NCBI GenBank assembly: GCA_013141075.1
Contig: JABFRQ010000001.1
Span: 478,554 to 542,553 of the forward strand
Direction: 5' to 3'
Length of the DNA stretch: 64,000 nt
DNA from: Methylotenera sp.
GTDB taxonomy: Bacteria > Pseudomonadota > Gammaproteobacteria > Burkholderiales > Methylophilaceae
How positions within the stretch are numbered: position 1 is the first letter of the stretch; every line of letters starts with the position of its first letter. The notes beneath the pieces were generated by a model that saw only the letters and a list, made by a program, of their open reading frames with translations, searched no databases and had not been told where the DNA came from. Shown piece by piece: positions 1 to 64,000 of this stretch. The translations under genes were made by a program, and so were the position numbers.

Positions 1-1311
1 AGAGCCTACTTGTTTTGAACCTTGCACCAGCACATCGTTACCAATCGCAACAATGCCTTTAAGCATATCAGCCATATTGCTGGCGATAGTAATTTCTTCT
101 ACTGGGTGAATAATTACGCCATTTTCAACCCAAAATCCTGCAGCACCGCGTGAATAATCACCCGTGACCATATTCAAGCCTCGGCCTAACAACTCTGTTA
201 CTAGTAAGCCTGTACTCATTTGTTTAAGCATGCCCGCAAAATCATGCTCGCCAGATTTTACAATTAAATTATGGTTTCCGCCCGCGTTGCCAGTGGTCTG
301 CAAGCCCAATTTACGTGCAGAATAACTGCCCAGTACATAACCTTGCAATACACCATCTTTCACTAGCTGGCGTGCGTTTGTGGCTACGCCTTCATTATCA
401 AACGGGCTGCTTGCTAAGCCTTTTTTAAGGTGCGGCTCTTCAAAAATATTCAATAATGGGCTAGCGATTTGCGTGCCTAAACTATCTAACAAAAATGAAG
501 ATTTACGATATAAACTGCCGCCAGAAATCGCGCCAATGAGCGATGAAATCAAGCCGCTGGCTAAGGCTGCTTCAAACAACACAGGCGCTTGGCAAGTTTT
601 AATTTTGCGCGAATTTAAACGGCGGATAGTGCGCTCACCTGCGATTTTTCCAATTTCCGCCGTGTTTTGTAAATCCGCCGCTGCACGTGCAGTGCTATAC
701 CAATAATCGCGCTGCATGCTATCGCCCGCCTCGGCAATTACCGAGCAACTCACACCATGCCGCGAGCTTGGGTAGCCGCCTGTAAAGCCGTGGCTATTGC
801 TGTATGCAAAATAACCTTCACTAGCTGAAACGCTTGCGCCTTCAGAGTTGGTAATGCGCGTATCTACCGCCAAAGCCGCCGCTTCACACGCTTTAGCAAT
901 TTCAATGGCTTCATCTACCGAAATATTCCACGGGTGATGCAAATCTAAATCTGAAATAGTTTTAGCCATTAAATTAGCATCTGCCAAGCCACAGAACTCA
1001 TCTTTTGCGGTGTATTTGGCAATATTACATGCTGCTAAAACCGTGTCTTTAAGCGCTTGTGGGCTTAAATCAGACGTGCTGGCATGGCCTTTTTGCTGCC
1101 CAAAATACACGGTGACCGACATGCCTTTATCGCGGTTATATTCAATAGTCTCAGTTTCACCAAGCCGTACAGAAACATTCTGCCCAATACTCAAGCTCAC
1201 CTCGGCCTCGGCCGCGCTTGCTCCGTTGGCCTTTGCTGTTTTAAGCACGTCTTCAGACATTTGCTTAATTGCATCAAAAGAGTAACTAAATTTTGAATCT
1301 GAATCTGTCAT
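1..1311 (-). CDS. pmbA: PmbA/TldD-family metalloprotease regulator (partial, runs off window start)
   Basis: Minus-strand translation from ATG at 1309-1311 (MTDSDSKFSYSFDAIKQMSEDVLKTAKANGASAAEAEVSLSIGQNVSVRLGETETIEYNRDKGMSVTVYFGQQKGHAST...) is PmbA-like; missing from the ORF track because it is open at the window edge. Confidence 0.85.
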   Translation of the reverse strand, partial: MTDSDSKFSYSFDAIKQMSEDVLKTAKANGASAAEAEVSLSIGQNVSVRLGETETIEYNRDKGMSVTVYFGQQKGHASTSDLSPQALKDTVLAACNIAKYTAKDEFCGLADANLMAKTISDLDLHHPWNISVDEAIEIAKACEAAALAVDTRITNSEGASVSASEGYFAYSNSHGFTGGYPSSRHGVSCSVIAEAGDSMQRDYWYSTARAAADLQNTAEIGKIAGERTIRRLNSRKIKTCQAPVLFEAALASGLISSLIGAISGGSLYRKSSFLLDSLGTQIASPLLNIFEEPHLKKGLASSPFDNEGVATNARQLVKDGVLQGYVLGSYSARKLGLQTTGNAGGNHNLIVKSGEHDFAGMLKQMSTGLLVTELLGRGLNMVTGDYSRGAAGFWVENGVIIHPVEEITIASNMADMLKGIVAIGNDVLVQGSKQVGS

Positions 1312-1516
1312 TACAATTTATCTTTCATACACTAATAAATATTCAAAGGGTGCTTCTAATAATTCAAGTTTCTAAACTAGGCTAGGCGAGAGCAAAAAAT
1401 TAAGACGCGGCATATATTTGATATGTAAGGAATAATTTTTTGCAAACAACAACGCATAGTGACGAAAATTGAATTATTAGAAGTGCCCGAAACTAAGGCT
1501 GTTATAATACCGCAGT

Positions 1517-2128
1517 ATGAAACCGAAAAAGACAAACTCCGGCACTGATTTTAGTTTTGACGCGAATTTAGCCTCAAAATTAAATGCAGAAGAGCCCACC
1601 AGCAAAACGCAACTTAAGGCCGAGGCTGACGCACAGCAAGCCCTAGGGGTGCGCCTCACCGAGCTACCTAAAGATAAACTACTAAAATTAGACCTGCCCG
1701 AGGCCGTGCTCACAGCAGTGCTAGATTCTAAAAAAATTACTGCCAATGGCGCAATGCGCAGGCATAAGCAGTATTTAGGCAGATTGATGCGTGAAACCGA
1801 TAACGCGCCAATTTTAGAGCAACTCGCCCGCTGGGATGGCAAACATACCGCCGAAAATGCCTATTTTCACGGCCTAGAAAGCTGGCGTGACCGCATGATT
1901 GCAGATGCAAATGTATTGGCAGAGTATATTGCGCTTTATCCACTTACGGATATTCAGCAACTACGCACTTTGGTACGCAACGCACAAAAAGAACTCGCAG
2001 CTGGCAAGCCACCAAAAAGCAGCCGTGAGATTTTTAAATTACTTCGTGAAGTAACACAAGCTTCGCAAGATAATAGTAATGCGGATGCAACTTACTCGCC
2101 TACGGATGAACTAGACCAAAACGTTTAG
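1517..2128 (+). CDS. yjgA: YjgA/DarP family (DUF615) ribosome-associated protein
   Basis: 203-aa ORF, divergent from pmbA as commonly seen; DUF615-like sequence. Confidence 0.85.
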   Translation: MKPKKTNSGTDFSFDANLASKLNAEEPTSKTQLKAEADAQQALGVRLTELPKDKLLKLDLPEAVLTAVLDSKKITANGAMRRHKQYLGRLMRETDNAPILEQLARWDGKHTAENAYFHGLESWRDRMIADANVLAEYIALYPLTDIQQLRTLVRNAQKELAAGKPPKSSREIFKLLREVTQASQDNSNADATYSPTDELDQNV

Positions 2129-2159
2129 CTCGGTTTCCAAACGCATTAGGATTTTTTAA

Positions 2160-3551
2160 ATGAAATTTTTGTTTGGTTTATTGGCTTTACTCACACCTTC
2201 AGTCGCTTTTTCTGCCGAACATAGCGCAATACTTGACCTCACAAGCCATTGGGTAGGCATCACATCCTTGGCTATATTTATTATTGCCTATTTATTTGTA
2301 ATGGCAGAAGAGTTCATTCACCTGCGTAAATCTAAACCTGTTGTTTTAGCCGCAGGCATTATTTGGGCGCTGATTGCTTGGTATTATCAATCGCATGATA
2401 TTCCGCATATGGTAGAAGCTGCATTTAGGCACAACTTACTTGAATACGCCGAATTACTTTTATTTCTACTTGTCGCCATGACTTACATTAACACGATGGA
2501 TGAGCGTCATGTATTTGAGGCCTTACGCACATGGTTAATACGTAAAGGTTTAGGCTATCGCGCTTTGTTTTGGACAACTGGTTTACTCGCATTTTTCATT
2601 TCCCCCATTGCCGACAACCTCACCACCGCATTGCTCATGGGCGCAGTGGTGTTAGCTGTAGGCGGTAGCAACAGAAAATTCGTATTGCTTGCGTGTATTA
2701 ACCTCGTAGTCGCGGCCAATGCTGGCGGTACATTTAGCCCGTTTGGTGATATTACTACGCTGATGGTATGGCAAAAAAATATTATCGCAAGTAATGGCGC
2801 AGTCACTTTTGGCACTTTTTTTAGCTTATTTTTACCCGCATTAGTTAATTGGCTAGTACCCGCTATTATCATGAGTTTTGCTGTGCCTAATGAAAAACCC
2901 AAAGGCAATAGCAATCAACTGCCTATGCGCCGTGGCGGCTTGGTGATTATTATTTTATTTTTAGTCACCATTGCCATGGCGGTGATGGCACACAGCGCAT
3001 TAGGCTTACCACCTGTGTTAGGCATGATGACAGGCTTAGCGCTATTGCAACTTTACGCATTTACACTCAAAAAAAGAGGCGAGCAAACGCACTTAGCTGG
3101 CAGCCCGATTCCATACGACATTTACAGCAAAGTCGCGCGTGCGGAGTGGGATACGCTTTTCTTCTTTTACGGCGTCATTATTTGCGTGGGCGGTTTAGGC
3201 TTTTTGGGCTACTTAACGTTGGTTTCACATACCATTTATGGCGGTTGGGGCGCAACCAACGCGAACATTGCCATTGGCATTATCTCTGCGGTGGTAGATA
3301 ACATTCCCGTGATGTTTGCCGTACTCAGCATGATGCCCGATATGTCTACTGGGCAATGGATGCTAGTCACTTTAACGGCAGGCGTTGGCGGCTCGTTACT
3401 CTCTATCGGCTCAGCTGCTGGTGTAGCTTTAATGGGGCAAGCGCATGGTAGCTACACCTTTTTTGGGCATTTAAAATGGACACCAGTGATTGCGCTGGGC
3501 TATGCGGCAAGTATTGCTACTCACATGTTTTTAAACCATGCGATGTTTTAA
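2160..3551 (+). CDS. nhaD: Na+/H+ antiporter NhaD-type
   Basis: 463-aa polytopic protein with NhaD-like motifs (SPIADNLTTALLMGAVV, NAGGTFSPFGDITTLMVW). Confidence 0.85.
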   Translation: MKFLFGLLALLTPSVAFSAEHSAILDLTSHWVGITSLAIFIIAYLFVMAEEFIHLRKSKPVVLAAGIIWALIAWYYQSHDIPHMVEAAFRHNLLEYAELLLFLLVAMTYINTMDERHVFEALRTWLIRKGLGYRALFWTTGLLAFFISPIADNLTTALLMGAVVLAVGGSNRKFVLLACINLVVAANAGGTFSPFGDITTLMVWQKNIIASNGAVTFGTFFSLFLPALVNWLVPAIIMSFAVPNEKPKGNSNQLPMRRGGLVIIILFLVTIAMAVMAHSALGLPPVLGMMTGLALLQLYAFTLKKRGEQTHLAGSPIPYDIYSKVARAEWDTLFFFYGVIICVGGLGFLGYLTLVSHTIYGGWGATNANIAIGIISAVVDNIPVMFAVLSMMPDMSTGQWMLVTLTAGVGGSLLSIGSAAGVALMGQAHGSYTFFGHLKWTPVIALGYAASIATHMFLNHAMF

Positions 3552-3579
3552 GGGCAATGTTTTACAGCGGTAGCCATTC

Positions 3580-3683
3580 TGTAAAAATCGGCCTAGTTTC
3601 CATCTGCGACCGCACTAGCCAAGGCTTGTATAAAGACAACAACACCCCCCAATCTGAGAGAGTAGCTTAACAGCGTCATCATC
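3580..3683 (+). pseudogene. Fragment duplicating the 5' end of mog
   Basis: Peptide VKIGLVSICDRTSQGLYKDNNTPQSERVA matches Mog N-terminus IKIGLVSISDRASQGVYEDKGIPSLREWLNSA; DNA 'tagcttaacagcgtcatcatc' matches 'tggcttaacagcgccattatc' at about 4690. Confidence 0.8.
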
Positions 3684-3703
3684 AATACTTACTCGAAAAA
3701 TAG

Positions 3704-4531
3704 CTATTTTCTTACGTTTAGCGCCACCGTAGTTTTCACCACTTCATTACCGCGCTGCACCTCAACTGGCACTGTTTGCCCTGCATAGCGCTTTACTGCG
3801 GCAAATAAATCATCGGGGGTTTCTAGCACTTGCTCACCTATTTTAAGTAAGTTATCGCCTTTTACAATACGGGCTTGTGCGGCGGGTGATTCTTTAATAA
3901 CGGCAATAATGGTTAAGCCTTTCACCTCTTCAGCCAGCGCAACGCCATTACTTGTTGCAGGAATCAGCTTAATAATATGCACGCCGAGTAATGGTGTAGG
4001 CAACTTTGCCCAATAAGTAGCGTAATGAATGGTTTGCGGAGTTTGTACCGCGCTTTTGTTGGCGTCATCAGCGGCTTTTTCACCTGCTTTATCACCATCT
4101 AATCTTACAATATTGGTTTTAATGGGCGTATTTTTGTTGTATACCAGCACTGTATCGGCCCTCAAGTCTTTGCCATGTTGCAGTGCTAAGTCATCTGCAA
4201 CACTGGTAGAGATAAATGTAGACGAACCCATCATGTCATAGCCATTTTCTAGCATACGCGTGTTGTCTTCTTCTTGATTTTTGCGACGTTCTAATTGAGT
4301 TTCAGGGCTTGAGCTGAGTGATTGTAGCTGGCTACCATTTTGTGCCACATATTTTTCGGCATATAAATTCGCCTGTGTAGCGGCATTTTCAGCTGAATGC
4401 GCTTGGCTAGTAAAGAATGCTGCTGCCAACCCCAGCAAGCTTAATAACATAAAACTGCTGGTCATTACTGGCTTTTTCGCCGTGACTTGCAAGGAAGGCT
4501 GATGGTTTAATTGGTAAATATTTTTCGGCAT
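3704..4531 (-). CDS. PDZ-domain exported protein
   Basis: 275-aa ORF with signal-like N-terminus and C-terminal PDZ-like segment (GLTIIAVIKESPAAQARIVKGDNLLKIGEQVLETPDDLFAAVKRYAGQTVPVEVQRG). Confidence 0.65.
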   Translation of the reverse strand: MPKNIYQLNHQPSLQVTAKKPVMTSSFMLLSLLGLAAAFFTSQAHSAENAATQANLYAEKYVAQNGSQLQSLSSSPETQLERRKNQEEDNTRMLENGYDMMGSSTFISTSVADDLALQHGKDLRADTVLVYNKNTPIKTNIVRLDGDKAGEKAADDANKSAVQTPQTIHYATYWAKLPTPLLGVHIIKLIPATSNGVALAEEVKGLTIIAVIKESPAAQARIVKGDNLLKIGEQVLETPDDLFAAVKRYAGQTVPVEVQRGNEVVKTTVALNVRK

Positions 4532-4593
4532 AAAAAGTCCTTTATTATGGGTAATGTTATGATTGCGCCTTAAGCATTACTAATGACACAAGA

Positions 4594-5184
4594 ATGACAA
4601 AAGAATTCATTAAAATTGGTTTAGTTTCAATTAGTGACCGCGCCAGCCAAGGCGTATATGAAGATAAAGGTATTCCAAGCCTGCGCGAATGGCTTAACAG
4701 CGCCATTATCACGCCCATTCAATTTGAAACGCACCTCATTGCAGATGAGCAAGACGAGATTGAAGCCACGCTAAAAGATTTAGTAGATGCACAAGGCTGC
4801 CATTTAATACTCACCACAGGCGGCACAGGGCCAGCGTTGCGCGATGTTACGCCTGAAGCCACACTAGCTGTGGCAGACAAAACCATGCCAGGTTTCGGTG
4901 AGCAAATGCGGCAAATAAGTTTAAACTTTGTGCCTACTGCAATTTTGTCGCGCCAAGTGGCGGTTATCCGCAAACAATGCTTAATTATCAATTTACCAGG
5001 TCAGCCAAAAGCCATTGCGCAAACTTTAGAAGGCTTAAAAGATGCCACTGGCGCGCAGCAAGTGCATGGCATATTTGCCGCAGTGCCTTATTGTTTAGAT
5101 TTATTAGCCACGCCAGAAAAACCGATGCCTTACATTGAGACCAACGAAGCCATTGTTAAAGCATTCAGACCTAAAAATCGTTAA
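4594..5184 (+). CDS. mog: Molybdopterin adenylyltransferase
   Basis: 196 aa, TTGGTGPALRDVTPEATLAV motif. Confidence 0.92.
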   Translation: MTKEFIKIGLVSISDRASQGVYEDKGIPSLREWLNSAIITPIQFETHLIADEQDEIEATLKDLVDAQGCHLILTTGGTGPALRDVTPEATLAVADKTMPGFGEQMRQISLNFVPTAILSRQVAVIRKQCLIINLPGQPKAIAQTLEGLKDATGAQQVHGIFAAVPYCLDLLATPEKPMPYIETNEAIVKAFRPKNR

Positions 5185-5201
5185 ACCCTATATAAGTAAT
5201 T

Positions 5202-5570
5202 ATGCATAAACTAGTTCAACTAATTCTACGCGCGATGCCCACACTTTTTTGGGTGGCGATGTTGGTCGTCACCTATTTGCTGCTTGCTAACTTAGCGCCG
5301 CCGAACATCAAGGTGGAATATGTTGATAAATTAGAACACGCCTTTGTTTTTATGGGACTAACATGCATGGCCTTAATTGCTTGGCCGCAACGAAAACGCC
5401 TTGTTTTTATTGGCTTGACGATATTTGGTGGGGCGATGGAGCTTGCGCAACAAGCTTTTGCTTCGTATAGGCAAGCCACATGGGGCGACTGGGCAGCAGA
5501 TATTGCCGGTATTTTAATTGCGCTTATTATTTATATTATCGTAATGAAACAGCGCTCAAAGCTTGATTAA
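5202..5570 (+). CDS. VanZ-like family membrane protein
   Basis: 122 aa, VEYVDKLEHAFVFMGLTCMALIAWP and GGAMELAQQAFASYRQATWGDWAADIAGILI pattern. Confidence 0.75.
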   Translation: MHKLVQLILRAMPTLFWVAMLVVTYLLLANLAPPNIKVEYVDKLEHAFVFMGLTCMALIAWPQRKRLVFIGLTIFGGAMELAQQAFASYRQATWGDWAADIAGILIALIIYIIVMKQRSKLD

Positions 5571-5585
5571 ATTTTTGCAAACTTT

Positions 5586-6539
5586 ATGACGCCAGAATTT
5601 AATCTCATTAAAAATCACTTTACTCGCCCCACACGCCACACCAACTTAGGCGTGGGCGATGATGCAGCTTTAATTTCCATTTCAAATGGCATGGAGCTAG
5701 CAATTTCGGCAGATATGCTGGTAGCGGGCACTCACTTTTTTGCGGATTGCGATGCGCAACAATTAGGCTGGAAATCGCTCGCCGTAAACATTTCGGACAT
5801 GGCCGCAATGGGCGCAAATGCTAAATGGGCAACATTGGCAATTGCTTTGCCTGAAGTCAACGAACCATGGCTTGCTGAATTTTCACGCGGCTTTTTTGCC
5901 TGTGCAGATGCGTTTAATGTGGATTTAATCGGCGGCGACACCACGCGCGGGCCACTGACCATTAGCGTGCAAATCATGGGTGAAGTGCCAATTGGCCAAG
6001 CCATTAAACGTAGCGGTGCACAGCTTGGCGATGATATTTGGGTGTCTGGCAAACTAGGCAGCGCAGCGCTTGGCTTAGCGCACTTGCAAGGCAAAATAGA
6101 GCTTGAAAACGATGCTCTGCGAGCCAGCATTCATGCGCTTCACAGCCCTGCTCCACGAGCCACGCTGGGATTGGCTCTCAGAGGCATTGCCACAAGCTGC
6201 ATTGATATTTCTGATGGATTATTAGCTGATTTAGGCCACGTTCTAAAAGCCTCAAACTTAGGCGCAACGCTGGATTTAGAAAAAATACCGTGTATAGATT
6301 TACTAAAAAACAGTTTAGAAAATCCACAATTTCAGGCTTTTATTTTGGCTGGTGGCGATGATTATGAATTATGTTTTACCGCGCCAACTTCAAAACGTGA
6401 AACGATAAATCTACTAAGTAAGCAACTGAACATACCAATTACATGCATCGCCAGCACCCGCATGGATACTGGCTTGCAGGCCTGTTATAAAAACAATAAA
6501 ATTACGCTTTTAAAGCCAGGCTTTGATCATTTTGCGTAA
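5586..6539 (+). CDS. thiL: Thiamine-monophosphate kinase
   Basis: 317 aa, GVGDDAALI..., VNISDMAAMGA, DISDGLLADLGH motifs. Confidence 0.93.
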   Translation: MTPEFNLIKNHFTRPTRHTNLGVGDDAALISISNGMELAISADMLVAGTHFFADCDAQQLGWKSLAVNISDMAAMGANAKWATLAIALPEVNEPWLAEFSRGFFACADAFNVDLIGGDTTRGPLTISVQIMGEVPIGQAIKRSGAQLGDDIWVSGKLGSAALGLAHLQGKIELENDALRASIHALHSPAPRATLGLALRGIATSCIDISDGLLADLGHVLKASNLGATLDLEKIPCIDLLKNSLENPQFQAFILAGGDDYELCFTAPTSKRETINLLSKQLNIPITCIASTRMDTGLQACYKNNKITLLKPGFDHFA

Positions 6540-6574
6540 ACTTTCTCCCACCATCATTCTTTATTAAAATCACT

Positions 6575-7066
6575 TTGATTACTCAACCCAACTTCAAATT
6601 TTTAATCGCCCACCCTGCTCACTTTTTTGGTCTAGGGTTTGGCAGCGGGCTAGCGCCAAAGGCGCCTGGAACATTTGGCACTTTGGTTGGTTTTCCGCTG
6701 TTTTGGTTAATTGCACATTATTCATTTAGCACGCAGCTAATTATCATTGCGGCACTATTTATCATCGGCATTTATATTTGCGATATTACGGGCAAGGCAC
6801 TAGGCGTGTCCGACCACGGCGGCATTGTATGGGATGAAATTGTCGCAATGATGTTGGTGCTGGCGTTCACACCACTCGACTGGATATTGTGGCCAGCAGC
6901 ATTTTTGTTATTTAGATTATTTGATATTTGGAAGCCATTTCCTATCAGCTATTTTGATGCAAAACTCAAAAATGGCTTTGGTGTGATGTTTGACGATTTG
7001 CTCGCCGCCATATTTGCTATCGCCTGCCTATTACCACTAGAAGCATGGATCATCTCTCAGCGTTAG
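6575..7066 (+). CDS. pgpA: Phosphatidylglycerophosphatase A (TTG start)
   Basis: 163 aa, GFGSGLAPKAPGTFGTLVGFPL and WDEIVAMM motifs. Confidence 0.9.
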   Translation: MITQPNFKFLIAHPAHFFGLGFGSGLAPKAPGTFGTLVGFPLFWLIAHYSFSTQLIIIAALFIIGIYICDITGKALGVSDHGGIVWDEIVAMMLVLAFTPLDWILWPAAFLLFRLFDIWKPFPISYFDAKLKNGFGVMFDDLLAAIFAIACLLPLEAWIISQR

Positions 7067-7554
7067 CCGAAGGACTAGGCGCAGCCCTTAAGGCACGTGG
7101 TTATATGCTAGCCTTAGCAGAGTCTTGCACGGGCGGCATGGTGGCAGAAGCCGTGACTAGCGTGGCGGGTAGCTCGGCTTGGTTTGACCGTGGATTTGTG
7201 ACCTATAGCAATGCCGCAAAAATTGAAATGCTGGGTGTATCGCCGCAAACACTAGAAAAATTTGGTGCGGTGAGCGAAGAAGTTGCCGCTGAAATGGCTT
7301 CAGGTTGCTTAAAATCAGATGCGCTTAAAAATAGTCATGCGCAAATCGCTGGCAGCATTACAGGGATCGCTGGGCCCGATGGTGGCACAACAGAAAAACC
7401 CGTCGGCACGGTATGTTTTGCTTGGGCGAAATTGAACATGCCAACATTAACGACGACTCAAACATTTGCGGGAAACCGCCAAGAAATCCGTCAACAAGCC
7501 ACGGCCTTTATGTTGGCAAGGCTTATTGACAGATTAAATGACTTGAAAATCTAA
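7045..7554 (+). CDS. pncC: CinA C-terminal domain / nicotinamide-nucleotide amidase
   Basis: 169 aa, LALAESCTGGMVAEAVTSVAGSSAWFDRGFVTYSN..., GIAGPDGGTTEKPVGTVCFAW. Confidence 0.92.
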   Translation: MDHLSALAEGLGAALKARGYMLALAESCTGGMVAEAVTSVAGSSAWFDRGFVTYSNAAKIEMLGVSPQTLEKFGAVSEEVAAEMASGCLKSDALKNSHAQIAGSITGIAGPDGGTTEKPVGTVCFAWAKLNMPTLTTTQTFAGNRQEIRQQATAFMLARLIDRLNDLKI

Positions 7555-7569
7555 ATCTTTTTAGTGCAA

Positions 7570-7968
7570 TTAGTGCCTGTCGCCATGGTCACGACCATGT
7601 CCGCCACGGCCTTCATTACCGCGTCCCCAGCCATTATTCCCACGATTTTCGTGTCCCCAGCCGCCGTGATGTCCGCGGTTATATCCGCTATTATATCCAC
7701 GGTGACCGCCATAATTTTGGTAACCAAATGAAATCACCGCTGGCGCAGCGTAATAAGCGCGCGGCGCAGGTCTGTAATACACTGGTTCGCTATAATAAAT
7801 GGGCTGGCTGTAATAAACCGTAGGCGGTGGCGCGTAGCCGTAGCCACCCACATTAATGCCTAAACTAAATGAATCGCGAGCATAAGCGCTAGAGGCTGAT
7901 GCGGCAACAATGGCCAATGCTGCAACTGTTGAACTTAAAATCTTCATAGAAATTTTCATGGTTTTCAT
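7570..7968 (-). CDS. Exported Gly/Tyr/His-rich low-complexity protein
   Basis: 132 aa with signal peptide, Tyr-rich middle (YYSQPIYYSEPVYYRPAPRAYY) and Gly/His/Arg-rich tail. Confidence 0.6.
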   Translation of the reverse strand: MKTMKISMKILSSTVAALAIVAASASSAYARDSFSLGINVGGYGYAPPPTVYYSQPIYYSEPVYYRPAPRAYYAAPAVISFGYQNYGGHRGYNSGYNRGHHGGWGHENRGNNGWGRGNEGRGGHGRDHGDRH

Positions 7969-8175
7969 CCTTGTAAAAAAATTATCCCCTGCTTCAAAAA
8001 CGCACTAACTTCATTATGGTTGACAGCCTAATACCACGGCTTTGCCAAGCTAATTATTCTCAACAATTTAATCTAAACATAAACCAATAAGCACCTTACG
8101 TTAAACCTTGATTTATGGAATAATTACACGCTTATAAAAGTAGTAAAATTTCTGAAAATACAAAGGCAAATCAGC

Positions 8176-9204
8176 ATGGATGACAATAAAAGCAAAGCAC
8201 TAGCCGCCGCACTTGCGCAGATTGAAAAGCAGTTTGGCAAAGGTTCTATCATGCGCATGGGCGATGGCAGCATTGGCGAAGATATTCAATCAGTTTCAAC
8301 TGGTTCGCTTGGGCTTGATATTGCACTTGGCATCGGTGGTTTACCGCGTGGTCGTGTGGTAGAGATTTACGGCCCTGAATCTTCAGGTAAAACAACGCTT
8401 ACGCTTTCTGTTATTGCGCAAATGCAAAAAATGGGCGGCACCGCCGCTTTTATTGATGCCGAGCACGCGCTAGACCCGCAATATGCCGCAAAATTAGGCG
8501 TCAATGTGCCAGATTTATTGATTTCTCAACCTGATACTGGCGAGCAAGCGCTTGAAATTGTAGATATGCTTGTACGTTCAGGTTCTGTAGATATTGTGGT
8601 GATTGACTCGGTGGCTGCTTTAACGCCACGCGCTGAAATTGAAGGTGAAATGGGCGATTCACACATGGGCTTGCAAGCCCGTTTAATGAGCCAAGCATTG
8701 CGTAAGCTTACTGGCAACATCAAACGCACCAACACTTTGGTGATTTTCATTAACCAAATTCGTATGAAAATTGGCGTGATGTTTGGTAGCCCAGAAACGA
8801 CCACTGGCGGTAACGCACTTAAATTTTATGCTTCTGTGCGCTTAGATATTCGCCGCACTGGCGCGATTAAAAAAGGTGACGAAGTCATCGGCTCTGAAAC
8901 ACGCGTAAAAGTGATTAAAAACAAAGTCGCGCCACCGTTTAAACAAGCTGAGTTTGATATTCTGTATGGCGAAGGCATCTCGCGTGAAGGTGAAATTATT
9001 GAGCTTGGTGTGAATGCTAAATTTGTAGAAAAAGCAGGCGCTTGGTATAGCTACAATGGCGAAAAAATTGGCCAAGGTAAAGATAACTCACGCGATTACT
9101 TAAAAGCACACCCTGCAATTGCCAACGAAATTGACGCAAAAATCCGCGCCAATATGAAAGCGCTTGCAGAAGCCATGCCAGCAGTACGCGCGGAAGAAGA
9201 TTAA
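8176..9204 (+). CDS. recA: Recombinase RecA
   Basis: 342 aa, [12 protein letters not shown] Walker A and full RecA sequence. Confidence 0.98.
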
Positions 9205-9211
9205 AAAAATC

Positions 9212-9240
9212 TGTCGTTGCGAGCGAAGCGCGGCAATCTT
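9212..9240. repeat. Dispersed palindromic repeat copy 1 (half element)
   Basis: tgtcgttgcgagcgaagcgcggcaatctt between recA and recX matches one arm of the element at 27367. Confidence 0.85.
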
Positions 9241-9251
9241 AAACTATTGAA

Positions 9252-9740
9252 TTGAGGTCAAAAATCGACTTTCAGCCTAAAAGTTTACGCCAACGTGCGT
9301 TAGATTACCTTGGCAAGCGCGAGTATTCATACTTTGAACTCGCGCAAAAGCTTAAACCTTACGCTGAAGAAACTGATGAAAACCCTGCAACTGAGCAGAT
9401 TGCAGCAATATTAGATGATTTTAAAACGCGTGGTTGGTTGTCAGACGCGCGCTTTACTGAGATGTTAGTACATGCGCGTAAAACCAAATTTGGCAGCGCG
9501 AAAGTCGCCAATGAGTTACGCGAAAAAGGCGTGGCAGATGACTTAATCGCAAACGCAGTGGCGGCAGTTAAACTAACCGAGCTAGAAAACGCGCGCGGAA
9601 TATGCCGCAAAAAATATAAGGCTAGTCCAACAAGCCGCGAAGATTGGGCAAAGCAAGCACGATTTTTACAAAGCCGCGGCTTTGGTTTTGATGTAATTAA
9701 AAAAGTATTAAATAGCACCAATGATGAAGATAACTTGTAG
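9252..9740 (+). CDS. recX: Regulatory protein RecX
   Basis: 162 aa immediately downstream of recA; RecX-like repeats. Confidence 0.88.
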   Translation: MRSKIDFQPKSLRQRALDYLGKREYSYFELAQKLKPYAEETDENPATEQIAAILDDFKTRGWLSDARFTEMLVHARKTKFGSAKVANELREKGVADDLIANAVAAVKLTELENARGICRKKYKASPTSREDWAKQARFLQSRGFGFDVIKKVLNSTNDEDNL

Positions 9741-9785
9741 AAATGCATTAAATGCGTTTCTACAAAAAACATAATAACTGAAACT

Positions 9786-12479
9786 ATGACAATCAAACTA
9801 AGCAACACACCTAGTAGCAATGAAATCCGTCAGGCCTTCCTTGATTATTTTTCCTCCAAAGGCCATCAAATCGTGGCGTCTTCGTCATTGGTACCGCACG
9901 GCGACCCTACCCTGCTATTCACCAACGCGGGGATGAATCAGTTTAAAGATGTGTTTTTAGGTTTTGACAAACGCCCATATACACGCGCAACTAGCAGCCA
10001 AAAATGTGTACGTGCCGGCGGCAAACATAATGACCTTGAAAACGTAGGCTACACAGCGCGCCACCATACATTTTTTGAAATGTTAGGCAACTTTAGCTTT
10101 GGCGATTACTTTAAAGAAGATGCGATTGCATACGCTTGGGAATTGCTCACAGAAGTTTTTAAACTGCCCAAAGACAAACTCACCGTAACTGTCTATGCGG
10201 ACGATGATGAAGCCTACAACATCTGGCATGACACTATTGGCATGCCTGCCGAACGTATTATCCGTATTGGCGACAACAAAGGTGCACGTTACGCATCTGA
10301 CAACTTCTGGATGATGGGTGACACTGGCCCATGTGGTCCATGTACTGAAATTTTTTATGACCACGGCGACCACCATTTTGGCGGCCCTCCAGGCAGCCCA
10401 GATGAAGACGGTGACCGCTTTATCGAAATTTGGAACAACGTGTTTATGCAATTCAACCGCGATGAAGCGGGTGTAATGCATCCACTACCAAAACCATCTG
10501 TAGATACAGGTATGGGTTTGGAGCGTATTTCTGCGGTATTGCAACACGTGCATGCCAACTACGAAATTGATATTTTCCAAGGCTTAATCGCCGCCGCAGC
10601 GCGTGAAACCAACACCACAGATTTAAGCATTCCATCACTTAAAGTACTAGCCGACCATATTCGCGCGTGCTCATTTTTAATCGCGGATGGGGTGATTCCA
10701 GGCAATGAAGGCCGCGGCTACGTGCTACGCCGCATTATTCGCCGCGCAATCCGTCATGGCTATAAACTGGGTGCCCGCGGCGCATTTTTCTACAAACTTG
10801 TACCAGATTTGATCAAGCAAATGGGTGAAGCTTATCCTGAACTTATCGCGAATCAATCACGCATCATGGATATGTTGAAGTTGGAAGAAGACCGTTTCTT
10901 TGAAACCATTGAAAGTGGTATGCAAATCCTTAATCGTGAGTTAATTGTGAATGCGTTGGATGAGCAGAAAGTAAATGTTGAGAATAAAATAAATCCGCTT
11001 TCCGCAAAGAAAATTATTAAATTAAGTGGAAATGTTGCTTTTCAACTGCACGACACTTATGGCTTTCCACTAGATTTAACTCAAGACGTCTGCCGAGAGC
11101 ATGGTGTCCCAGTGGATATTGCAGAGTTTGATGCTGCCATGACACGCCAAAAAGAACAAGCGCGTGCCGCAGGTAAGTTCAAAATGGCAACCAATCTTGA
11201 ATACAATGGCGCGAATACAGACTTTAAAGGTTATGAAACTTTAGAAGCTAGCGCTAATATTTTAGCGCTATACAAAGATGGCACAGCAGTGAATCAACTA
11301 TCAGAAGGCGAGCAAGGCGTTGTGGTATTAGATAACACACCGTTCTATGCTGAGTCTGGCGGTCAAGTAGGTGATAACGGCGTGCTTAAAGCCGAAAATG
11401 GTATATTTGCTGTGGAAGATACACAAAAAATCCAGGCGGCTGTTTTTGGTCATCACGGCATTTTAAAAACGGGCAAAATCAGTGTGGGTGAAAGCCTAAA
11501 AGCGAATGTGGACTTGGTTGTACGTGCCAACATTATGCGCAACCACTCAGCCACACACTTAATGCACAAAGCACTTCGCGAAACTTTAGGCGAACATGTG
11601 CAACAAAAAGGTTCATTGGTTGATGCGGATAAAACCCGTTTTGACTTTGTGCATAACGCGCCGATGACCGATGCAGAAATTGCAAAAGTTGAAGCCATTG
11701 TCAATGCTGAAATTCTAGCTAACGCCACCTGCCAAGCGCGTGTGATGGATATTGAATCCGCACAAAAAACTGGCGCGATGATGCTGTTTGGCGAAAAATA
11801 TGGTGATGAAGTGCGCGTACTGGATATTGGAAGCTCGCGCGAATTATGCGGTGGCACACATGTTAGCCGCACAGGTGATATTGGCCTATTCAAAATCACA
11901 GGTGAGTCTGGCGTAGCTGCGGGCGTTCGCCGCGTTGAGGCTACAACTGGCAATGGTGCATTAAAACTCATCAATTCACAGCAAGCTTTAATTGCGCAAT
12001 TATCAACCGAGCTAAAAGCACCTACTGGTGAGCTGGCTAACAAGGTTGCGCAATTAAGTGAGCATGCAAAATCGTTAGAAAAAGAATTAGCGCGCTTAAA
12101 ATCAAAACTCGCAAGTAGCCAAGGTGATGATTTAGCCGCGCAAGCCGTTGATGTGAATGGCGTAAAAGTGTTATCTGCCATGCTAGAAGGCGCAGATGCA
12201 ACCGCGTTGCGCGAAACGATGGATAAGCTAAAAGATAAACTAAAATCTGCGGCAATAGTCTTAGCAAGCGTGAATGATGGCAAAGTGAGCTTGGCAGCGG
12301 GTGTAACGGCTGATTTAACCGCAAAGGTGAAAGCTGGCGATTTAGTGAATTTTGTGGCACTGCAGGTAGGTGGAAAAGGCGGTGGCAAGCCAGATATGGC
12401 GATGGCAGGCGGCACGGATGCTAGTGGCTTGCCAAAAGCGTTAGCAAGTGTGGAAAGTTGGGTAAAAAGTAAAATGTAA
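9786..12479 (+). CDS. alaS: Alanyl-tRNA synthetase
   Basis: 897 aa, class II AlaRS motifs, [26 protein letters not shown]. Confidence 0.98.
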
Positions 12480-12481
12480 CA

Positions 12482-12568
12482 CTCCCTCCCCCTTGATGGG
12501 GGAGGGTTGGGGAGAGGGTGAGCTTTAGTTACCCCTCTCCCTAACCCTCTCCCACACGGGGAGAGGGA
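12482..12568. repeat. Purine/pyrimidine-rich palindromic intergenic element (REP/terminator-like)
   Basis: Nested inverted repeats: CCCTCCCCC-TTGAT-GGGGGAGGG, GGGGAGAGGGT...ACCCCTCTCCC, CTCTCCC-ACACG-GGGAGAG. Confidence 0.7.
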
Positions 12569-12590
12569 ATAAATATTAGGGAAAGTGTAA

Positions 12591-13817
12591 ATGGCACTTA
12601 TTGTACAAAAATACGGCGGCACTTCTGTCGCAAATCCTGAGCGAATTCGTAATGTCGCTAGGCGTGTAGCGCGCTACAAGGCCATGGGGCATCAAGTAGT
12701 GGTGGTGGTTTCAGCCATGTCTGGCGAAACCAACAAGCTGGTTGCGCTATCAAAAGAGTTAATGGCAGAACCTGATCCGCGCGAATATGACATGATTATC
12801 GCCACTGGCGAGCAAGTAACGGTTGGCTTAACCGCGCTGGCCTTAATTGAGCTGGGCATTAAAGCTAAAAGCTACACAGGTGCACAAGTTAAAATATTAA
12901 CCGATGATTCGCACACCAAAGCACGCATTATTCACATTGATCAGCACAACCTCAAGGCAGATTTAGACGCAGGCTATGTGTGCGTAGTAGCTGGTTTTCA
13001 AGGTGTGGATGAAAACGGTAATATCACAACGCTAGGCCGTGGCGGCTCTGACACCACAGGCGTGGCACTAGCTGCCGCGCTAGGCGCGGATGAATGCCAA
13101 ATCTACACAGATGTAGACGGCGTTTATACTACAGACCCACGCGTAGTGCCTGAAGCGCGCCGTTTAAAATCAATCACCTTTGAAGAAATGCTTGAGCTTG
13201 CAAGCCAAGGCAGCAAAGTATTGCAAATTCGCTCAGTGGAATTTGCAGGTAAATATAAAGTTAAATTGCGTGTGCTTTCAAGTTTTGAAGATGAAGGCGA
13301 AGGCACGCTAATTACATTTGAGGAAGATAACACCATGGAACAACCCGTTATATCTGGCATTGCGTTCAACCGCGACGAAGCCAAAATCACCGTATTGGGC
13401 GTGCCAGATACGCCAGGCATCGCCTACCAAATTTTGGGCCCAATTGCAGATGCCAATGTAGATGTGGATATGATTATCCAAAACACTGGCGCAGATGGCA
13501 CAACAGATTTTACATTCACAGTGCACAAAAATGAGATGAACAAAGCGTTAAGTATTTTGCGCGATAAAGTGCAAAACAACATTAAAGCACGTGAAATTAT
13601 TGGCGATGATAAAGTCGCTAAAGTCGCCATTGTCGGCGTTGGCATGAAATCACACGTAGGCGTAGCAAGCAAAATGTTCCGCACTTTGGCTGAGGAAGGT
13701 ATCAACATTCAAATGATTTCAACAAGTGAAATTAAAATAGCTGTAGTCATTGATGAAAAATATATGGAGCTGGCCGTGCGCGTGCTGCACAAAGCATTTG
13801 AACTAGAAGAAGCTTAA
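12591..13817 (+). CDS. lysC: Aspartate kinase
   Basis: 408 aa, MALIVQKYGGTSVANPERIRNVARRV plus C-terminal ACT domains. Confidence 0.97.
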   Translation: MALIVQKYGGTSVANPERIRNVARRVARYKAMGHQVVVVVSAMSGETNKLVALSKELMAEPDPREYDMIIATGEQVTVGLTALALIELGIKAKSYTGAQVKILTDDSHTKARIIHIDQHNLKADLDAGYVCVVAGFQGVDENGNITTLGRGGSDTTGVALAAALGADECQIYTDVDGVYTTDPRVVPEARRLKSITFEEMLELASQGSKVLQIRSVEFAGKYKVKLRVLSSFEDEGEGTLITFEEDNTMEQPVISGIAFNRDEAKITVLGVPDTPGIAYQILGPIADANVDVDMIIQNTGADGTTDFTFTVHKNEMNKALSILRDKVQNNIKAREIIGDDKVAKVAIVGVGMKSHVGVASKMFRTLAEEGINIQMISTSEIKIAVVIDEKYMELAVRVLHKAFELEEA

Positions 13818-13957
13818 GCTTATTTTTAACCAAGTCTTTATTCTCGAGCTATAAATTCTTGAGCTTTAACATCACTTTTGGTTGATTTTCAAGGGCGAAT
13901 CAAGTATTATCGCGCCCTTAATTAGCGAAAGCTAATTTTAGCGTAATCGTAATAAAC

Positions 13958-14051
13958 GGAGAGCTGGCCGAGTGGTCGAAGGCACTTCCCTGCTAAGGAA
14001 GCATACGGGCTTAACCCTGTATCTAGGGTTCGAATCCCTAGCTCTCCGCCA
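13958..14051 (+). tRNA. tRNA-Ser(GCT)
   Basis: Acceptor GGAGAGC/GCTCTCC, long variable arm, anticodon loop in cttccctGCTaaggaag, T-arm GGTTCGAATCC, encoded CCA. Confidence 0.95.
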
Positions 14052-14117
14052 GCTTTAACTTAAAGACTGAAATTTGTTCTTTAAGAATTATGCAGTATGT
14101 CGTATAATACTGCGCAT

Positions 14118-14194
14118 GCGCCCGTAGCTCAGCTGGATAGAGTACTTGGCTACGAACCAAGGGGTCGGGCGTTCGAATCGCTCCGGGCGCACCA
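14118..14194 (+). tRNA. tRNA-Arg(ACG)
   Basis: Acceptor GCGCCCG/CGGGCGC, anticodon stem-loop CTTGG-ctACGaa-CCAAG, T-loop GTTCGAATC, encoded CCA. Confidence 0.95.
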
Positions 14195-14202
14195 TAAAAA
14201 AC

Positions 14203-14236
14203 AAAGGCTTACAGATTAATCTCTGTAGGCCTTTTG
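14203..14236 (+). terminator. Rho-independent-like terminator after tRNA-Arg
   Basis: aaaggcttacag-attaat-ctctgtaggccttttg stem with T-rich tail. Confidence 0.7.
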
Positions 14237-14435
14237 TCTTTCTAAAGCCCCATGGGTACACCGTACTTTTTACTATCTTTAGATAGTATTAAATCCTCCC
14301 CTATGTTATCCGCTTGCACTTGTGGTCTGCCATGTGATTCTATTCAATTTGGAAATGGCAAAAGCTTAATGAGATTAAAGCAGGAACCTAATTGAACTAG
14401 ACCAGCAACAATCATTAAAGCCATTTACAACCTTA

Positions 14436-14897
14436 CTATTTGGACTTAGCTGAAACTACCCTTGTTGCAACAAAATCTCCTTCAAATCTACCAGCTGGTT
14501 TACCTTCACATTTCAGCAATGCTGACACAGCAATTCTAGCCCGATTTCTGCGCGAAAGTGTTCGCATAAAAAGCTGCCAGGCCTCTGGTTGCGTTACGAA
14601 TGATTATGCCGTAAAGCTGTCATAGATTGGTTGCTTATACTCCATGCTATTGCGCTGAATAACAATGCTACAAGCAATGCCAGCATTCTTCAAGCGAACA
14701 TGCACCAGTGACCATGTTGCAAGAATCGCTACCGCTGATGCACTACCACCGAAGATAGTGTTAATGTGATTGATATTCGGCGCTAAAGGTGCGCTCAGAA
14801 TTACACCTTCATCTCCCGCTTCAATCACGCTAACCTGCATAGCAAGTGATAGTGGGATATGTTCATTTAGGTATCGCTCAAGTTCATATTTATTCAT
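14436..14897 (-). pseudogene. YiiD_C-type thioesterase with in-frame stop
   Basis: ATG at 14895-14897 after AAGGAGGAGC; reads MNKYELERYLNEHIPLSLAMQ...EYKQPIYDSFTA, TAA (14604-14606), then the same frame continues SFVTQPEAWQLFMRTLSRRNRARIAVSALLKCEGKPAGRFEGDFVATRVVSAKSK to TAG at 14436-14438. Confidence 0.8.
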
Positions 14898-14978
14898 ATG
14901 CTCCTCCTTGTTATTATCATATTCCCAATCAATAAAAAATATAATGCAACATTTCAATAATAGTTGTAATATTGCTTT

Positions 14979-15350
14979 ATGGATAAACTTACTGCAACTA
15001 CTGTTTTTGAATCACTCTCTTCTGGCGTGAGGTTGGACGTCTTTCGTTTATTGGTAAAAAAAGGCCTAGACGGCATGGTGGCTGGTGAAATCGCCACAAC
15101 GCTGGATGTGCCGCCAACCAATATGTCATTTCACTTAAAAGCAATGACACAAGCACGTTTACTCAGTGTTGAGCAGGAAGGACGATATCAGCGCTACCGA
15201 GCCAACATTGCGTTAATGTTAGACACGATCGCCTACCTTACGGAAGAGTGCTGTTCAGGTAATCCACAGCAGTGTATTGATATGCGCGCAGCATCGGCTT
15301 GTTCACCTAGCGTGTTACCACTTATATCAACCAACTCAACAAAGACCTAA
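14979..15350 (+). CDS. arsR: ArsR-family transcriptional regulator
   Basis: 123 aa HTH (VPPTNMSFHLKAMTQARLLSVEQEGRYQRYR) heading an ars operon. Confidence 0.88.
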   Translation: MDKLTATTVFESLSSGVRLDVFRLLVKKGLDGMVAGEIATTLDVPPTNMSFHLKAMTQARLLSVEQEGRYQRYRANIALMLDTIAYLTEECCSGNPQQCIDMRAASACSPSVLPLISTNSTKT

Positions 15351-15353
15351 ACT

Positions 15354-15833
15354 ATGAACGTTCTCTTTTTATGCACTGGTAATTCATGCCGCTCCATACT
15401 GGGCGAGGCCACTTTTAATCATCTTGCCCCGGCAGGCTGGCATGCAATGAGTGCCGGGAGTAAACCCGCAGGTTTTGTGCACCCACGCTCACTGGCATTA
15501 TTGGCGCGTGAAGGCATATCGACTGAGGGTTATCACAGCAAATCTTGGGAGAATCTGCCAGCTACGCCAGACATCGTCATATCGGTATGCGGTAATGCGG
15601 CAGGAGAAACCTGCCCAGCTTACCTTGGCCCGGTATTAAGAAGCCATTGGGGTGTAGAAGATCCAGCGCATGCCACTGGCACAGATGAAGAGATTGATGC
15701 AGCGTTTGTTAAAGCATACAGCATTCTGCGCGCGCGTATTGAAGCCTTTTTGGCTTTATCTTTAGAGACGCTGCAGCATGATAAAACTGCACTTAAAGCC
15801 GCAATGGATAAAATTGCAGCTAATATTACTTAA
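15354..15833 (+). CDS. arsC: Arsenate reductase, LMW-phosphatase/thioredoxin type
   Basis: 159 aa, MNVLFLCTGNSCRSILGEATFNHL. Confidence 0.9.
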   Translation: MNVLFLCTGNSCRSILGEATFNHLAPAGWHAMSAGSKPAGFVHPRSLALLAREGISTEGYHSKSWENLPATPDIVISVCGNAAGETCPAYLGPVLRSHWGVEDPAHATGTDEEIDAAFVKAYSILRARIEAFLALSLETLQHDKTALKAAMDKIAANIT

Positions 15834-15839
15834 GGAAAA

Positions 15840-16205
15840 ATGATGACTAAAACAATTCAGGTGTTTGACCCTGCAATGTGCTGCAGTAGCGGTGTATGCG
15901 GTACGGAAGTAGATCAGCAATTGGTAAATTTTTCTGCTGATTTGGATTGGGCTAAACAAAATGGCGCGCAAATTCAGCGCTTCAATCTGGCGCAACAACC
16001 TATGGATTTTGCCAATAACAAGATTGTAAAAGACTTCTTAGAGCGCTCTGGTCAGGAAGCATTGCCGCTGATTCTGGTCGATGGTGAATTTGCCTTGGCG
16101 GGCCGCTATCCAAATCGTACTGAATTGTCGCGCTGGGCAGGAATTGTCGCAGTAACGGAAATTGCACCAGCTGGTGGATGCTGTAGTGGCGGCAAGTGTT
16201 GTTAA
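15840..16205 (+). CDS. arsD: Arsenite metallochaperone ArsD
   Basis: 121 aa, FDPAMCCSSGVCGTEVDQQLVNF and C-terminal vicinal Cys pairs (GGCCSGGKCC). Confidence 0.93.
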   Translation: MMTKTIQVFDPAMCCSSGVCGTEVDQQLVNFSADLDWAKQNGAQIQRFNLAQQPMDFANNKIVKDFLERSGQEALPLILVDGEFALAGRYPNRTELSRWAGIVAVTEIAPAGGCCSGGKCC

Positions 16206-16243
16206 TCCAACAACATACTTTTAAATAACCTGGGGTAAATTCC

Positions 16244-17998
16244 ATGCAATTTCTTGATCAACCACCACGCTTTCTATTTTTCACAGGTAAGGGCGGCGTT
16301 GGCAAGACGTCCATTGCCTGTGCAACAGCAATCCAATTAGCCGCAAGTGGAAAGCGTGTGCTGTTGGTAAGCACAGATCCCGCCTCTAACGTTGGACAGG
16401 TATTTGGCATTAATATCGGCAACAATATTACAGCCGTTCCAGCAGTGCCTAATTTAGCTGCCCTTGAAATTGATCCTCAAGCAGCCGCGCAAGTCTATCG
16501 TGACCGTATCGTTGGGCCCGTGCGTGGCGTATTACCAGAGGATGTGGTAAGAGGCATTGAAGAACAACTTTCAGGTGCGTGTACGACTGAGATTGCTGCA
16601 TTTGATGAATTTACTGCACTACTGATCGATTCACCTGTCACCGATGACTACGATCACATCATCTTTGATACCGCACCTACTGGACACACCATTCGTTTAC
16701 TGCAGCTTCCAGGTGCTTGGAGCGGCTTCCTAGAAGAAGGTAAAGGCGATGCCTCTTGCCTAGGTCCATTGGCTGGACTAGAAAAACAGCGTGAGCAATA
16801 CAAAGCAGCAGTAGATGCACTTGCCGATGGTAAGCGCACTAGGCTAATATTGGTCGCACGTGCGCAGCAATCCACATTGCGTGAAGTTGCACGTACACAT
16901 GAAGAGCTGGCGGGTATTGGCCTGAAACAGCAGTATTTGGTCATCAATGGCATTTTGCCGAAGATTGAAGCCGAAACTGATATGTTGGCAGCCGCAATTT
17001 ACAAGCGCGAACAGGCTGCGCTGAATGCTATTCCAGAAGTATTGAAGCATCTACCGCAAGATCTGGTCGCACTTAAAGCTTTCGACTTGGTCGGTCTTGA
17101 TGCTTTACGCCAACTATTAACAGACACGCCTTATCAACAGCATGGAACTAATGAATCTGCTATTGAAGTAGATAAGCCAAGCCTATCTCAATTAGTTGAT
17201 AGTATTGCCGCAGACGGTCATGGGCTGGTCATGACCATGGGTAAAGGCGGTGTGGGTAAAACCACAGTAGCAGCAGCGGTTGCGGTCGAATTGGCGCATC
17301 GAGGACTCGATGTACATCTCACCACATCAGACCCGGCAGCCCATCTATCAGACACGCTCAATGGCACGCTAGACAATTTAACTGTGAGTCGCATTGACCC
17401 ACATGAAGAAACTGAGCGCTATCGTCAGCACGTGTTAGAAACAAAAGGTACCACACTGGATGCTCACGGCCGCGCTCTTCTAGAAGAAGATTTGCGCTCT
17501 CCCTGTACTGAAGAAATTGCCGTATTCCAAGCGTTTTCACGCATTATCCGTGAAGCTGGTAAGAAGTTTGTGGTGATGGATACCGCGCCAACAGGCCATA
17601 CACTGTTATTGCTAGATGCAACTGGTGCTTATCATCGTGAAGTAGCGCGTCAAATGGATAAAGCCAACTTGCACTTTACTACACCAATGATGCAATTGCA
17701 GGATCCTAAGCAAACCAAAATACTCATTGTGACGCTGGCAGAAAAAACTCCAGTATTAGAAGCCGCCAACCTGCAAGCGGATCTGCGCCGTGCTGGCATT
17801 GAACCTTGGGCATGGGTGATTAACAACAGCGTCGCCGCAACCACAACCACTTCAGCGTTGTTGCACCAACGTGCACTCAATGAATTAGTCGAAATTAACT
17901 CAGTTGCAGAACAGTATTCTAAACGTTACGCAGTGGTGCCGATGCTAAAAGATGAGCCTATAGGTGTTCAGCGGCTATTAGATTTAGCCGCTGGCTAA
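16244..17998 (+). CDS. arsA: Arsenite-transporting ATPase ArsA (two-domain)
   Basis: 584 aa with two Walker A motifs (FFTGKGGVGKTSIACA; MTMGKGGVGKTTVAAA). Confidence 0.95.
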   Translation: MQFLDQPPRFLFFTGKGGVGKTSIACATAIQLAASGKRVLLVSTDPASNVGQVFGINIGNNITAVPAVPNLAALEIDPQAAAQVYRDRIVGPVRGVLPEDVVRGIEEQLSGACTTEIAAFDEFTALLIDSPVTDDYDHIIFDTAPTGHTIRLLQLPGAWSGFLEEGKGDASCLGPLAGLEKQREQYKAAVDALADGKRTRLILVARAQQSTLREVARTHEELAGIGLKQQYLVINGILPKIEAETDMLAAAIYKREQAALNAIPEVLKHLPQDLVALKAFDLVGLDALRQLLTDTPYQQHGTNESAIEVDKPSLSQLVDSIAADGHGLVMTMGKGGVGKTTVAAAVAVELAHRGLDVHLTTSDPAAHLSDTLNGTLDNLTVSRIDPHEETERYRQHVLETKGTTLDAHGRALLEEDLRSPCTEEIAVFQAFSRIIREAGKKFVVMDTAPTGHTLLLLDATGAYHREVARQMDKANLHFTTPMMQLQDPKQTKILIVTLAEKTPVLEAANLQADLRRAGIEPWAWVINNSVAATTTTSALLHQRALNELVEINSVAEQYSKRYAVVPMLKDEPIGVQRLLDLAAG

Positions 17999-18016
17999 TC
18001 AGGTAAAAAGCACTAT

Positions 18017-18085
18017 ATGAATCGACTATTTAACTTGCCTAATAAGCAGCCTGTATTATTCCTACTTATTGCAGCCAGCATCTAG
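18017..18085 (+). pseudogene. 22-codon stub after arsA, possibly the start of a lost membrane gene
   Basis: ATG...TAG reading MNRLFNLPNKQPVLFLLIAASI, hydrophobic; ends just before the converging GNAT gene. Confidence 0.3.
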
Positions 18086-18104
18086 CTCAGATGCTTGAAC
18101 AGCT

Positions 18105-19274
18105 CTAAAAATCTGCTACTAGCTTTCGCTCGTAAACTCTGTAGCGCTTATAGGCTCGACCACCAATCGATTCAATAATATTGCGCATACCTGCGTTATC
18201 TTCTAGTATCCAAGACAGTTCAATTTGCTTTGTACCAAGGCTAACTAAGCGTACACGCACCGCATCTATCACTTGAAATGCTAGGCTTGGCCCTAAGCGA
18301 GTGTGTTGGAATTTTCGCTTTACGCCCAAGAGCGGTACGCGGGCAGTATTGGGGTAGTGCACTTTTAAGCGCCATAACATCTTCAACCAACCGAACGGTA
18401 GCAACTTGCCTTGGAGCCCTTGTATTGCTTCGTTGATATTAGGCATAGCAACAACAAATGCGGCGGCTTCGCCATCAACTTCAGCAATCTGTATCAGTTC
18501 CGCATCAACTAAAAAGCGAAGGTTCTTGCCCAGTTCGTGGAACTCAGCTTCGGTAAACGGCACAAAACCCCAGTTTTCCGCCCATGCATCGTTAAATATA
18601 TCTCGCAATAAAGAAATTTCTTCATCAAAGCGTTTTAGGTTGATAGGCCGTACATGCACGCGATGCGCTGATGCCGCGACCAGCCGTAGCATGATTTGTG
18701 GTGCTTCAAAATCTGGGGCAATCATGTAAGCAAAAGTATCTACGGCTTTTTGATACCCACACTGCTCAATATGCTTGCTGTAGTATGGCAAAGCGTGGCT
18801 CATCATAAATACTGGCGGGGTATCAAAACCATCTACCAACAAGCCCATTTCTTCATTGATAGAAAGGTTAAATGGCCCGCGAACGCGCTTTATTCCTTTA
18901 TCTTGAAGCCATTGTTCGGCGGTTTTGATAAGCTCGCTAAAGGTTTCATTATTATCTTCGGCATCTAGCATCCCGAAAAAACCAGTGGCATCGTCATGCT
19001 GCGTTAAGTGCAGCGCGTCTATCTGCGCGCTAATCCGCCCTACAGGCTGATCGCCACGCCAAGCGATCCACGCTTGCCATTCTGCATGCTGAAAATATGG
19101 ATTGATTTTTTCTGAAAGATGCATGCGTCGCTCAAGCAACAGTGGCGAAATCCAAGCTGGATCCGCTTTAAAAACTCGATTTGGTACGCGAATAAAATGA
19201 TCTAAATCCGCTTTATTATTAACTGGCGTAATGCGCAAAGTAGCAGTATTGATTGTGTTGTTGTTTTGCATCAT
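18105..19274 (-). CDS. GNAT-fold protein, YghO/bacterial ceramide synthase (bCerS)-like
   Basis: 389 aa (FIRVPNRVFKADPAWISPLLLERRMHLSEKINPYFQHAEWQAWIAWRGDQPVGRISAQID...); divergent from the sphingolipid-type operon. Confidence 0.65.
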   Translation of the reverse strand: MMQNNNTINTATLRITPVNNKADLDHFIRVPNRVFKADPAWISPLLLERRMHLSEKINPYFQHAEWQAWIAWRGDQPVGRISAQIDALHLTQHDDATGFFGMLDAEDNNETFSELIKTAEQWLQDKGIKRVRGPFNLSINEEMGLLVDGFDTPPVFMMSHALPYYSKHIEQCGYQKAVDTFAYMIAPDFEAPQIMLRLVAASAHRVHVRPINLKRFDEEISLLRDIFNDAWAENWGFVPFTEAEFHELGKNLRFLVDAELIQIAEVDGEAAAFVVAMPNINEAIQGLQGKLLPFGWLKMLWRLKVHYPNTARVPLLGVKRKFQHTRLGPSLAFQVIDAVRVRLVSLGTKQIELSWILEDNAGMRNIIESIGGRAYKRYRVYERKLVADF

Positions 19275-19483
19275 CTAAGCACCCTTTTAATGTAGTATCA
19301 TTAAAAACCTATGGAAATTTTGACAGCGTCCGCATTTAATGTGCATTATAGCCGAATTGCGTGGCATAAATTAGGGTGTTGCGTATCACTATAAGTGGCT
19401 AATAAGCTATAATTGCATATATAGTATATTTAAATATCTGCGCCAATAATAATAATAATAAAGTTAGTTTTCAAGGATGTAAA

Positions 19484-21229
19484 TTGGATCACAAGTTGGA
19501 CATTTTAACCCCGCTCTCGGCCACGCCTACCGTCAACTCAATGCCTCTGCGTCATGCAGATTTTGAAACCTTAGCCCAAGCATTAGATTATGCTGCGCTG
19601 GGGTCGTCTGGCGCTAATTTTTATGCGGGTAGCGGCAAGCTATCTTACGTATTGCCTTATCGCGAGTTGCGTGAGCAAGCCATTACGCTTGCTAAACGCT
19701 TGTCATCACTCTCACTTACGCGTGGTGCACGTGTGGCCATTGTCGCAGAAACCAACGCTGATTTTCTACGCTTCTTTTTTGCCTGCCAGTACGCGGGCCT
19801 TGTGCCTGTTGCACTGCCAGCAGTGATTCATATTGGCGGCCATAAAGCTTATGTAAATCAATTGCACGGCTTATTGTTGGGCTGCAGCGCCTCTGTAGCT
19901 GTTTCATCCAGCCAAATTTTACCGTTTTTAACTGAAGCCGCCCAAGAGATAGATTTAGCCTTTATTGGCGACCCTGCTGCGTTCGAGGCGCTTCCTGAAG
20001 CGAACGTTGCGCTACAACACAGTAACGTGAATGAAATTGCTTATTTGCAATACACATCAGGTAGCACTGGCTTTCCTCGTGGGGTAATTATCAAGCAACA
20101 GACGGTGATGGCGAACTTAGTCGGTTCGGCTCATGGATTAGATGTAAGAGCGCATGACCGCTGCGTTTCTTGGCTACCTTTTTACCATGATATGGGGTTA
20201 GTAGGTTGTATGCTGGCGCCTATGGCCACGCAGCGCTCGATAGATTACCTTGATACCCGTGACTTCGCAATGCGGCCTAGGCGCTGGCTAGAGCTAATGA
20301 GCAACTCAAAAGCGACCATCGCCTTTAGCCCACCATTTGGTTACGCCTTATGTGCGCGACGCGTGCGCCCTGAAGACATTGCACAATATGATTTAAGCGC
20401 ATGGCGCGTGGCAGGTATTGGTGCTGAGCCAATCCGCGCTGAATTAACAGATAACTTTGCCCAATTACTTGCCCCTGCGGGCTTTAGTGCAAAGGCATTT
20501 GTGCCTAGTTACGGCATGGCAGAATGCTCGCTCGCCATTAGTTTTTCACCGCTTGGCCAAGGCGTGCAAGTTGAGTGGATAGACTCAGATGCGCTTGCAG
20601 ATAAGCTAATCGCACAGCCTGTTGCTGCAAACCAAGGCAGCAGTTTTGTGCGTTGTGGGCCAGTATTGCCTAAGCATGAAGTCGTTATTCGTAATGAGCA
20701 AGGAGAAATACTACCAGAATTATATGTGGGCAGAATTCTTGTGCGAGGCCCCAGCATTATGTCGGGTTATTTTGAGCTGCCCGAACAAACTAAGCTGAGC
20801 TTATCGGAAGATGGTTGGTTAGATACTGGCGATATTGGCTACTTAGTTGAAAGCAATATCGTTGTAACAGGTCGCCACAAAGACATGCTGATTATTAACG
20901 GTCGCAATATTTGGCCGTATGATATTGAAAGTATTGCTGAAAAACAACCAGAACTACGCTCAACAGATGCCGCTGCATTTAGCATTCCAGGTGCTGAATT
21001 TGAAGAGCTAGCGGTGCTAGTAGTGCAATGCAACATTGTGGATGCCGACGAAGTGCACGATTTAACCCAACGATTGCATAGGGAAATTCAAGAAGAGCTT
21101 GGTATTAAATGTATTATTGAGCTGGTGCCACGTCACACATTGCCACGCACCTCATCAGGCAAGCTTTCACGCGCAGGATCACGCTTAGATTACTTACATA
21201 GACGTGTGAATCAAATTGAGTACAAATAA
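19484..21229 (+). CDS. Fatty-acyl-AMP ligase / acyl-ACP synthetase
   Basis: 581 aa ANL enzyme: YLQYTSGSTGFPRGVII, SWLPFYHDMGLVGCMLAP, FVPSYGMAECSLA, GWLDTGDIGYL (FAAL-like). Confidence 0.88.
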   Translation: MDHKLDILTPLSATPTVNSMPLRHADFETLAQALDYAALGSSGANFYAGSGKLSYVLPYRELREQAITLAKRLSSLSLTRGARVAIVAETNADFLRFFFACQYAGLVPVALPAVIHIGGHKAYVNQLHGLLLGCSASVAVSSSQILPFLTEAAQEIDLAFIGDPAAFEALPEANVALQHSNVNEIAYLQYTSGSTGFPRGVIIKQQTVMANLVGSAHGLDVRAHDRCVSWLPFYHDMGLVGCMLAPMATQRSIDYLDTRDFAMRPRRWLELMSNSKATIAFSPPFGYALCARRVRPEDIAQYDLSAWRVAGIGAEPIRAELTDNFAQLLAPAGFSAKAFVPSYGMAECSLAISFSPLGQGVQVEWIDSDALADKLIAQPVAANQGSSFVRCGPVLPKHEVVIRNEQGEILPELYVGRILVRGPSIMSGYFELPEQTKLSLSEDGWLDTGDIGYLVESNIVVTGRHKDMLIINGRNIWPYDIESIAEKQPELRSTDAAAFSIPGAEFEELAVLVVQCNIVDADEVHDLTQRLHREIQEELGIKCIIELVPRHTLPRTSSGKLSRAGSRLDYLHRRVNQIEYK

Positions 21230-22166
21230 TCAAATTGCCCTGACAGGTGCAACAGGCTTTATAGGCACTACTCTGCTCAATCAGCTCACTCAAGCTGGTT
21301 GGCAAGTACGTGCTTTATATCGACCGAAAAAAGGCCGTGTACCACCCACACTGACGAATGTGCAATGGATAGCGGGGGATATTCATGACCAAAATACACT
21401 CAAAACATTATTGGCAGGAACCTATGCAGTGATTCATTGCGCAGGCGTGGTGCGTGGTGCAAGCCGTGAAGATTTTGACCATGTAAATGAAGAAGGTGCA
21501 AGGCGCGTAGCAGCCGCAGCAGCGCTTGCTAACACCTCTCGGTTTTTGCATATTTCATCTTTAGCAGCACGTATGCCAGACTTATCGCACTATGCAGGTA
21601 GTAAATGGCGTGGCGAAGCAGCCGTTAAAAATGCAGCCAACAATATGCGCTGGACAATACTTCGTCCACCAGCAGTATATGGCCCAGGTGACCGCGAACT
21701 TTTGCCGCTATTTAAAAGTATGGCAAAAGGTTTTGCCCCATTACCCGCCAATGCAAACGGACGGTTTTCTATGATTTATGTAGATGACTTAGCCGCAGCC
21801 ATGGTGCAATGGCTAATCTCCGACGCAGGCGATGGCAAAACTTTTGAGCTAGATGATGGCCGCGTAGGCGGCTATGATTGGGATGCCGTGCTAGCTATTG
21901 GCGGCAAAGTATTACGCCACAATGCAGGAAAAATACGCCGTGTGCCTATTCCAATTACTTTATTAAAAGCCATTGCCCATGCGAATTTTGGCGTGTCACA
22001 AGTGTTAAAATACGCACCAATGCTCACCCCTGGCAAAGTGCGTGAAATCACACATTCAGATTGGGTGTGTGATAACAACCCAATTACTCAAGTGATTGGT
22101 TGGCAACCAGCTTTTAGTTTCGAGCAAGGCCTTGCCAGTATTTTTGATAATAATCTTAAAGCATAA
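21216..22166 (+). CDS. NAD-dependent epimerase/reductase, CerR-like
   Basis: 316 aa extended SDR: LTGATGFIGTTLLNQL, YAGSKWRGE; lies between FAAL and ACP. Confidence 0.75.
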   Translation: MSTNNQIALTGATGFIGTTLLNQLTQAGWQVRALYRPKKGRVPPTLTNVQWIAGDIHDQNTLKTLLAGTYAVIHCAGVVRGASREDFDHVNEEGARRVAAAAALANTSRFLHISSLAARMPDLSHYAGSKWRGEAAVKNAANNMRWTILRPPAVYGPGDRELLPLFKSMAKGFAPLPANANGRFSMIYVDDLAAAMVQWLISDAGDGKTFELDDGRVGGYDWDAVLAIGGKVLRHNAGKIRRVPIPITLLKAIAHANFGVSQVLKYAPMLTPGKVREITHSDWVCDNNPITQVIGWQPAFSFEQGLASIFDNNLKA

Positions 22167-22177
22167 CAGGACATATC

Positions 22178-22423
22178 ATGACGGAATACGATCGTATCTT
22201 AGCTGATTTATACAAAGGGCTCACCCCGCTTAACAAAGGTAACATTGCGCTCACCGAAAACACTGAACTGCTTGGCGACTTAGACCTAGATTCACTTAAA
22301 ACGATGGAGCTACTCTTGTTTGTGGAAGATAGTTTTGATATCTCTATTCCAGTAAGTATTTTGCCAGACGTTAAAACCATTGGCGATCTTGCTCTACAAA
22401 TTGAAAAAATAGTAAGTGCTTAA
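22178..22423 (+). CDS. Acyl carrier protein (dedicated)
   Basis: 81 aa with phosphopantetheine motif LGDLDLDSLKTMEL. Confidence 0.88.
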   Translation: MTEYDRILADLYKGLTPLNKGNIALTENTELLGDLDLDSLKTMELLLFVEDSFDISIPVSILPDVKTIGDLALQIEKIVSA

Positions 22424-22441
22424 TAGTAGGAGCGGTGAATA

Positions 22442-23620
22442 ATGGGACTTTTTAGCAAATTTGATGGCTTAGCAAGCAGCCGCCTTGAGCTGGACGCGCT
22501 TGGCATTAACCCTTTTGATGTAAAAATAGATAAAATTATCTCGCCTACCGAAGGCATTATTGAAGGCAGGCACACCATTTTAGCGGGCACTAACAACTAC
22601 CTTGGCTTAACGTTTCACCCAGACAGCATCGCTGCCGCCCGCACAGCGCTTGAGCATGAAGGCACAGGTACAACAGGCTCACGTATGGCCAACGGCAGCT
22701 ATTCTGGCCACCGCCTATTAGAGCTAGAACTCGCAGCATTTCACAATAAACGTGATGCGATTGTTTTTTCAACAGGCTACCAAGCCAACCTTGGCATGTT
22801 GTCTGCACTTGCTGGGCCTGATGACGTAGTGCTACTTGATGCAGATTGCCATGCTAGCATTTACGATGGTTGCCGTATGGGCGGCGCTGAAACGATACGC
22901 TTTCGTCATAACAATGCTGAAGATTTAGCCAAACGTTTGCGCCGTTTGGGCGACCGCGCTACCAACACTTTAATTGTAGTAGAAGGCATTTACAGCATGT
23001 TAGGTGACCGTGCACCGCTTAAAGAAATTGTAGATGTAAAGCGCGAGTACGGCGGCTATTTAATGGTTGACGAGGCGCATTCAATGGGCGTTCTAGGCGA
23101 GCGCGGCTGTGGCTTGCTTGAAGAATTAGGTTTACTTGCTGATGCAGACTTTATTGTAGGCACGTTTAGCAAAAGCCTAGGTGGTGCTGGCGGTTACTGT
23201 GTGAGCGACCACCCTGAACTTAACTTGATTCGCTATGCGAGCAGGCCATATATTTTTACGGCATCCCCTGCTCCAGCCATGATTGCCTCTACTAGACAAT
23301 CGCTACGTACGCTTGAAAAAAGCCCACATTTACGTCAGCGTTTGCACGACAATGCAGTGCAATTACATACGGGCTTAAGTAACCTTGGTTACACGCTAGG
23401 TGCGCCGCCAAGCCCAGTGGTTGCCGTAGTAGTTGAGGGTAAAGTAGAAGCATTACAGTTTTGGCAAAAACTATTGCACTTAGGTGTTTACGTCAATTTA
23501 ATGTTGCCACCTGCAACGCCAAATGGCGTATCTTTAATTCGCTGTAGTGTAAGCGCCGCGCATACGCCAACACAGATTGATGCAGTAATTGCTGCATTTG
23601 CAAAACTACGCCACGCGTAA
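22442..23620 (+). CDS. Alpha-oxoamine synthase, serine palmitoyltransferase-like
   Basis: 392 aa PLP AOS family: GTNNYLGLTFHPDSI, GTGTTGSRMANGSYSGHRLLE, VDEAHSMGVLGERGCG, GTFSKSLGGAGGYC. Confidence 0.8.
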   Translation: MGLFSKFDGLASSRLELDALGINPFDVKIDKIISPTEGIIEGRHTILAGTNNYLGLTFHPDSIAAARTALEHEGTGTTGSRMANGSYSGHRLLELELAAFHNKRDAIVFSTGYQANLGMLSALAGPDDVVLLDADCHASIYDGCRMGGAETIRFRHNNAEDLAKRLRRLGDRATNTLIVVEGIYSMLGDRAPLKEIVDVKREYGGYLMVDEAHSMGVLGERGCGLLEELGLLADADFIVGTFSKSLGGAGGYCVSDHPELNLIRYASRPYIFTASPAPAMIASTRQSLRTLEKSPHLRQRLHDNAVQLHTGLSNLGYTLGAPPSPVVAVVVEGKVEALQFWQKLLHLGVYVNLMLPPATPNGVSLIRCSVSAAHTPTQIDAVIAAFAKLRHA

Positions 23621-23673
23621 CGCCATTTTTCAATTGCATTCAGCCATCACACGCATTTAAAGGCAAGCAATTC

Positions 23674-24981
23674 GTGGCTAATCCAATGCGTGCTGTGCTG
23701 AGCAATTTTTGGATTTTAATCCGCGGGCGCGGTATGGCCGCGGTGATGGCGTTTGGCGCTACGGCTTTAGCGGCTAGAGCTTTAGGCCCTGTAGAATTTG
23801 GCTTGCTGATTCTTATTCATACCTATGCCATGCTCATACGCGCCTTGCTTGACTTTCAAACGATGGATACCACAGTACGTTTTGGCGTACCTATGCACGA
23901 TACTGGCAACACCAATGTACTTGCACGGCTCATTCAAGCCTGCCGCCTCGTTGATCTTAAAACTAGCCGCATAGCCACCATTCTAGCGATAGTCATAGCC
24001 CCCATAGTTGGTTTTAGCATGGGCTTAGACACGCACCATATTATTTTATTAACCGCATATTGCCTTGTTTTGCTAACTACAGGCACAGGCACTGCGGCGG
24101 GTATTTTACGCTTACACAATCGCTTAGATATTTTGGGGCAGCTAATGACTATTGCACCCACTATACGCTTTTTGGGTGTGCTCACTGCTTGGTATTTAGG
24201 TGGTAGTTTACAAAACTTTGTGCTGATTTGGATGCTTGCTTATGCCGCAGAAAATGCTTATATTTTCTGGCATGCCAAACGTGAATATAAGCAACACATT
24301 CAACCTACATTACTCGACACCAGTACAAAAAATGCCACGCTCGATGAATTTACAGGCTTGCGGCACTTTATGTGGGTTGCTTATTGGCAATCTAATTTAG
24401 ACGTATTACCTAAGCATATTACCACCATCTCTGTAGGCTATATATTAGGCAAGGCTGAAGTAGGTTTATTACGCCTTGCGCGGGAATTATCAAGCATACT
24501 CAATAAGCCCGCAATTATGATACGCCAAGTAATATTGTTAGACCTCACTAGAAACTGGCATCAAGGTAACGATGCTTTTGACATTATCGCCTACCGCACT
24601 GCCATGCTAGGTGGCGCTTTGGGCATAATATTTGTAGTAGTAAGTTATTTCTTTGGTGAGCAGTTATTGGCTTTCGTCCTTGGTAAAGCCTACATAGCTA
24701 CTGCCCCAGTACTCACGCTAATGCTATTGGCAGCTACATTTGAGCTGGCAGCATCGCCCTTGCGCTCTGCGGCTTATGCAATTGGCTTAGCCAAAAAAGT
24801 ATTGCATTTATATATTATTTCTACGGTGCTTTATTTACTGTTGTTTGTAATACTCACCATTAAATTAGGTTTAATTGGCGCAGGTATTGCAGCATGTAGT
24901 ACCGCAATCACCCCGCTCATTGGCATGTTTAGGTTAATACAAAAAAATAAACATCTAAAACCAACACAAACAAAATCATAA
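23674..24981 (+). CDS. Wzx/polysaccharide-biosynthesis-type flippase
   Basis: 435 aa polytopic, ARALGPVEFGLLILIHTYAMLIRALLDFQ. Confidence 0.7.
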   Translation: MANPMRAVLSNFWILIRGRGMAAVMAFGATALAARALGPVEFGLLILIHTYAMLIRALLDFQTMDTTVRFGVPMHDTGNTNVLARLIQACRLVDLKTSRIATILAIVIAPIVGFSMGLDTHHIILLTAYCLVLLTTGTGTAAGILRLHNRLDILGQLMTIAPTIRFLGVLTAWYLGGSLQNFVLIWMLAYAAENAYIFWHAKREYKQHIQPTLLDTSTKNATLDEFTGLRHFMWVAYWQSNLDVLPKHITTISVGYILGKAEVGLLRLARELSSILNKPAIMIRQVILLDLTRNWHQGNDAFDIIAYRTAMLGGALGIIFVVVSYFFGEQLLAFVLGKAYIATAPVLTLMLLAATFELAASPLRSAAYAIGLAKKVLHLYIISTVLYLLLFVILTIKLGLIGAGIAACSTAITPLIGMFRLIQKNKHLKPTQTKS

Positions 24982-25156
24982 AAACCCATAACTGCTCTTT
25001 AGTGCATAGCTAGAAGCCACACAGATACTGGCTCGCAGGGCAGCGTTTTTCGCTCGTAGATTTTTAGCGTTTGGCTTGGTGGTTTTTTAAGTTGCTTGCC
25101 CTAACCATCCATCAAGCGGGACGCCTTACACCCCTTATATCAAACAATCACCACTA

Positions 25157-25660
25157 CTAACTACAACGCTCTAAACTTTCTTTTGGGCGCACCCACTCTA
25201 CCGATTTACCAAACAGAGTAATGCCTACATAACCTTTTACGCGTAAAGCACCGTCGCTTTTTAAATTCATAAAACTGTTAAATGTACGGCCGTCACTTGG
25301 GTTGTAAATCTGCCCATTTTTCCACGTGTTATCTTTGGTATATTGAAAACCTGTTAAGATTTTTAAGCCACAAAGTGGCCTATCTTGCAATGTTTCATTG
25401 GGGTTATGCTTATCATGTTTAGGTTCGCCACTATCAAAGTTAGGCTTTTTTAACCAGTAAATTCGCCCGCAAAGTTGTGTACCGCAATCCTCTATCCATA
25501 CTGCCACTTTTTGCTTTTCGCTATCTTTGTTATCTATCCACAAGCCGCGAATATCTTTGCTAACAGCTTCTGTTGCTGCCATTGCTGGTGCTATTAAGCT
25601 AAATGTTAAAAGCATGGCTAATAAACTACTAGATATGCTTTGAGGTTGTTTGAACTTCAT
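25157..25660 (-). CDS. DUF2147 exported protein
   Basis: 167 aa, signal peptide, GLWIDNKDSEKQKVAVWIEDCGTQLCGRIYWLKKP...GQIYNPSDGRTFNSFMNL. Confidence 0.75.
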   Translation of the reverse strand: MKFKQPQSISSSLLAMLLTFSLIAPAMAATEAVSKDIRGLWIDNKDSEKQKVAVWIEDCGTQLCGRIYWLKKPNFDSGEPKHDKHNPNETLQDRPLCGLKILTGFQYTKDNTWKNGQIYNPSDGRTFNSFMNLKSDGALRVKGYVGITLFGKSVEWVRPKESLERCS

Positions 25661-25696
25661 TATTAAGTCCTGACGATATTTAAGTAATTGAAAATA

Positions 25697-26458
25697 TTAA
25701 CGTTTATGTTCACGGTTCCAAGCAGCAAGATTTTTAAGCGGCTCTTGCACATAACTACTCGCTTTTATTAAACGTACTATGATATTGTTGACGAAGGTAC
25801 CGATGCCATCCATAGGCCTATCAATATCTATAAATAACACCGCACGGGTTTCATCAGTATCGTTACGCACTTCATGTTCGTAAGAGTCATCAAACAGCAC
25901 CACTTTGCCTTCTTCCCAATGCAAAATTTGGTCATGCACGCGAATCCAAACATTTTGGCTGTCCTTAGGCACTTTAAGACCTAAGTGCGCACGCACCATG
26001 GCGCGTGTTGGGCCTTTATGCGGCTCAATATGATAGCGTGGCGCTAATATTGAAAACATTGCCGTACTCATGCCTGGCAAGGCAGCCAGTGCTGCAGCTG
26101 TTTTTGGGCAAGCGGTACAGTTATCATCCACCCGTTTACCATACACATATAAGGCAAAGGTTTTCCAGTTATTGCCCTTTGAAATACGTTTTTGGTCAGG
26201 TGACAATTGATGAAAAGTAGGAATATCATCAGGATGTTCAAGTAAAGCATCAAGCTCAGCACGAATATCAGCATAAGCGGCTTCTAATTGAGGCACCCAA
26301 GCAAACTCGTGATTACCAATCACAGGGGCTGCACTTACTAATGAATGACGTGCTTGAAAGTTGCCTAGCCAACGTAAAAGATACTTACCTATTTTATGAA
26401 TTGGGCGGCTCCAAAATGACGCTTGGCTATTGGCTTCAGGCGTTGTCATGTTCATCAT
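25697..26458 (-). CDS. Aspartyl/asparaginyl beta-hydroxylase domain protein (LpxO-like)
   Basis: 253 aa, HIEPHKGPTRAMVRAHLGL...GKVVLFDDSYEHEVRNDTDETRAVLFIDIDRP. Confidence 0.78.
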   Translation of the reverse strand: MMNMTTPEANSQASFWSRPIHKIGKYLLRWLGNFQARHSLVSAAPVIGNHEFAWVPQLEAAYADIRAELDALLEHPDDIPTFHQLSPDQKRISKGNNWKTFALYVYGKRVDDNCTACPKTAAALAALPGMSTAMFSILAPRYHIEPHKGPTRAMVRAHLGLKVPKDSQNVWIRVHDQILHWEEGKVVLFDDSYEHEVRNDTDETRAVLFIDIDRPMDGIGTFVNNIIVRLIKASSYVQEPLKNLAAWNREHKR

Positions 26459-26532
26459 AAATATTTCACCTATTACACTATTTCTATTGAGATAGAAAAT
26501 ATTTTAGCATGTATGCGCGTCATTTTAACCTC

Positions 26533-27372
26533 TTAAACGTGCGTACTCAAATGCTGGTTGACTGCCGTTAAAGCCGCTTGCAACACATCTGCATAGGGCA
26601 TACGTGCGTCAATGTCCACCACGTTTGCACCATTGAAATTTAAACGCGGCATCACCGCACTTTTTTCACGCAACTCGGTGATGCTATGGTCTGGCTTACG
26701 TGCGTAGGCAGTTTCAGCATCAACATTCAAGCGAATAATCAAATCAGGTTGATAAGTAGCCATCCATGTATAAAGCGCTTGTTCACGCTTGGCCAACAAG
26801 CGTAGCAGCCAATTATCAGTGCTTTGCGCAGTAATGCCAGGGCCATCGTAATGAAACCCTGCTATTTCAGCTTGCGGATATCTATCTGCTACCACCAGTA
26901 CGCCGCGCTTTGAGAGCCCAGCCACGCGCAGTAATTGCGTAATGCGCCAATAAGTTAAAATATGCATAATAATCGCCGTGCCTGTGCCTGGCAGTTTTTG
27001 CTTCATATCTTGCGCACGTTGCGCTTTTTTAGCCAGATAATGCTCAAGCTTTACCCCAATAAAAGGCAATTGCTTAATTTTTTCGCCCATCTCACCAGAC
27101 ACCAATCCCAAATAACACCGTTTTGCAGACCCATTTTTTTGCAAATAAGTCAGTAAATCAGCCGTGAGAGTAGACTTGCCCGTGCCATCACAACCCACAA
27201 CAGCCACCACGCCAGCGAGCTTAATAAATTGGTTATCTGCGTGAAAATTAGATTCAGACATAAAAGAAAGTAACTTTAAAGGATTGATGTGGAAATGTTT
27301 ATTGATTGCAATATAGCTGCTTAAAATAGAGTTGTTTAAAATTGCCATTCTCAAAAAGAACATCACCGTCAT
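26533..27372 (-). CDS. Thymidylate-kinase-like P-loop kinase, paralogue 1
   Basis: 279-aa ORF, Walker A VVGCDGTGKSTLTADLL, VVADRYPQAEIAGFHYDGPG, RLNVDAETAYARKPDH; true start may be internal. Confidence 0.75.
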   Translation of the reverse strand: MTVMFFLRMAILNNSILSSYIAINKHFHINPLKLLSFMSESNFHADNQFIKLAGVVAVVGCDGTGKSTLTADLLTYLQKNGSAKRCYLGLVSGEMGEKIKQLPFIGVKLEHYLAKKAQRAQDMKQKLPGTGTAIIMHILTYWRITQLLRVAGLSKRGVLVVADRYPQAEIAGFHYDGPGITAQSTDNWLLRLLAKREQALYTWMATYQPDLIIRLNVDAETAYARKPDHSITELREKSAVMPRLNFNGANVVDIDARMPYADVLQAALTAVNQHLSTHV

Positions 27373-27431
27373 TGCGAGCGTAGCGCGGCAATCTAATGCT
27401 TTTAGATTGCCGCGCTACGCTCGCAATGACG
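27367..27431. repeat. Dispersed palindromic repeat copy 2 (full)
   Basis: CGTCATTGCGAGCGTAGCGCGGCAATCTAA-tgctt-TTAGATTGCCGCGCTACGCTCGCAATGACG, perfect 30-bp arms. Confidence 0.95.
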
Positions 27432-27486
27432 ATTGGTAATGGTTTTAAGATGGCAATCAATACTGGCCTTATTAAAAGCAGTGCAA

Positions 27487-28071
27487 TTATTTTGCCGCTA
27501 TTATAGCATTAGCATGATGCAAAGCCTCTTCTAACACTTGCGCGTAAGGCGTGTGACTATCCAAATCTAAAATGTGCGCATGATTAAAATGCAAAGTAGG
27601 AATCACCGAAGTTTTAGCACGCAACATCGCCAACTTATGGTCTGGCTTACGCGCATGAGCAGTTTCTGCATCAATATTAAGGCGAATCACTAATGCTGGC
27701 ACATGACTTGCCATCCAATTATAAAGATACTGCTCCCAACGCGTTAATCGGCGTGCCAACCAACCCTGCGCATTCACTGCGCCAAGCCCTGTACCATCAA
27801 AATAAAATCCAGCAACCTCAGCTTGTGGGTAGCGGTCTGTAATCACCACAACACCTTTACGATTCAGCACTAGCATTTTACTAAACTTATACGCTCGCCA
27901 AAGTGACAACCCGTAAATAACCAGCGCAGTTAAAGTATCAGGGCCTGAAGATTCTTTGCTATGCGTACGCTCTGCTTTATGCAATAAATAACGTCCAAAA
28001 GGCCTCCCAATCAACGGTAAACCTTTAATCCAATGACCAATATCGCCCGATGATTGCCCTAAATAAAGCAA
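27487..28071 (-). pseudogene. Thymidylate-kinase-like paralogue 2 lacking the Walker A N-terminus
   Basis: LYLGQSSGDIGHWIKGLPLIGRPFGRYLL...VVITDRYPQAEVAGFYFDGTGLG...RLNIDAETAHARKPDH; upstream frame reads *DFQQKYQGQVEL, and no G-CDG-GKST appears before the GT4 stop. Confidence 0.65.
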
Positions 28072-28170
28072 CTCGACCTGGCCTTGATATTTCTGTTGAA
28101 AATCTCAATGACATGGTTTAACGGTTTGTTTATTGAGGGCAAATTAAGTCCGTTCGCAATATTTTTTTAA

Positions 28171-29271
28171 TTAAGACAACACACCTTGCGCCTTTAAGCG
28201 ATTTAAAATATCTTCGCCAGCTTGTCGAAAGGCTTCTGCACTATAAAGTGGCAGCACACGATTACGTGCGGCTTGCCCCATGGCGGCTAGTTGAGCAGGG
28301 TTAGCCAGCGCATCAGCCAGCGCATCAGCCAGCGCATTTGCATCTCGTGGCGGAACCAGCCAGCCACTATGCCCAGCTTCTACGGTATAAGGTATTTGCC
28401 CTACTGCTGTTGCAATAACAGGTAAGCCCGCTTGCATTGCTTCATGCACGGCGATGCAAAAACCTTCTACACGTGAGGGTTGCAAGTAGACATGTAAACT
28501 AGCTAAAAAATCTTGAGGTTTATCGGCAAAGCCTATTAAGCGTATTTGTTCAGCAACGCCTGCACGTTGCGCTAAGCTTATAATGTTATCGTGTTCTTTT
28601 CCGTCACCAGCAATAACAACCTCAAACGGTACTGGTGCAACAAAACCACGCTGCTTTAATAATGCCAGTGCTTCAATTAACACATCATAGGCTTTTTGCG
28701 GATGCAATCTTCCTAGGCTACCCAAGCGCAAAGTCTGCCCCTGCTGCCAAGGCTGTGCTTGTGGCGCATTAGTGTTAACCGAAAACAGCGGCCACGAAGC
28801 CATTTTTTCAGGGGGGACACGAAAGCGTTTAGCGGTAATCTCCGTCACCATCTCAGAGTCACCCACCCACATGGCTGGGCGTTTTCTTAACAGATAAAAT
28901 AGCAACTTTCGGCTAAACTTCAAATTTGCATTATGTTGCCAACACACCACAGGCACGCCATATTTACGGCCAAGCAATATGCCTATAATGCTGGCGCGCG
29001 CGACTGAAGTCCATATTAACGTAGGCTTAAATGCAGCCATTTGCTTATCAAGCCAGCGATAAGCAGTAATGTGGTCAAAGTCACCTCCTTCACGAATATG
29101 CACTTGCAGGTCATCCGCCAGCATTGCTGGGAGCGCTCGACCATCGCGGCGTGTTAGCGCGAACACTTCAACATGTACACCAGCATTGCGTAGCACACGC
29201 GTGACTGCAGGTATTGGCAATGGACCACCACTGCCCTCAAGGGAAGCTGTGATGTAGGCGATTTTTATCAT
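28171..29271 (-). CDS. Glycosyltransferase family 4
   Basis: 366 aa GT-B: LGSLGRLHPQKAYDVLIEALALL, SRVEGFCIAVHEAMQAGLPVIAT. Confidence 0.88.
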   Translation of the reverse strand: MIKIAYITASLEGSGGPLPIPAVTRVLRNAGVHVEVFALTRRDGRALPAMLADDLQVHIREGGDFDHITAYRWLDKQMAAFKPTLIWTSVARASIIGILLGRKYGVPVVCWQHNANLKFSRKLLFYLLRKRPAMWVGDSEMVTEITAKRFRVPPEKMASWPLFSVNTNAPQAQPWQQGQTLRLGSLGRLHPQKAYDVLIEALALLKQRGFVAPVPFEVVIAGDGKEHDNIISLAQRAGVAEQIRLIGFADKPQDFLASLHVYLQPSRVEGFCIAVHEAMQAGLPVIATAVGQIPYTVEAGHSGWLVPPRDANALADALADALANPAQLAAMGQAARNRVLPLYSAEAFRQAGEDILNRLKAQGVLS

Positions 29272-29303
29272 AAATTAACAACTTTATTTTAAAGATGAGC
29301 TGG

Positions 29304-30194
29304 CTAAATTTGCGGATATTTTTGGGTTAAATTTGTTAGACGCTCTCTAATTTCCGTAGGCATCTCAAAAGCATCTTTGTAATAATCCCGCGTTTTATTA
29401 AATTTTTCAGTAATAAGTTTATCGTGCATACTGCCCATTAAGCCATTGATAGTGCTTATGTATTGCGAAATACTGGTGTGATAGTCTGATGGGTAAAGTG
29501 TTTTTAAATTATCATACAGTGCCACTTGCCTACTAATCACTATGCGTACTTTGTGAAACTCTTCACTTGTTACAACCTCTTTAGCAAGGTGATGGCGAAT
29601 AAAATCAATTTCGCTCAATATGTATTTGCGATAACTTTCTGGGGTGCTTGGCTTAAAATCATCCATTTCTTTCTCAATAAAGTGGTAAAAAACGGGGCTT
29701 AAGCATAAGCGCACAATGGCTGCTAAGCCAATTATGGTATATTTTTGATTATTTTTAAAGGCATCTTGCAAGCCACCCATAATAGCAGTCATCACGTGAA
29801 ATCTCTTAGGGTAACGATGGCGTTCGTCACAAGCCACATAAGCAAAGCGCAGATGTTTTATCTTAGCGCGTATATTATGGTAGGTTAGCTTATCTTCTTC
29901 GCTAAATGGGCGATTCCACATGAGTTTGGCGATATGCTTATTTAACTCAGCCCTGTCAACGCCCTGCTTCCACATTTGGCGGCAAATTCGATAGCATTGT
30001 TTCAGCTCATCTTGCGTGTAATTCAAATGAATTTTATCGGGTAGCGTTGCATTGGGATAAATATCATCATGCACCAGCACAGCGGCAAACAGCGTGTCGC
30101 ATTGTTCTTTAGTAAACAATGGCTCATCTAGTACGTTCTTGGTGGTATTGAGGTGAGTGTTCATGTAATGCTTAATCCTAATTTTTATATGCAA
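29304..30194 (-). CDS. Hypothetical protein, no recognised family
   Basis: 296-aa ORF, likely start at internal MNTHLNTTKNVLDEPLF. Confidence 0.55.
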   Translation of the reverse strand: MHIKIRIKHYMNTHLNTTKNVLDEPLFTKEQCDTLFAAVLVHDDIYPNATLPDKIHLNYTQDELKQCYRICRQMWKQGVDRAELNKHIAKLMWNRPFSEEDKLTYHNIRAKIKHLRFAYVACDERHRYPKRFHVMTAIMGGLQDAFKNNQKYTIIGLAAIVRLCLSPVFYHFIEKEMDDFKPSTPESYRKYILSEIDFIRHHLAKEVVTSEEFHKVRIVISRQVALYDNLKTLYPSDYHTSISQYISTINGLMGSMHDKLITEKFNKTRDYYKDAFEMPTEIRERLTNLTQKYPQI

Positions 30195-30425
30195 TACATT
30201 AACGCTATTGCCTTAGGTGAAGAGTTTTTATACTTGATGCAGGTGCAATTAAATCACTCTTAATATATGTTTTATACTATATATTTTAGTCTGATAATTT
30301 GGTTTTGCATTGTATGGGTTAAGGAGACTTAGTGTCAACGCTTGTTGCCTCGCGTTAAATACACTGCGTGTTATAATTTGCACACATTATAACAACGCAA
30401 ATACCAACAATCCTAGGTTTGCTTT

Positions 30426-31154
30426 ATGACGCAACAAACTTTGAATAAACTTGCACCACTCATCGCTATTATCGGTTGTGATGGTTCGGGTAAATCTACA
30501 GTGAGCGAAGAAGTTTTAACCTTTGCTAGGCGCTTTGGCGCTGCCGAGGCTGCGCATTTAGGTAAGCAAGCTGGCAATATTGGGCGCGCAATTGCACAGT
30601 TGCCATTGATAGGTGGCCTGTTAGACCGCATTATTGTAAAAAAAACCGACAAAACACGTGCTCAAAGAGATAAAACATCCCCAGGTATTTTTACTGCACT
30701 GATTATTTATGCGTTTTCTCTTAAGCGTATGCATCGCTTTAAGCGTATGCTCGCGCTTAGGCGGCATGGTTCTATTGTTGTAACTGACCGTTTTCCTCAA
30801 CTAGAATTACCTGGTGCTTATGATAGCGTTGAACTATCAACAACCGCCGACAATGGCCTCATCGTTGGTTGGTTGGCCCGTTGTGAGTTGAGGCTTTATG
30901 AATGGATGACAAGCTATAAGCCTGATTTAGTGATTCGCCTCAATGTTGATTTAGACACCGCCTGCGCGCGCAAGCCAGACCATCGCCGAGAATTACTACG
31001 TGATAAAATAGCCGCCACGCCTTTGCTAAAATTCAACGGTGCGCCAATTGTTGAAATTGATAGTACGCAGCCGCTGGCAGTTGTAATTGCAGAAGCAAAA
31101 GCCGCAGTAGCGCACACTTTAACAAAGCGTGGCTACGCGCCAACTAATATTTAA
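30426..31154 (+). CDS. Thymidylate-kinase-like P-loop kinase, paralogue 3
   Basis: 242 aa, IIGCDGSGKSTVSEEVL, VVTDRFPQLELPGAYD, RLNVDLDTACARKPDHRRELLRDKI. Confidence 0.78.
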   Translation: MTQQTLNKLAPLIAIIGCDGSGKSTVSEEVLTFARRFGAAEAAHLGKQAGNIGRAIAQLPLIGGLLDRIIVKKTDKTRAQRDKTSPGIFTALIIYAFSLKRMHRFKRMLALRRHGSIVVTDRFPQLELPGAYDSVELSTTADNGLIVGWLARCELRLYEWMTSYKPDLVIRLNVDLDTACARKPDHRRELLRDKIAATPLLKFNGAPIVEIDSTQPLAVVIAEAKAAVAHTLTKRGYAPTNI

Positions 31155-31840
31155 AGCAAAGCTTTAGGCCAATAGCGTTTAGCTAGCACAAGCCATAAAC
31201 CAGCCCAAGCTGCCGCAATAACCCAACCTGCCAGCACGTCGCTTGGCCAGTGTACACCAAGCGCAACACGTGAAATGCCAGTTGCCAGCGATGCTACAAT
31301 TGCAAGTGCATATAAATTCCAGCGTAGTATTTTGCAGCTTGCTTGGCGTTGTGGCAATAACGGCACTAGCACCAACGCAATGGTTAGGTAAAAAAGCGTG
31401 CTATTAAGCGCATGACCGCTAGGAAAGCTCATTGAGCTGAAGTGATCAAAATGTGTAACTAATTGTGGTCTTGGTCGCGCCACCCAATATTTTAGCGCAG
31501 TAGATAATGCAATTCCGCTGATTAGCACGCCAGCAATAAACAATGCATTGTGCCAACGGCGCAGTAGCAATAAGCCGAATATGGTAAAAACAGCCACAAC
31601 GATACGTGGAATTGTGTCACCCAGCAAAGTTAAAGCCAGCCAAAATGTGAGTGCCCACTCTGGCCCAGCTAGGCGCCCAGTATCATCACTAGCACGAAAC
31701 CATAGAAGTATAGCCGCATCAAACCTCGCAGGGCCAGAATGGCTCAGCACATAGCCGCATGCGCTGGTGGCTGCCAACAGTATGAATAAAAGTAACGGCA
31801 CTAGCCAAGCGCGTGGCGCGTACAAGCTACGCATTTTCAC
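31151..31840 (-). CDS. PAP2-family phosphatase (membrane)
   Basis: 229 aa, KYWVARPRPQ, SFPSGHALNST, RVALGVHWPSDVLAGW. Confidence 0.88.
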   Translation of the reverse strand: MKMRSLYAPRAWLVPLLLFILLAATSACGYVLSHSGPARFDAAILLWFRASDDTGRLAGPEWALTFWLALTLLGDTIPRIVVAVFTIFGLLLLRRWHNALFIAGVLISGIALSTALKYWVARPRPQLVTHFDHFSSMSFPSGHALNSTLFYLTIALVLVPLLPQRQASCKILRWNLYALAIVASLATGISRVALGVHWPSDVLAGWVIAAAWAGLWLVLAKRYWPKALL

Positions 31841-31936
31841 AAAATATCATGGTATAAAACTTTCAAATACGTAAGATTTATAGCTAATTCTTTGAATAAT
31901 ATCAGAGTTGCTTGCCAACTCAAAAAACCATCAATC

Positions 31937-32003
31937 ACCGTCATTGCAAGCATAGCGTGGCAATCTAACATTATTAGATTGCCACGCTATGCTCGCAATG
32001 ACC
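31937..32003. repeat. Dispersed palindromic repeat copy 3
   Basis: ccgtcattgcaagcatagcgtggcaatctaa-cattat-tagattgccacgctatgctcgcaatgaccg; same family as 27367-27431. Confidence 0.92.
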
Positions 32004-32167
32004 GCGACATTATTTTTTGAAACAGCTATAAATTTCAGCGCTTAATGGGAAATTAACTGCCAGTGTAAAAAATTAACTTAAGCATTTAGAAGAGTAGTAG
32101 TATTTCATAATGACTTGTAGCGACACAAGCAATGTTAAACGCGTCTTTAATTATTATGGAGTGAGCC

Positions 32168-32710
32168 ATGAAATCTCAATTTAAAATAACGGTGCTTTTA
32201 CTAGCTTTGAGTGTTAATCCTGCCGCGAATGCCGCTAGTGACAAAACATGGGCTGACATCAGCGATGTGGGCGTTTATACATTAGTGGGCTCTGCGCTAA
32301 TACTACCTGCGGTACGTGACGACTGGACAGGTGTTCGCCAAGCGGTTTATAGCATGGGCGCTGCCGAAGGTGTGTCACTTCTCGGCAAGGCGGTTGTGCA
32401 TGAGCGGCGCCCAGATAATAGCGATAACAACAGTTTTCCTTCAGGGCATTCTGCTGTTGCATTTGCTTCAGCAACGACGATTTATCGCCGCTACGGCTGG
32501 GAGATTGGTTTACCTGCGTATGCATTAGCCACTTTAACGGCTTCTGCCCGTGTGGCTGCTAACAAACATCACTGGTATGACGCAGTGGCTGGCGCTGCCA
32601 TTGGTGGCGCCAGCGGCTGGTACTTTACCGATGCGTTTGATAATAAGGTGCAATTTGTGCCTTGGGCAGACAGTAAAGGTGTTGGCTTTGAAGCCTCTAT
32701 GGCTTGGTAA
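32168..32710 (+). CDS. PAP2-family phosphatase, exported
   Basis: 180 aa with signal peptide, KAVVHERRPDNSDNNSFPSGHSAVAF, ANKHHWYDAVAGAAIG. Confidence 0.88.
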   Translation: MKSQFKITVLLLALSVNPAANAASDKTWADISDVGVYTLVGSALILPAVRDDWTGVRQAVYSMGAAEGVSLLGKAVVHERRPDNSDNNSFPSGHSAVAFASATTIYRRYGWEIGLPAYALATLTASARVAANKHHWYDAVAGAAIGGASGWYFTDAFDNKVQFVPWADSKGVGFEASMAW

Positions 32711-32759
32711 TGTTTTTAGTTTTCTCTGTAAGGGCGACTTCGGTTGCTCTTATTTTTGT

Positions 32760-33518
32760 TTATAAAAACGAGCGTATATAAAACTTAATATAAGTTTTTA
32801 TCCAACCTAAACTAAGCCGCTTTTGACCATGTATTATTTGTGCTCTCCTCCATTCACTTAACAATACCAACGCGTTTTCTTTGTTGCTACTAATCCCACC
32901 TACACGCATTCCCGCTACAATAATTTCTGGTATAAAAATCGCATCTCCTGTTTTTAATTCACGCAACAATAGTTCGTAATCGCCTGTAATACGAAATGTC
33001 TCATCAAAGTTACCATGCAAATCAAACAGGCTACGTCTGTGCATGACGCCTTGATTTGGAATTGTCATTTTATACTTGAAGCTTTTTTTTGCCTTTTGCC
33101 AAGGCTTACCTTTTACGCACAAACTTTTTCCTTCAGGTGTTAGCAACATAATTTGACCATAGACCACATGAATGTCTTGCGGAATCAGCACCAACTGATT
33201 AGCTAGTTGTTCGAGTACGTTTATATTCCACAAAAAATCATCCGCCCCTAAAAAATATATCCACTCACCGCTTGCTTGAGCCAACCCTTTGTTCCAAGCG
33301 TTGTAAATACCATTATCAGGCTCTGAAACCCAGTAACTAATTTTTTTATTGTTAGTTATAAGCAAATCGGTAGTACCATCTTTTGAGCCCCCATCAATGA
33401 TAATGAGCTCAATATTGGTATATGTTTGCTGAGAGACGCTGTCTATGCATTGCTGTAAAGTTTCAGCACCGTTAAATACAGCAACAATAATTGTGATGAG
33501 AGGTGGTTGATTTACCAT
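32760..33518 (-). CDS. Glycosyltransferase family 2
   Basis: 252 aa, PLITIIVAVFNGAETLQQCIDSVSQQTYTNIELIIIDGGSKDGT. Confidence 0.9.
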   Translation of the reverse strand: MVNQPPLITIIVAVFNGAETLQQCIDSVSQQTYTNIELIIIDGGSKDGTTDLLITNNKKISYWVSEPDNGIYNAWNKGLAQASGEWIYFLGADDFLWNINVLEQLANQLVLIPQDIHVVYGQIMLLTPEGKSLCVKGKPWQKAKKSFKYKMTIPNQGVMHRRSLFDLHGNFDETFRITGDYELLLRELKTGDAIFIPEIIVAGMRVGGISSNKENALVLLSEWRRAQIIHGQKRLSLGWIKTYIKFYIRSFL

Positions 33519-33708
33519 AGTGTTATGGAGAGCTTTTAGAGTGTTAATAATTTATTTTGATTAAGCCACATCTACATTAAGCACGCCAACACCTAGCAAG
33601 TTTCCTATGGCGTGACCTTACTCTTGATTAGTAGCTAGCCGTACTATTGTACGGCATTTTTCAACTGTGCAACAAGCCAGTGTAATAGTATAGCTGGGTA
33701 GAGTTTAC

Positions 33709-35088
33709 TTAATATGGAGCGGGTATGACTTTGGCTTGCATTGCAGTTAGAGCTTTATCGTCCCAGCCCCCACCCAAGGCTTTAATCAAGGCAACGCTTG
33801 CCACCAAGCGACGGCTTAAAATTGTAAGCGCGGCACGTTCGTTATCTAGCGCGGCGGCTTGCATAATAATTAAAGCTTGGTAGCTAGTGATGCCAACGCC
33901 ATATTGGTTTTTTGCAATCACAATAGCTTGTCGGCCAGCTTTCACTGCTTCATCTTGTGCGCTAGCGGCTTCTTCTAAAATTTTCTGTGTGGCAAGGCTA
34001 TCTTCTACCTCACGAAAACCATTAAGTACTGTTTGGCGATAATCAGCCACAGTTTCTTCATAAGCCGCTACAGCTTTGCTACGTACGGCTTTGGGTGTTT
34101 CTTTTGGGTACAAGGGCGCTGCCATTTGCGCGCCGCCTACAATACCTTTACGAATAGTCACCCCTGCAAATAAGCCGAGTGTAGGGTAAGCCGCAGCCTC
34201 TGCCACACCAATTTGCGCGCTGGCCGCTGCCATTCTGCGCTCGGCAGCGGCAATATCAGGGCGACGTTGCAGCAACTCTGCGGGCAATGCTGGTGGTACA
34301 TCGGGCACTTGTGCGCTTACGGGTGTAACTACAAAAGTAAAATCAGCGGGTGCTTTGCCTATCAACACTGCAATTGCGTGTTCAAGTTGCGCCCTAGCGA
34401 CGCGTGCGTTATGCGCTTGTGCTTGGGCAACGCTAAGTTGAGTCTGTGCCTGCATCACGCTACCGCGGTCTGCAACACCCACAGCATATTGGTTACGCGT
34501 AATTTTTAGTGATTGCTCATATGAAACAGCAGTATCTTGCAACAAGCGAATCTCAGCATCTTGCACGCGTAACAAAAAGTAGTTTTGTGCTAGTTGCGCT
34601 TGCAACGATAATTTCAACGCCGCACGGTCAGCCACACTGGCTTGGGCAGCCGCGCCGCTAGACTCAATATTGCGCCGTATACGCCCCCATAAATCGATTT
34701 CCCAGTTTGCAACTATGCCTAAGTCATTTTTCCCACCAGCGACTATCGTTGGGCCGTTTGCTGCATTAGCAGCATCAGTCAGCGCTTGCGCCTGCCTTAC
34801 GCGCGCATCAACTGCTTGCAGAGAGTAATTTTGAATTTCAACTTGCGCAATGAGTTTGTCTAATTCACTATCATCATAAAGTGCCCACCAGTTCTCGCCG
34901 ATAGCTTTAGTAGGCGTTTTAGCATTTTTTAACGCTGTTGCTTCTTTGTAAGTTGCAGGTACATCCATGCTCGGCCGCTCATAATTTGGACCAACCACTT
35001 TGCAAGCCGTGATGAGTATTGTTAGGCATGCAAGCGTTAGCACGCGCAGCGTTTGGCGATTAAAATTGGCTGTAATGTTGGCTGTCAT
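33709..35088 (-). CDS. RND efflux outer-membrane lipoprotein (NodT/OprM-like)
   Basis: 459 aa, lipobox-like LTACKVVGPNYERP, OEP repeats. Confidence 0.92.
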   Translation of the reverse strand: MTANITANFNRQTLRVLTLACLTILITACKVVGPNYERPSMDVPATYKEATALKNAKTPTKAIGENWWALYDDSELDKLIAQVEIQNYSLQAVDARVRQAQALTDAANAANGPTIVAGGKNDLGIVANWEIDLWGRIRRNIESSGAAAQASVADRAALKLSLQAQLAQNYFLLRVQDAEIRLLQDTAVSYEQSLKITRNQYAVGVADRGSVMQAQTQLSVAQAQAHNARVARAQLEHAIAVLIGKAPADFTFVVTPVSAQVPDVPPALPAELLQRRPDIAAAERRMAAASAQIGVAEAAAYPTLGLFAGVTIRKGIVGGAQMAAPLYPKETPKAVRSKAVAAYEETVADYRQTVLNGFREVEDSLATQKILEEAASAQDEAVKAGRQAIVIAKNQYGVGITSYQALIIMQAAALDNERAALTILSRRLVASVALIKALGGGWDDKALTAMQAKVIPAPY

Positions 35089-38000
35089 AATGTTGTGTCC
35101 ACCGCAACGGGCATTAGCTGCGCGGCATGGTTAGTGGGCTGGTGCTTACGCAAACTATGTATCTTCGTACTGAATCGGTCAAGATAAAGATAAACAACTG
35201 GCGTGGTGTAAAGCGTTAACAATTGGCTCAATATGAGCCCGCCGCCAATGGCAATGCCAAGCGGCTGACGCATTTCGGCGCCGTCTCCGCTACCTAAGGC
35301 TAGCGGAATTGCCGCAAGTAGCGCGGCTAGCGAGGTCATTAAAATAGGTCGAAAACGCAAAAGGCAAGCTTGGAATATCGCCTCTGCAGGCGTTGCACCT
35401 TCGTTGCGCTGCTTATCTAGCGCAACATCTATCATCATAATGGCATTTTTCATCACGATGCCTATCAACATAAAAATGCCTATCATGGCAATTACGCTAA
35501 AATCTGTGCGGAACAACATCAACGCGAGCAACGCCCCCACTCCAGCTGAAGGCAGCGTTGAGAGTATGGTAATCGGATGCACCAAGCTTTCATAAAGCAC
35601 TCCCAGCACAATATACAAGGTTAAAAAAGCGGCAAGAATGAGTATAGGTTGGTTTGCCAGCATTTCTTTAAACGCCTTAGCAGAACCTTGAAAACTGCCA
35701 CGCACCGAGCTTGGCACAGATATTTTATACAAAGCACTATCTATCGCCTTTGTTGCTTGTGAGAGCGATACACCTTTAGCTAAATTAAATGAGATGGTTG
35801 TAGCGGCAAGCTGAGAATGGTGGTTAACCTGAAGTGAGGTTTCAGTTTGGCTTTGGCGTGCCAGCATTGATAGTGGCACTTGATGCCCATCGGCGTTGCT
35901 TATTTGCAGCTGGTCTAGCGTATCAGAAGACTGCGCATACTCGGGCGCAACCCCCATCACCACTTGGTATTGGTTCAAAGGCTGGTAGATGGTTGAGACT
36001 AAACGCTGGGTAAACGCATTACTAAGCATAGTGTCTATTTGTTTCGCATTAACACCTAAACGCGCTGCGGCATCGCGATCAATAGTGAGCGTGGTCTGCA
36101 AGCCTTTATCTTGCACATCGGAATCTACATCGAGTAGCTCAGGCAGCTGCGCCATTGCTTGCCGAATGCGAGGTTCCCACGTGCGTAGCATGTCGAGTTC
36201 ATCCGCCTGAATTGTGTATTCGTAAGAAGAACGACTTTGGCGACCGCCAATGCGAATATCTTGCACGGGTGTCAGGCCTAAGGTAGCACCAGGCTCATTA
36301 GCAAGCGTATCGCGCAAGCGTGTGACCACTTTATCGGCAGTTTCTTTTCTTTCTTGCAAAGGCTTTAGCGTAACAAACAGCGATGCAGTGTTGCGTTGCG
36401 CGCCTCCTGTGTAGCCAACTGCGCTTTCAACAGCAGGGTCCGCGCGTATGATATTGACAAAATCAGTTAACTTTTTTTGCATTAACTGAAAAGACACACT
36501 TTGATCGCCCTGAATGCGCCCAGTCAGCTGGCCAGTATCTTGCGGTGGGAAAAAACCTTTAGGGATAATGACATAGAGGTAAGCATTTAGGCATACAGTA
36601 GCCAGCAGAATAAGCATTGTGAGTGGCGCATGCGCTAGCGCCCACTTTAGGCTACGCTCATAGCCGCGCAATATTGCAGTAAAGCCGCGTTCGCTCCATT
36701 GATAAAGCGCACCATGTTGATGATTAGGCACAGGTGTTTTGAGCAGCTGTGCGCACATCATCGGCGCAGTGGTGAGCGCAACCACTAGTGAAATTAAAAT
36801 GGCCACCGACAAGGTCACCACAAATTCACGTACAAAAAGGCCAACATAGCCGCTCATCAATAACATAGGAATAAACACGGCAATGAGTACTAGCGTCATC
36901 GTGAGTACCGTTGAGCCGACTTCTTTCGCACCTATCAAGGCAGCTTGTAAGGGTGCAACGCCTTTTTCAATATGGCGTGAAACATTTTCAACCACCACAA
37001 TGGCATCATCCACCACAAAACCAACCGCAATAGTGAGCGCCATTAACGATAAGTTATTCAGGCTGTAATCGAGCAAATACATCACAGCAAAAGTACCAAT
37101 GAGAGATACAGGCACTGCGACACTTGGAATAAGCGCCGCGCGGCCATTCCGCAAAAATAACATGACCACCAAAATGACCAGTACCACCGCAATAATCAGC
37201 GTATCACCAGCATCACGCATAGAAGCACGCACGGTGCTGGTACGCTCCATTACAACGGCAAGGTCTACCGCCGCAGGAATCGAGGCATTTAAAGCAGGTA
37301 AAATTTTATTAACACGGTTAACTGTATCAAGAATATTAGCATCGGATTCACGCCTGATAATCACCAATACTGAAGGCTTGCCATTAGATGAACCTGCGGT
37401 GCGTATATCTTGCACCGCATCAGTAACATTGGCGACATCGGCAAGCTGCACTGCGGCACCACTGCTGTACTTAACAAATACGGGCATATATTCCGCAGCA
37501 CTACGCGCTTGACCGTTAGATGAAATCTGCCAGTGCTCTCCACCATTATCTAGTGCGCCTTTGGGTCTATTTGAGTTAGAGGCAGCAACTGCCTTACGCA
37601 CTTCTTCAAAACCAATGCCGTACTGGTTTAAAGTTTGCGGGTTAAGGTCAACCCGCACCGCTGGTAGCGAGCCGCCGCCGATTTCAACCTCACCCACACC
37701 AGTGAGCTGCGATAGCTTTTGGGCAATAACCGTAGAAGCTGCATCGTACATTTGCCCTTGCGTCATGGTGTCTGAAGTTAGGCTCAGAATCATAACTGGC
37801 GCGTCTGACGGGTTTACTTTTCGATAAGATGGGCTGCTGTGCATTTCTGGTGGAAGCGTGCTGCGCGCGGCGTTGAGTGCTGCTTGCACATCGCGTGCTG
37901 CGCCGTTGATGTCGCGGTTCAAGTCAAACTGCAACACAATTCGCGTTGCGCCTAATGCGCTACTTGAGGTCATCTCAGTAATGCCCGCAATGCGCCCAAG

Positions 38001-38210
38001 TGAATGTTCTAGTGGGGTAGTCACGGCCGCTGCTATGGTTTCTGGGCTCGCTCCTGGTAAAGATGCCGATACTTTAATGGTGGGAATATCCACACGCGGC
38101 ATCGGTGAAATTGATAGTAGACGCAAAGCCGCCAACCCCGCCAATACTAGGCCTATGGTCAGTAGCGTGGTGGCAACAGGTCGGCGAATAAAAGGTGCGC
38201 TGAAGTTCAT
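35085..38210 (-). CDS. mdtC: RND multidrug transporter, MdtC-like
   Basis: 1041 aa HAE1 RND; tandem with a second RND gene. Confidence 0.85.
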   Translation of the reverse strand: MNFSAPFIRRPVATTLLTIGLVLAGLAALRLLSISPMPRVDIPTIKVSASLPGASPETIAAAVTTPLEHSLGRIAGITEMTSSSALGATRIVLQFDLNRDINGAARDVQAALNAARSTLPPEMHSSPSYRKVNPSDAPVMILSLTSDTMTQGQMYDAASTVIAQKLSQLTGVGEVEIGGGSLPAVRVDLNPQTLNQYGIGFEEVRKAVAASNSNRPKGALDNGGEHWQISSNGQARSAAEYMPVFVKYSSGAAVQLADVANVTDAVQDIRTAGSSNGKPSVLVIIRRESDANILDTVNRVNKILPALNASIPAAVDLAVVMERTSTVRASMRDAGDTLIIAVVLVILVVMLFLRNGRAALIPSVAVPVSLIGTFAVMYLLDYSLNNLSLMALTIAVGFVVDDAIVVVENVSRHIEKGVAPLQAALIGAKEVGSTVLTMTLVLIAVFIPMLLMSGYVGLFVREFVVTLSVAILISLVVALTTAPMMCAQLLKTPVPNHQHGALYQWSERGFTAILRGYERSLKWALAHAPLTMLILLATVCLNAYLYVIIPKGFFPPQDTGQLTGRIQGDQSVSFQLMQKKLTDFVNIIRADPAVESAVGYTGGAQRNTASLFVTLKPLQERKETADKVVTRLRDTLANEPGATLGLTPVQDIRIGGRQSRSSYEYTIQADELDMLRTWEPRIRQAMAQLPELLDVDSDVQDKGLQTTLTIDRDAAARLGVNAKQIDTMLSNAFTQRLVSTIYQPLNQYQVVMGVAPEYAQSSDTLDQLQISNADGHQVPLSMLARQSQTETSLQVNHHSQLAATTISFNLAKGVSLSQATKAIDSALYKISVPSSVRGSFQGSAKAFKEMLANQPILILAAFLTLYIVLGVLYESLVHPITILSTLPSAGVGALLALMLFRTDFSVIAMIGIFMLIGIVMKNAIMMIDVALDKQRNEGATPAEAIFQACLLRFRPILMTSLAALLAAIPLALGSGDGAEMRQPLGIAIGGGLILSQLLTLYTTPVVYLYLDRFSTKIHSLRKHQPTNHAAQLMPVAVDTTL

Positions 38211-38220
38211 ACGCAGTAAT

Positions 38221-41200
38221 TTATGGCAATTGTGCGCGAATATCGGCTTCGGCTACCGCTGGGCGCGCTAGATGCTCGAAAGCCAAGTAAATCACGGGTG
38301 TGGTAAATAAAGTCAGCACTTGGCTTACAATCAAGCCCCCAACCAAGGTTATACCTAGAGGGTGGCGTAAATCAGACCCTACGCCTGTGCCTAGCATCAG
38401 CGGCAATGCGCCTAGCAGTGCGGCCATAGTAGTCATCATAATCGGACGAAAGCGTAATAAACAAGCTTGAAAAATCGCTTCGCGTGGTGCTAGGCCTTGT
38501 GTTCGTTGGGCATCAAGCGCAAAGTCAATCATCATAATTGCATTTTTCTTCACAATGCCGATGAGTAAAATAATGCCGATAATTGAAATAACATCTAACG
38601 CGTTACCAGAAATCATCAGCGCTAGCAAAGCGCCAACGCCTGCCGATGGTAGCGTAGATAGAATGGTGATTGGGTGAATATAACTCTCATAAAGTACGCC
38701 CAACACAATGTAAACAATGACAATTGCGGCCAAAATCAACCACAATTGATTCGTTAAAGAATTTTGAAAGGCTAGTGTAGAACCCTGAAATTTCAACTGT
38801 GTGCTAGTAGGCAGACCAAGATTATGCTGTGCGGCTTCAACCGCTTTAATGCCTTCATCAAGTGAAACGCCATGCGCGAGATTAAACGAAATCGTAGTTG
38901 CAGGAAACTGGCCGATGCGCGTAATCACCAGTGGCGCGGTACTTTCACTCATCTGCGCGATTGATGACAATGGAATTTGCCTCGCCAGACTTGACCCATT
39001 ACCAACGCCACTTATATAAATGCCATCAAGCGCATTCATGTCATTTCTAAACTCGGGTTTCACCTCAAGTATCACGCGCTGCTGACTAGTAGGCGTAAAA
39101 ATCGTGGCAACTTGGCGTTGCCCAAAGGCGTTATAAAGTGTGTTATCAACATCTGTTGGTGTAATACCGTATCGCGCAGCTAGGCTACGGTCAATTTCCA
39201 CACGCGCTTGTAAGCCGCCTTCTTGCTGGTCAGTTGTCACCTCAGAAAACGCTGGTGACGCTTGCAGTTGTTTCACTAATTTTGGCACCCATTCTTGTAG
39301 CACTTGGGCGTCAGCATCTTCTAGTGAAATTTGATATTGCGTACTGCTGATTTTATCTTCAATGGTGAGATCTTGCACTGGCTGCATATATAACTTGATG
39401 CCCTCTACTTCATTCAGCGCAACTTGTAGCCTATCAATCACTTCACTAGCGCTGCCATCGCGCTCTGACAAGGGTTTTAGATTGATTAAGAATCGCCCGC
39501 TATTAAGCGTTGGATTACTACCATCAACGCCGATGAACGATGACAAACTTTGTACCGCAGGGTCGCGTAATATCACGCGGCCAAGCGCCTGCTGGCGCTC
39601 AGACATCGCACTAAAAGAAATGCTTGAAGGCGCTTGTGAAATGCCCTGTATCGCGCCTGTATCTTGCGTTGGAAAGAAGCCCTTAGGCACGATAATATAC
39701 AAAAATACAGTGAGTGCCAGTGTTGCTAACGCCACGAACAAGGTCAGCGCTTGGCGATCTAATACCCACACTAGCATACGGCCATAGCTAGCGGTAATGC
39801 GGTCAAACCAAACTCCGCTTGCCCGAAAAAATCGTCCTTGCTGCTCGTTAGGCACATGGCGCAGCAATCTACCGCACATCATAGGCGTTAAGGTGAGTGA
39901 AACTACCGCCGAAATCAGAATCGCAACCAGCAATGTGATGGCAAACTCACTAAACAACCGCCCGACTACATCGCCCATAAATAACAGCGGTATGAGTACG
40001 GCAATTAACGATACGGTGAGTGAAATAATCGTAAAGCCAATTTGCTTTGCGCCCTTAAGCGCGGCCTGCAACGGCGGCTCACCTGCTTCAATGTAGCGCA
40101 TAATATTTTCAATCATCACAATGGCATCATCCACCACAAAACTAGTGGCCACAATAAGCGCCATTAGCGTGAGATTGTTAATAGAAAAACCTGCAAGATA
40201 CATGAATGAAAATGTACCAATAAGCGATAGCGGCACTGCCACACTAGGAATAATAGTAGCCGACACATTGCGTAAGAATAGAAAAATCACCATCACCACT
40301 AGCGCCACTGCCAATAAAAGCTCAATTTGCACATCATGTACTGACGCACGAATGGTTTCTGTACGGTCAGTCAGCATGGTCACTTCAACCGCAGGCGGCA
40401 ATGATGCTTGCAATTGTGGCAAGAGCTTTTTAATGCGGTCTACCACATCAATCACATTTGCCCCAGGTTGGCGTTGAATATTGATAATGAGTGCTGATGA
40501 TTCGTTACCCCATGCCGCGAGGCGCGCATTTTCTGCCCCATCAATCACTGTCGCTACATCAGCCAAGCGCACTGGCGAACCATTGCGATAGCTAATAATC
40601 ATGGCGCTAAATTCATCTACAGACTTGAGTTGGTCATTAGAGTTGAGCGTAGAAGCTCTTGTTGGGCCATCAAAGCCGCCCTTTGCCTGGTTTGAGTTAG
40701 CGTTGCTAATGGCGGTGCGCACGTCTTCAAGCGAAAGATTATAAGCTGCAAGAATTTTTGGATTCGCCTGTATGCGAATCGCTGGGCGCTGCCCGCCACT
40801 AATGCTCACCAAACCAACGCCAGTTAATTGAGAAATCTTAGCCGTTAGCCTAGATTCCGCCATTTTTTGGATAGATGGTAATGGTAAGGTTTTTGATGTC
40901 AACGCGAGCGTAACAATAGATGGATCAGCAGGGTTGATTTTGTTGTAGATTGGCAGTTGCGGCAAATCTGCAGGTAGCAAACTAAGCGCACCATTGATAG
41001 CTGCCTGCACATCTTGCTCAGCCACATCAAGCGCTAATTCAAGATTGAATTGCAGTGTGATGATTGAAGCGCCATCCGAACTTGTCGAAGACATTTGCTT
41101 CAAGCCAGGTATTCTGCCAAATTGCCGCTCTAGCGGCGCAGTAATGGTCGATGTCACCACCTCAGGGCTTGCGCCTGGGTACAAAGTCACCACTTGAATC

Positions 41201-41331
41201 GTAGGGTAATCGAACTTAGGTAACGCCGACACTGGCAATAAGCGATAAGCAAATAAGCCTGCGAGTAAAATAGCCACCATCAGTAGCGATGTCGCCACTG
41301 GACGAAAAATGAACAGGCGCGAAAAGTTCAT
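38221..41331 (-). CDS. mdtB: RND multidrug transporter, MdtB-like
   Basis: 1036 aa HAE1 RND ([38 protein letters not shown]). Confidence 0.85.
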
Positions 41332-41338
41332 GGGCTAC

Positions 41339-42694
41339 TTACGTGGTAGAACGCATGCTGAGTTGTCGCGACCACTTTAGCGAACCTTGCGCACTTGATT
41401 GCTTCACTTTTGATTGCTTCGCTTTGGCTTGCCTATTACGGCTCTTTTTACCGCTACGCGCCTCTTTTGCCGAGACCGCCAATGGCGCATCTCGTACGGT
41501 GACTTCAACTTTAGCACCATCACGCAGCCTATCAGCGCCATCAACCACCACCAGTGCACCTATGGCGACGCCAGTGTTGGTTGCAGTAGTTTCGCCTTGC
41601 ACCGACACAACTTTCACAGGCGTGACTGAAACTGTATTATCGTCTTTAACCACATACACAAATGCGCCTGCCGCGCCGCGCTGAATTGCCGCAGACGGCA
41701 CTAGCGTGGCATTAGACAGCGTCTCAAGTGACATTCTCACATTCACAAACTGGTTAGCAAAAAGCGACCCATTGGCATTGGGAAACTCCGCCTTAATTTT
41801 AATTGTCCCTGTTGCGGCGTCTATTTGGTTGTCAGTCGCCAATAGCCAGCCCTTGCCGAGCTTCTCTTGCTGTGCGCGATCATAAGCATCAACAGGCACG
41901 CGACCACCCGCACTAAGTTGCTTCATCACGCGCGGTAATGCATCTTCTGGCGCGGTGAATACAACGCCTACAGGCTGTAATTGCGTGATGACCACAATGC
42001 CGTTAGCATCTGTCGCACGCACCATATTACCAGGGCCCACTTGACGCAAGCCAACACGACCACTGATTGGCGCAATCACATCGGTATGCTTAAGTTGTAG
42101 CTTTGCATTATCAATACTACCTTGGTCAGCCAGCACTGCGCCCTTGTGTTGACGCACCAAAGACTCTTGCGTATCAACCACTTGACGAGAAATTGAATCT
42201 TGTGTGAGAAGCGTTTTATAACGCTCTAAATCTGCCTGCGCATTATCAAGCAATGCTTGGTCACGCGCCAATTGCCCATTAGCTAGCGTGAGCTGCACCT
42301 CAAATGGGCGCGGGTCAATTTTAGCCAACAAATCACCCGCATTGACCATTTGCCCCTCTTTAAAGGCAATGCTCATGACTTGACCATCAACAAAACTATG
42401 CACCACCACAGTATTGAGCGGTGTTACGGTGCCCAGCGCAAAAAGATTAACATCTATACTACCCTGACGCACCGCAGTCACCACAACTGGAATCGCGGGC
42501 TGCGTAGCGGCCTCCCCACTAGTTGACGTAGCTGAAGCAGCTGGCTTGCTAGAATTGTTGCACGCAGTTAATCCGCCAAACACCACTAAGCCAAGCATTG
42601 CAACAATCAGCATTTGACGCCCTAACAACCGACGCCCAGATATTTGGGTAAACTCACCTAAAAGTGAGTTAGCATAGTTAGAAATTGGTGTCAT
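41339..42694 (-). CDS. mdtA: RND periplasmic adaptor, MdtA-like
   Basis: 451 aa MFP: LGTVTPLNTVVVHSFVDGQVMSIAFKEGQMVNAGDLLAKIDPRPFEVQL. Confidence 0.88.
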   Translation of the reverse strand: MTPISNYANSLLGEFTQISGRRLLGRQMLIVAMLGLVVFGGLTACNNSSKPAASATSTSGEAATQPAIPVVVTAVRQGSIDVNLFALGTVTPLNTVVVHSFVDGQVMSIAFKEGQMVNAGDLLAKIDPRPFEVQLTLANGQLARDQALLDNAQADLERYKTLLTQDSISRQVVDTQESLVRQHKGAVLADQGSIDNAKLQLKHTDVIAPISGRVGLRQVGPGNMVRATDANGIVVITQLQPVGVVFTAPEDALPRVMKQLSAGGRVPVDAYDRAQQEKLGKGWLLATDNQIDAATGTIKIKAEFPNANGSLFANQFVNVRMSLETLSNATLVPSAAIQRGAAGAFVYVVKDDNTVSVTPVKVVSVQGETTATNTGVAIGALVVVDGADRLRDGAKVEVTVRDAPLAVSAKEARSGKKSRNRQAKAKQSKVKQSSAQGSLKWSRQLSMRSTT

Positions 42695-43002
42695 GAGTCG
42701 CTACCGTCATATAAGGTGGGGTTGTATTGTGGGCGATAAATTTATTATTATTTTAGTGATTACACTATAAATTTGTGTGTAAATTATAGTTCAAAAATAT
42801 CACATTAAGGGTTAATTTTTTTAATGATAAGGCGGGGGAAATTATGACCGCCGATTTAATGAGCTAGACTCGATTTTGTGGACGGGGCATACGTTTCATG
42901 GAAACTCTGAACAAGTTGATAAAACATCATCAACGTGCCACCCATAAAATCGGATCCAGCACAGCTTACCGCTACGACACAGCTACGGTAGGCCACAATG
43001 AA

Positions 43003-43030
43003 AAAAGGCTCACATCACTGTGAGCCTTTT
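43003..43030. terminator. Bidirectional terminator-like hairpin
   Basis: AAAAGGCTCACA-tcac-TGTGAGCCTTTT. Confidence 0.75.
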
Positions 43031-43036
43031 ATATAT

Positions 43037-43084
43037 TGGTAGGGCGTGCGGGGATCGAACCCACGACAAACGGATTAAAAGTCC
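43037..43084 (-). other. 3' fragment of tRNA-Lys(TTT), probable att site
   Basis: Reverse strand GGACTTTTAATCCGTTTGTCGTGGGTTCGATCCCCGCACGCCCTACCA = anticodon arm, T-arm, 3' acceptor and CCA; no 5' half. Confidence 0.82.
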
Positions 43085-43218
43085 TTAATTTCACATCACT
43101 ATAAATTACATTATCTTACAATACAATAAGTTACGTAATGTCACGTTACTATGTTCCGCTGTTATCTAACTACCGCGTTGAACTTTTGTTGAACTAATCA
43201 CATATAAAATCGAGATAG

Positions 43219-44340
43219 TTAAAACCCACTTAATACATAATGCGCGGCACGCTTTGATTCACCTGCTTTTAACAGAACGCCAAGCTCAACCAACTGGCTT
43301 ACATCGCGCAAAGCGGTATCAGTAGAACATTGCGCAATCTTAGCCCATTTGCCCGTAGTGAGATTACCGTTAAAGCCTTGCATCATCATGCTCAACATTT
43401 TCATTTGACGCTCATTCAACTTGCCGTTCGGCAGACGATGACTTAAGTTAGCTAAATACACTACGCCTTTCAGCTCTTCATTTGCGCTTTGCACTGCACG
43501 CAATAAACAAGCTAAAAACCACGCTAGCCAAGCAGTCACATCTAACGTACCTTTTTGCGTTTGCTCTAAGCTATTGTAGTAGTCTTCACGCTCACGCTGC
43601 ATTTGTGCGGACAAACTATAAAACCTTTGCGATGAACCATCCGCGCGAGCCAACGCCATGTCGCATATTGCGCGGCCTATGCGCCCGTTACCGTCATCAA
43701 ACGGATGCAACGTAACAAACCACAAATGCGCTAACCCCGCCTTTATTACAGGGTCTAATCCTAGCTCGTTATTAAACCAATGTAAAAAGAGCGTCATTTC
43801 AGCTTGAATAACTGAGGCCGAAGGTGCTTCATAATGCACTTTCTCACGGCCTATCGCGCCTGAAACTACTCGCATTGCTCCTGCCGCGTCATCTCTATAA
43901 GCAGCAACGGTGAGTTTGTACATGCCGCTATGGCCAGTAGGGAACAATGCCGCGTGCCAGCCAAATAACCTGTCTTGAGTTAAGGGGTTGGCATGATTGC
44001 GTGTCGCATCTATCACCATTTCAACCACCCCATCTACATGCTTATCTGAAGGCACTAAACCACCTGCATCTATGCCTAATCTTCTGGCTATAGATGAGCG
44101 TACCGCTTCAGGATTAAGCCGCTCACCTTCAATTTCACTTGATTTAACCACTTCACTGGTCAATACTTTAAGGCTAGCCTCTTCAGCCAGTTTAAAGCCC
44201 AATGCCTGCATAGAACCAAGCAAGCGACCGCGCTCAAGATTAACCTGTGATAATAGTTGTGAAAGCACAGCAGAATCAAATGACCATTGCGGCCACTCGG
44301 CTTGCTGCCAGATATATTTTAGATAATCACCGCTATTCAT
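43219..44340 (-). CDS. Fic-family protein
   Basis: 373 aa, Fic motif HPFDDGNGRIGRAI. Confidence 0.92.
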   Translation of the reverse strand: MNSGDYLKYIWQQAEWPQWSFDSAVLSQLLSQVNLERGRLLGSMQALGFKLAEEASLKVLTSEVVKSSEIEGERLNPEAVRSSIARRLGIDAGGLVPSDKHVDGVVEMVIDATRNHANPLTQDRLFGWHAALFPTGHSGMYKLTVAAYRDDAAGAMRVVSGAIGREKVHYEAPSASVIQAEMTLFLHWFNNELGLDPVIKAGLAHLWFVTLHPFDDGNGRIGRAICDMALARADGSSQRFYSLSAQMQREREDYYNSLEQTQKGTLDVTAWLAWFLACLLRAVQSANEELKGVVYLANLSHRLPNGKLNERQMKMLSMMMQGFNGNLTTGKWAKIAQCSTDTALRDVSQLVELGVLLKAGESKRAAHYVLSGF

Positions 44341-44543
44341 GCGGCAATATTGGCATATTATTGCCGCACAGTCAATAATTGCCGCTTAACGTGCGGTAAT
44401 TAAATGTATTATTACCGCATTAGTGATTTGGATAAGCTCGCCAGCTTGGCTTTAAATAGTATTTGCATTCAATCTCAACTGGCTCTCAATCAAATTGAGC
44501 CATTTGCCATTCAGCATTTAATATCATAAGCCTTGCTGAATAC

Positions 44544-45737
44544 TTATTTAACAATGGTCAATACAGGTTTTGATAACTGCTGTGGAATACCCATGCAAAC
44601 AACATCATCCCGCTCAGGAACTGCTCCAATTCTAAGCAATCCATATGTCAACTCGTCAATTTCATAAGTTGTTATTTTCAGGTCAAACGCCACATCAGCT
44701 TTACCGACACCCTCAGTCCTTAGTGCATTAAATACTTTATCTAAAACCTGAGAAGTCTCACGCTGCACTTCATTTGGCTCGCTTGTTCTATAACCAGCTT
44801 GTGAAATCTGAATACACAAACTCCTGTTAGTCCACTCGGTAGTAAAACCTAATGCATGCAATCTATAGTTAAGTGCAGAGACAGAAACTTTCCAATGTTT
44901 TTTAGCTTTTACCAAACCATCCAAAGTAGGGAAATATAACTGTTTAGCCCTAATACTTTTTTCAGGCATTAAAAATGCTGAAGCAAAAGCGTTCGCTTCT
45001 TTTTCAGCTTCTTGTCCATGGGGTTGACCATGGCGATGCATGATTAAATGACCCAATTCATGTGCAGCATCAAATCTACTATGTTCCGCAGACTTTTGTG
45101 TATTTAAGAATACAAAAGGCGTTCCATCACGCCACATAGAAAAAGCATCAACCTCCTTAGCTTCAATTGCTAAGGAATATACTCTAACACCCTTAGCTTC
45201 TAGCAAATGTACCATATTACTAACAGCTTGCTCACCAAGCCCCCAGTAATTGCGTAGCGCTTCTGCGGCAGCTTCTGGGTCGATATTGCGTCCAAGCTCT
45301 GGCAAATCAGGAGCTGGAAGCTGAAATTTAGCTTCAATCCAAGCATTAAGTTGTATAGCAATAGTACCAGCGCCAATTGCCATGTACTTCAGCGTTGCAC
45401 TCATTTTGGACATAGCCCTAAAACTAACTGCATCTGCCTCAATCTGCTCAATTGCTTCTTCGTCTAAAAAAAAGTCTCTTGGAAACTTCAAAGCAACAGC
45501 CAATTGCTCGAGTCTCTCAAGCTCAGGTGGAAACTCGCCACTCTCATAACCAGTAATTGATCGAGGAGTTACACCTATTTTTTTTGCCAAATCGGCTTTC
45601 TTAAAACCTCTGCGTGTTCTAGCAAAGGTAAGCCGACTGGGGTTAAAGTCTTTTGTACTAAATTTTTCGTTCGATATTGATTTCAAACTCTTGCCTATTA
45701 TCATTTCCGTCATCATCATCCCCAATCTCAATATCAA
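44544..45737 (-). CDS. XRE-type HTH + ImmA/IrrE-type metallopeptidase domain protein
   Basis: 397-aa ORF (N-terminal extension probably artefactual), TRRGFKKADLAKKIGVTPRSITGYESGEFPP and DAAHELGHLIMHRHG. Confidence 0.88.
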   Translation of the reverse strand: MILRLGMMMTEMIIGKSLKSISNEKFSTKDFNPSRLTFARTRRGFKKADLAKKIGVTPRSITGYESGEFPPELERLEQLAVALKFPRDFFLDEEAIEQIEADAVSFRAMSKMSATLKYMAIGAGTIAIQLNAWIEAKFQLPAPDLPELGRNIDPEAAAEALRNYWGLGEQAVSNMVHLLEAKGVRVYSLAIEAKEVDAFSMWRDGTPFVFLNTQKSAEHSRFDAAHELGHLIMHRHGQPHGQEAEKEANAFASAFLMPEKSIRAKQLYFPTLDGLVKAKKHWKVSVSALNYRLHALGFTTEWTNRSLCIQISQAGYRTSEPNEVQRETSQVLDKVFNALRTEGVGKADVAFDLKITTYEIDELTYGLLRIGAVPERDDVVCMGIPQQLSKPVLTIVK

Positions 45738-46311
45738 TCTGGTCTAGCACTATTGCAGGAAACACTAGACGTTCTTGCCATGAGCGGATTTTGCCACCAA
45801 CGATTTTTGAAGGCAGCGAAAGCTCAAATCTTATTTCAGAAGGAGTTACGTGGTAAAGCAATACCCACATTATGCGATTACTATTGCCCGCCTCTACCAA
45901 AACTTCTGGCAAAGCATCAAACAAAGATAATTGTTTTTGGTTTGCCCAAATAGCCTGCTCAGTATTCGTTCCCTTTGCAGCACGATTTGAAGGGTTATTT
46001 GCAGAGATTCCTGTATCTCTATCACCAGTCTGAACAACAATCATCAGATTATTCGATGGGTGAATACATAGCGGGAAATTATTATCATCGCTACTTGTCC
46101 AGCCGCTAGGGGATGTTTTATCCCTTAAAGCCCTGACTGTATCTGCCCATTGCGCTAGCCCAGCATACGTTCTAGGGTGATTCGGAGTGCAGGCTTTTCT
46201 AGCATATAAACCCTGCATAATAATATCTTGAATATCATTAGCCTCTAAACCAAAAACCTCACTGAGCCTAGACTTAACTTCAAACTCTTCATTACGTACT
46301 GGAAGTGCCAT
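45658..46311 (-). CDS. Hypothetical protein, partner of HTH-ImmA gene
   Basis: 217-aa ORF whose 3' end overlaps the next gene; no family recognised. Confidence 0.6.
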   Translation of the reverse strand: MALPVRNEEFEVKSRLSEVFGLEANDIQDIIMQGLYARKACTPNHPRTYAGLAQWADTVRALRDKTSPSGWTSSDDNNFPLCIHPSNNLMIVVQTGDRDTGISANNPSNRAAKGTNTEQAIWANQKQLSLFDALPEVLVEAGNSNRIMWVLLYHVTPSEIRFELSLPSKIVGGKIRSWQERLVFPAIVLDQIDIEIGDDDDGNDNRQEFEINIERKI

Positions 46312-46500
46312 TTAATTAACTCCAAATAATTTACTTCCTATATTTATACCTCAAATGAGGTTAAAAAACAAGAAGTAAATTATACTTAGCAATATATTTC
46401 TGATAACTATGCTTTTTGACGAAGACTTACAGCTACACTGTCCGTGAAAATAACTAAATCTCTGTTGCTTTAACTATCAAGGCTCATCTTGTTTCAAACA

Positions 46501-46825
46501 TCAATCCAAGCATCCACCAACGCGCCAAATTCAACCTTTGTAACGTTTGATTGAGCTTGCAACCAGCTTTTAACCTTTGCAATATGCGCGATTAGTCACG
46601 CTGCCTCTTTTATCTAGCGCAATAAAGCCATTAAATTCTTGGCCTACGCCACCTCCATAAACCATGCTGTTGCCTTCAATGGCAGACAATAAAAATTCGT
46701 TAATAAACGCCTCTAAAGCTTCGGCAGCTAAACCCTCTTTTAATGAAAACGACAGGTTAAACCCAAATTCTTGAAACTCATCTACATGCAGTTTTTTTTA
46801 ATCTTTTGCTTCTGTTTTTGCTCAC
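46501..46825 (-). pseudogene. yggL: yggL (DUF469) remnant with two frameshifts
   Basis: Minus-strand pieces VSKNRSKRLKK / LHVDEFQEFGFNLSFSLKEGLAAEALEAFINEF...GFIALDKRGSVTN / AHIAKVKSWLQAQSNVTKVEFGALVDAWID* in different frames; match YggL pattern (HIDEFQELGF..., C-terminal ...DVWWD). Confidence 0.78.
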
Positions 46826-46883
46826 GTTACGCCCTTATTTAGTACGGTAATTATTTTCGCGTCCGCGAAAATAACTAAACTTA

Positions 46884-46969
46884 TCATGCGTCAATTAACA
46901 AACCTACACTTGTTTCAAGTGCTAATTCGGCAGGCTGAACTAGCGGTTCACCTTGCCAAGCATCAAATA
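46884..46969 (-). pseudogene. C-terminal remnant of a gene cut by the transposon left end
   Basis: Open frame LFDAWQGEPLVQPAELALETSVGLLIDA* running out of IR-L. Confidence 0.5.
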
Positions 46970-47007
46970 GGGGCGAACGCAGAAAACGGAAAAAATTGTA
47001 CGTTAAG
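46970..47007 (+). repeat. Tn3-family IR-L
   Basis: GGGGCGAACGCAGAAAACGGAAAAAATTGTACGTTAAG. Confidence 0.95.
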
Positions 47008-47023
47008 CTAAATTCATCACACT

Positions 47024-47578
47024 TTATCGGTTTTTTGCTAACAAGCGTACAACCGTTGACGGATGTACCTGAAATAACCGAGCAGCATCAGCACCTGTTT
47101 TTTGGCCAGACGTTACGAACGTGATAATTTCTTTCTGTTGTTGTGGCGTAAGTTTAGGTCGCCGCCCACCTATTCGACCTTCTTGTCGTGCAGCCTCTAA
47201 TCCATTCTTAGTACGTTCGCGCAACATGGCGCGCTCAAACTCAGCAAATGAACCGACGATTTGCATCATCATGCGGCCAGCAGGTGTGGATGTATCAATC
47301 GCCTCAGTCAGACTTTGAAAATCAGCACCTGCTTCTTCGATCTTTTCAAGAGTCAGTAGCAAATCTTTAAGTGATCGTGATAGCCGATCTAATTTCCAAA
47401 CAGCAACTACATCGCCTTTGCGTAACTGCCCTAACAGTCGATGCAATTCTGGTCGATCCCAGCGACCACCAGAAGCCTTCTCTTGAAAGATCAATTCACA
47501 CCCATTTTCTTTGAGTGCTGTGATTTGTAATTGATTGTCTTGTTCCTGAGTAGAAACACGTGCATAACCGATGCGCAT
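47024..47578 (-). CDS. tnpR: Serine resolvase TnpR
   Basis: 184 aa, MRIGYARVSTQEQDNQLQITALKENGCELIFQEKASGGRWDRPEL. Confidence 0.95.
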   Translation of the reverse strand: MRIGYARVSTQEQDNQLQITALKENGCELIFQEKASGGRWDRPELHRLLGQLRKGDVVAVWKLDRLSRSLKDLLLTLEKIEEAGADFQSLTEAIDTSTPAGRMMMQIVGSFAEFERAMLRERTKNGLEAARQEGRIGGRRPKLTPQQQKEIITFVTSGQKTGADAARLFQVHPSTVVRLLAKNR

Positions 47579-47611
47579 AGTTGCGAATTCCTATTGCCAT
47601 TTGTTTCTATT

Positions 47612-47692
47612 TTGCAATACATTTATGCAATGCGCAAGTCCTTGTTTTATGTGAAGCGAATTTTGATTGCGCAAATGAACGTTTGTGCAATC
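47612..47692. promoter_or_regulatory. Candidate res site upstream of tnpR
   Basis: Dyad GATTGCGCAAATGAACGTTTGTGCAATC at 47665-47692 plus related tttgcaatacatttatgcaatgcgcaa just before it. Confidence 0.5.
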
Positions 47693-47716
47693 TTCATAAA
47701 ACACCTAACCAACAAA

Positions 47717-48628
47717 TCAAAGCAATTTAATTCCAGCCAAACTATTCGCGCAGACTTCTTTAATAATTCGTAATAAATCTTGCGCATAGGGTTTTGTCAT
47801 CATGTCTTGTGTACCTGTCGCATACAGTTCAGACCATAATCCCTTTGTGCCAATTGGTTTCGCAATCACATATTCATGATCTACATAGCTTTGAATGCCC
47901 CAACTTGGCAACGCTGCGACACCACGGCGACTTGCAACGAGTTGCATAATGGCAACTGTAAGTTCTGCTGCGCGCCTTTCAAACACAATGTTGGCTGGTT
48001 TAAGTACGTTGCGGATGATGTCGATGCGTTCTTCAGGAACGGGATAAGTAATCAACGTTTCATTACTAAAATCTTCCGCTAAAAACCGTGCTTTATTGCG
48101 CTTGCTGTGATCTGGCGGCAAAACGGCCATTATTTCAAATTTGAATAATGGCTGATGTTGTAAGTCACGTACTTTTTCAGGTAAGCCGCCGATCACTAGA
48201 TCCGCCTTGCATTCATTTAATAGCCACCAAGGGTCGCTATGGAAACCTGCCACCAAATCAATTTCAACCTCTGGCCAAGCACGCCGAAAGGCATCCATTA
48301 CAGGCGTTAGCCAGTCAAAACAGGTGTGGCACTCTAAAACAATTCTAAGCTCACCTGATTGATCACTTTTCAAGCGAATTAAGTCGCGCTCAGATTTTTC
48401 AATGAGTGGTAATAACTCATTAGCCAAATCTAGCAGTCGTTGCCCTGCTGTGGTAAAGCGCAAGCCCTGCGCATTGCGCTTAAATAGAGTTATTTCATAG
48501 TGCGTTTCTAATGCACGTATTTGATGAGACAGTGCTGATTGCGTTAGAAAGACACGTTCGGCAGCTAAGCCAAGCTTACCCGTTTCAGCAATGGCTTTGA
48601 GTGATTTTAGATGGCGAATTTCGATCAT
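47717..48628 (-). CDS. metR: LysR-family regulator MetR
   Basis: 303 aa, MIEIRHLKSLKAIAETGKLGLAAERVFLTQSALSHQIRALE...LECHTCFDWLTPVMDAF; divergent from metE. Confidence 0.9.
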   Translation of the reverse strand: MIEIRHLKSLKAIAETGKLGLAAERVFLTQSALSHQIRALETHYEITLFKRNAQGLRFTTAGQRLLDLANELLPLIEKSERDLIRLKSDQSGELRIVLECHTCFDWLTPVMDAFRRAWPEVEIDLVAGFHSDPWWLLNECKADLVIGGLPEKVRDLQHQPLFKFEIMAVLPPDHSKRNKARFLAEDFSNETLITYPVPEERIDIIRNVLKPANIVFERRAAELTVAIMQLVASRRGVAALPSWGIQSYVDHEYVIAKPIGTKGLWSELYATGTQDMMTKPYAQDLLRIIKEVCANSLAGIKLL

Positions 48629-48653
48629 TGTTTATAGGCTTTATTAAGCAATA

Positions 48654-48666
48654 TGAATTTAATTCA
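48654..48666. promoter_or_regulatory. Candidate MetR box
   Basis: TGAATTTAATTCA, perfect TGAA-N5-TTCA palindrome in the metR-metE divergent region. Confidence 0.65.
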
Positions 48667-48747
48667 AATTTATCACAAAAACTTTCGCTTTATTAAATTA
48701 TTTTATCGTCACAAAATGCACGCCTTACCTTGAGATGAGAATAGAAA

Positions 48748-51051
48748 ATGGCACAACAACCAATAAAAGCCCACATTTTAGGTTACCCTCGTGTGGGCGA
48801 AAAACGTGAGCTAAAATTTGCACAAGAATCTTTTTGGCGTGGTGAGTCTTCACCAGACTATTTACAGAAAACAGCACATACCTTACGTGCTGAGCATTGG
48901 AAAAAGCAACAGGCGGCTGGCCTGAGCTTTATTACCAGTAACGATTTTTCTTTATACGATCACGTGCTGGATCACACGGTGTTGTTTGGTGCATCACCTA
49001 AGCGTTTTGGCAAAACACCTTTCGGTGCAAAAAACATTTCGCCAGAAAATACTTACTTCTCGCTTGCACGTGGCAATATTGAGCAACCTGCAATGGAAAT
49101 GACTAAGTGGCTAGACACTAACTATCACTACATCGTACCTGAACTCAATGCCGACACACAGTTCTCGATTAACGCGCATGATTACCTGACACAACTAGAT
49201 GAAGCACAAAAAATTAGCTCGAATGTGAAACCCGTATTACTAGGGCCTGTGAGCTTTTTGTATTTGAGTAAAGCGCGTGACATTAATAAATTGGACTTAT
49301 TAGATAGTTTGGTTCAGCAGTATGTGTATTTACTGCAAGAGCTTCATGCCAGAAAAATTGAATGGCTACAAATTGATGAGCCAATTTTGGCATTGGACTT
49401 AGACGATGTTTGGTTAAAAGCCTTTGAACGTGCTTATGCCTGGTTTAGAACATCGCGCCCGAAACTATTGCTGACCACATATTTTGCTAATGTTTCACGC
49501 TATCAGTCTTTCATTTCCCGCTTGCCTGTAGATGGTATTCATATTGACTTAGTACGCGCACCAGAACAATTAGGGCCATGGGTCAATGCAATCCCTAGTC
49601 ATTGGGTGTTATCGGCTGGGGTGATTGATGGCCGTAATATTTGGCGCAATGATCTAGACAAAACATTGGCGCTGCTAGAACCATGGGTGCGAAGGTTAGG
49701 AGAGCGTTTGTGGGTAGCCCCTAGTTGCTCATTACTACATACGCCAGTCACATTAGCACACGAAGTTAAACTGGATGCCGAAATTAAGTCTTGGTTAGCT
49801 TTTGCCGACGAGAAGTTGGTCGAGCTTAGCGTGATTACAAAAGCTTTGAATCATGGCGTTGAGTCGGTAGCGGATGAGTTAGCGATTTCACGCGCTGCGA
49901 TTGCTTCACGCAACAATTCTGGTCGAGTTCATTCAACCAGTGTTAAGGCACGAATTGCACTATTAGTTACAGTTAATGAAAATAGGCGCAGTCCTTTTTC
50001 TGTGCGGCAAGAAAAACAAAAAGCATGTTTAAATTTACCGCTATTGCCCACCACAACCATAGGTTCTTTCCCACAAACACCTGATATTCGCGCGAGCCGT
50101 GCCGCATTAAAAAAAGGTGCTATTAGTCAACAAAAATATGATGCCGATATGGAGTCACATATTGAGTATGCAATTCGAGAACAAGAAACATTAGGCCTAG
50201 ATGTACTTGTGCATGGTGAAGCCGAGCGCAATGATATGGTGGAGTTCTTCGGGGAGCAATTAGCAGGTTATGCGTTTACCGAAAATGGCTGGGTACAAAG
50301 CTATGGCTCACGCTGCGTAAAACCGCCTGTGATTTACGGCGATGTATATAGGCCACAGCCCATGACGGTAGCCACAGCACAATTTGCACAATCACTTTCT
50401 AAAAAACCAGTGAAAGGCATGCTGACAGGTCCGATTACGATATTGCAATGGTCGTTTGTGCGTGATGATCAATCTCGTGAAACTACGGCAATGCAATTGG
50501 CATTAGCCATACGCGATGAAGTGGATGATTTGCAAAAAGCAGGTATTGCCATTATTCAAATAGATGAACCAGCATTGCGTGAAGGTTTGCCATTGCAAAA
50601 ATCTGCTTGGACTCAATATCTGGCTTGGGCGGTACGTGCATTTAAACTGAGCGCCAGCGTGGCAAACGATGATACGCAGATACACACCCATATGTGTTAC
50701 GCAGAGTTCAACGATATTCTACCAGCCATTGCAGCGATGGATGCAGATGTCATTACCATTGAAACCTCACGTTCAGCTATGGAATTACTAGATGCTTTCG
50801 GCGAATTCTCATACCCGAATGAAATAGGACCAGGTGTTTATGATATTCACTCGCCACGCGTGCCAACGGTTGAGGCTATGGAAAAACTGGTGAGGCGTGC
50901 AACAGAGGTTATTCCAGTTGAGCGGCTTTGGATTAACCCTGATTGTGGTCTAAAAACCCGTGGTTGGGATGAAACAAAACAAGCGCTAGAGAATATGGTC
51001 ACAGTGGCAAAGCATCTGAGAAAACAATTTGCTTCAACACCACAAGAGTAA
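48748..51051 (+). CDS. metE: Cobalamin-independent methionine synthase
   Basis: 767 aa, full MetE (HILGYPRVGEKRELKFAQESFW; TTTIGSFPQTPDIRASRAALKKG; CGLKTRGW). Confidence 0.97.
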   Translation: MAQQPIKAHILGYPRVGEKRELKFAQESFWRGESSPDYLQKTAHTLRAEHWKKQQAAGLSFITSNDFSLYDHVLDHTVLFGASPKRFGKTPFGAKNISPENTYFSLARGNIEQPAMEMTKWLDTNYHYIVPELNADTQFSINAHDYLTQLDEAQKISSNVKPVLLGPVSFLYLSKARDINKLDLLDSLVQQYVYLLQELHARKIEWLQIDEPILALDLDDVWLKAFERAYAWFRTSRPKLLLTTYFANVSRYQSFISRLPVDGIHIDLVRAPEQLGPWVNAIPSHWVLSAGVIDGRNIWRNDLDKTLALLEPWVRRLGERLWVAPSCSLLHTPVTLAHEVKLDAEIKSWLAFADEKLVELSVITKALNHGVESVADELAISRAAIASRNNSGRVHSTSVKARIALLVTVNENRRSPFSVRQEKQKACLNLPLLPTTTIGSFPQTPDIRASRAALKKGAISQQKYDADMESHIEYAIREQETLGLDVLVHGEAERNDMVEFFGEQLAGYAFTENGWVQSYGSRCVKPPVIYGDVYRPQPMTVATAQFAQSLSKKPVKGMLTGPITILQWSFVRDDQSRETTAMQLALAIRDEVDDLQKAGIAIIQIDEPALREGLPLQKSAWTQYLAWAVRAFKLSASVANDDTQIHTHMCYAEFNDILPAIAAMDADVITIETSRSAMELLDAFGEFSYPNEIGPGVYDIHSPRVPTVEAMEKLVRRATEVIPVERLWINPDCGLKTRGWDETKQALENMVTVAKHLRKQFASTPQE

Positions 51052-51164
51052 AACATGACAAAGCATATATAGTCATTTATTTTCAATATTTATCTATATA
51101 TTGTGTTTTTAGTATTGAATTACCCAGCCATATTGCGTTATAGTGCGCATCTACGGTTCTCAAT

Positions 51165-51450
51165 ATTTAATCAAAGATTGAGATAAAAGGGAATACGGTG
51201 CAAGGTTTTTACGATAAATGCCTTAATGCCGAAGCTGCCCCCGCAACTGTAATTAGCGAGTTATTTGTTTAAATGAATTTGCCACTGAATTTGATGTAAC
51301 GAAATTTGGGAAGGCCAACAAATAATGATGACCTGAAAGCCAGGAGACCTGCCGTAGACATGTTTCACCTATTTTTTGATAAGTGAATGTATTTATATAA
51401 CGTTTGAGGCGGGGTGTCCTCGGCAGATGGAGTATGTACCTAGTGTACAG
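51165..51450 (+). ncRNA. Cobalamin riboswitch (boundaries approximate)
   Basis: AAAAGGGAATACGGTGCAAGG ... GCTGCCCCCGCAACTGTAA ... B12 box AAGCCAGGAGACCTGCC ... gaggcggggtgtcctcggcagatgg. Confidence 0.93.
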
Positions 51451-51524
51451 CTTCGCCATGCTGGTTTTTGTTAGGCAAATTTTTTCATATTTTATGAATA
51501 TAGTTTTCCAATAAAAAGAGTCCT

Positions 51525-51542
51525 GCCCTTTAAAATAAAGGG
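51525..51542 (+). promoter_or_regulatory. Candidate riboswitch expression platform sequestering the nrdA SD
   Basis: CCCTTTA-aaa-TAAAGGG hairpin; its right arm overlaps AAAGGGAGC upstream of the ATG at 51552. Confidence 0.55.
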
Positions 51543-51551
51543 AGCTTTAAA

Positions 51552-54389
51552 ATGGATGATGTAACTTCATCAAGTATTAGGACATCTAATACTGACGCAC
51601 TAAGTGCTGAATCAGCACTATCAACACCTACACTACAAGTCATTCGTCGCAATGGCGCGGTGGTTGCTTATCACCTAGATAAAATTTCGGTAGCTATTAC
51701 CAAAGCCTTTTTAGCTGTAGAAGGCAACCATAGTGCGGCTTCGCAACGCGTGCGCGATCAAGTGGCTATCTTGAGCCAGCTTGTAAATAATGCCTTAATG
51801 CGCCGTTTGCCTACTGGTGGCGCAATCCATATTGAAGATATTCAAGATCAAGTAGAACTCGCGCTGATGCGTAACGGCAATCACGATGTGGCACGTGCTT
51901 ATGTGCTTTACCGTGAAAAGCGTAATGCCGAACGTGCGGCTGAAAAAGCCAGTCACCCAACCTCAGAACCTAGTCATGTGCTTAATGTAAATATTGATGG
52001 AAAGTTGACTCCACTCGATATTAAGCAACTCAATGATATGGTCGGTGAAGCTTGTTTAAATTTAGGCAATGTTGTTAATCCAAACCTAGTGGTTGAGCAA
52101 GCAGTGCGAGATTTGTATGATGGAATTCCATTTACAGAGGTGTACAAAGCGTTGATTTTGTCCGCCCGTAGCCTGATTGAAACTGAACCTGCCTACAATT
52201 ATGTCACAGCACGTTTGCAGTTGGATTTGGTACGTGCAGAAGTGCTAGGCGAGCGCGTGAGCCATGCCGAGATGGATGCGCATTACACCGATTATTTTCC
52301 GCGTTACATCAAAATTGGCATTGATGCTGGCTTGTTAGACTCCCGTTTAGCGCAGTTTGATTTAGCTCAATTAGCCGCTGCGTTGGTTAAAGAGCGTGAC
52401 TTTCAGTTTGCTTATTTAGGCATCCAAACGCTCTATGATCGATATTTTTTGCACATCGAAGAGCGCCGTATTGAGTTACCGCAAATCTTTTTTATGCGTG
52501 TGGCCATGGGTTTGGCGATGAATGAGATTGATCGTGAAGCGCGTGCCATTGAGTTCTACAACGTATTGAGTACGTTTGATTTTATGAGTTCTACGCCAAC
52601 GCTGTTTAATGCTGGCACCTTACATTCGCAGTTATCAAGTTGCTACTTAACTACCGTGAACGATGATTTAGACAGCATCTATCAAGGTATTAAAGAAAAT
52701 GCTTTATTGCAAAAATACGCAGGCGGTCTGGGTAATGACTGGACACCCGTGCGTTCATTAGGCGCACGCATCAAAGGCACGAACGGCAAAAGCCAAGGTG
52801 TGATTCCGTTCTTAAAAGTGGTGAACGATACGGCTGTGGCTGTAAACCAAGGCGGTAAACGTAAAGGTGCGGTGTGCGGCTATTTAGAAACTTGGCATTT
52901 AGACATTGAAGAGTTTTTAGATTTGCGCAAAAACACAGGTGATGACCGCCGACGCACGCATGACATGAATACTGCGCATTGGATTCCTGATTTATTCATG
53001 CGTCGCGTGACTGAAAACGGCGACTGGACATTATTTTCCCCATCAGATGTACCTGATTTACATGATAAGTACGGCAAAGCCTTTGAAACCGCTTATGTTG
53101 AATATGAGCGCCGTGCTGAAAATGGTGAAATCAAACTGTTTAAGAAAATCCCAGCCCTGCAAATGTGGCGCAAGATGCTTTCTATGCTGTTTGAAACAGG
53201 TCATCCGTGGATTACCTTTAAAGACCCATGCAACATTCGCTCGCCACAGCAACATGTGGGCGTGGTACATAGCTCAAACCTATGTACGGAAATTACACTG
53301 AATACTTCAGACACTGAAATTGCCGTATGCAATCTAGGTTCTGTGAATTTATTGCAGCATTTAAAAGAAGTAAATGGAAAATTAGCACTAGATAACGACA
53401 AGTTGCAAGCCACTATCAAAGTAGGCATGCGTATGCTGGATAATGTGGTGGACATTAACTTCTACCCAGTAGGTAAAGCACGCAATGCGAATACACGTCA
53501 CCGTCCAGTGGGCATGGGCATTATGGGCTTTCAAAATTGCTTACATGCGATGCGGATTCCGTATGCAAGTATGGAAGCTGTCGAGTTTGCTGACCGTGCC
53601 ATGGAAATGGTGTGTTACAACGCTTACTATGCTTCTACTGTGTTGGCAGAAGAGCGCGGCGCGTATTCAAGCTTTAAAGGTAGCTTATGGGATCAGGGTA
53701 TTTTACCACTCGATACACTTGATTTGTTATTGAGCGAGCGTGGCGGTAATGTGGATGTCGATAGAAGCCAAACACTCGATTGGGAAGCATTACGCAAGCG
53801 CATTCAAACAGTGGGTATGCGTAACTCCAACTGTGTAGCGATTGCACCAACGGCCACTATTTCTAATATTGTGGGCGTTTCTGCCAGCATTGAACCTGAA
53901 TACCAAAACCTATATGTGAAATCCAACCTATCAGGCGAATTTACTATTGTGAATGAGCAACTGGTGAGTGATCTCAAGGCGCGTGGCCTGTGGGATGCTG
54001 TCATGGTGTCTGACTTGAAATACTTTGATGGCTCATTAGCGCCGATAGAACGCGTACCCGCTGACTTGAAACAACTCTACGCCACTGCTTTTGATGTTGA
54101 TCCAACTTGGTTAATTGAAGCGGCTGCACGCCGCCAAAAATGGATAGACCAAGCGCAATCACTTAACCTGTACTTTGCAGTGCCTTCTGGCAAGAAGTTA
54201 AATGACACTTATATGCTCGCTTGGCAACGCGGCTTAAAAACCACGTATTACTTACGCTCACTGGGCGCAACTGCGGCTGAGAAATCGACGGGCACAGGCG
54301 GTGAACTCAATGCGGTTTCAGCGCATGTATCAGAGCCAGCACCAAAAATGTGTTCCATTGATAACCCAGAGTGCGAATCTTGCCAGTAA
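51552..54389 (+). CDS. nrdA: Class Ia ribonucleotide reductase alpha subunit
   Basis: 945 aa, N-terminal ATP-cone-like region, SSTPTLFNAGT, SSCYL, NLCTEI, C-terminal ECESCQ. Confidence 0.96.
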   Translation: MDDVTSSSIRTSNTDALSAESALSTPTLQVIRRNGAVVAYHLDKISVAITKAFLAVEGNHSAASQRVRDQVAILSQLVNNALMRRLPTGGAIHIEDIQDQVELALMRNGNHDVARAYVLYREKRNAERAAEKASHPTSEPSHVLNVNIDGKLTPLDIKQLNDMVGEACLNLGNVVNPNLVVEQAVRDLYDGIPFTEVYKALILSARSLIETEPAYNYVTARLQLDLVRAEVLGERVSHAEMDAHYTDYFPRYIKIGIDAGLLDSRLAQFDLAQLAAALVKERDFQFAYLGIQTLYDRYFLHIEERRIELPQIFFMRVAMGLAMNEIDREARAIEFYNVLSTFDFMSSTPTLFNAGTLHSQLSSCYLTTVNDDLDSIYQGIKENALLQKYAGGLGNDWTPVRSLGARIKGTNGKSQGVIPFLKVVNDTAVAVNQGGKRKGAVCGYLETWHLDIEEFLDLRKNTGDDRRRTHDMNTAHWIPDLFMRRVTENGDWTLFSPSDVPDLHDKYGKAFETAYVEYERRAENGEIKLFKKIPALQMWRKMLSMLFETGHPWITFKDPCNIRSPQQHVGVVHSSNLCTEITLNTSDTEIAVCNLGSVNLLQHLKEVNGKLALDNDKLQATIKVGMRMLDNVVDINFYPVGKARNANTRHRPVGMGIMGFQNCLHAMRIPYASMEAVEFADRAMEMVCYNAYYASTVLAEERGAYSSFKGSLWDQGILPLDTLDLLLSERGGNVDVDRSQTLDWEALRKRIQTVGMRNSNCVAIAPTATISNIVGVSASIEPEYQNLYVKSNLSGEFTIVNEQLVSDLKARGLWDAVMVSDLKYFDGSLAPIERVPADLKQLYATAFDVDPTWLIEAAARRQKWIDQAQSLNLYFAVPSGKKLNDTYMLAWQRGLKTTYYLRSLGATAAEKSTGTGGELNAVSAHVSEPAPKMCSIDNPECESCQ

Positions 54390-54422
54390 CTAAAAAATAA
54401 TCAAAAAGATTAAGGAAAAAAC

Positions 54423-55559
54423 ATGCTTTCATTTGAAGATGATGTTGTCGTTACACCAAATAAATCAGAACCACGCCCTAACTTAAAGGCGGTGACTGAA
54501 TTGCCTACTAAACCGACTGCCGCCAATCAGCCATCACATTCAGGCCGCGTCAATGCCTCGGATAAGCGCATGATTAACGGCCAAACCGATGTGAATCAAC
54601 TCGTGCCTTTTAAGTATCATTGGGCGTGGGATAAGTACTTGGCAGGTTGCGCTAACCATTGGATGCCGCAAGAAGTCTCCATGAGCCGTGATATTGCACA
54701 GTGGAAAGACAGCACCGCCCTCACTGACGATGAGCGCTTAATCATAAAACGTAACCTTGGTTTTTTTACCACCGCTGATTCACTTGCGGCGAACAATATC
54801 GTGCTTGGCACATATCGCCATATTACTGCGCCTGAATGTCGTCAATACTTGCTGCGCCAAGGTTTTGAAGAGGCAATTCATACCCATGCTTACCAATATA
54901 TTGTAGAAAGTTTGGGGCTGGATGAAAGTGAAATATTTAATGCTTACCAAGAAGTGCCTAGCATTAAAGCCAAAGATGATTTTTTAATTCCATTCATCAA
55001 TACGCTCACTGACCCGACGTTTAAAACAGGCACGCCAGAAGCCGATCAGCAACTTCTACGCTCACTCATCGTATTTGCTTGCATCATGGAAGGTTTGTTT
55101 TTCTATGTAGGTTTTGTGCAAATTTTAGCCCTCGGCCGCCAAAATAAAATGCAAGGCGCAGCCGAGCAGTATCAATATATTCTGCGCGATGAATCCATGC
55201 ACTGTAATTTTGGGATTGATGTGATTAACACCATCAAACTAGAAAACCCGCATTTATGGACAGTAGAATTCAGAGATGAAATCAAAGCACTCATGCAGCA
55301 CGGCGTAGAGTTGGAATACCAATATGCTGAAGCCACCATGCCGCGCGGGGTGTTAGGGCTAAACGCAACGATGTTTAAGGAATATTTGCGCTTTATTGCC
55401 AACCGTCGTTGTCAGCAAATTGGTTTAGATGTGTTGTATCCAAATGCGAATAATCCGTTCCCTTGGATGAGCGAAATGATGGACTTAAAGAAAGAGAAAA
55501 ACTTCTTTGAAACACGTGTCACTGAATATCAAACGGGCGGTGCTTTAAGTTGGGAGTGA
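54423..55559 (+). CDS. nrdB: Class I ribonucleotide reductase beta subunit
   Basis: 378 aa, R2 fold with [16 protein letters not shown] and [11 protein letters not shown]. Confidence 0.96.
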
Positions 55560-55618
55560 AACGAGAATTGTAAATGACACTTCAATTTAAACTATAACTA
55601 TAGAGTGGGTAGCTGAAT

Positions 55619-58588
55619 ATGTCTCGTCGTTCTATACTTTCCGTTTCAGAGCGTGATAGCTTACTAGTGATTCCAGAAAATCAGGATGATTTAATTCGCT
55701 ACTACACCTTTAATGAGTCTGATTTATCATTGATTCGGCAACGACGTGGTGATGCCAATCGACTTGGTTTTGCCGTACAGCTTTGTCTGCTGCGCTATCC
55801 TGGATATGGTCTGGCCAATGATATGGTAGCCACCAAACCAGTAATACAATGGGCTGCCAGCCAAACCAAGACAGACGCAAGCACATGGGATAAATATGGT
55901 GAGCGCGATGAAACGCGGCGAGAACATCTTCAGGAATTGCGCGCTTACCTCAAGCTATCCCCATTTAGCCTGTCTGATTTTCGTTTTCTGTTGCACGATT
56001 TGATTGATCTTGCCATGCAGACCGACAAGGGGCTTGTACTCGCAGCGCATGCATTGGAAACGCTTCGCCATCGGCAGGTTATGTTACCAGCACTTACTGT
56101 GATTGATCGAGCCTGTGCAGAAGCCATTACACATGCTAATCGACGCATTTATCGTACATTAATTGAACCACTGACTGAGCAGCATAAGTGTAGGCTAGAT
56201 GATTTACTGAAGCGCAAACCAAATAACAGCACCACTTGGCTGATCTGGTTACGCCAGTCACCACTGAAACCAAATTCGCGGCATATGCTTGAACATATCG
56301 AACGACTAAAAGCATTCCAAAAGTTGGATTTGCCTGAAGGGATTGGTCGCTATATTCATCAAAACCGCCTGCTGAAGTTAGCACGCGAAGGTGGTCAGAT
56401 GACACCGCAAGACCTGAGCAAGTTTGAGAAAGAGCGACGTTATGCCACGTTGGTCGCGCTGGCCTTGGAAGGAATGGCAACAGTAACGGATGAACTGGTT
56501 GATTTACATGATCGCATTCTGGTTAAGCTATTTAGTACAGCCAAAAACAAACATCAGCAACAATTCCAAAAACAAGGCAAGGTAATCAACGATAAAGTCA
56601 GGCTATATTCAAAAATCGGCCTTGCCTTGGTTAAGGCGAAGCAATCGGGCAGCGATCCCTATGCAGCCATTGAGTCGGTCATTCCATGGGATGATTTCAC
56701 GCAGAGCGTCACCGAAGCCGAGCAACTCGCTCAGCCAGAATCGTTTGATCACCTGCACTTGGTCGGTGAACAATTTAATATGTTGCGCCGATACACACCA
56801 GAGTTTTTAGGGGTACTCAAGTTACGTGCGGCACCAGCAGCAAAGAGCGTATTAGATGCTATTGAGGTGTTGCGTGGAATGAATACCGACAGCGCACGTA
56901 AAGTACCAGAAAATGCACCAACAGATTTTATCAAAACACGCTGGAAACCACTTGTGCTGACGGATGATGGTATCGACCGTCGTTACTATGAAATTTGCGT
57001 ATTGTCAGAACTGAAAAATGCACTTCGTTCAGGCGACATATGGGTAGAAGGCTCCCGCCAGTTTAAAGACTTTGATGAATATCTGTTACCTATGGATAAA
57101 TTCAGTGAGCTCAAACAGGCAAAGGAATTACCAATTGCTATCAATCCAGACTGTGACCAATATCTGCATGATCGGCTAACCCTATTAGAACAACAGCTGG
57201 CTACAGTCAACAGGCTGGCTCTGGCCAATGAACTGCCTGATGCAATATTCACAGACTCTGGATTGAAGATCACACCACTGGATGCCGCTGTACCAGAAGC
57301 AGCACAATTCCTTATTGACCAAACAGGCATGCTATTGCCGCGCGTCAAAATTACCGAACTTTTAATGGACGTTGATGACTGGACTGGCTTCACACGACAT
57401 TTCGTGCACTTAAAGGGTGGTGAGCCTGTCAAAGATAGGACGTTATTACTGTCAGCCATACTTGCCGATGCGATTAACCTAGGCTTAACCAAAATGGCTG
57501 AATCTAGTCCTGGAACGACTTACGCAAAACTGTCATGGCTCCAAGCATGGCACATTCGTGATGAAACCTATTCGACTGGGCTGGCAGATATAGTCAATGC
57601 GCAGTTTGGACAGTCTTTTGCCGCTAACTGGGGTGATGGCACAACATCATCGTCAGATGGACAGCGCTTCCGAGCAGGCAGTAAAGCCGAAAGTAGCGGT
57701 CATATCAACCCAAAATATGGCAGTGAACCTGGCAGATTATTTTACACTCACATTTCTGACCAGTATGCGCCGTTCAGTACCAAGTTGGTCAATGTGGGTG
57801 TACGCGATTCAACCTATGTGCTTGATGGGTTGCTATATCATGAATCTGATTTGCGAGTTGAAGAGCATTATACTGACACTGCAGGTTTTACCGATCATGT
57901 ATTTGGTTTGATGCATCTTCTAGGCTTTAGGTTTGCGCCACGCATTCGCGATCTGAAGGATACCAAACTGTATATCATAAAAAACAAACAGGATTATCCA
58001 GCACTGGATACCATGATCGGTGGCACCCTGAACATCAAGCACATTCGTACGCATTGGGATGAGATTTTACGTCTAGCCACTTCAATCAAACAGGGGACTG
58101 TCACTGCCTCACTGATGATACGCAAACTCGGCAGTTACCCGCGTCAGAACGGCCTAGCTATAGCTCTACGTGAGTTGGGCCGCATCGAACGCACGCTGTT
58201 TATTCTGGACTGGTTACAAAGTGTTGAATTGCGCAGACGTGTTCATGCTGGATTAAACAAAGGTGAAGCACGCAACGCTTTAGCCAGAGCTGTATTCTTT
58301 AACCGCCTTGGTGAAATTCGCGACCGAAGCTTTGAACAGCAACGTTACCGAGCCAGTGGTCTAAATTTGGTGACAGCCGCTATCGTATTGTGGAATACCG
58401 TGTATCTAGATCTAGCAACGCAAACCATGCGCGAGGCAGGTAACAAAGCGTTCGATGACGCCTTATTACAGTACCTATCGCCATTAGGTTGGGAGCATAT
58501 CAACCTGACTGGTGATTATGTTTGGCGGCAAAATCGCAAAGTAGAAGATGGTAAATTTAGACCGTTACGCAACGCAGAAAAGTCTTAG
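55619..58588 (+). CDS. tnpA: Tn3-family transposase TnpA
   Basis: 989-aa Tn3-family transposase, apparently intact; 3' end overlaps IR-R. Confidence 0.96.
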
Positions 58589-58621
58589 CGTACAATTTTC
58601 TCCGTTTTCTGCGTTCGCCCC
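58584..58621 (-). repeat. Tn3-family IR-R
   Basis: Reverse complement GGGGCGAACGCAGAAAACGGAGAAAATTGTACGCTAAG, 36/38 match to IR-L. Confidence 0.95.
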
Positions 58622-58763
58622 TACTTTGTGTTCTATCTTGACCTTGGATAAATCGTTTCATATTTAAATAAAAACAATGTAATCAGATGGTTAAATTATA
58701 CAATATCTACATTAATGTGTTTATTTCAGATTAAATTTATTGGGGTTTTGACACAGGCTCGGC
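58622..58763 (-). mobile_element. 5' remnant of an IS1182-like element (end + first ~13 codons of transposase)
   Basis: Minus-strand ATG at 58659-58661 reads MKRFIQGQDRTQS then runs into IR-R; upstream terminus-like ggggttttgacacaggctc. Confidence 0.6.
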
Positions 58764-58928
58764 CCAAAGGAGACACTGGTCTCTGTTGACAAAAAGGCAA
58801 AACTCTTCAAAATTAAAGTTCACTAATGCACTTTTTTCGTCACAAAATCATCAATTGTCAGAAATAGATAATAAATGGTACTCACCATTTTATTTAGTCG
58901 TGCATTGACTTGAGTTAATATTATTAAC

Positions 58929-59102
58929 ATGAAGTTAATTTCACTAAGCTTACCGCACAAAATCTCTATATCCGTTCTGGCCTTAATTTTCTTTGGTCTT
59001 GGACCATTAGTTATTTATACCACTAATACTCTTAAATCAAATCTTCAATCGCTGCTTACTTCACAACAAGTTAGCTCATTAAACTTTAAATTAATATCTT
59101 AG
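58929..59102 (+). pseudogene. Truncated N-terminus of a membrane sensor (histidine-kinase-like)
   Basis: 57 aa MKLISLSLPHKISISVLALIFFGLGPLVIYTTNTLKSNLQSLLTSQQVSSLNFKLIS: one TM plus start of a periplasmic sensor, then stop inside the converging gene. Confidence 0.5.
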
Positions 59103-59729
59103 TAAATCGATATCTGATTGTATTTGACTTTTAGCTAATTTTCTTTGTAATGTTCGCCTGTGCAAATTGAGTGCACGTGCAGTAGCAGAAATGTTACCTT
59201 TTTGCTCTTGTAAAATGCGCTGGATATGTTCCCATTCCATACGGTCAACTGAGAGAGGGTTAGTAGAAACCGCAACCTCAGTATTGCCCGATTGCTTTTC
59301 GAAGGCACGTACAATCTCATCAGCATCTACAGGTTTAGCTAGATAATGCGTTGCACCTAATTTAATGGCCTCCACAGCTGTAGCGACGCTTGCATAACCT
59401 GTTAGCATGACAATGCGTGTACCTGCGTTAAGGCTTGCCAATTGTCTAACCAAAACTAAGCCAGAGTTACCAGACATTTTTAAATCTATTACCGCCAATT
59501 CTGGTGGATTGTTTTTAGCAAGTTCAAAAGCACTTTCTGCACTATTAGCCAATGAAACCAAGAACCCACGTTTACGCATGGCTGGTGCAAGGGCATTTAG
59601 AAAATCTTTGTCGTCATCAACCAATAACAAGCTAGGTTTTTCATCGCAGTTATTTTCAACTGTATTCATAGTACTCATTTGGAAATTCGCAAATTTTTTA
59701 AGTAGCAAATAGATAATATAGGTAGACAC
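59091..59729 (-). CDS. RegA/PrrA/ActR-type response regulator
   Basis: 212-aa ORF: LLVDDDKDFLNALAPAMRKRGF, Fis-type HTH NISATARALNLHRRTLQRKLAK; likely starts at MSTMNTVENN. Confidence 0.88.
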   Translation of the reverse strand: MSTYIIYLLLKKFANFQMSTMNTVENNCDEKPSLLLVDDDKDFLNALAPAMRKRGFLVSLANSAESAFELAKNNPPELAVIDLKMSGNSGLVLVRQLASLNAGTRIVMLTGYASVATAVEAIKLGATHYLAKPVDADEIVRAFEKQSGNTEVAVSTNPLSVDRMEWEHIQRILQEQKGNISATARALNLHRRTLQRKLAKSQIQSDIDLLRY

Positions 59730-59781
59730 TTCTTGCGTTCCGCCAGCACCAGCGAAACACCCATAGTCCCCTAAAACATAT

Positions 59782-61881
59782 CTACCACCGACCCTCTAAT
59801 GTAACCATTAAACTGCGATACCCGTTTTCTTCAGTATTAAGTTTCCAATCATTAACACCTGAAGTAAAAGTATTTTGATTGCGAGTGTCCGCTGCCAGCA
59901 GATTTTGACCTGCCACGCGCAAATTATATTTTGGGTTAATTTTATAGAGCCAAAAAGCGTCTATCAGCGCGCGAGATTCATTGTAGGCATGTTGTTCATT
60001 GGGAATGTTAGTATTGCTGCGCCCAGAAAGCTGCAATGAAACACCATAACTAGATTGCAATTTAGGCAGGCTTTGATCTAAACCCATTGAAAAAATATAG
60101 CGCGGCGTATCACGCGCCATGCGCTGTATGCCAAGTCGCACATCATCAACTTCAGCACGTGGTAAAGTGAGGTGCGATTTTATAGTAGCGCCTGTCCAGC
60201 CAAAATTATCCATGCGCACTTTACCGTCTAGCTCAACACCGTAATGCAAAGCATCGCCTTCGTTATAGGGTCTGTCCACCCAGCGCACGCCTTCTTGCTG
60301 CACGCGACGCTCTGTAAAGTTGCTAGTTGAACGCACATAAACATTTACACCGATCACGCCTGCCTTTTCTGGCAAATAATGCTCGGCGACTGCTTCAAAA
60401 TTCACGCTACGTTCAGGTTTTAAATCTGGATTTCCGCGTTTATCAGCTTCTGTAGGTGTGTTGACTACAATACTACGTACCGTGGCATTGCTAATTTCAT
60501 TTAATTTTGGCATTTTCATGCCAGCACCTAACGATGTGCGCATGACCCATTGTTCAGTAGGTTGCCAGCGTACTGCAATAGATGGCAATAATGCAGCTTG
60601 GCGTTGTGAAACCGTATCAGCCTCTAAGCGCATATTTTCAAAGCGCAAACCTGTAGTGAGCGTTACTTTATCTTCTGGCGTCCAATCATCTTGTATCCAA
60701 AGAATTTCATCGCGAGAAGAAGCTGAATAGTCACCTTGCTGTGCAAATCCACCTTGGTACACTTGCGCATCGTCGCGCATGACTTTAACGTACTCTGCGC
60801 CAACTGAAACCAAATGCTCACCAAATGGTTTGTCTAGACGCATTGCCGAATTAAACTCTCTATCATGACTGTTGGTCGTTTCGTTATTGGTGCTTAGCAC
60901 ACCAAACGCATCGCGCGAGTTGCGAACCAAATCAGAAGTTCGGCGGCCATCAGTAAACGCCGTGCGCGCAGTCAATTTGGTGTCTGCAAAGTGCTTTTCG
61001 CCCTCTACACGTAAACGTAGCGTTCTGCTAAAACCATCTTCAGAAGTATCTCTATCACCGTTGTAAGTTAATGTTGGGCTTGTAGCTGGGTTAGCCGCAC
61101 TTAACATGGTGGTGCTCTTGCGATCTACTGGGCCAAAAAAAATCATCGGCGATAATGTCAAGCTATCTTGACCTGATTTCCAAGTCAGCTTAGGTGAAAA
61201 TGCATGATGACCTAATTTAGTTTTGCCGTTTGTTTGCTCTTGCTCCCACAAGGTAGGGTCACCAGCTACAGAATCTTGTTTATTTAAGCGATTTTCAAAA
61301 GGAGAATTATTAAAAATTAAGCTTATAGGTAAAGACCAGCCAAAATTACCAGCGCCGCCATTTTCAGTCCAAGATAATAGCTCACCCACTTGGTCACCAC
61401 GCAAGCCCAGCCCTGCTCTAACCTCAGTGGAGCGCTTAGGAATCGCCTTTTTCATCACCAAATTCACGGTAATGGCAGAGGCTCCGCCATACTCAGCCGA
61501 CGAACCGCGCAAGATTTCTACACGCTCAAGTTCGCCTGAAGGCAAGCGCCCCATTGCCCCCATCACCACTTGTGATGATTGACGTTCACCATCAATGAGA
61601 ATCTGTACAGAATCGCGAGACATGCCACGCGCTCTTTGACTATCGCCTTTTATTTCAACTCCAGGAAGCTTACCCAACACATCACCTACCGTCATTACGC
61701 TCATGTTATCAATCTCTTTACGATCAATAATCACTTTTTGCGTGGCAGCATCACGGCGCATTGATAAATCATTGCGCTCACCCGTTACGGTAATTGTATC
61801 GAGTTTAATGGCTGTTTCTTCAGCGTTCACCAAAGTGACTGTTGAAACAAATAAACATACACCTAACAAATATTTCATCAA
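59782..61881 (-). CDS. TonB-dependent receptor
   Basis: 699 aa, signal peptide, plug domain (DTITVTGERNDLSMRRDAATQKVIIDRKEIDNM), beta-barrel, C-terminal aromatic. Confidence 0.92.
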   Translation of the reverse strand: MMKYLLGVCLFVSTVTLVNAEETAIKLDTITVTGERNDLSMRRDAATQKVIIDRKEIDNMSVMTVGDVLGKLPGVEIKGDSQRARGMSRDSVQILIDGERQSSQVVMGAMGRLPSGELERVEILRGSSAEYGGASAITVNLVMKKAIPKRSTEVRAGLGLRGDQVGELLSWTENGGAGNFGWSLPISLIFNNSPFENRLNKQDSVAGDPTLWEQEQTNGKTKLGHHAFSPKLTWKSGQDSLTLSPMIFFGPVDRKSTTMLSAANPATSPTLTYNGDRDTSEDGFSRTLRLRVEGEKHFADTKLTARTAFTDGRRTSDLVRNSRDAFGVLSTNNETTNSHDREFNSAMRLDKPFGEHLVSVGAEYVKVMRDDAQVYQGGFAQQGDYSASSRDEILWIQDDWTPEDKVTLTTGLRFENMRLEADTVSQRQAALLPSIAVRWQPTEQWVMRTSLGAGMKMPKLNEISNATVRSIVVNTPTEADKRGNPDLKPERSVNFEAVAEHYLPEKAGVIGVNVYVRSTSNFTERRVQQEGVRWVDRPYNEGDALHYGVELDGKVRMDNFGWTGATIKSHLTLPRAEVDDVRLGIQRMARDTPRYIFSMGLDQSLPKLQSSYGVSLQLSGRSNTNIPNEQHAYNESRALIDAFWLYKINPKYNLRVAGQNLLAADTRNQNTFTSGVNDWKLNTEENGYRSLMVTLEGRW

Positions 61882-61895
61882 TTACCCTTAAATTT

Positions 61896-64000
61896 TTAGC
61901 TTTGTTTCCGCCGTACAAAAATACCAGCCCCTAACAGCCCAGCAAATGTAAGCCATAACCAAGCAGGTGCGGCAGCCAGCAACTGCTGGCTTAAGTTATT
62001 TTTTTGCTCTTTCATTTCATAACCATCCACTTGCTGTACTTTATCCAATGGCTCAGGCTCGTTTTTTTTAGCCTTGTTAACTTGGCTATTTTGAGGCTTA
62101 GTGCTAGGTTTTCTTTGCTGTGATTGTGCTTTAACTTGACTTGCAGCGTTCATCTGCTTAGCAGTTTGCCCCATATTAGCTTGGTTACTGCTGGCCTGAT
62201 TTACCTGCACCTGAGCTGACTGTATACCAACAAGCGGAGCTGGTAATTTTACAGCAGCCTCACCTATTTTTCTATCTTGATCTTGGGCAAGTTTAGTAAT
62301 TGCAGCACTAGAGCAAGTATCCATATCGCACGCCACACCAGCTTCAGCAATGACTTCCATATTGGCTTTTTCTAATGTGGCTTTGGTCATTGCATCTGCC
62401 TTCCAATAGCCTTTGTTAATCGCGGTTAACATACGGTCTATCATACCTTGGTAAGCCAGCATGTTTTTTGAATCACGAAACTTTTGTTTAATATCTAAGC
62501 CATTTCTATCTGCCACATAGGTTTCATACATTTCTTGCCATTTGGCATCGCCCACTGCCTCTGGGGTAGTGACTTGCCAGCCCCATAAATTTTCAGTCAC
62601 CATGCCAACAAATCTTGCCCCTGCATAGCCTTCTTTCATCATAGATTTAATCCATTCAGGGTTTAGGTAACGCGTGCGCATTTCTGTGCCGATAAATTTT
62701 TCTAATGTTTCGTGTTTAGGGTTTTTAGGATTAGAGAAATTCGCCACCAGCACTTCCGCGTTAGTGCCATTCACCGAGCGTAACGCAATCGCCGAACCGC
62801 CTAAATACTGGTAAAAATCATCGTTATCCAGTGCCGCATAGGTATTCGTTGAGCGGCTATGAATAGTCGCCTTTACGTCAGTTAAAGCAAGTTTAAATAA
62901 ATCCACCCCTAGCGAGGCAGGTATTTCCTTACCCGCAATCGGCTGTCCATCTTTGCCACTCACATCTAGGCCGCCCCAAAAACCTTGCCCATAAGGATTA
63001 CCCATGCGATTCAAATACACATCGGCGATTTCTTTTTCCTCTTTCCAAGTGTTAGACATAGGAATAACTTTATTCAGATTTGTACCATACACCCCCGTAG
63101 GGTGGAAAATACCCGCACCCCAGCTAATCGCCCAGCTTGTTCTTCAGGCACACCTTTGGCAATTAAAGCAGCACGGGTTTTTGATAATTGACGGGAATCG
63201 GGTTATCTGCTTCTTTGCCTGAGCGCGCCACGGTGGCCGCATTATCGAGCAGTAGCATCACTGGCCCGAATTGGTCGCGATACATGCCAGAAGGCGTGAT
63301 TACAACATCGACACGCGGTCGACCCAACTCTTCACGGCTAATTAACTCTGCGCCTTTCACCATGCCGCGCTCATCCCAAACAGGCTTAACGCCCATTAAA
63401 TTCATGATCTCCGCTTCTAACATGCCTTCGTGACGATAACTTTCCACGCCCCATAACGTAAAGGTCAGCTTGTCTGGATACTTGCCATGACGTTTGAAAT
63501 AATCTTCCACCACACCTTTTGCCTGCTTTGCCCCTGCGGCGTAGGTAGCGGGTGTTGGTAAGCGCGTCGGGTCAAAACCAAACAGGTTGCGTCCTGTCGG
63601 CAAGGCATCAGGATTACGAATAGGATCATTACCACCACTTGCTGCAATATAACCACCATTGAGTCCGTTGATCAGCGCGTCTAATTCAGCATCGCCACTT
63701 CGCGCCAAGCGCGACATGTAATCTGCCTTTTTTGTAGCACGCTGCTCAGGGGATAGGGTGGTTTCAATACTGAGCATCGCTTCTGCTGTTGTGTCTTGTG
63801 CATGTTCGTTGGGCGAAACACCAAAGGTATGTAAACCGTAAGGGGCATTTGCCTCACCCACTTCTTTGAGGTGGTCTTCAATGTCATTCACTTGCTCGTT
63901 GGTGGTAATTTCAGTAAAACCTAAATCTTTCGCCACACCCAGTTTGTTGGCAGAAATTGACAAATCGCTCAGTATCGCAGCGGCAGCAGTCGGGCCTTTT
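61896..64000 (-). pseudogene. cobN: CobN-like chelatase with C-terminal TM anchor, disrupted by two frameshifts (partial at window end)
   Basis: Two ORFs (63163-63963+ and 61896-63092) are pieces of one CobN-like protein; the intervening conserved peptide SKTRAALIAKGVPEEQAGRLAGVR lies in a third frame. Confidence 0.78.

Follow-up and report, generated by a model that had tools for sequence, protein, structure and literature searches.

The window analyzed here is a 64,000-nucleotide stretch of Methylotenera sp. DNA (contig JABFRQ010000001.1), and its positions 46970 to 58621 form an 11.65-kb Tn3-family transposon whose cargo consists solely of metR-metE, a cobalamin riboswitch, and nrdAB. The element is bounded by 38-bp inverted repeats (IRL, 46970 to 47007, plus strand; IRR, 58584 to 58621, minus strand) with 2 mismatches between the ends, a match for which the chance expectation is none. 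Next to IRL lies tnpR (47024 to 47578, minus strand), an open reading frame for a 184-aa serine resolvase; its NCBIfam names, serine recombinases, all scored under the cut-off. At the other end, the open reading frame of tnpA (55619 to 58588, plus strand) encodes a 989-aa Tn3-family transposase, which scored 1240 bits against the NCBIfam Tn3 transposase model NF033527 (cut-off, 500) and aligns with the solved Tn4430 TnpA through the catalytic region, with the catalytic motifs intact. TnpA acts on the transposon ends, and TnpR acts at res. The res region is predicted, by position only and from relatives described in PMC7157771, to be the intergenic stretch upstream of tnpR (47579 to 47716). Terminal inverted repeats of about 38 to 40 bp belong to the definition of the Tn3 family given there (PMC7157771), and the element combines 38-bp terminal repeats with a DDE transposase and a serine resolvase gene. 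The original prediction, which had described matched 38-bp repeats, tnpR, and an intact tnpA bracketing a cargo devoid of resistance and catabolic genes, is borne out in both respects, as no such gene lies between the inverted repeats.

The cargo begins with metR (47717 to 48628, minus strand), an open reading frame for a LysR-type regulator; MetR is the top-scoring NCBIfam name for its protein (231 bits), yet below the cut-off. Divergent to it, metE (48748 to 51051, plus strand) is open over 767 codons and encodes a B12-independent methionine synthase (NCBIfam, 1151 bits, over cut-off; TIGR01371, 1072 bits versus a cut-off of 930) in which the zinc-site motifs HTHMC, E, and NPDC are conserved in an alignment with 1u1h. 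Two further open reading frames on the plus strand, nrdA (51552 to 54389; 945 aa) and nrdB (54423 to 55559; 378 aa), encode the alpha and beta subunits of a class I ribonucleotide reductase (NCBIfam, 1685 and 686 bits, both over cut-off). The cysteines of NrdA are conserved in an alignment with a solved structure, and the radical position of NrdB (HTHAY) holds a tyrosine instead of the phenylalanine seen in the nearest solved chain (HTHTF). On these models and the NrdB tyrosine, NrdAB is probably a class Ia enzyme. MetE is the B12-independent counterpart of MetH, as is class Ia NrdAB of class II NrdJ; NrdAB needs oxygen.

The cobalamin riboswitch (51137 to 51370, plus strand) matches RF00174 over the full model with 117.5 bits (gathering score, 31.5). 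It is located between metE and nrdA and hence precedes nrdAB only, not metE. Cobalamin-bound riboswitches of this type lower the expression of the downstream genes, which here would be nrdAB, while metE would be driven by MetR together with homocysteine. Because an intrinsic terminator was looked for 3′ of the aptamer and not found, control of nrdAB may act on translation. The fold of positions 51340 to 51570 is moderately stable (z, −2.2).

The arrangement of the element is that of TnSod9, a Shewanella transposon of the Tn21 subgroup with the order <tnpR <T <A tnpA>; 38-bp GGGG...TAAG ends, a DDE TnpA, a serine TnpR facing away, and passengers in between are common to that subgroup (PMC7157771) and the element. 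The passengers differ: in the Tn21 subgroup they are toxin-antitoxin, mercury resistance, or antibiotic resistance genes, whereas here they form a complete cluster of primary metabolism. Three related elements (L066, L070, and L122) have the same tnpR-passengers-tnpA layout and similar ends, and carry HEPN/MNT-like genes by inspection. One of them (L122; G036 C1:538000-557999, positions 4591 to 11049) is a Tn3-family element with toxin-antitoxin-like cargo in a complete genome. The best plasmid matches to tnpA at the nucleotide level are labeled TnAs1 and cover only part of the gene, at about 71% identity. No plasmid record spans the greater part of the element, and among 80 loci of related tnpA genes the same cargo was found only on a contig of the Methylotenera genome G030. 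Known Tn3-family passengers comprise resistance, virulence, and catabolic genes (PMC7157771), and no published transposon with such cargo was found in literature searches, judged by titles and abstract openings. The expectation that no Tn3 element of this kind had been described agrees with these searches and with the plasmid records: the transposon family and each of the genes were already known, and what appears new is the combination of this cargo on a transposon.

Similar gene clusters exist without a transposon. A metR-metE-nrdAB cluster lacking tnpA is present in eight other Methylotenera genomes and in one other member of the family, and the cobalamin riboswitch was found in 7 of 7 such clusters tested. 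Genes, order, orientation, and riboswitch are as in the element, so that a gene order peculiar to the transposon was rejected. Since the cluster occurs in the genus without transposon ends, the element appears to have mobilized a pre-existing module. The flanks of the clusters are common to sister species (G036/G050 and G012/G027/G002) and mostly not to others. The original prediction had named as its refutation a cluster without transposon ends at this very locus in relatives; end-less clusters do occur in relatives, but they occupy other loci. Cluster divergence (metR-metE-nrdA-nrdB) tracks that of the housekeeping genes recA-alaS-lysC, with identities of 91.8/91.7% for G027-G012, 89.0/90.7% for G036-G050, and 77.0/78.9% for G010-G050, which argues for vertical inheritance. 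In this, in the lack of transposon ends, and in loci that differ between clades, the chromosomal clusters are unlike the element. Two other genomes (G051 and G013) have a different metE (56 to 57% identical), located apart from their nrdAB, and metE has therefore been gained or kept more than once in the genus.

The cargo of the element behaves differently. Between the host, G000, and G030 it is 88.9% identical, whereas recA-alaS-lysC is 75.7% identical, and this excess argues for horizontal movement. The three element copies (the window copy A, a second host copy B, and that of G030) form one clade with a support of 1.0. Their cargo is nearest to the G027/G012/G002 clade (78.7 to 79.8% identity), to which the housekeeping identity of the host is 81.0 to 81.6%; because the two values are close, the cargo was likely captured from this side of the genus. 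Among the three copies, cargo dN/dS ranges from 0.019 to 0.072 and internal stops are absent, which indicates that purifying selection kept the genes. Synonymous distances of 0.17 to 0.89 argue against a recent burst of copies, and with values of up to about 0.9 the spread is not recent. Between copies A and B these distances are uneven (tnpA, 0.17; metR, 0.22; tnpR, 0.60; nrdA, 0.64), which suggests that the copies are mosaic.

Copy B resides on contig C1 of the host genome (2.48 Mb in 11 contigs, 90% complete) and is 91 to 92% identical to the window copy. Its order is IRL-tnpR, 13 kb of other genes, metR through nrdAB, and then a shortened tnpA, with some 74 bp from the 3′ end of metR present on each side of the 13 kb. 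The intervening genes encode two TonB receptors, PepSY, ExbB-like, DUF2149, and CobN-like proteins, a response regulator, and an FAD oxidoreductase; the CobN-like and TonB proteins hit several NCBIfam models, in every case below the cut-off. Control of the 13 kb by B12 was considered and rejected, as the sole cobalamin riboswitch in the surrounding 40 kb is the nrdAB one. Copy B is bounded by a tRNA gene with an adjacent integrase and by direct repeats of the 3′ end of that tRNA, located at distances of 50 and 80 kb. The tRNA-linked island (G000 C1:442951-493000, covering L007, L008, L009, and L151; tRNA 3′-end repeats at 492904 and 522475) encodes an integrase, TrbL/VirB6, a T4SS protein, a NikA/MobC-like protein, an LPD7 protein, and Wadjet JetA/JetD. 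A cluster in the order TonB receptor-CobN-like-DUF2149-ExbB-like-PepSY-TonB receptor adjoins both copies (L008, G000 C1:464270-477454; window, 59087 to 64000), and the right flank of the window copy repeats part of the 13 kb of copy B with 98.3% identity over 4.9 kb.

To the left of the window copy is a 51-bp stretch identical to the 3′ part of tRNA-Lys(TTT) (43034 to 43084, minus strand), likely the edge of the island holding this copy; both host copies are in island-like regions. An attachment site for the tRNA of the copy B island was sought in the window and not found, the window fragment being tRNA-Lys. An 8.3-kb efflux-pump region (34751 to 43060) that ends at the tRNA-Lys fragment is duplicated at G000 C1:708634-716955 with 94.5% identity.

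A 5-bp target duplication is a hallmark of the Tn3 family. It is absent from the window copy, whose outer 5-mers are AAATA on the left and TACTT on the right, and joining the flanks restores no long open reading frame. The left flank (46909 to 46969) corresponds to part of a gene that G039 has in full (C6:7081-7141), and the right flank (58622 to 58775) to the 5′ end of an insertion-sequence transposase gene present intact in G036, G032, G033, and G022; both target genes in relatives match the flanks of the window copy right up to the element border. Because the duplication is absent and the flanks stem from two different targets, the window copy is either rearranged or misjoined with its flanks in the assembly; recombination between two inserted copies would give this pattern, as would a misjoin. 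Under a misassembly, the left flank of one near-identical copy, in an antitoxin-like gene, would have been joined to the right flank of another, in an insertion sequence, so that the element would be real and the locus wrong. The missing duplication, the two different genes intact in relatives, the lack of a restored frame, and the end of the contig 5.4 kb to the right, within sequence repeated on C1, all speak for it. However, it requires an extra near-identical copy, which is absent from the 11 contigs (the sole other copy differs by 8 to 9%), and the same pattern is expected from recombination between inserted copies or from resolvase activity at two res sites; we regard misassembly as rather unlikely.

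Whichever holds for the window copy, insertions of the element elsewhere indicate that it moved as a unit. The search for other insertions that had been proposed was fruitful: in G030, each of two contigs holds one end of the element, AATCG directly adjoins the element on both, and fusing the flanks around a single AATCG yields a 440-aa frame without interruption, umuC by inspection. In G038, at a different locus, TTATT and TTATA (one mismatch) adjoin the two ends, and removal of one of these 5-mers restores a 398-aa frame matching DUF1800. These two cases thus have the 5-bp duplication, with one mismatch in G038, unlike the window copy, and record past insertions in two other Methylotenera species. 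Partial copies or ends exist in G024, G006, and G039; one locus (L115, G039 C46) has end remnants at 9942 to 10154 and 17311 to 17374, separated by about 7 kb of other DNA. G030, G038, G024, and G006 are fragmented assemblies; the cargo is visible on both sides of the assembly gap in G030 only, and only its metR end in G038. A native metR-metE-nrdAB cluster might instead have acquired a tnpR half and a tnpA half in independent insertions and never moved as a block, a notion to which the chromosomal occurrence of the cluster in the genus and the solo or partial ends in G006 and G039 lend some appeal. Yet G030 shows the same order elsewhere, bounded by the duplication in umuC, the two ends in G038, metR-tnpR and tnpA, bound a restorable gene, and tnpA as well as the cargo shows excess similarity between species. 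Separate insertions are thereby largely refuted and very improbable, and the fear that unrelated tnpR and tnpA ends had been joined gives way to a single mobile unit.

The benefit of such a unit depends on how the organism uses B12. The host has metH (C1:270068) and nrdJ (C1:313538), no cobJ/cbiH over cut-off, and two metE copies, both on transposon sequence. Among 52 genomes of the genus, metH is present in 47 and the nrdJ model matched in 50 (45 over cut-off), while cobJ/cbiH exceeds the cut-off in G021 alone; weaker matches presumably represent CysG. Matches to metE occur in 14 of the 52, of which 11 are full length, that of G030 is partial to the contig end, and two are short fragments. 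With metH and nrdJ near-universal and cobJ/cbiH almost absent, the genus looks like B12 salvagers that use MetH and NrdJ. The suggested check of the host for metH, nrdJ, and cob genes therefore agrees with the claim that the cargo substitutes for two B12-dependent functions: it duplicates both in a probable B12 scavenger. Given MetH, NrdJ, and possible B12 salvage in the host, any benefit would be conditional. The cargo could have been kept for gene dosage, oxygen-dependent dNTP supply, or methionine for the community, with B12 control a leftover; the presence of metH and nrdJ, the position of metE outside riboswitch control, and the oxygen requirement of class I versus class II enzymes fit this idea. 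Against it, both cargo enzymes replace B12-dependent ones and one is B12 sensed, cobJ/cbiH is absent almost genus-wide, and metE and nrdAB are alike under purifying selection; we consider it improbable.

A captured B12-bypass cluster on an autonomous mobile Tn3-family transposon that has spread between species is the best explanation, and a likely one. Sequence comparison supports the structure, past insertion in two species, spread between species, and purifying selection on the cargo. Of the mobile B12-bypass module originally predicted, mobility and cargo stand, while the cluster is not transposon specific and the window copy is rearranged or misjoined. In the proposed scheme, an autonomous replicative transposon resembling the Tn21 subgroup would have captured a complete chromosomal metR-metE-riboswitch-nrdAB cluster from a Methylotenera lineage, between the divergent tnpR and tnpA, the slot held by toxin-antitoxin-like genes in relatives. 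TnpA, acting on the 38-bp ends, would have moved the unit by paste-and-copy, and TnpR would have resolved the cointegrates by acting at res. In a recipient, the element-borne MetE and class I NrdAB would duplicate B12-dependent MetH and class II NrdJ; nrdAB would be made at low cobalamin via the riboswitch, with metE under MetR, and a B12-scavenging recipient would gain methionine and deoxynucleotide synthesis without the vitamin. Enzyme activity, the riboswitch response, present-day transposition, a fitness benefit, and growth without B12 are predictions of this scheme.

Caulobacter is, according to PMC6538847, a B12 nonproducer with metH, a patchy metE, and a riboswitch-controlled B12-independent function. 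The patchiness of metE is ascribed there to loss, and PMC8123684 likewise ascribes patchy metE to gene loss; in Methylotenera, a transposon appears also to have brought in metE, along with nrdAB. In this element, the capacities for methionine synthesis and ribonucleotide reduction without B12 move jointly, accompanied by a B12 sensor; core metabolism joins the passenger repertoire of the Tn3 family, and the gain of vitamin independence by transposition becomes directly testable. Tentatively, and as a nearly even call, B12 independence might be a transmissible trait in Methylotenera, in which a transposon borne on tRNA-linked islands would turn an obligate into a facultative scavenger in one step and be kept or lost with the B12 supply. 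Escape from B12 dependence may thus be a transferable trait.
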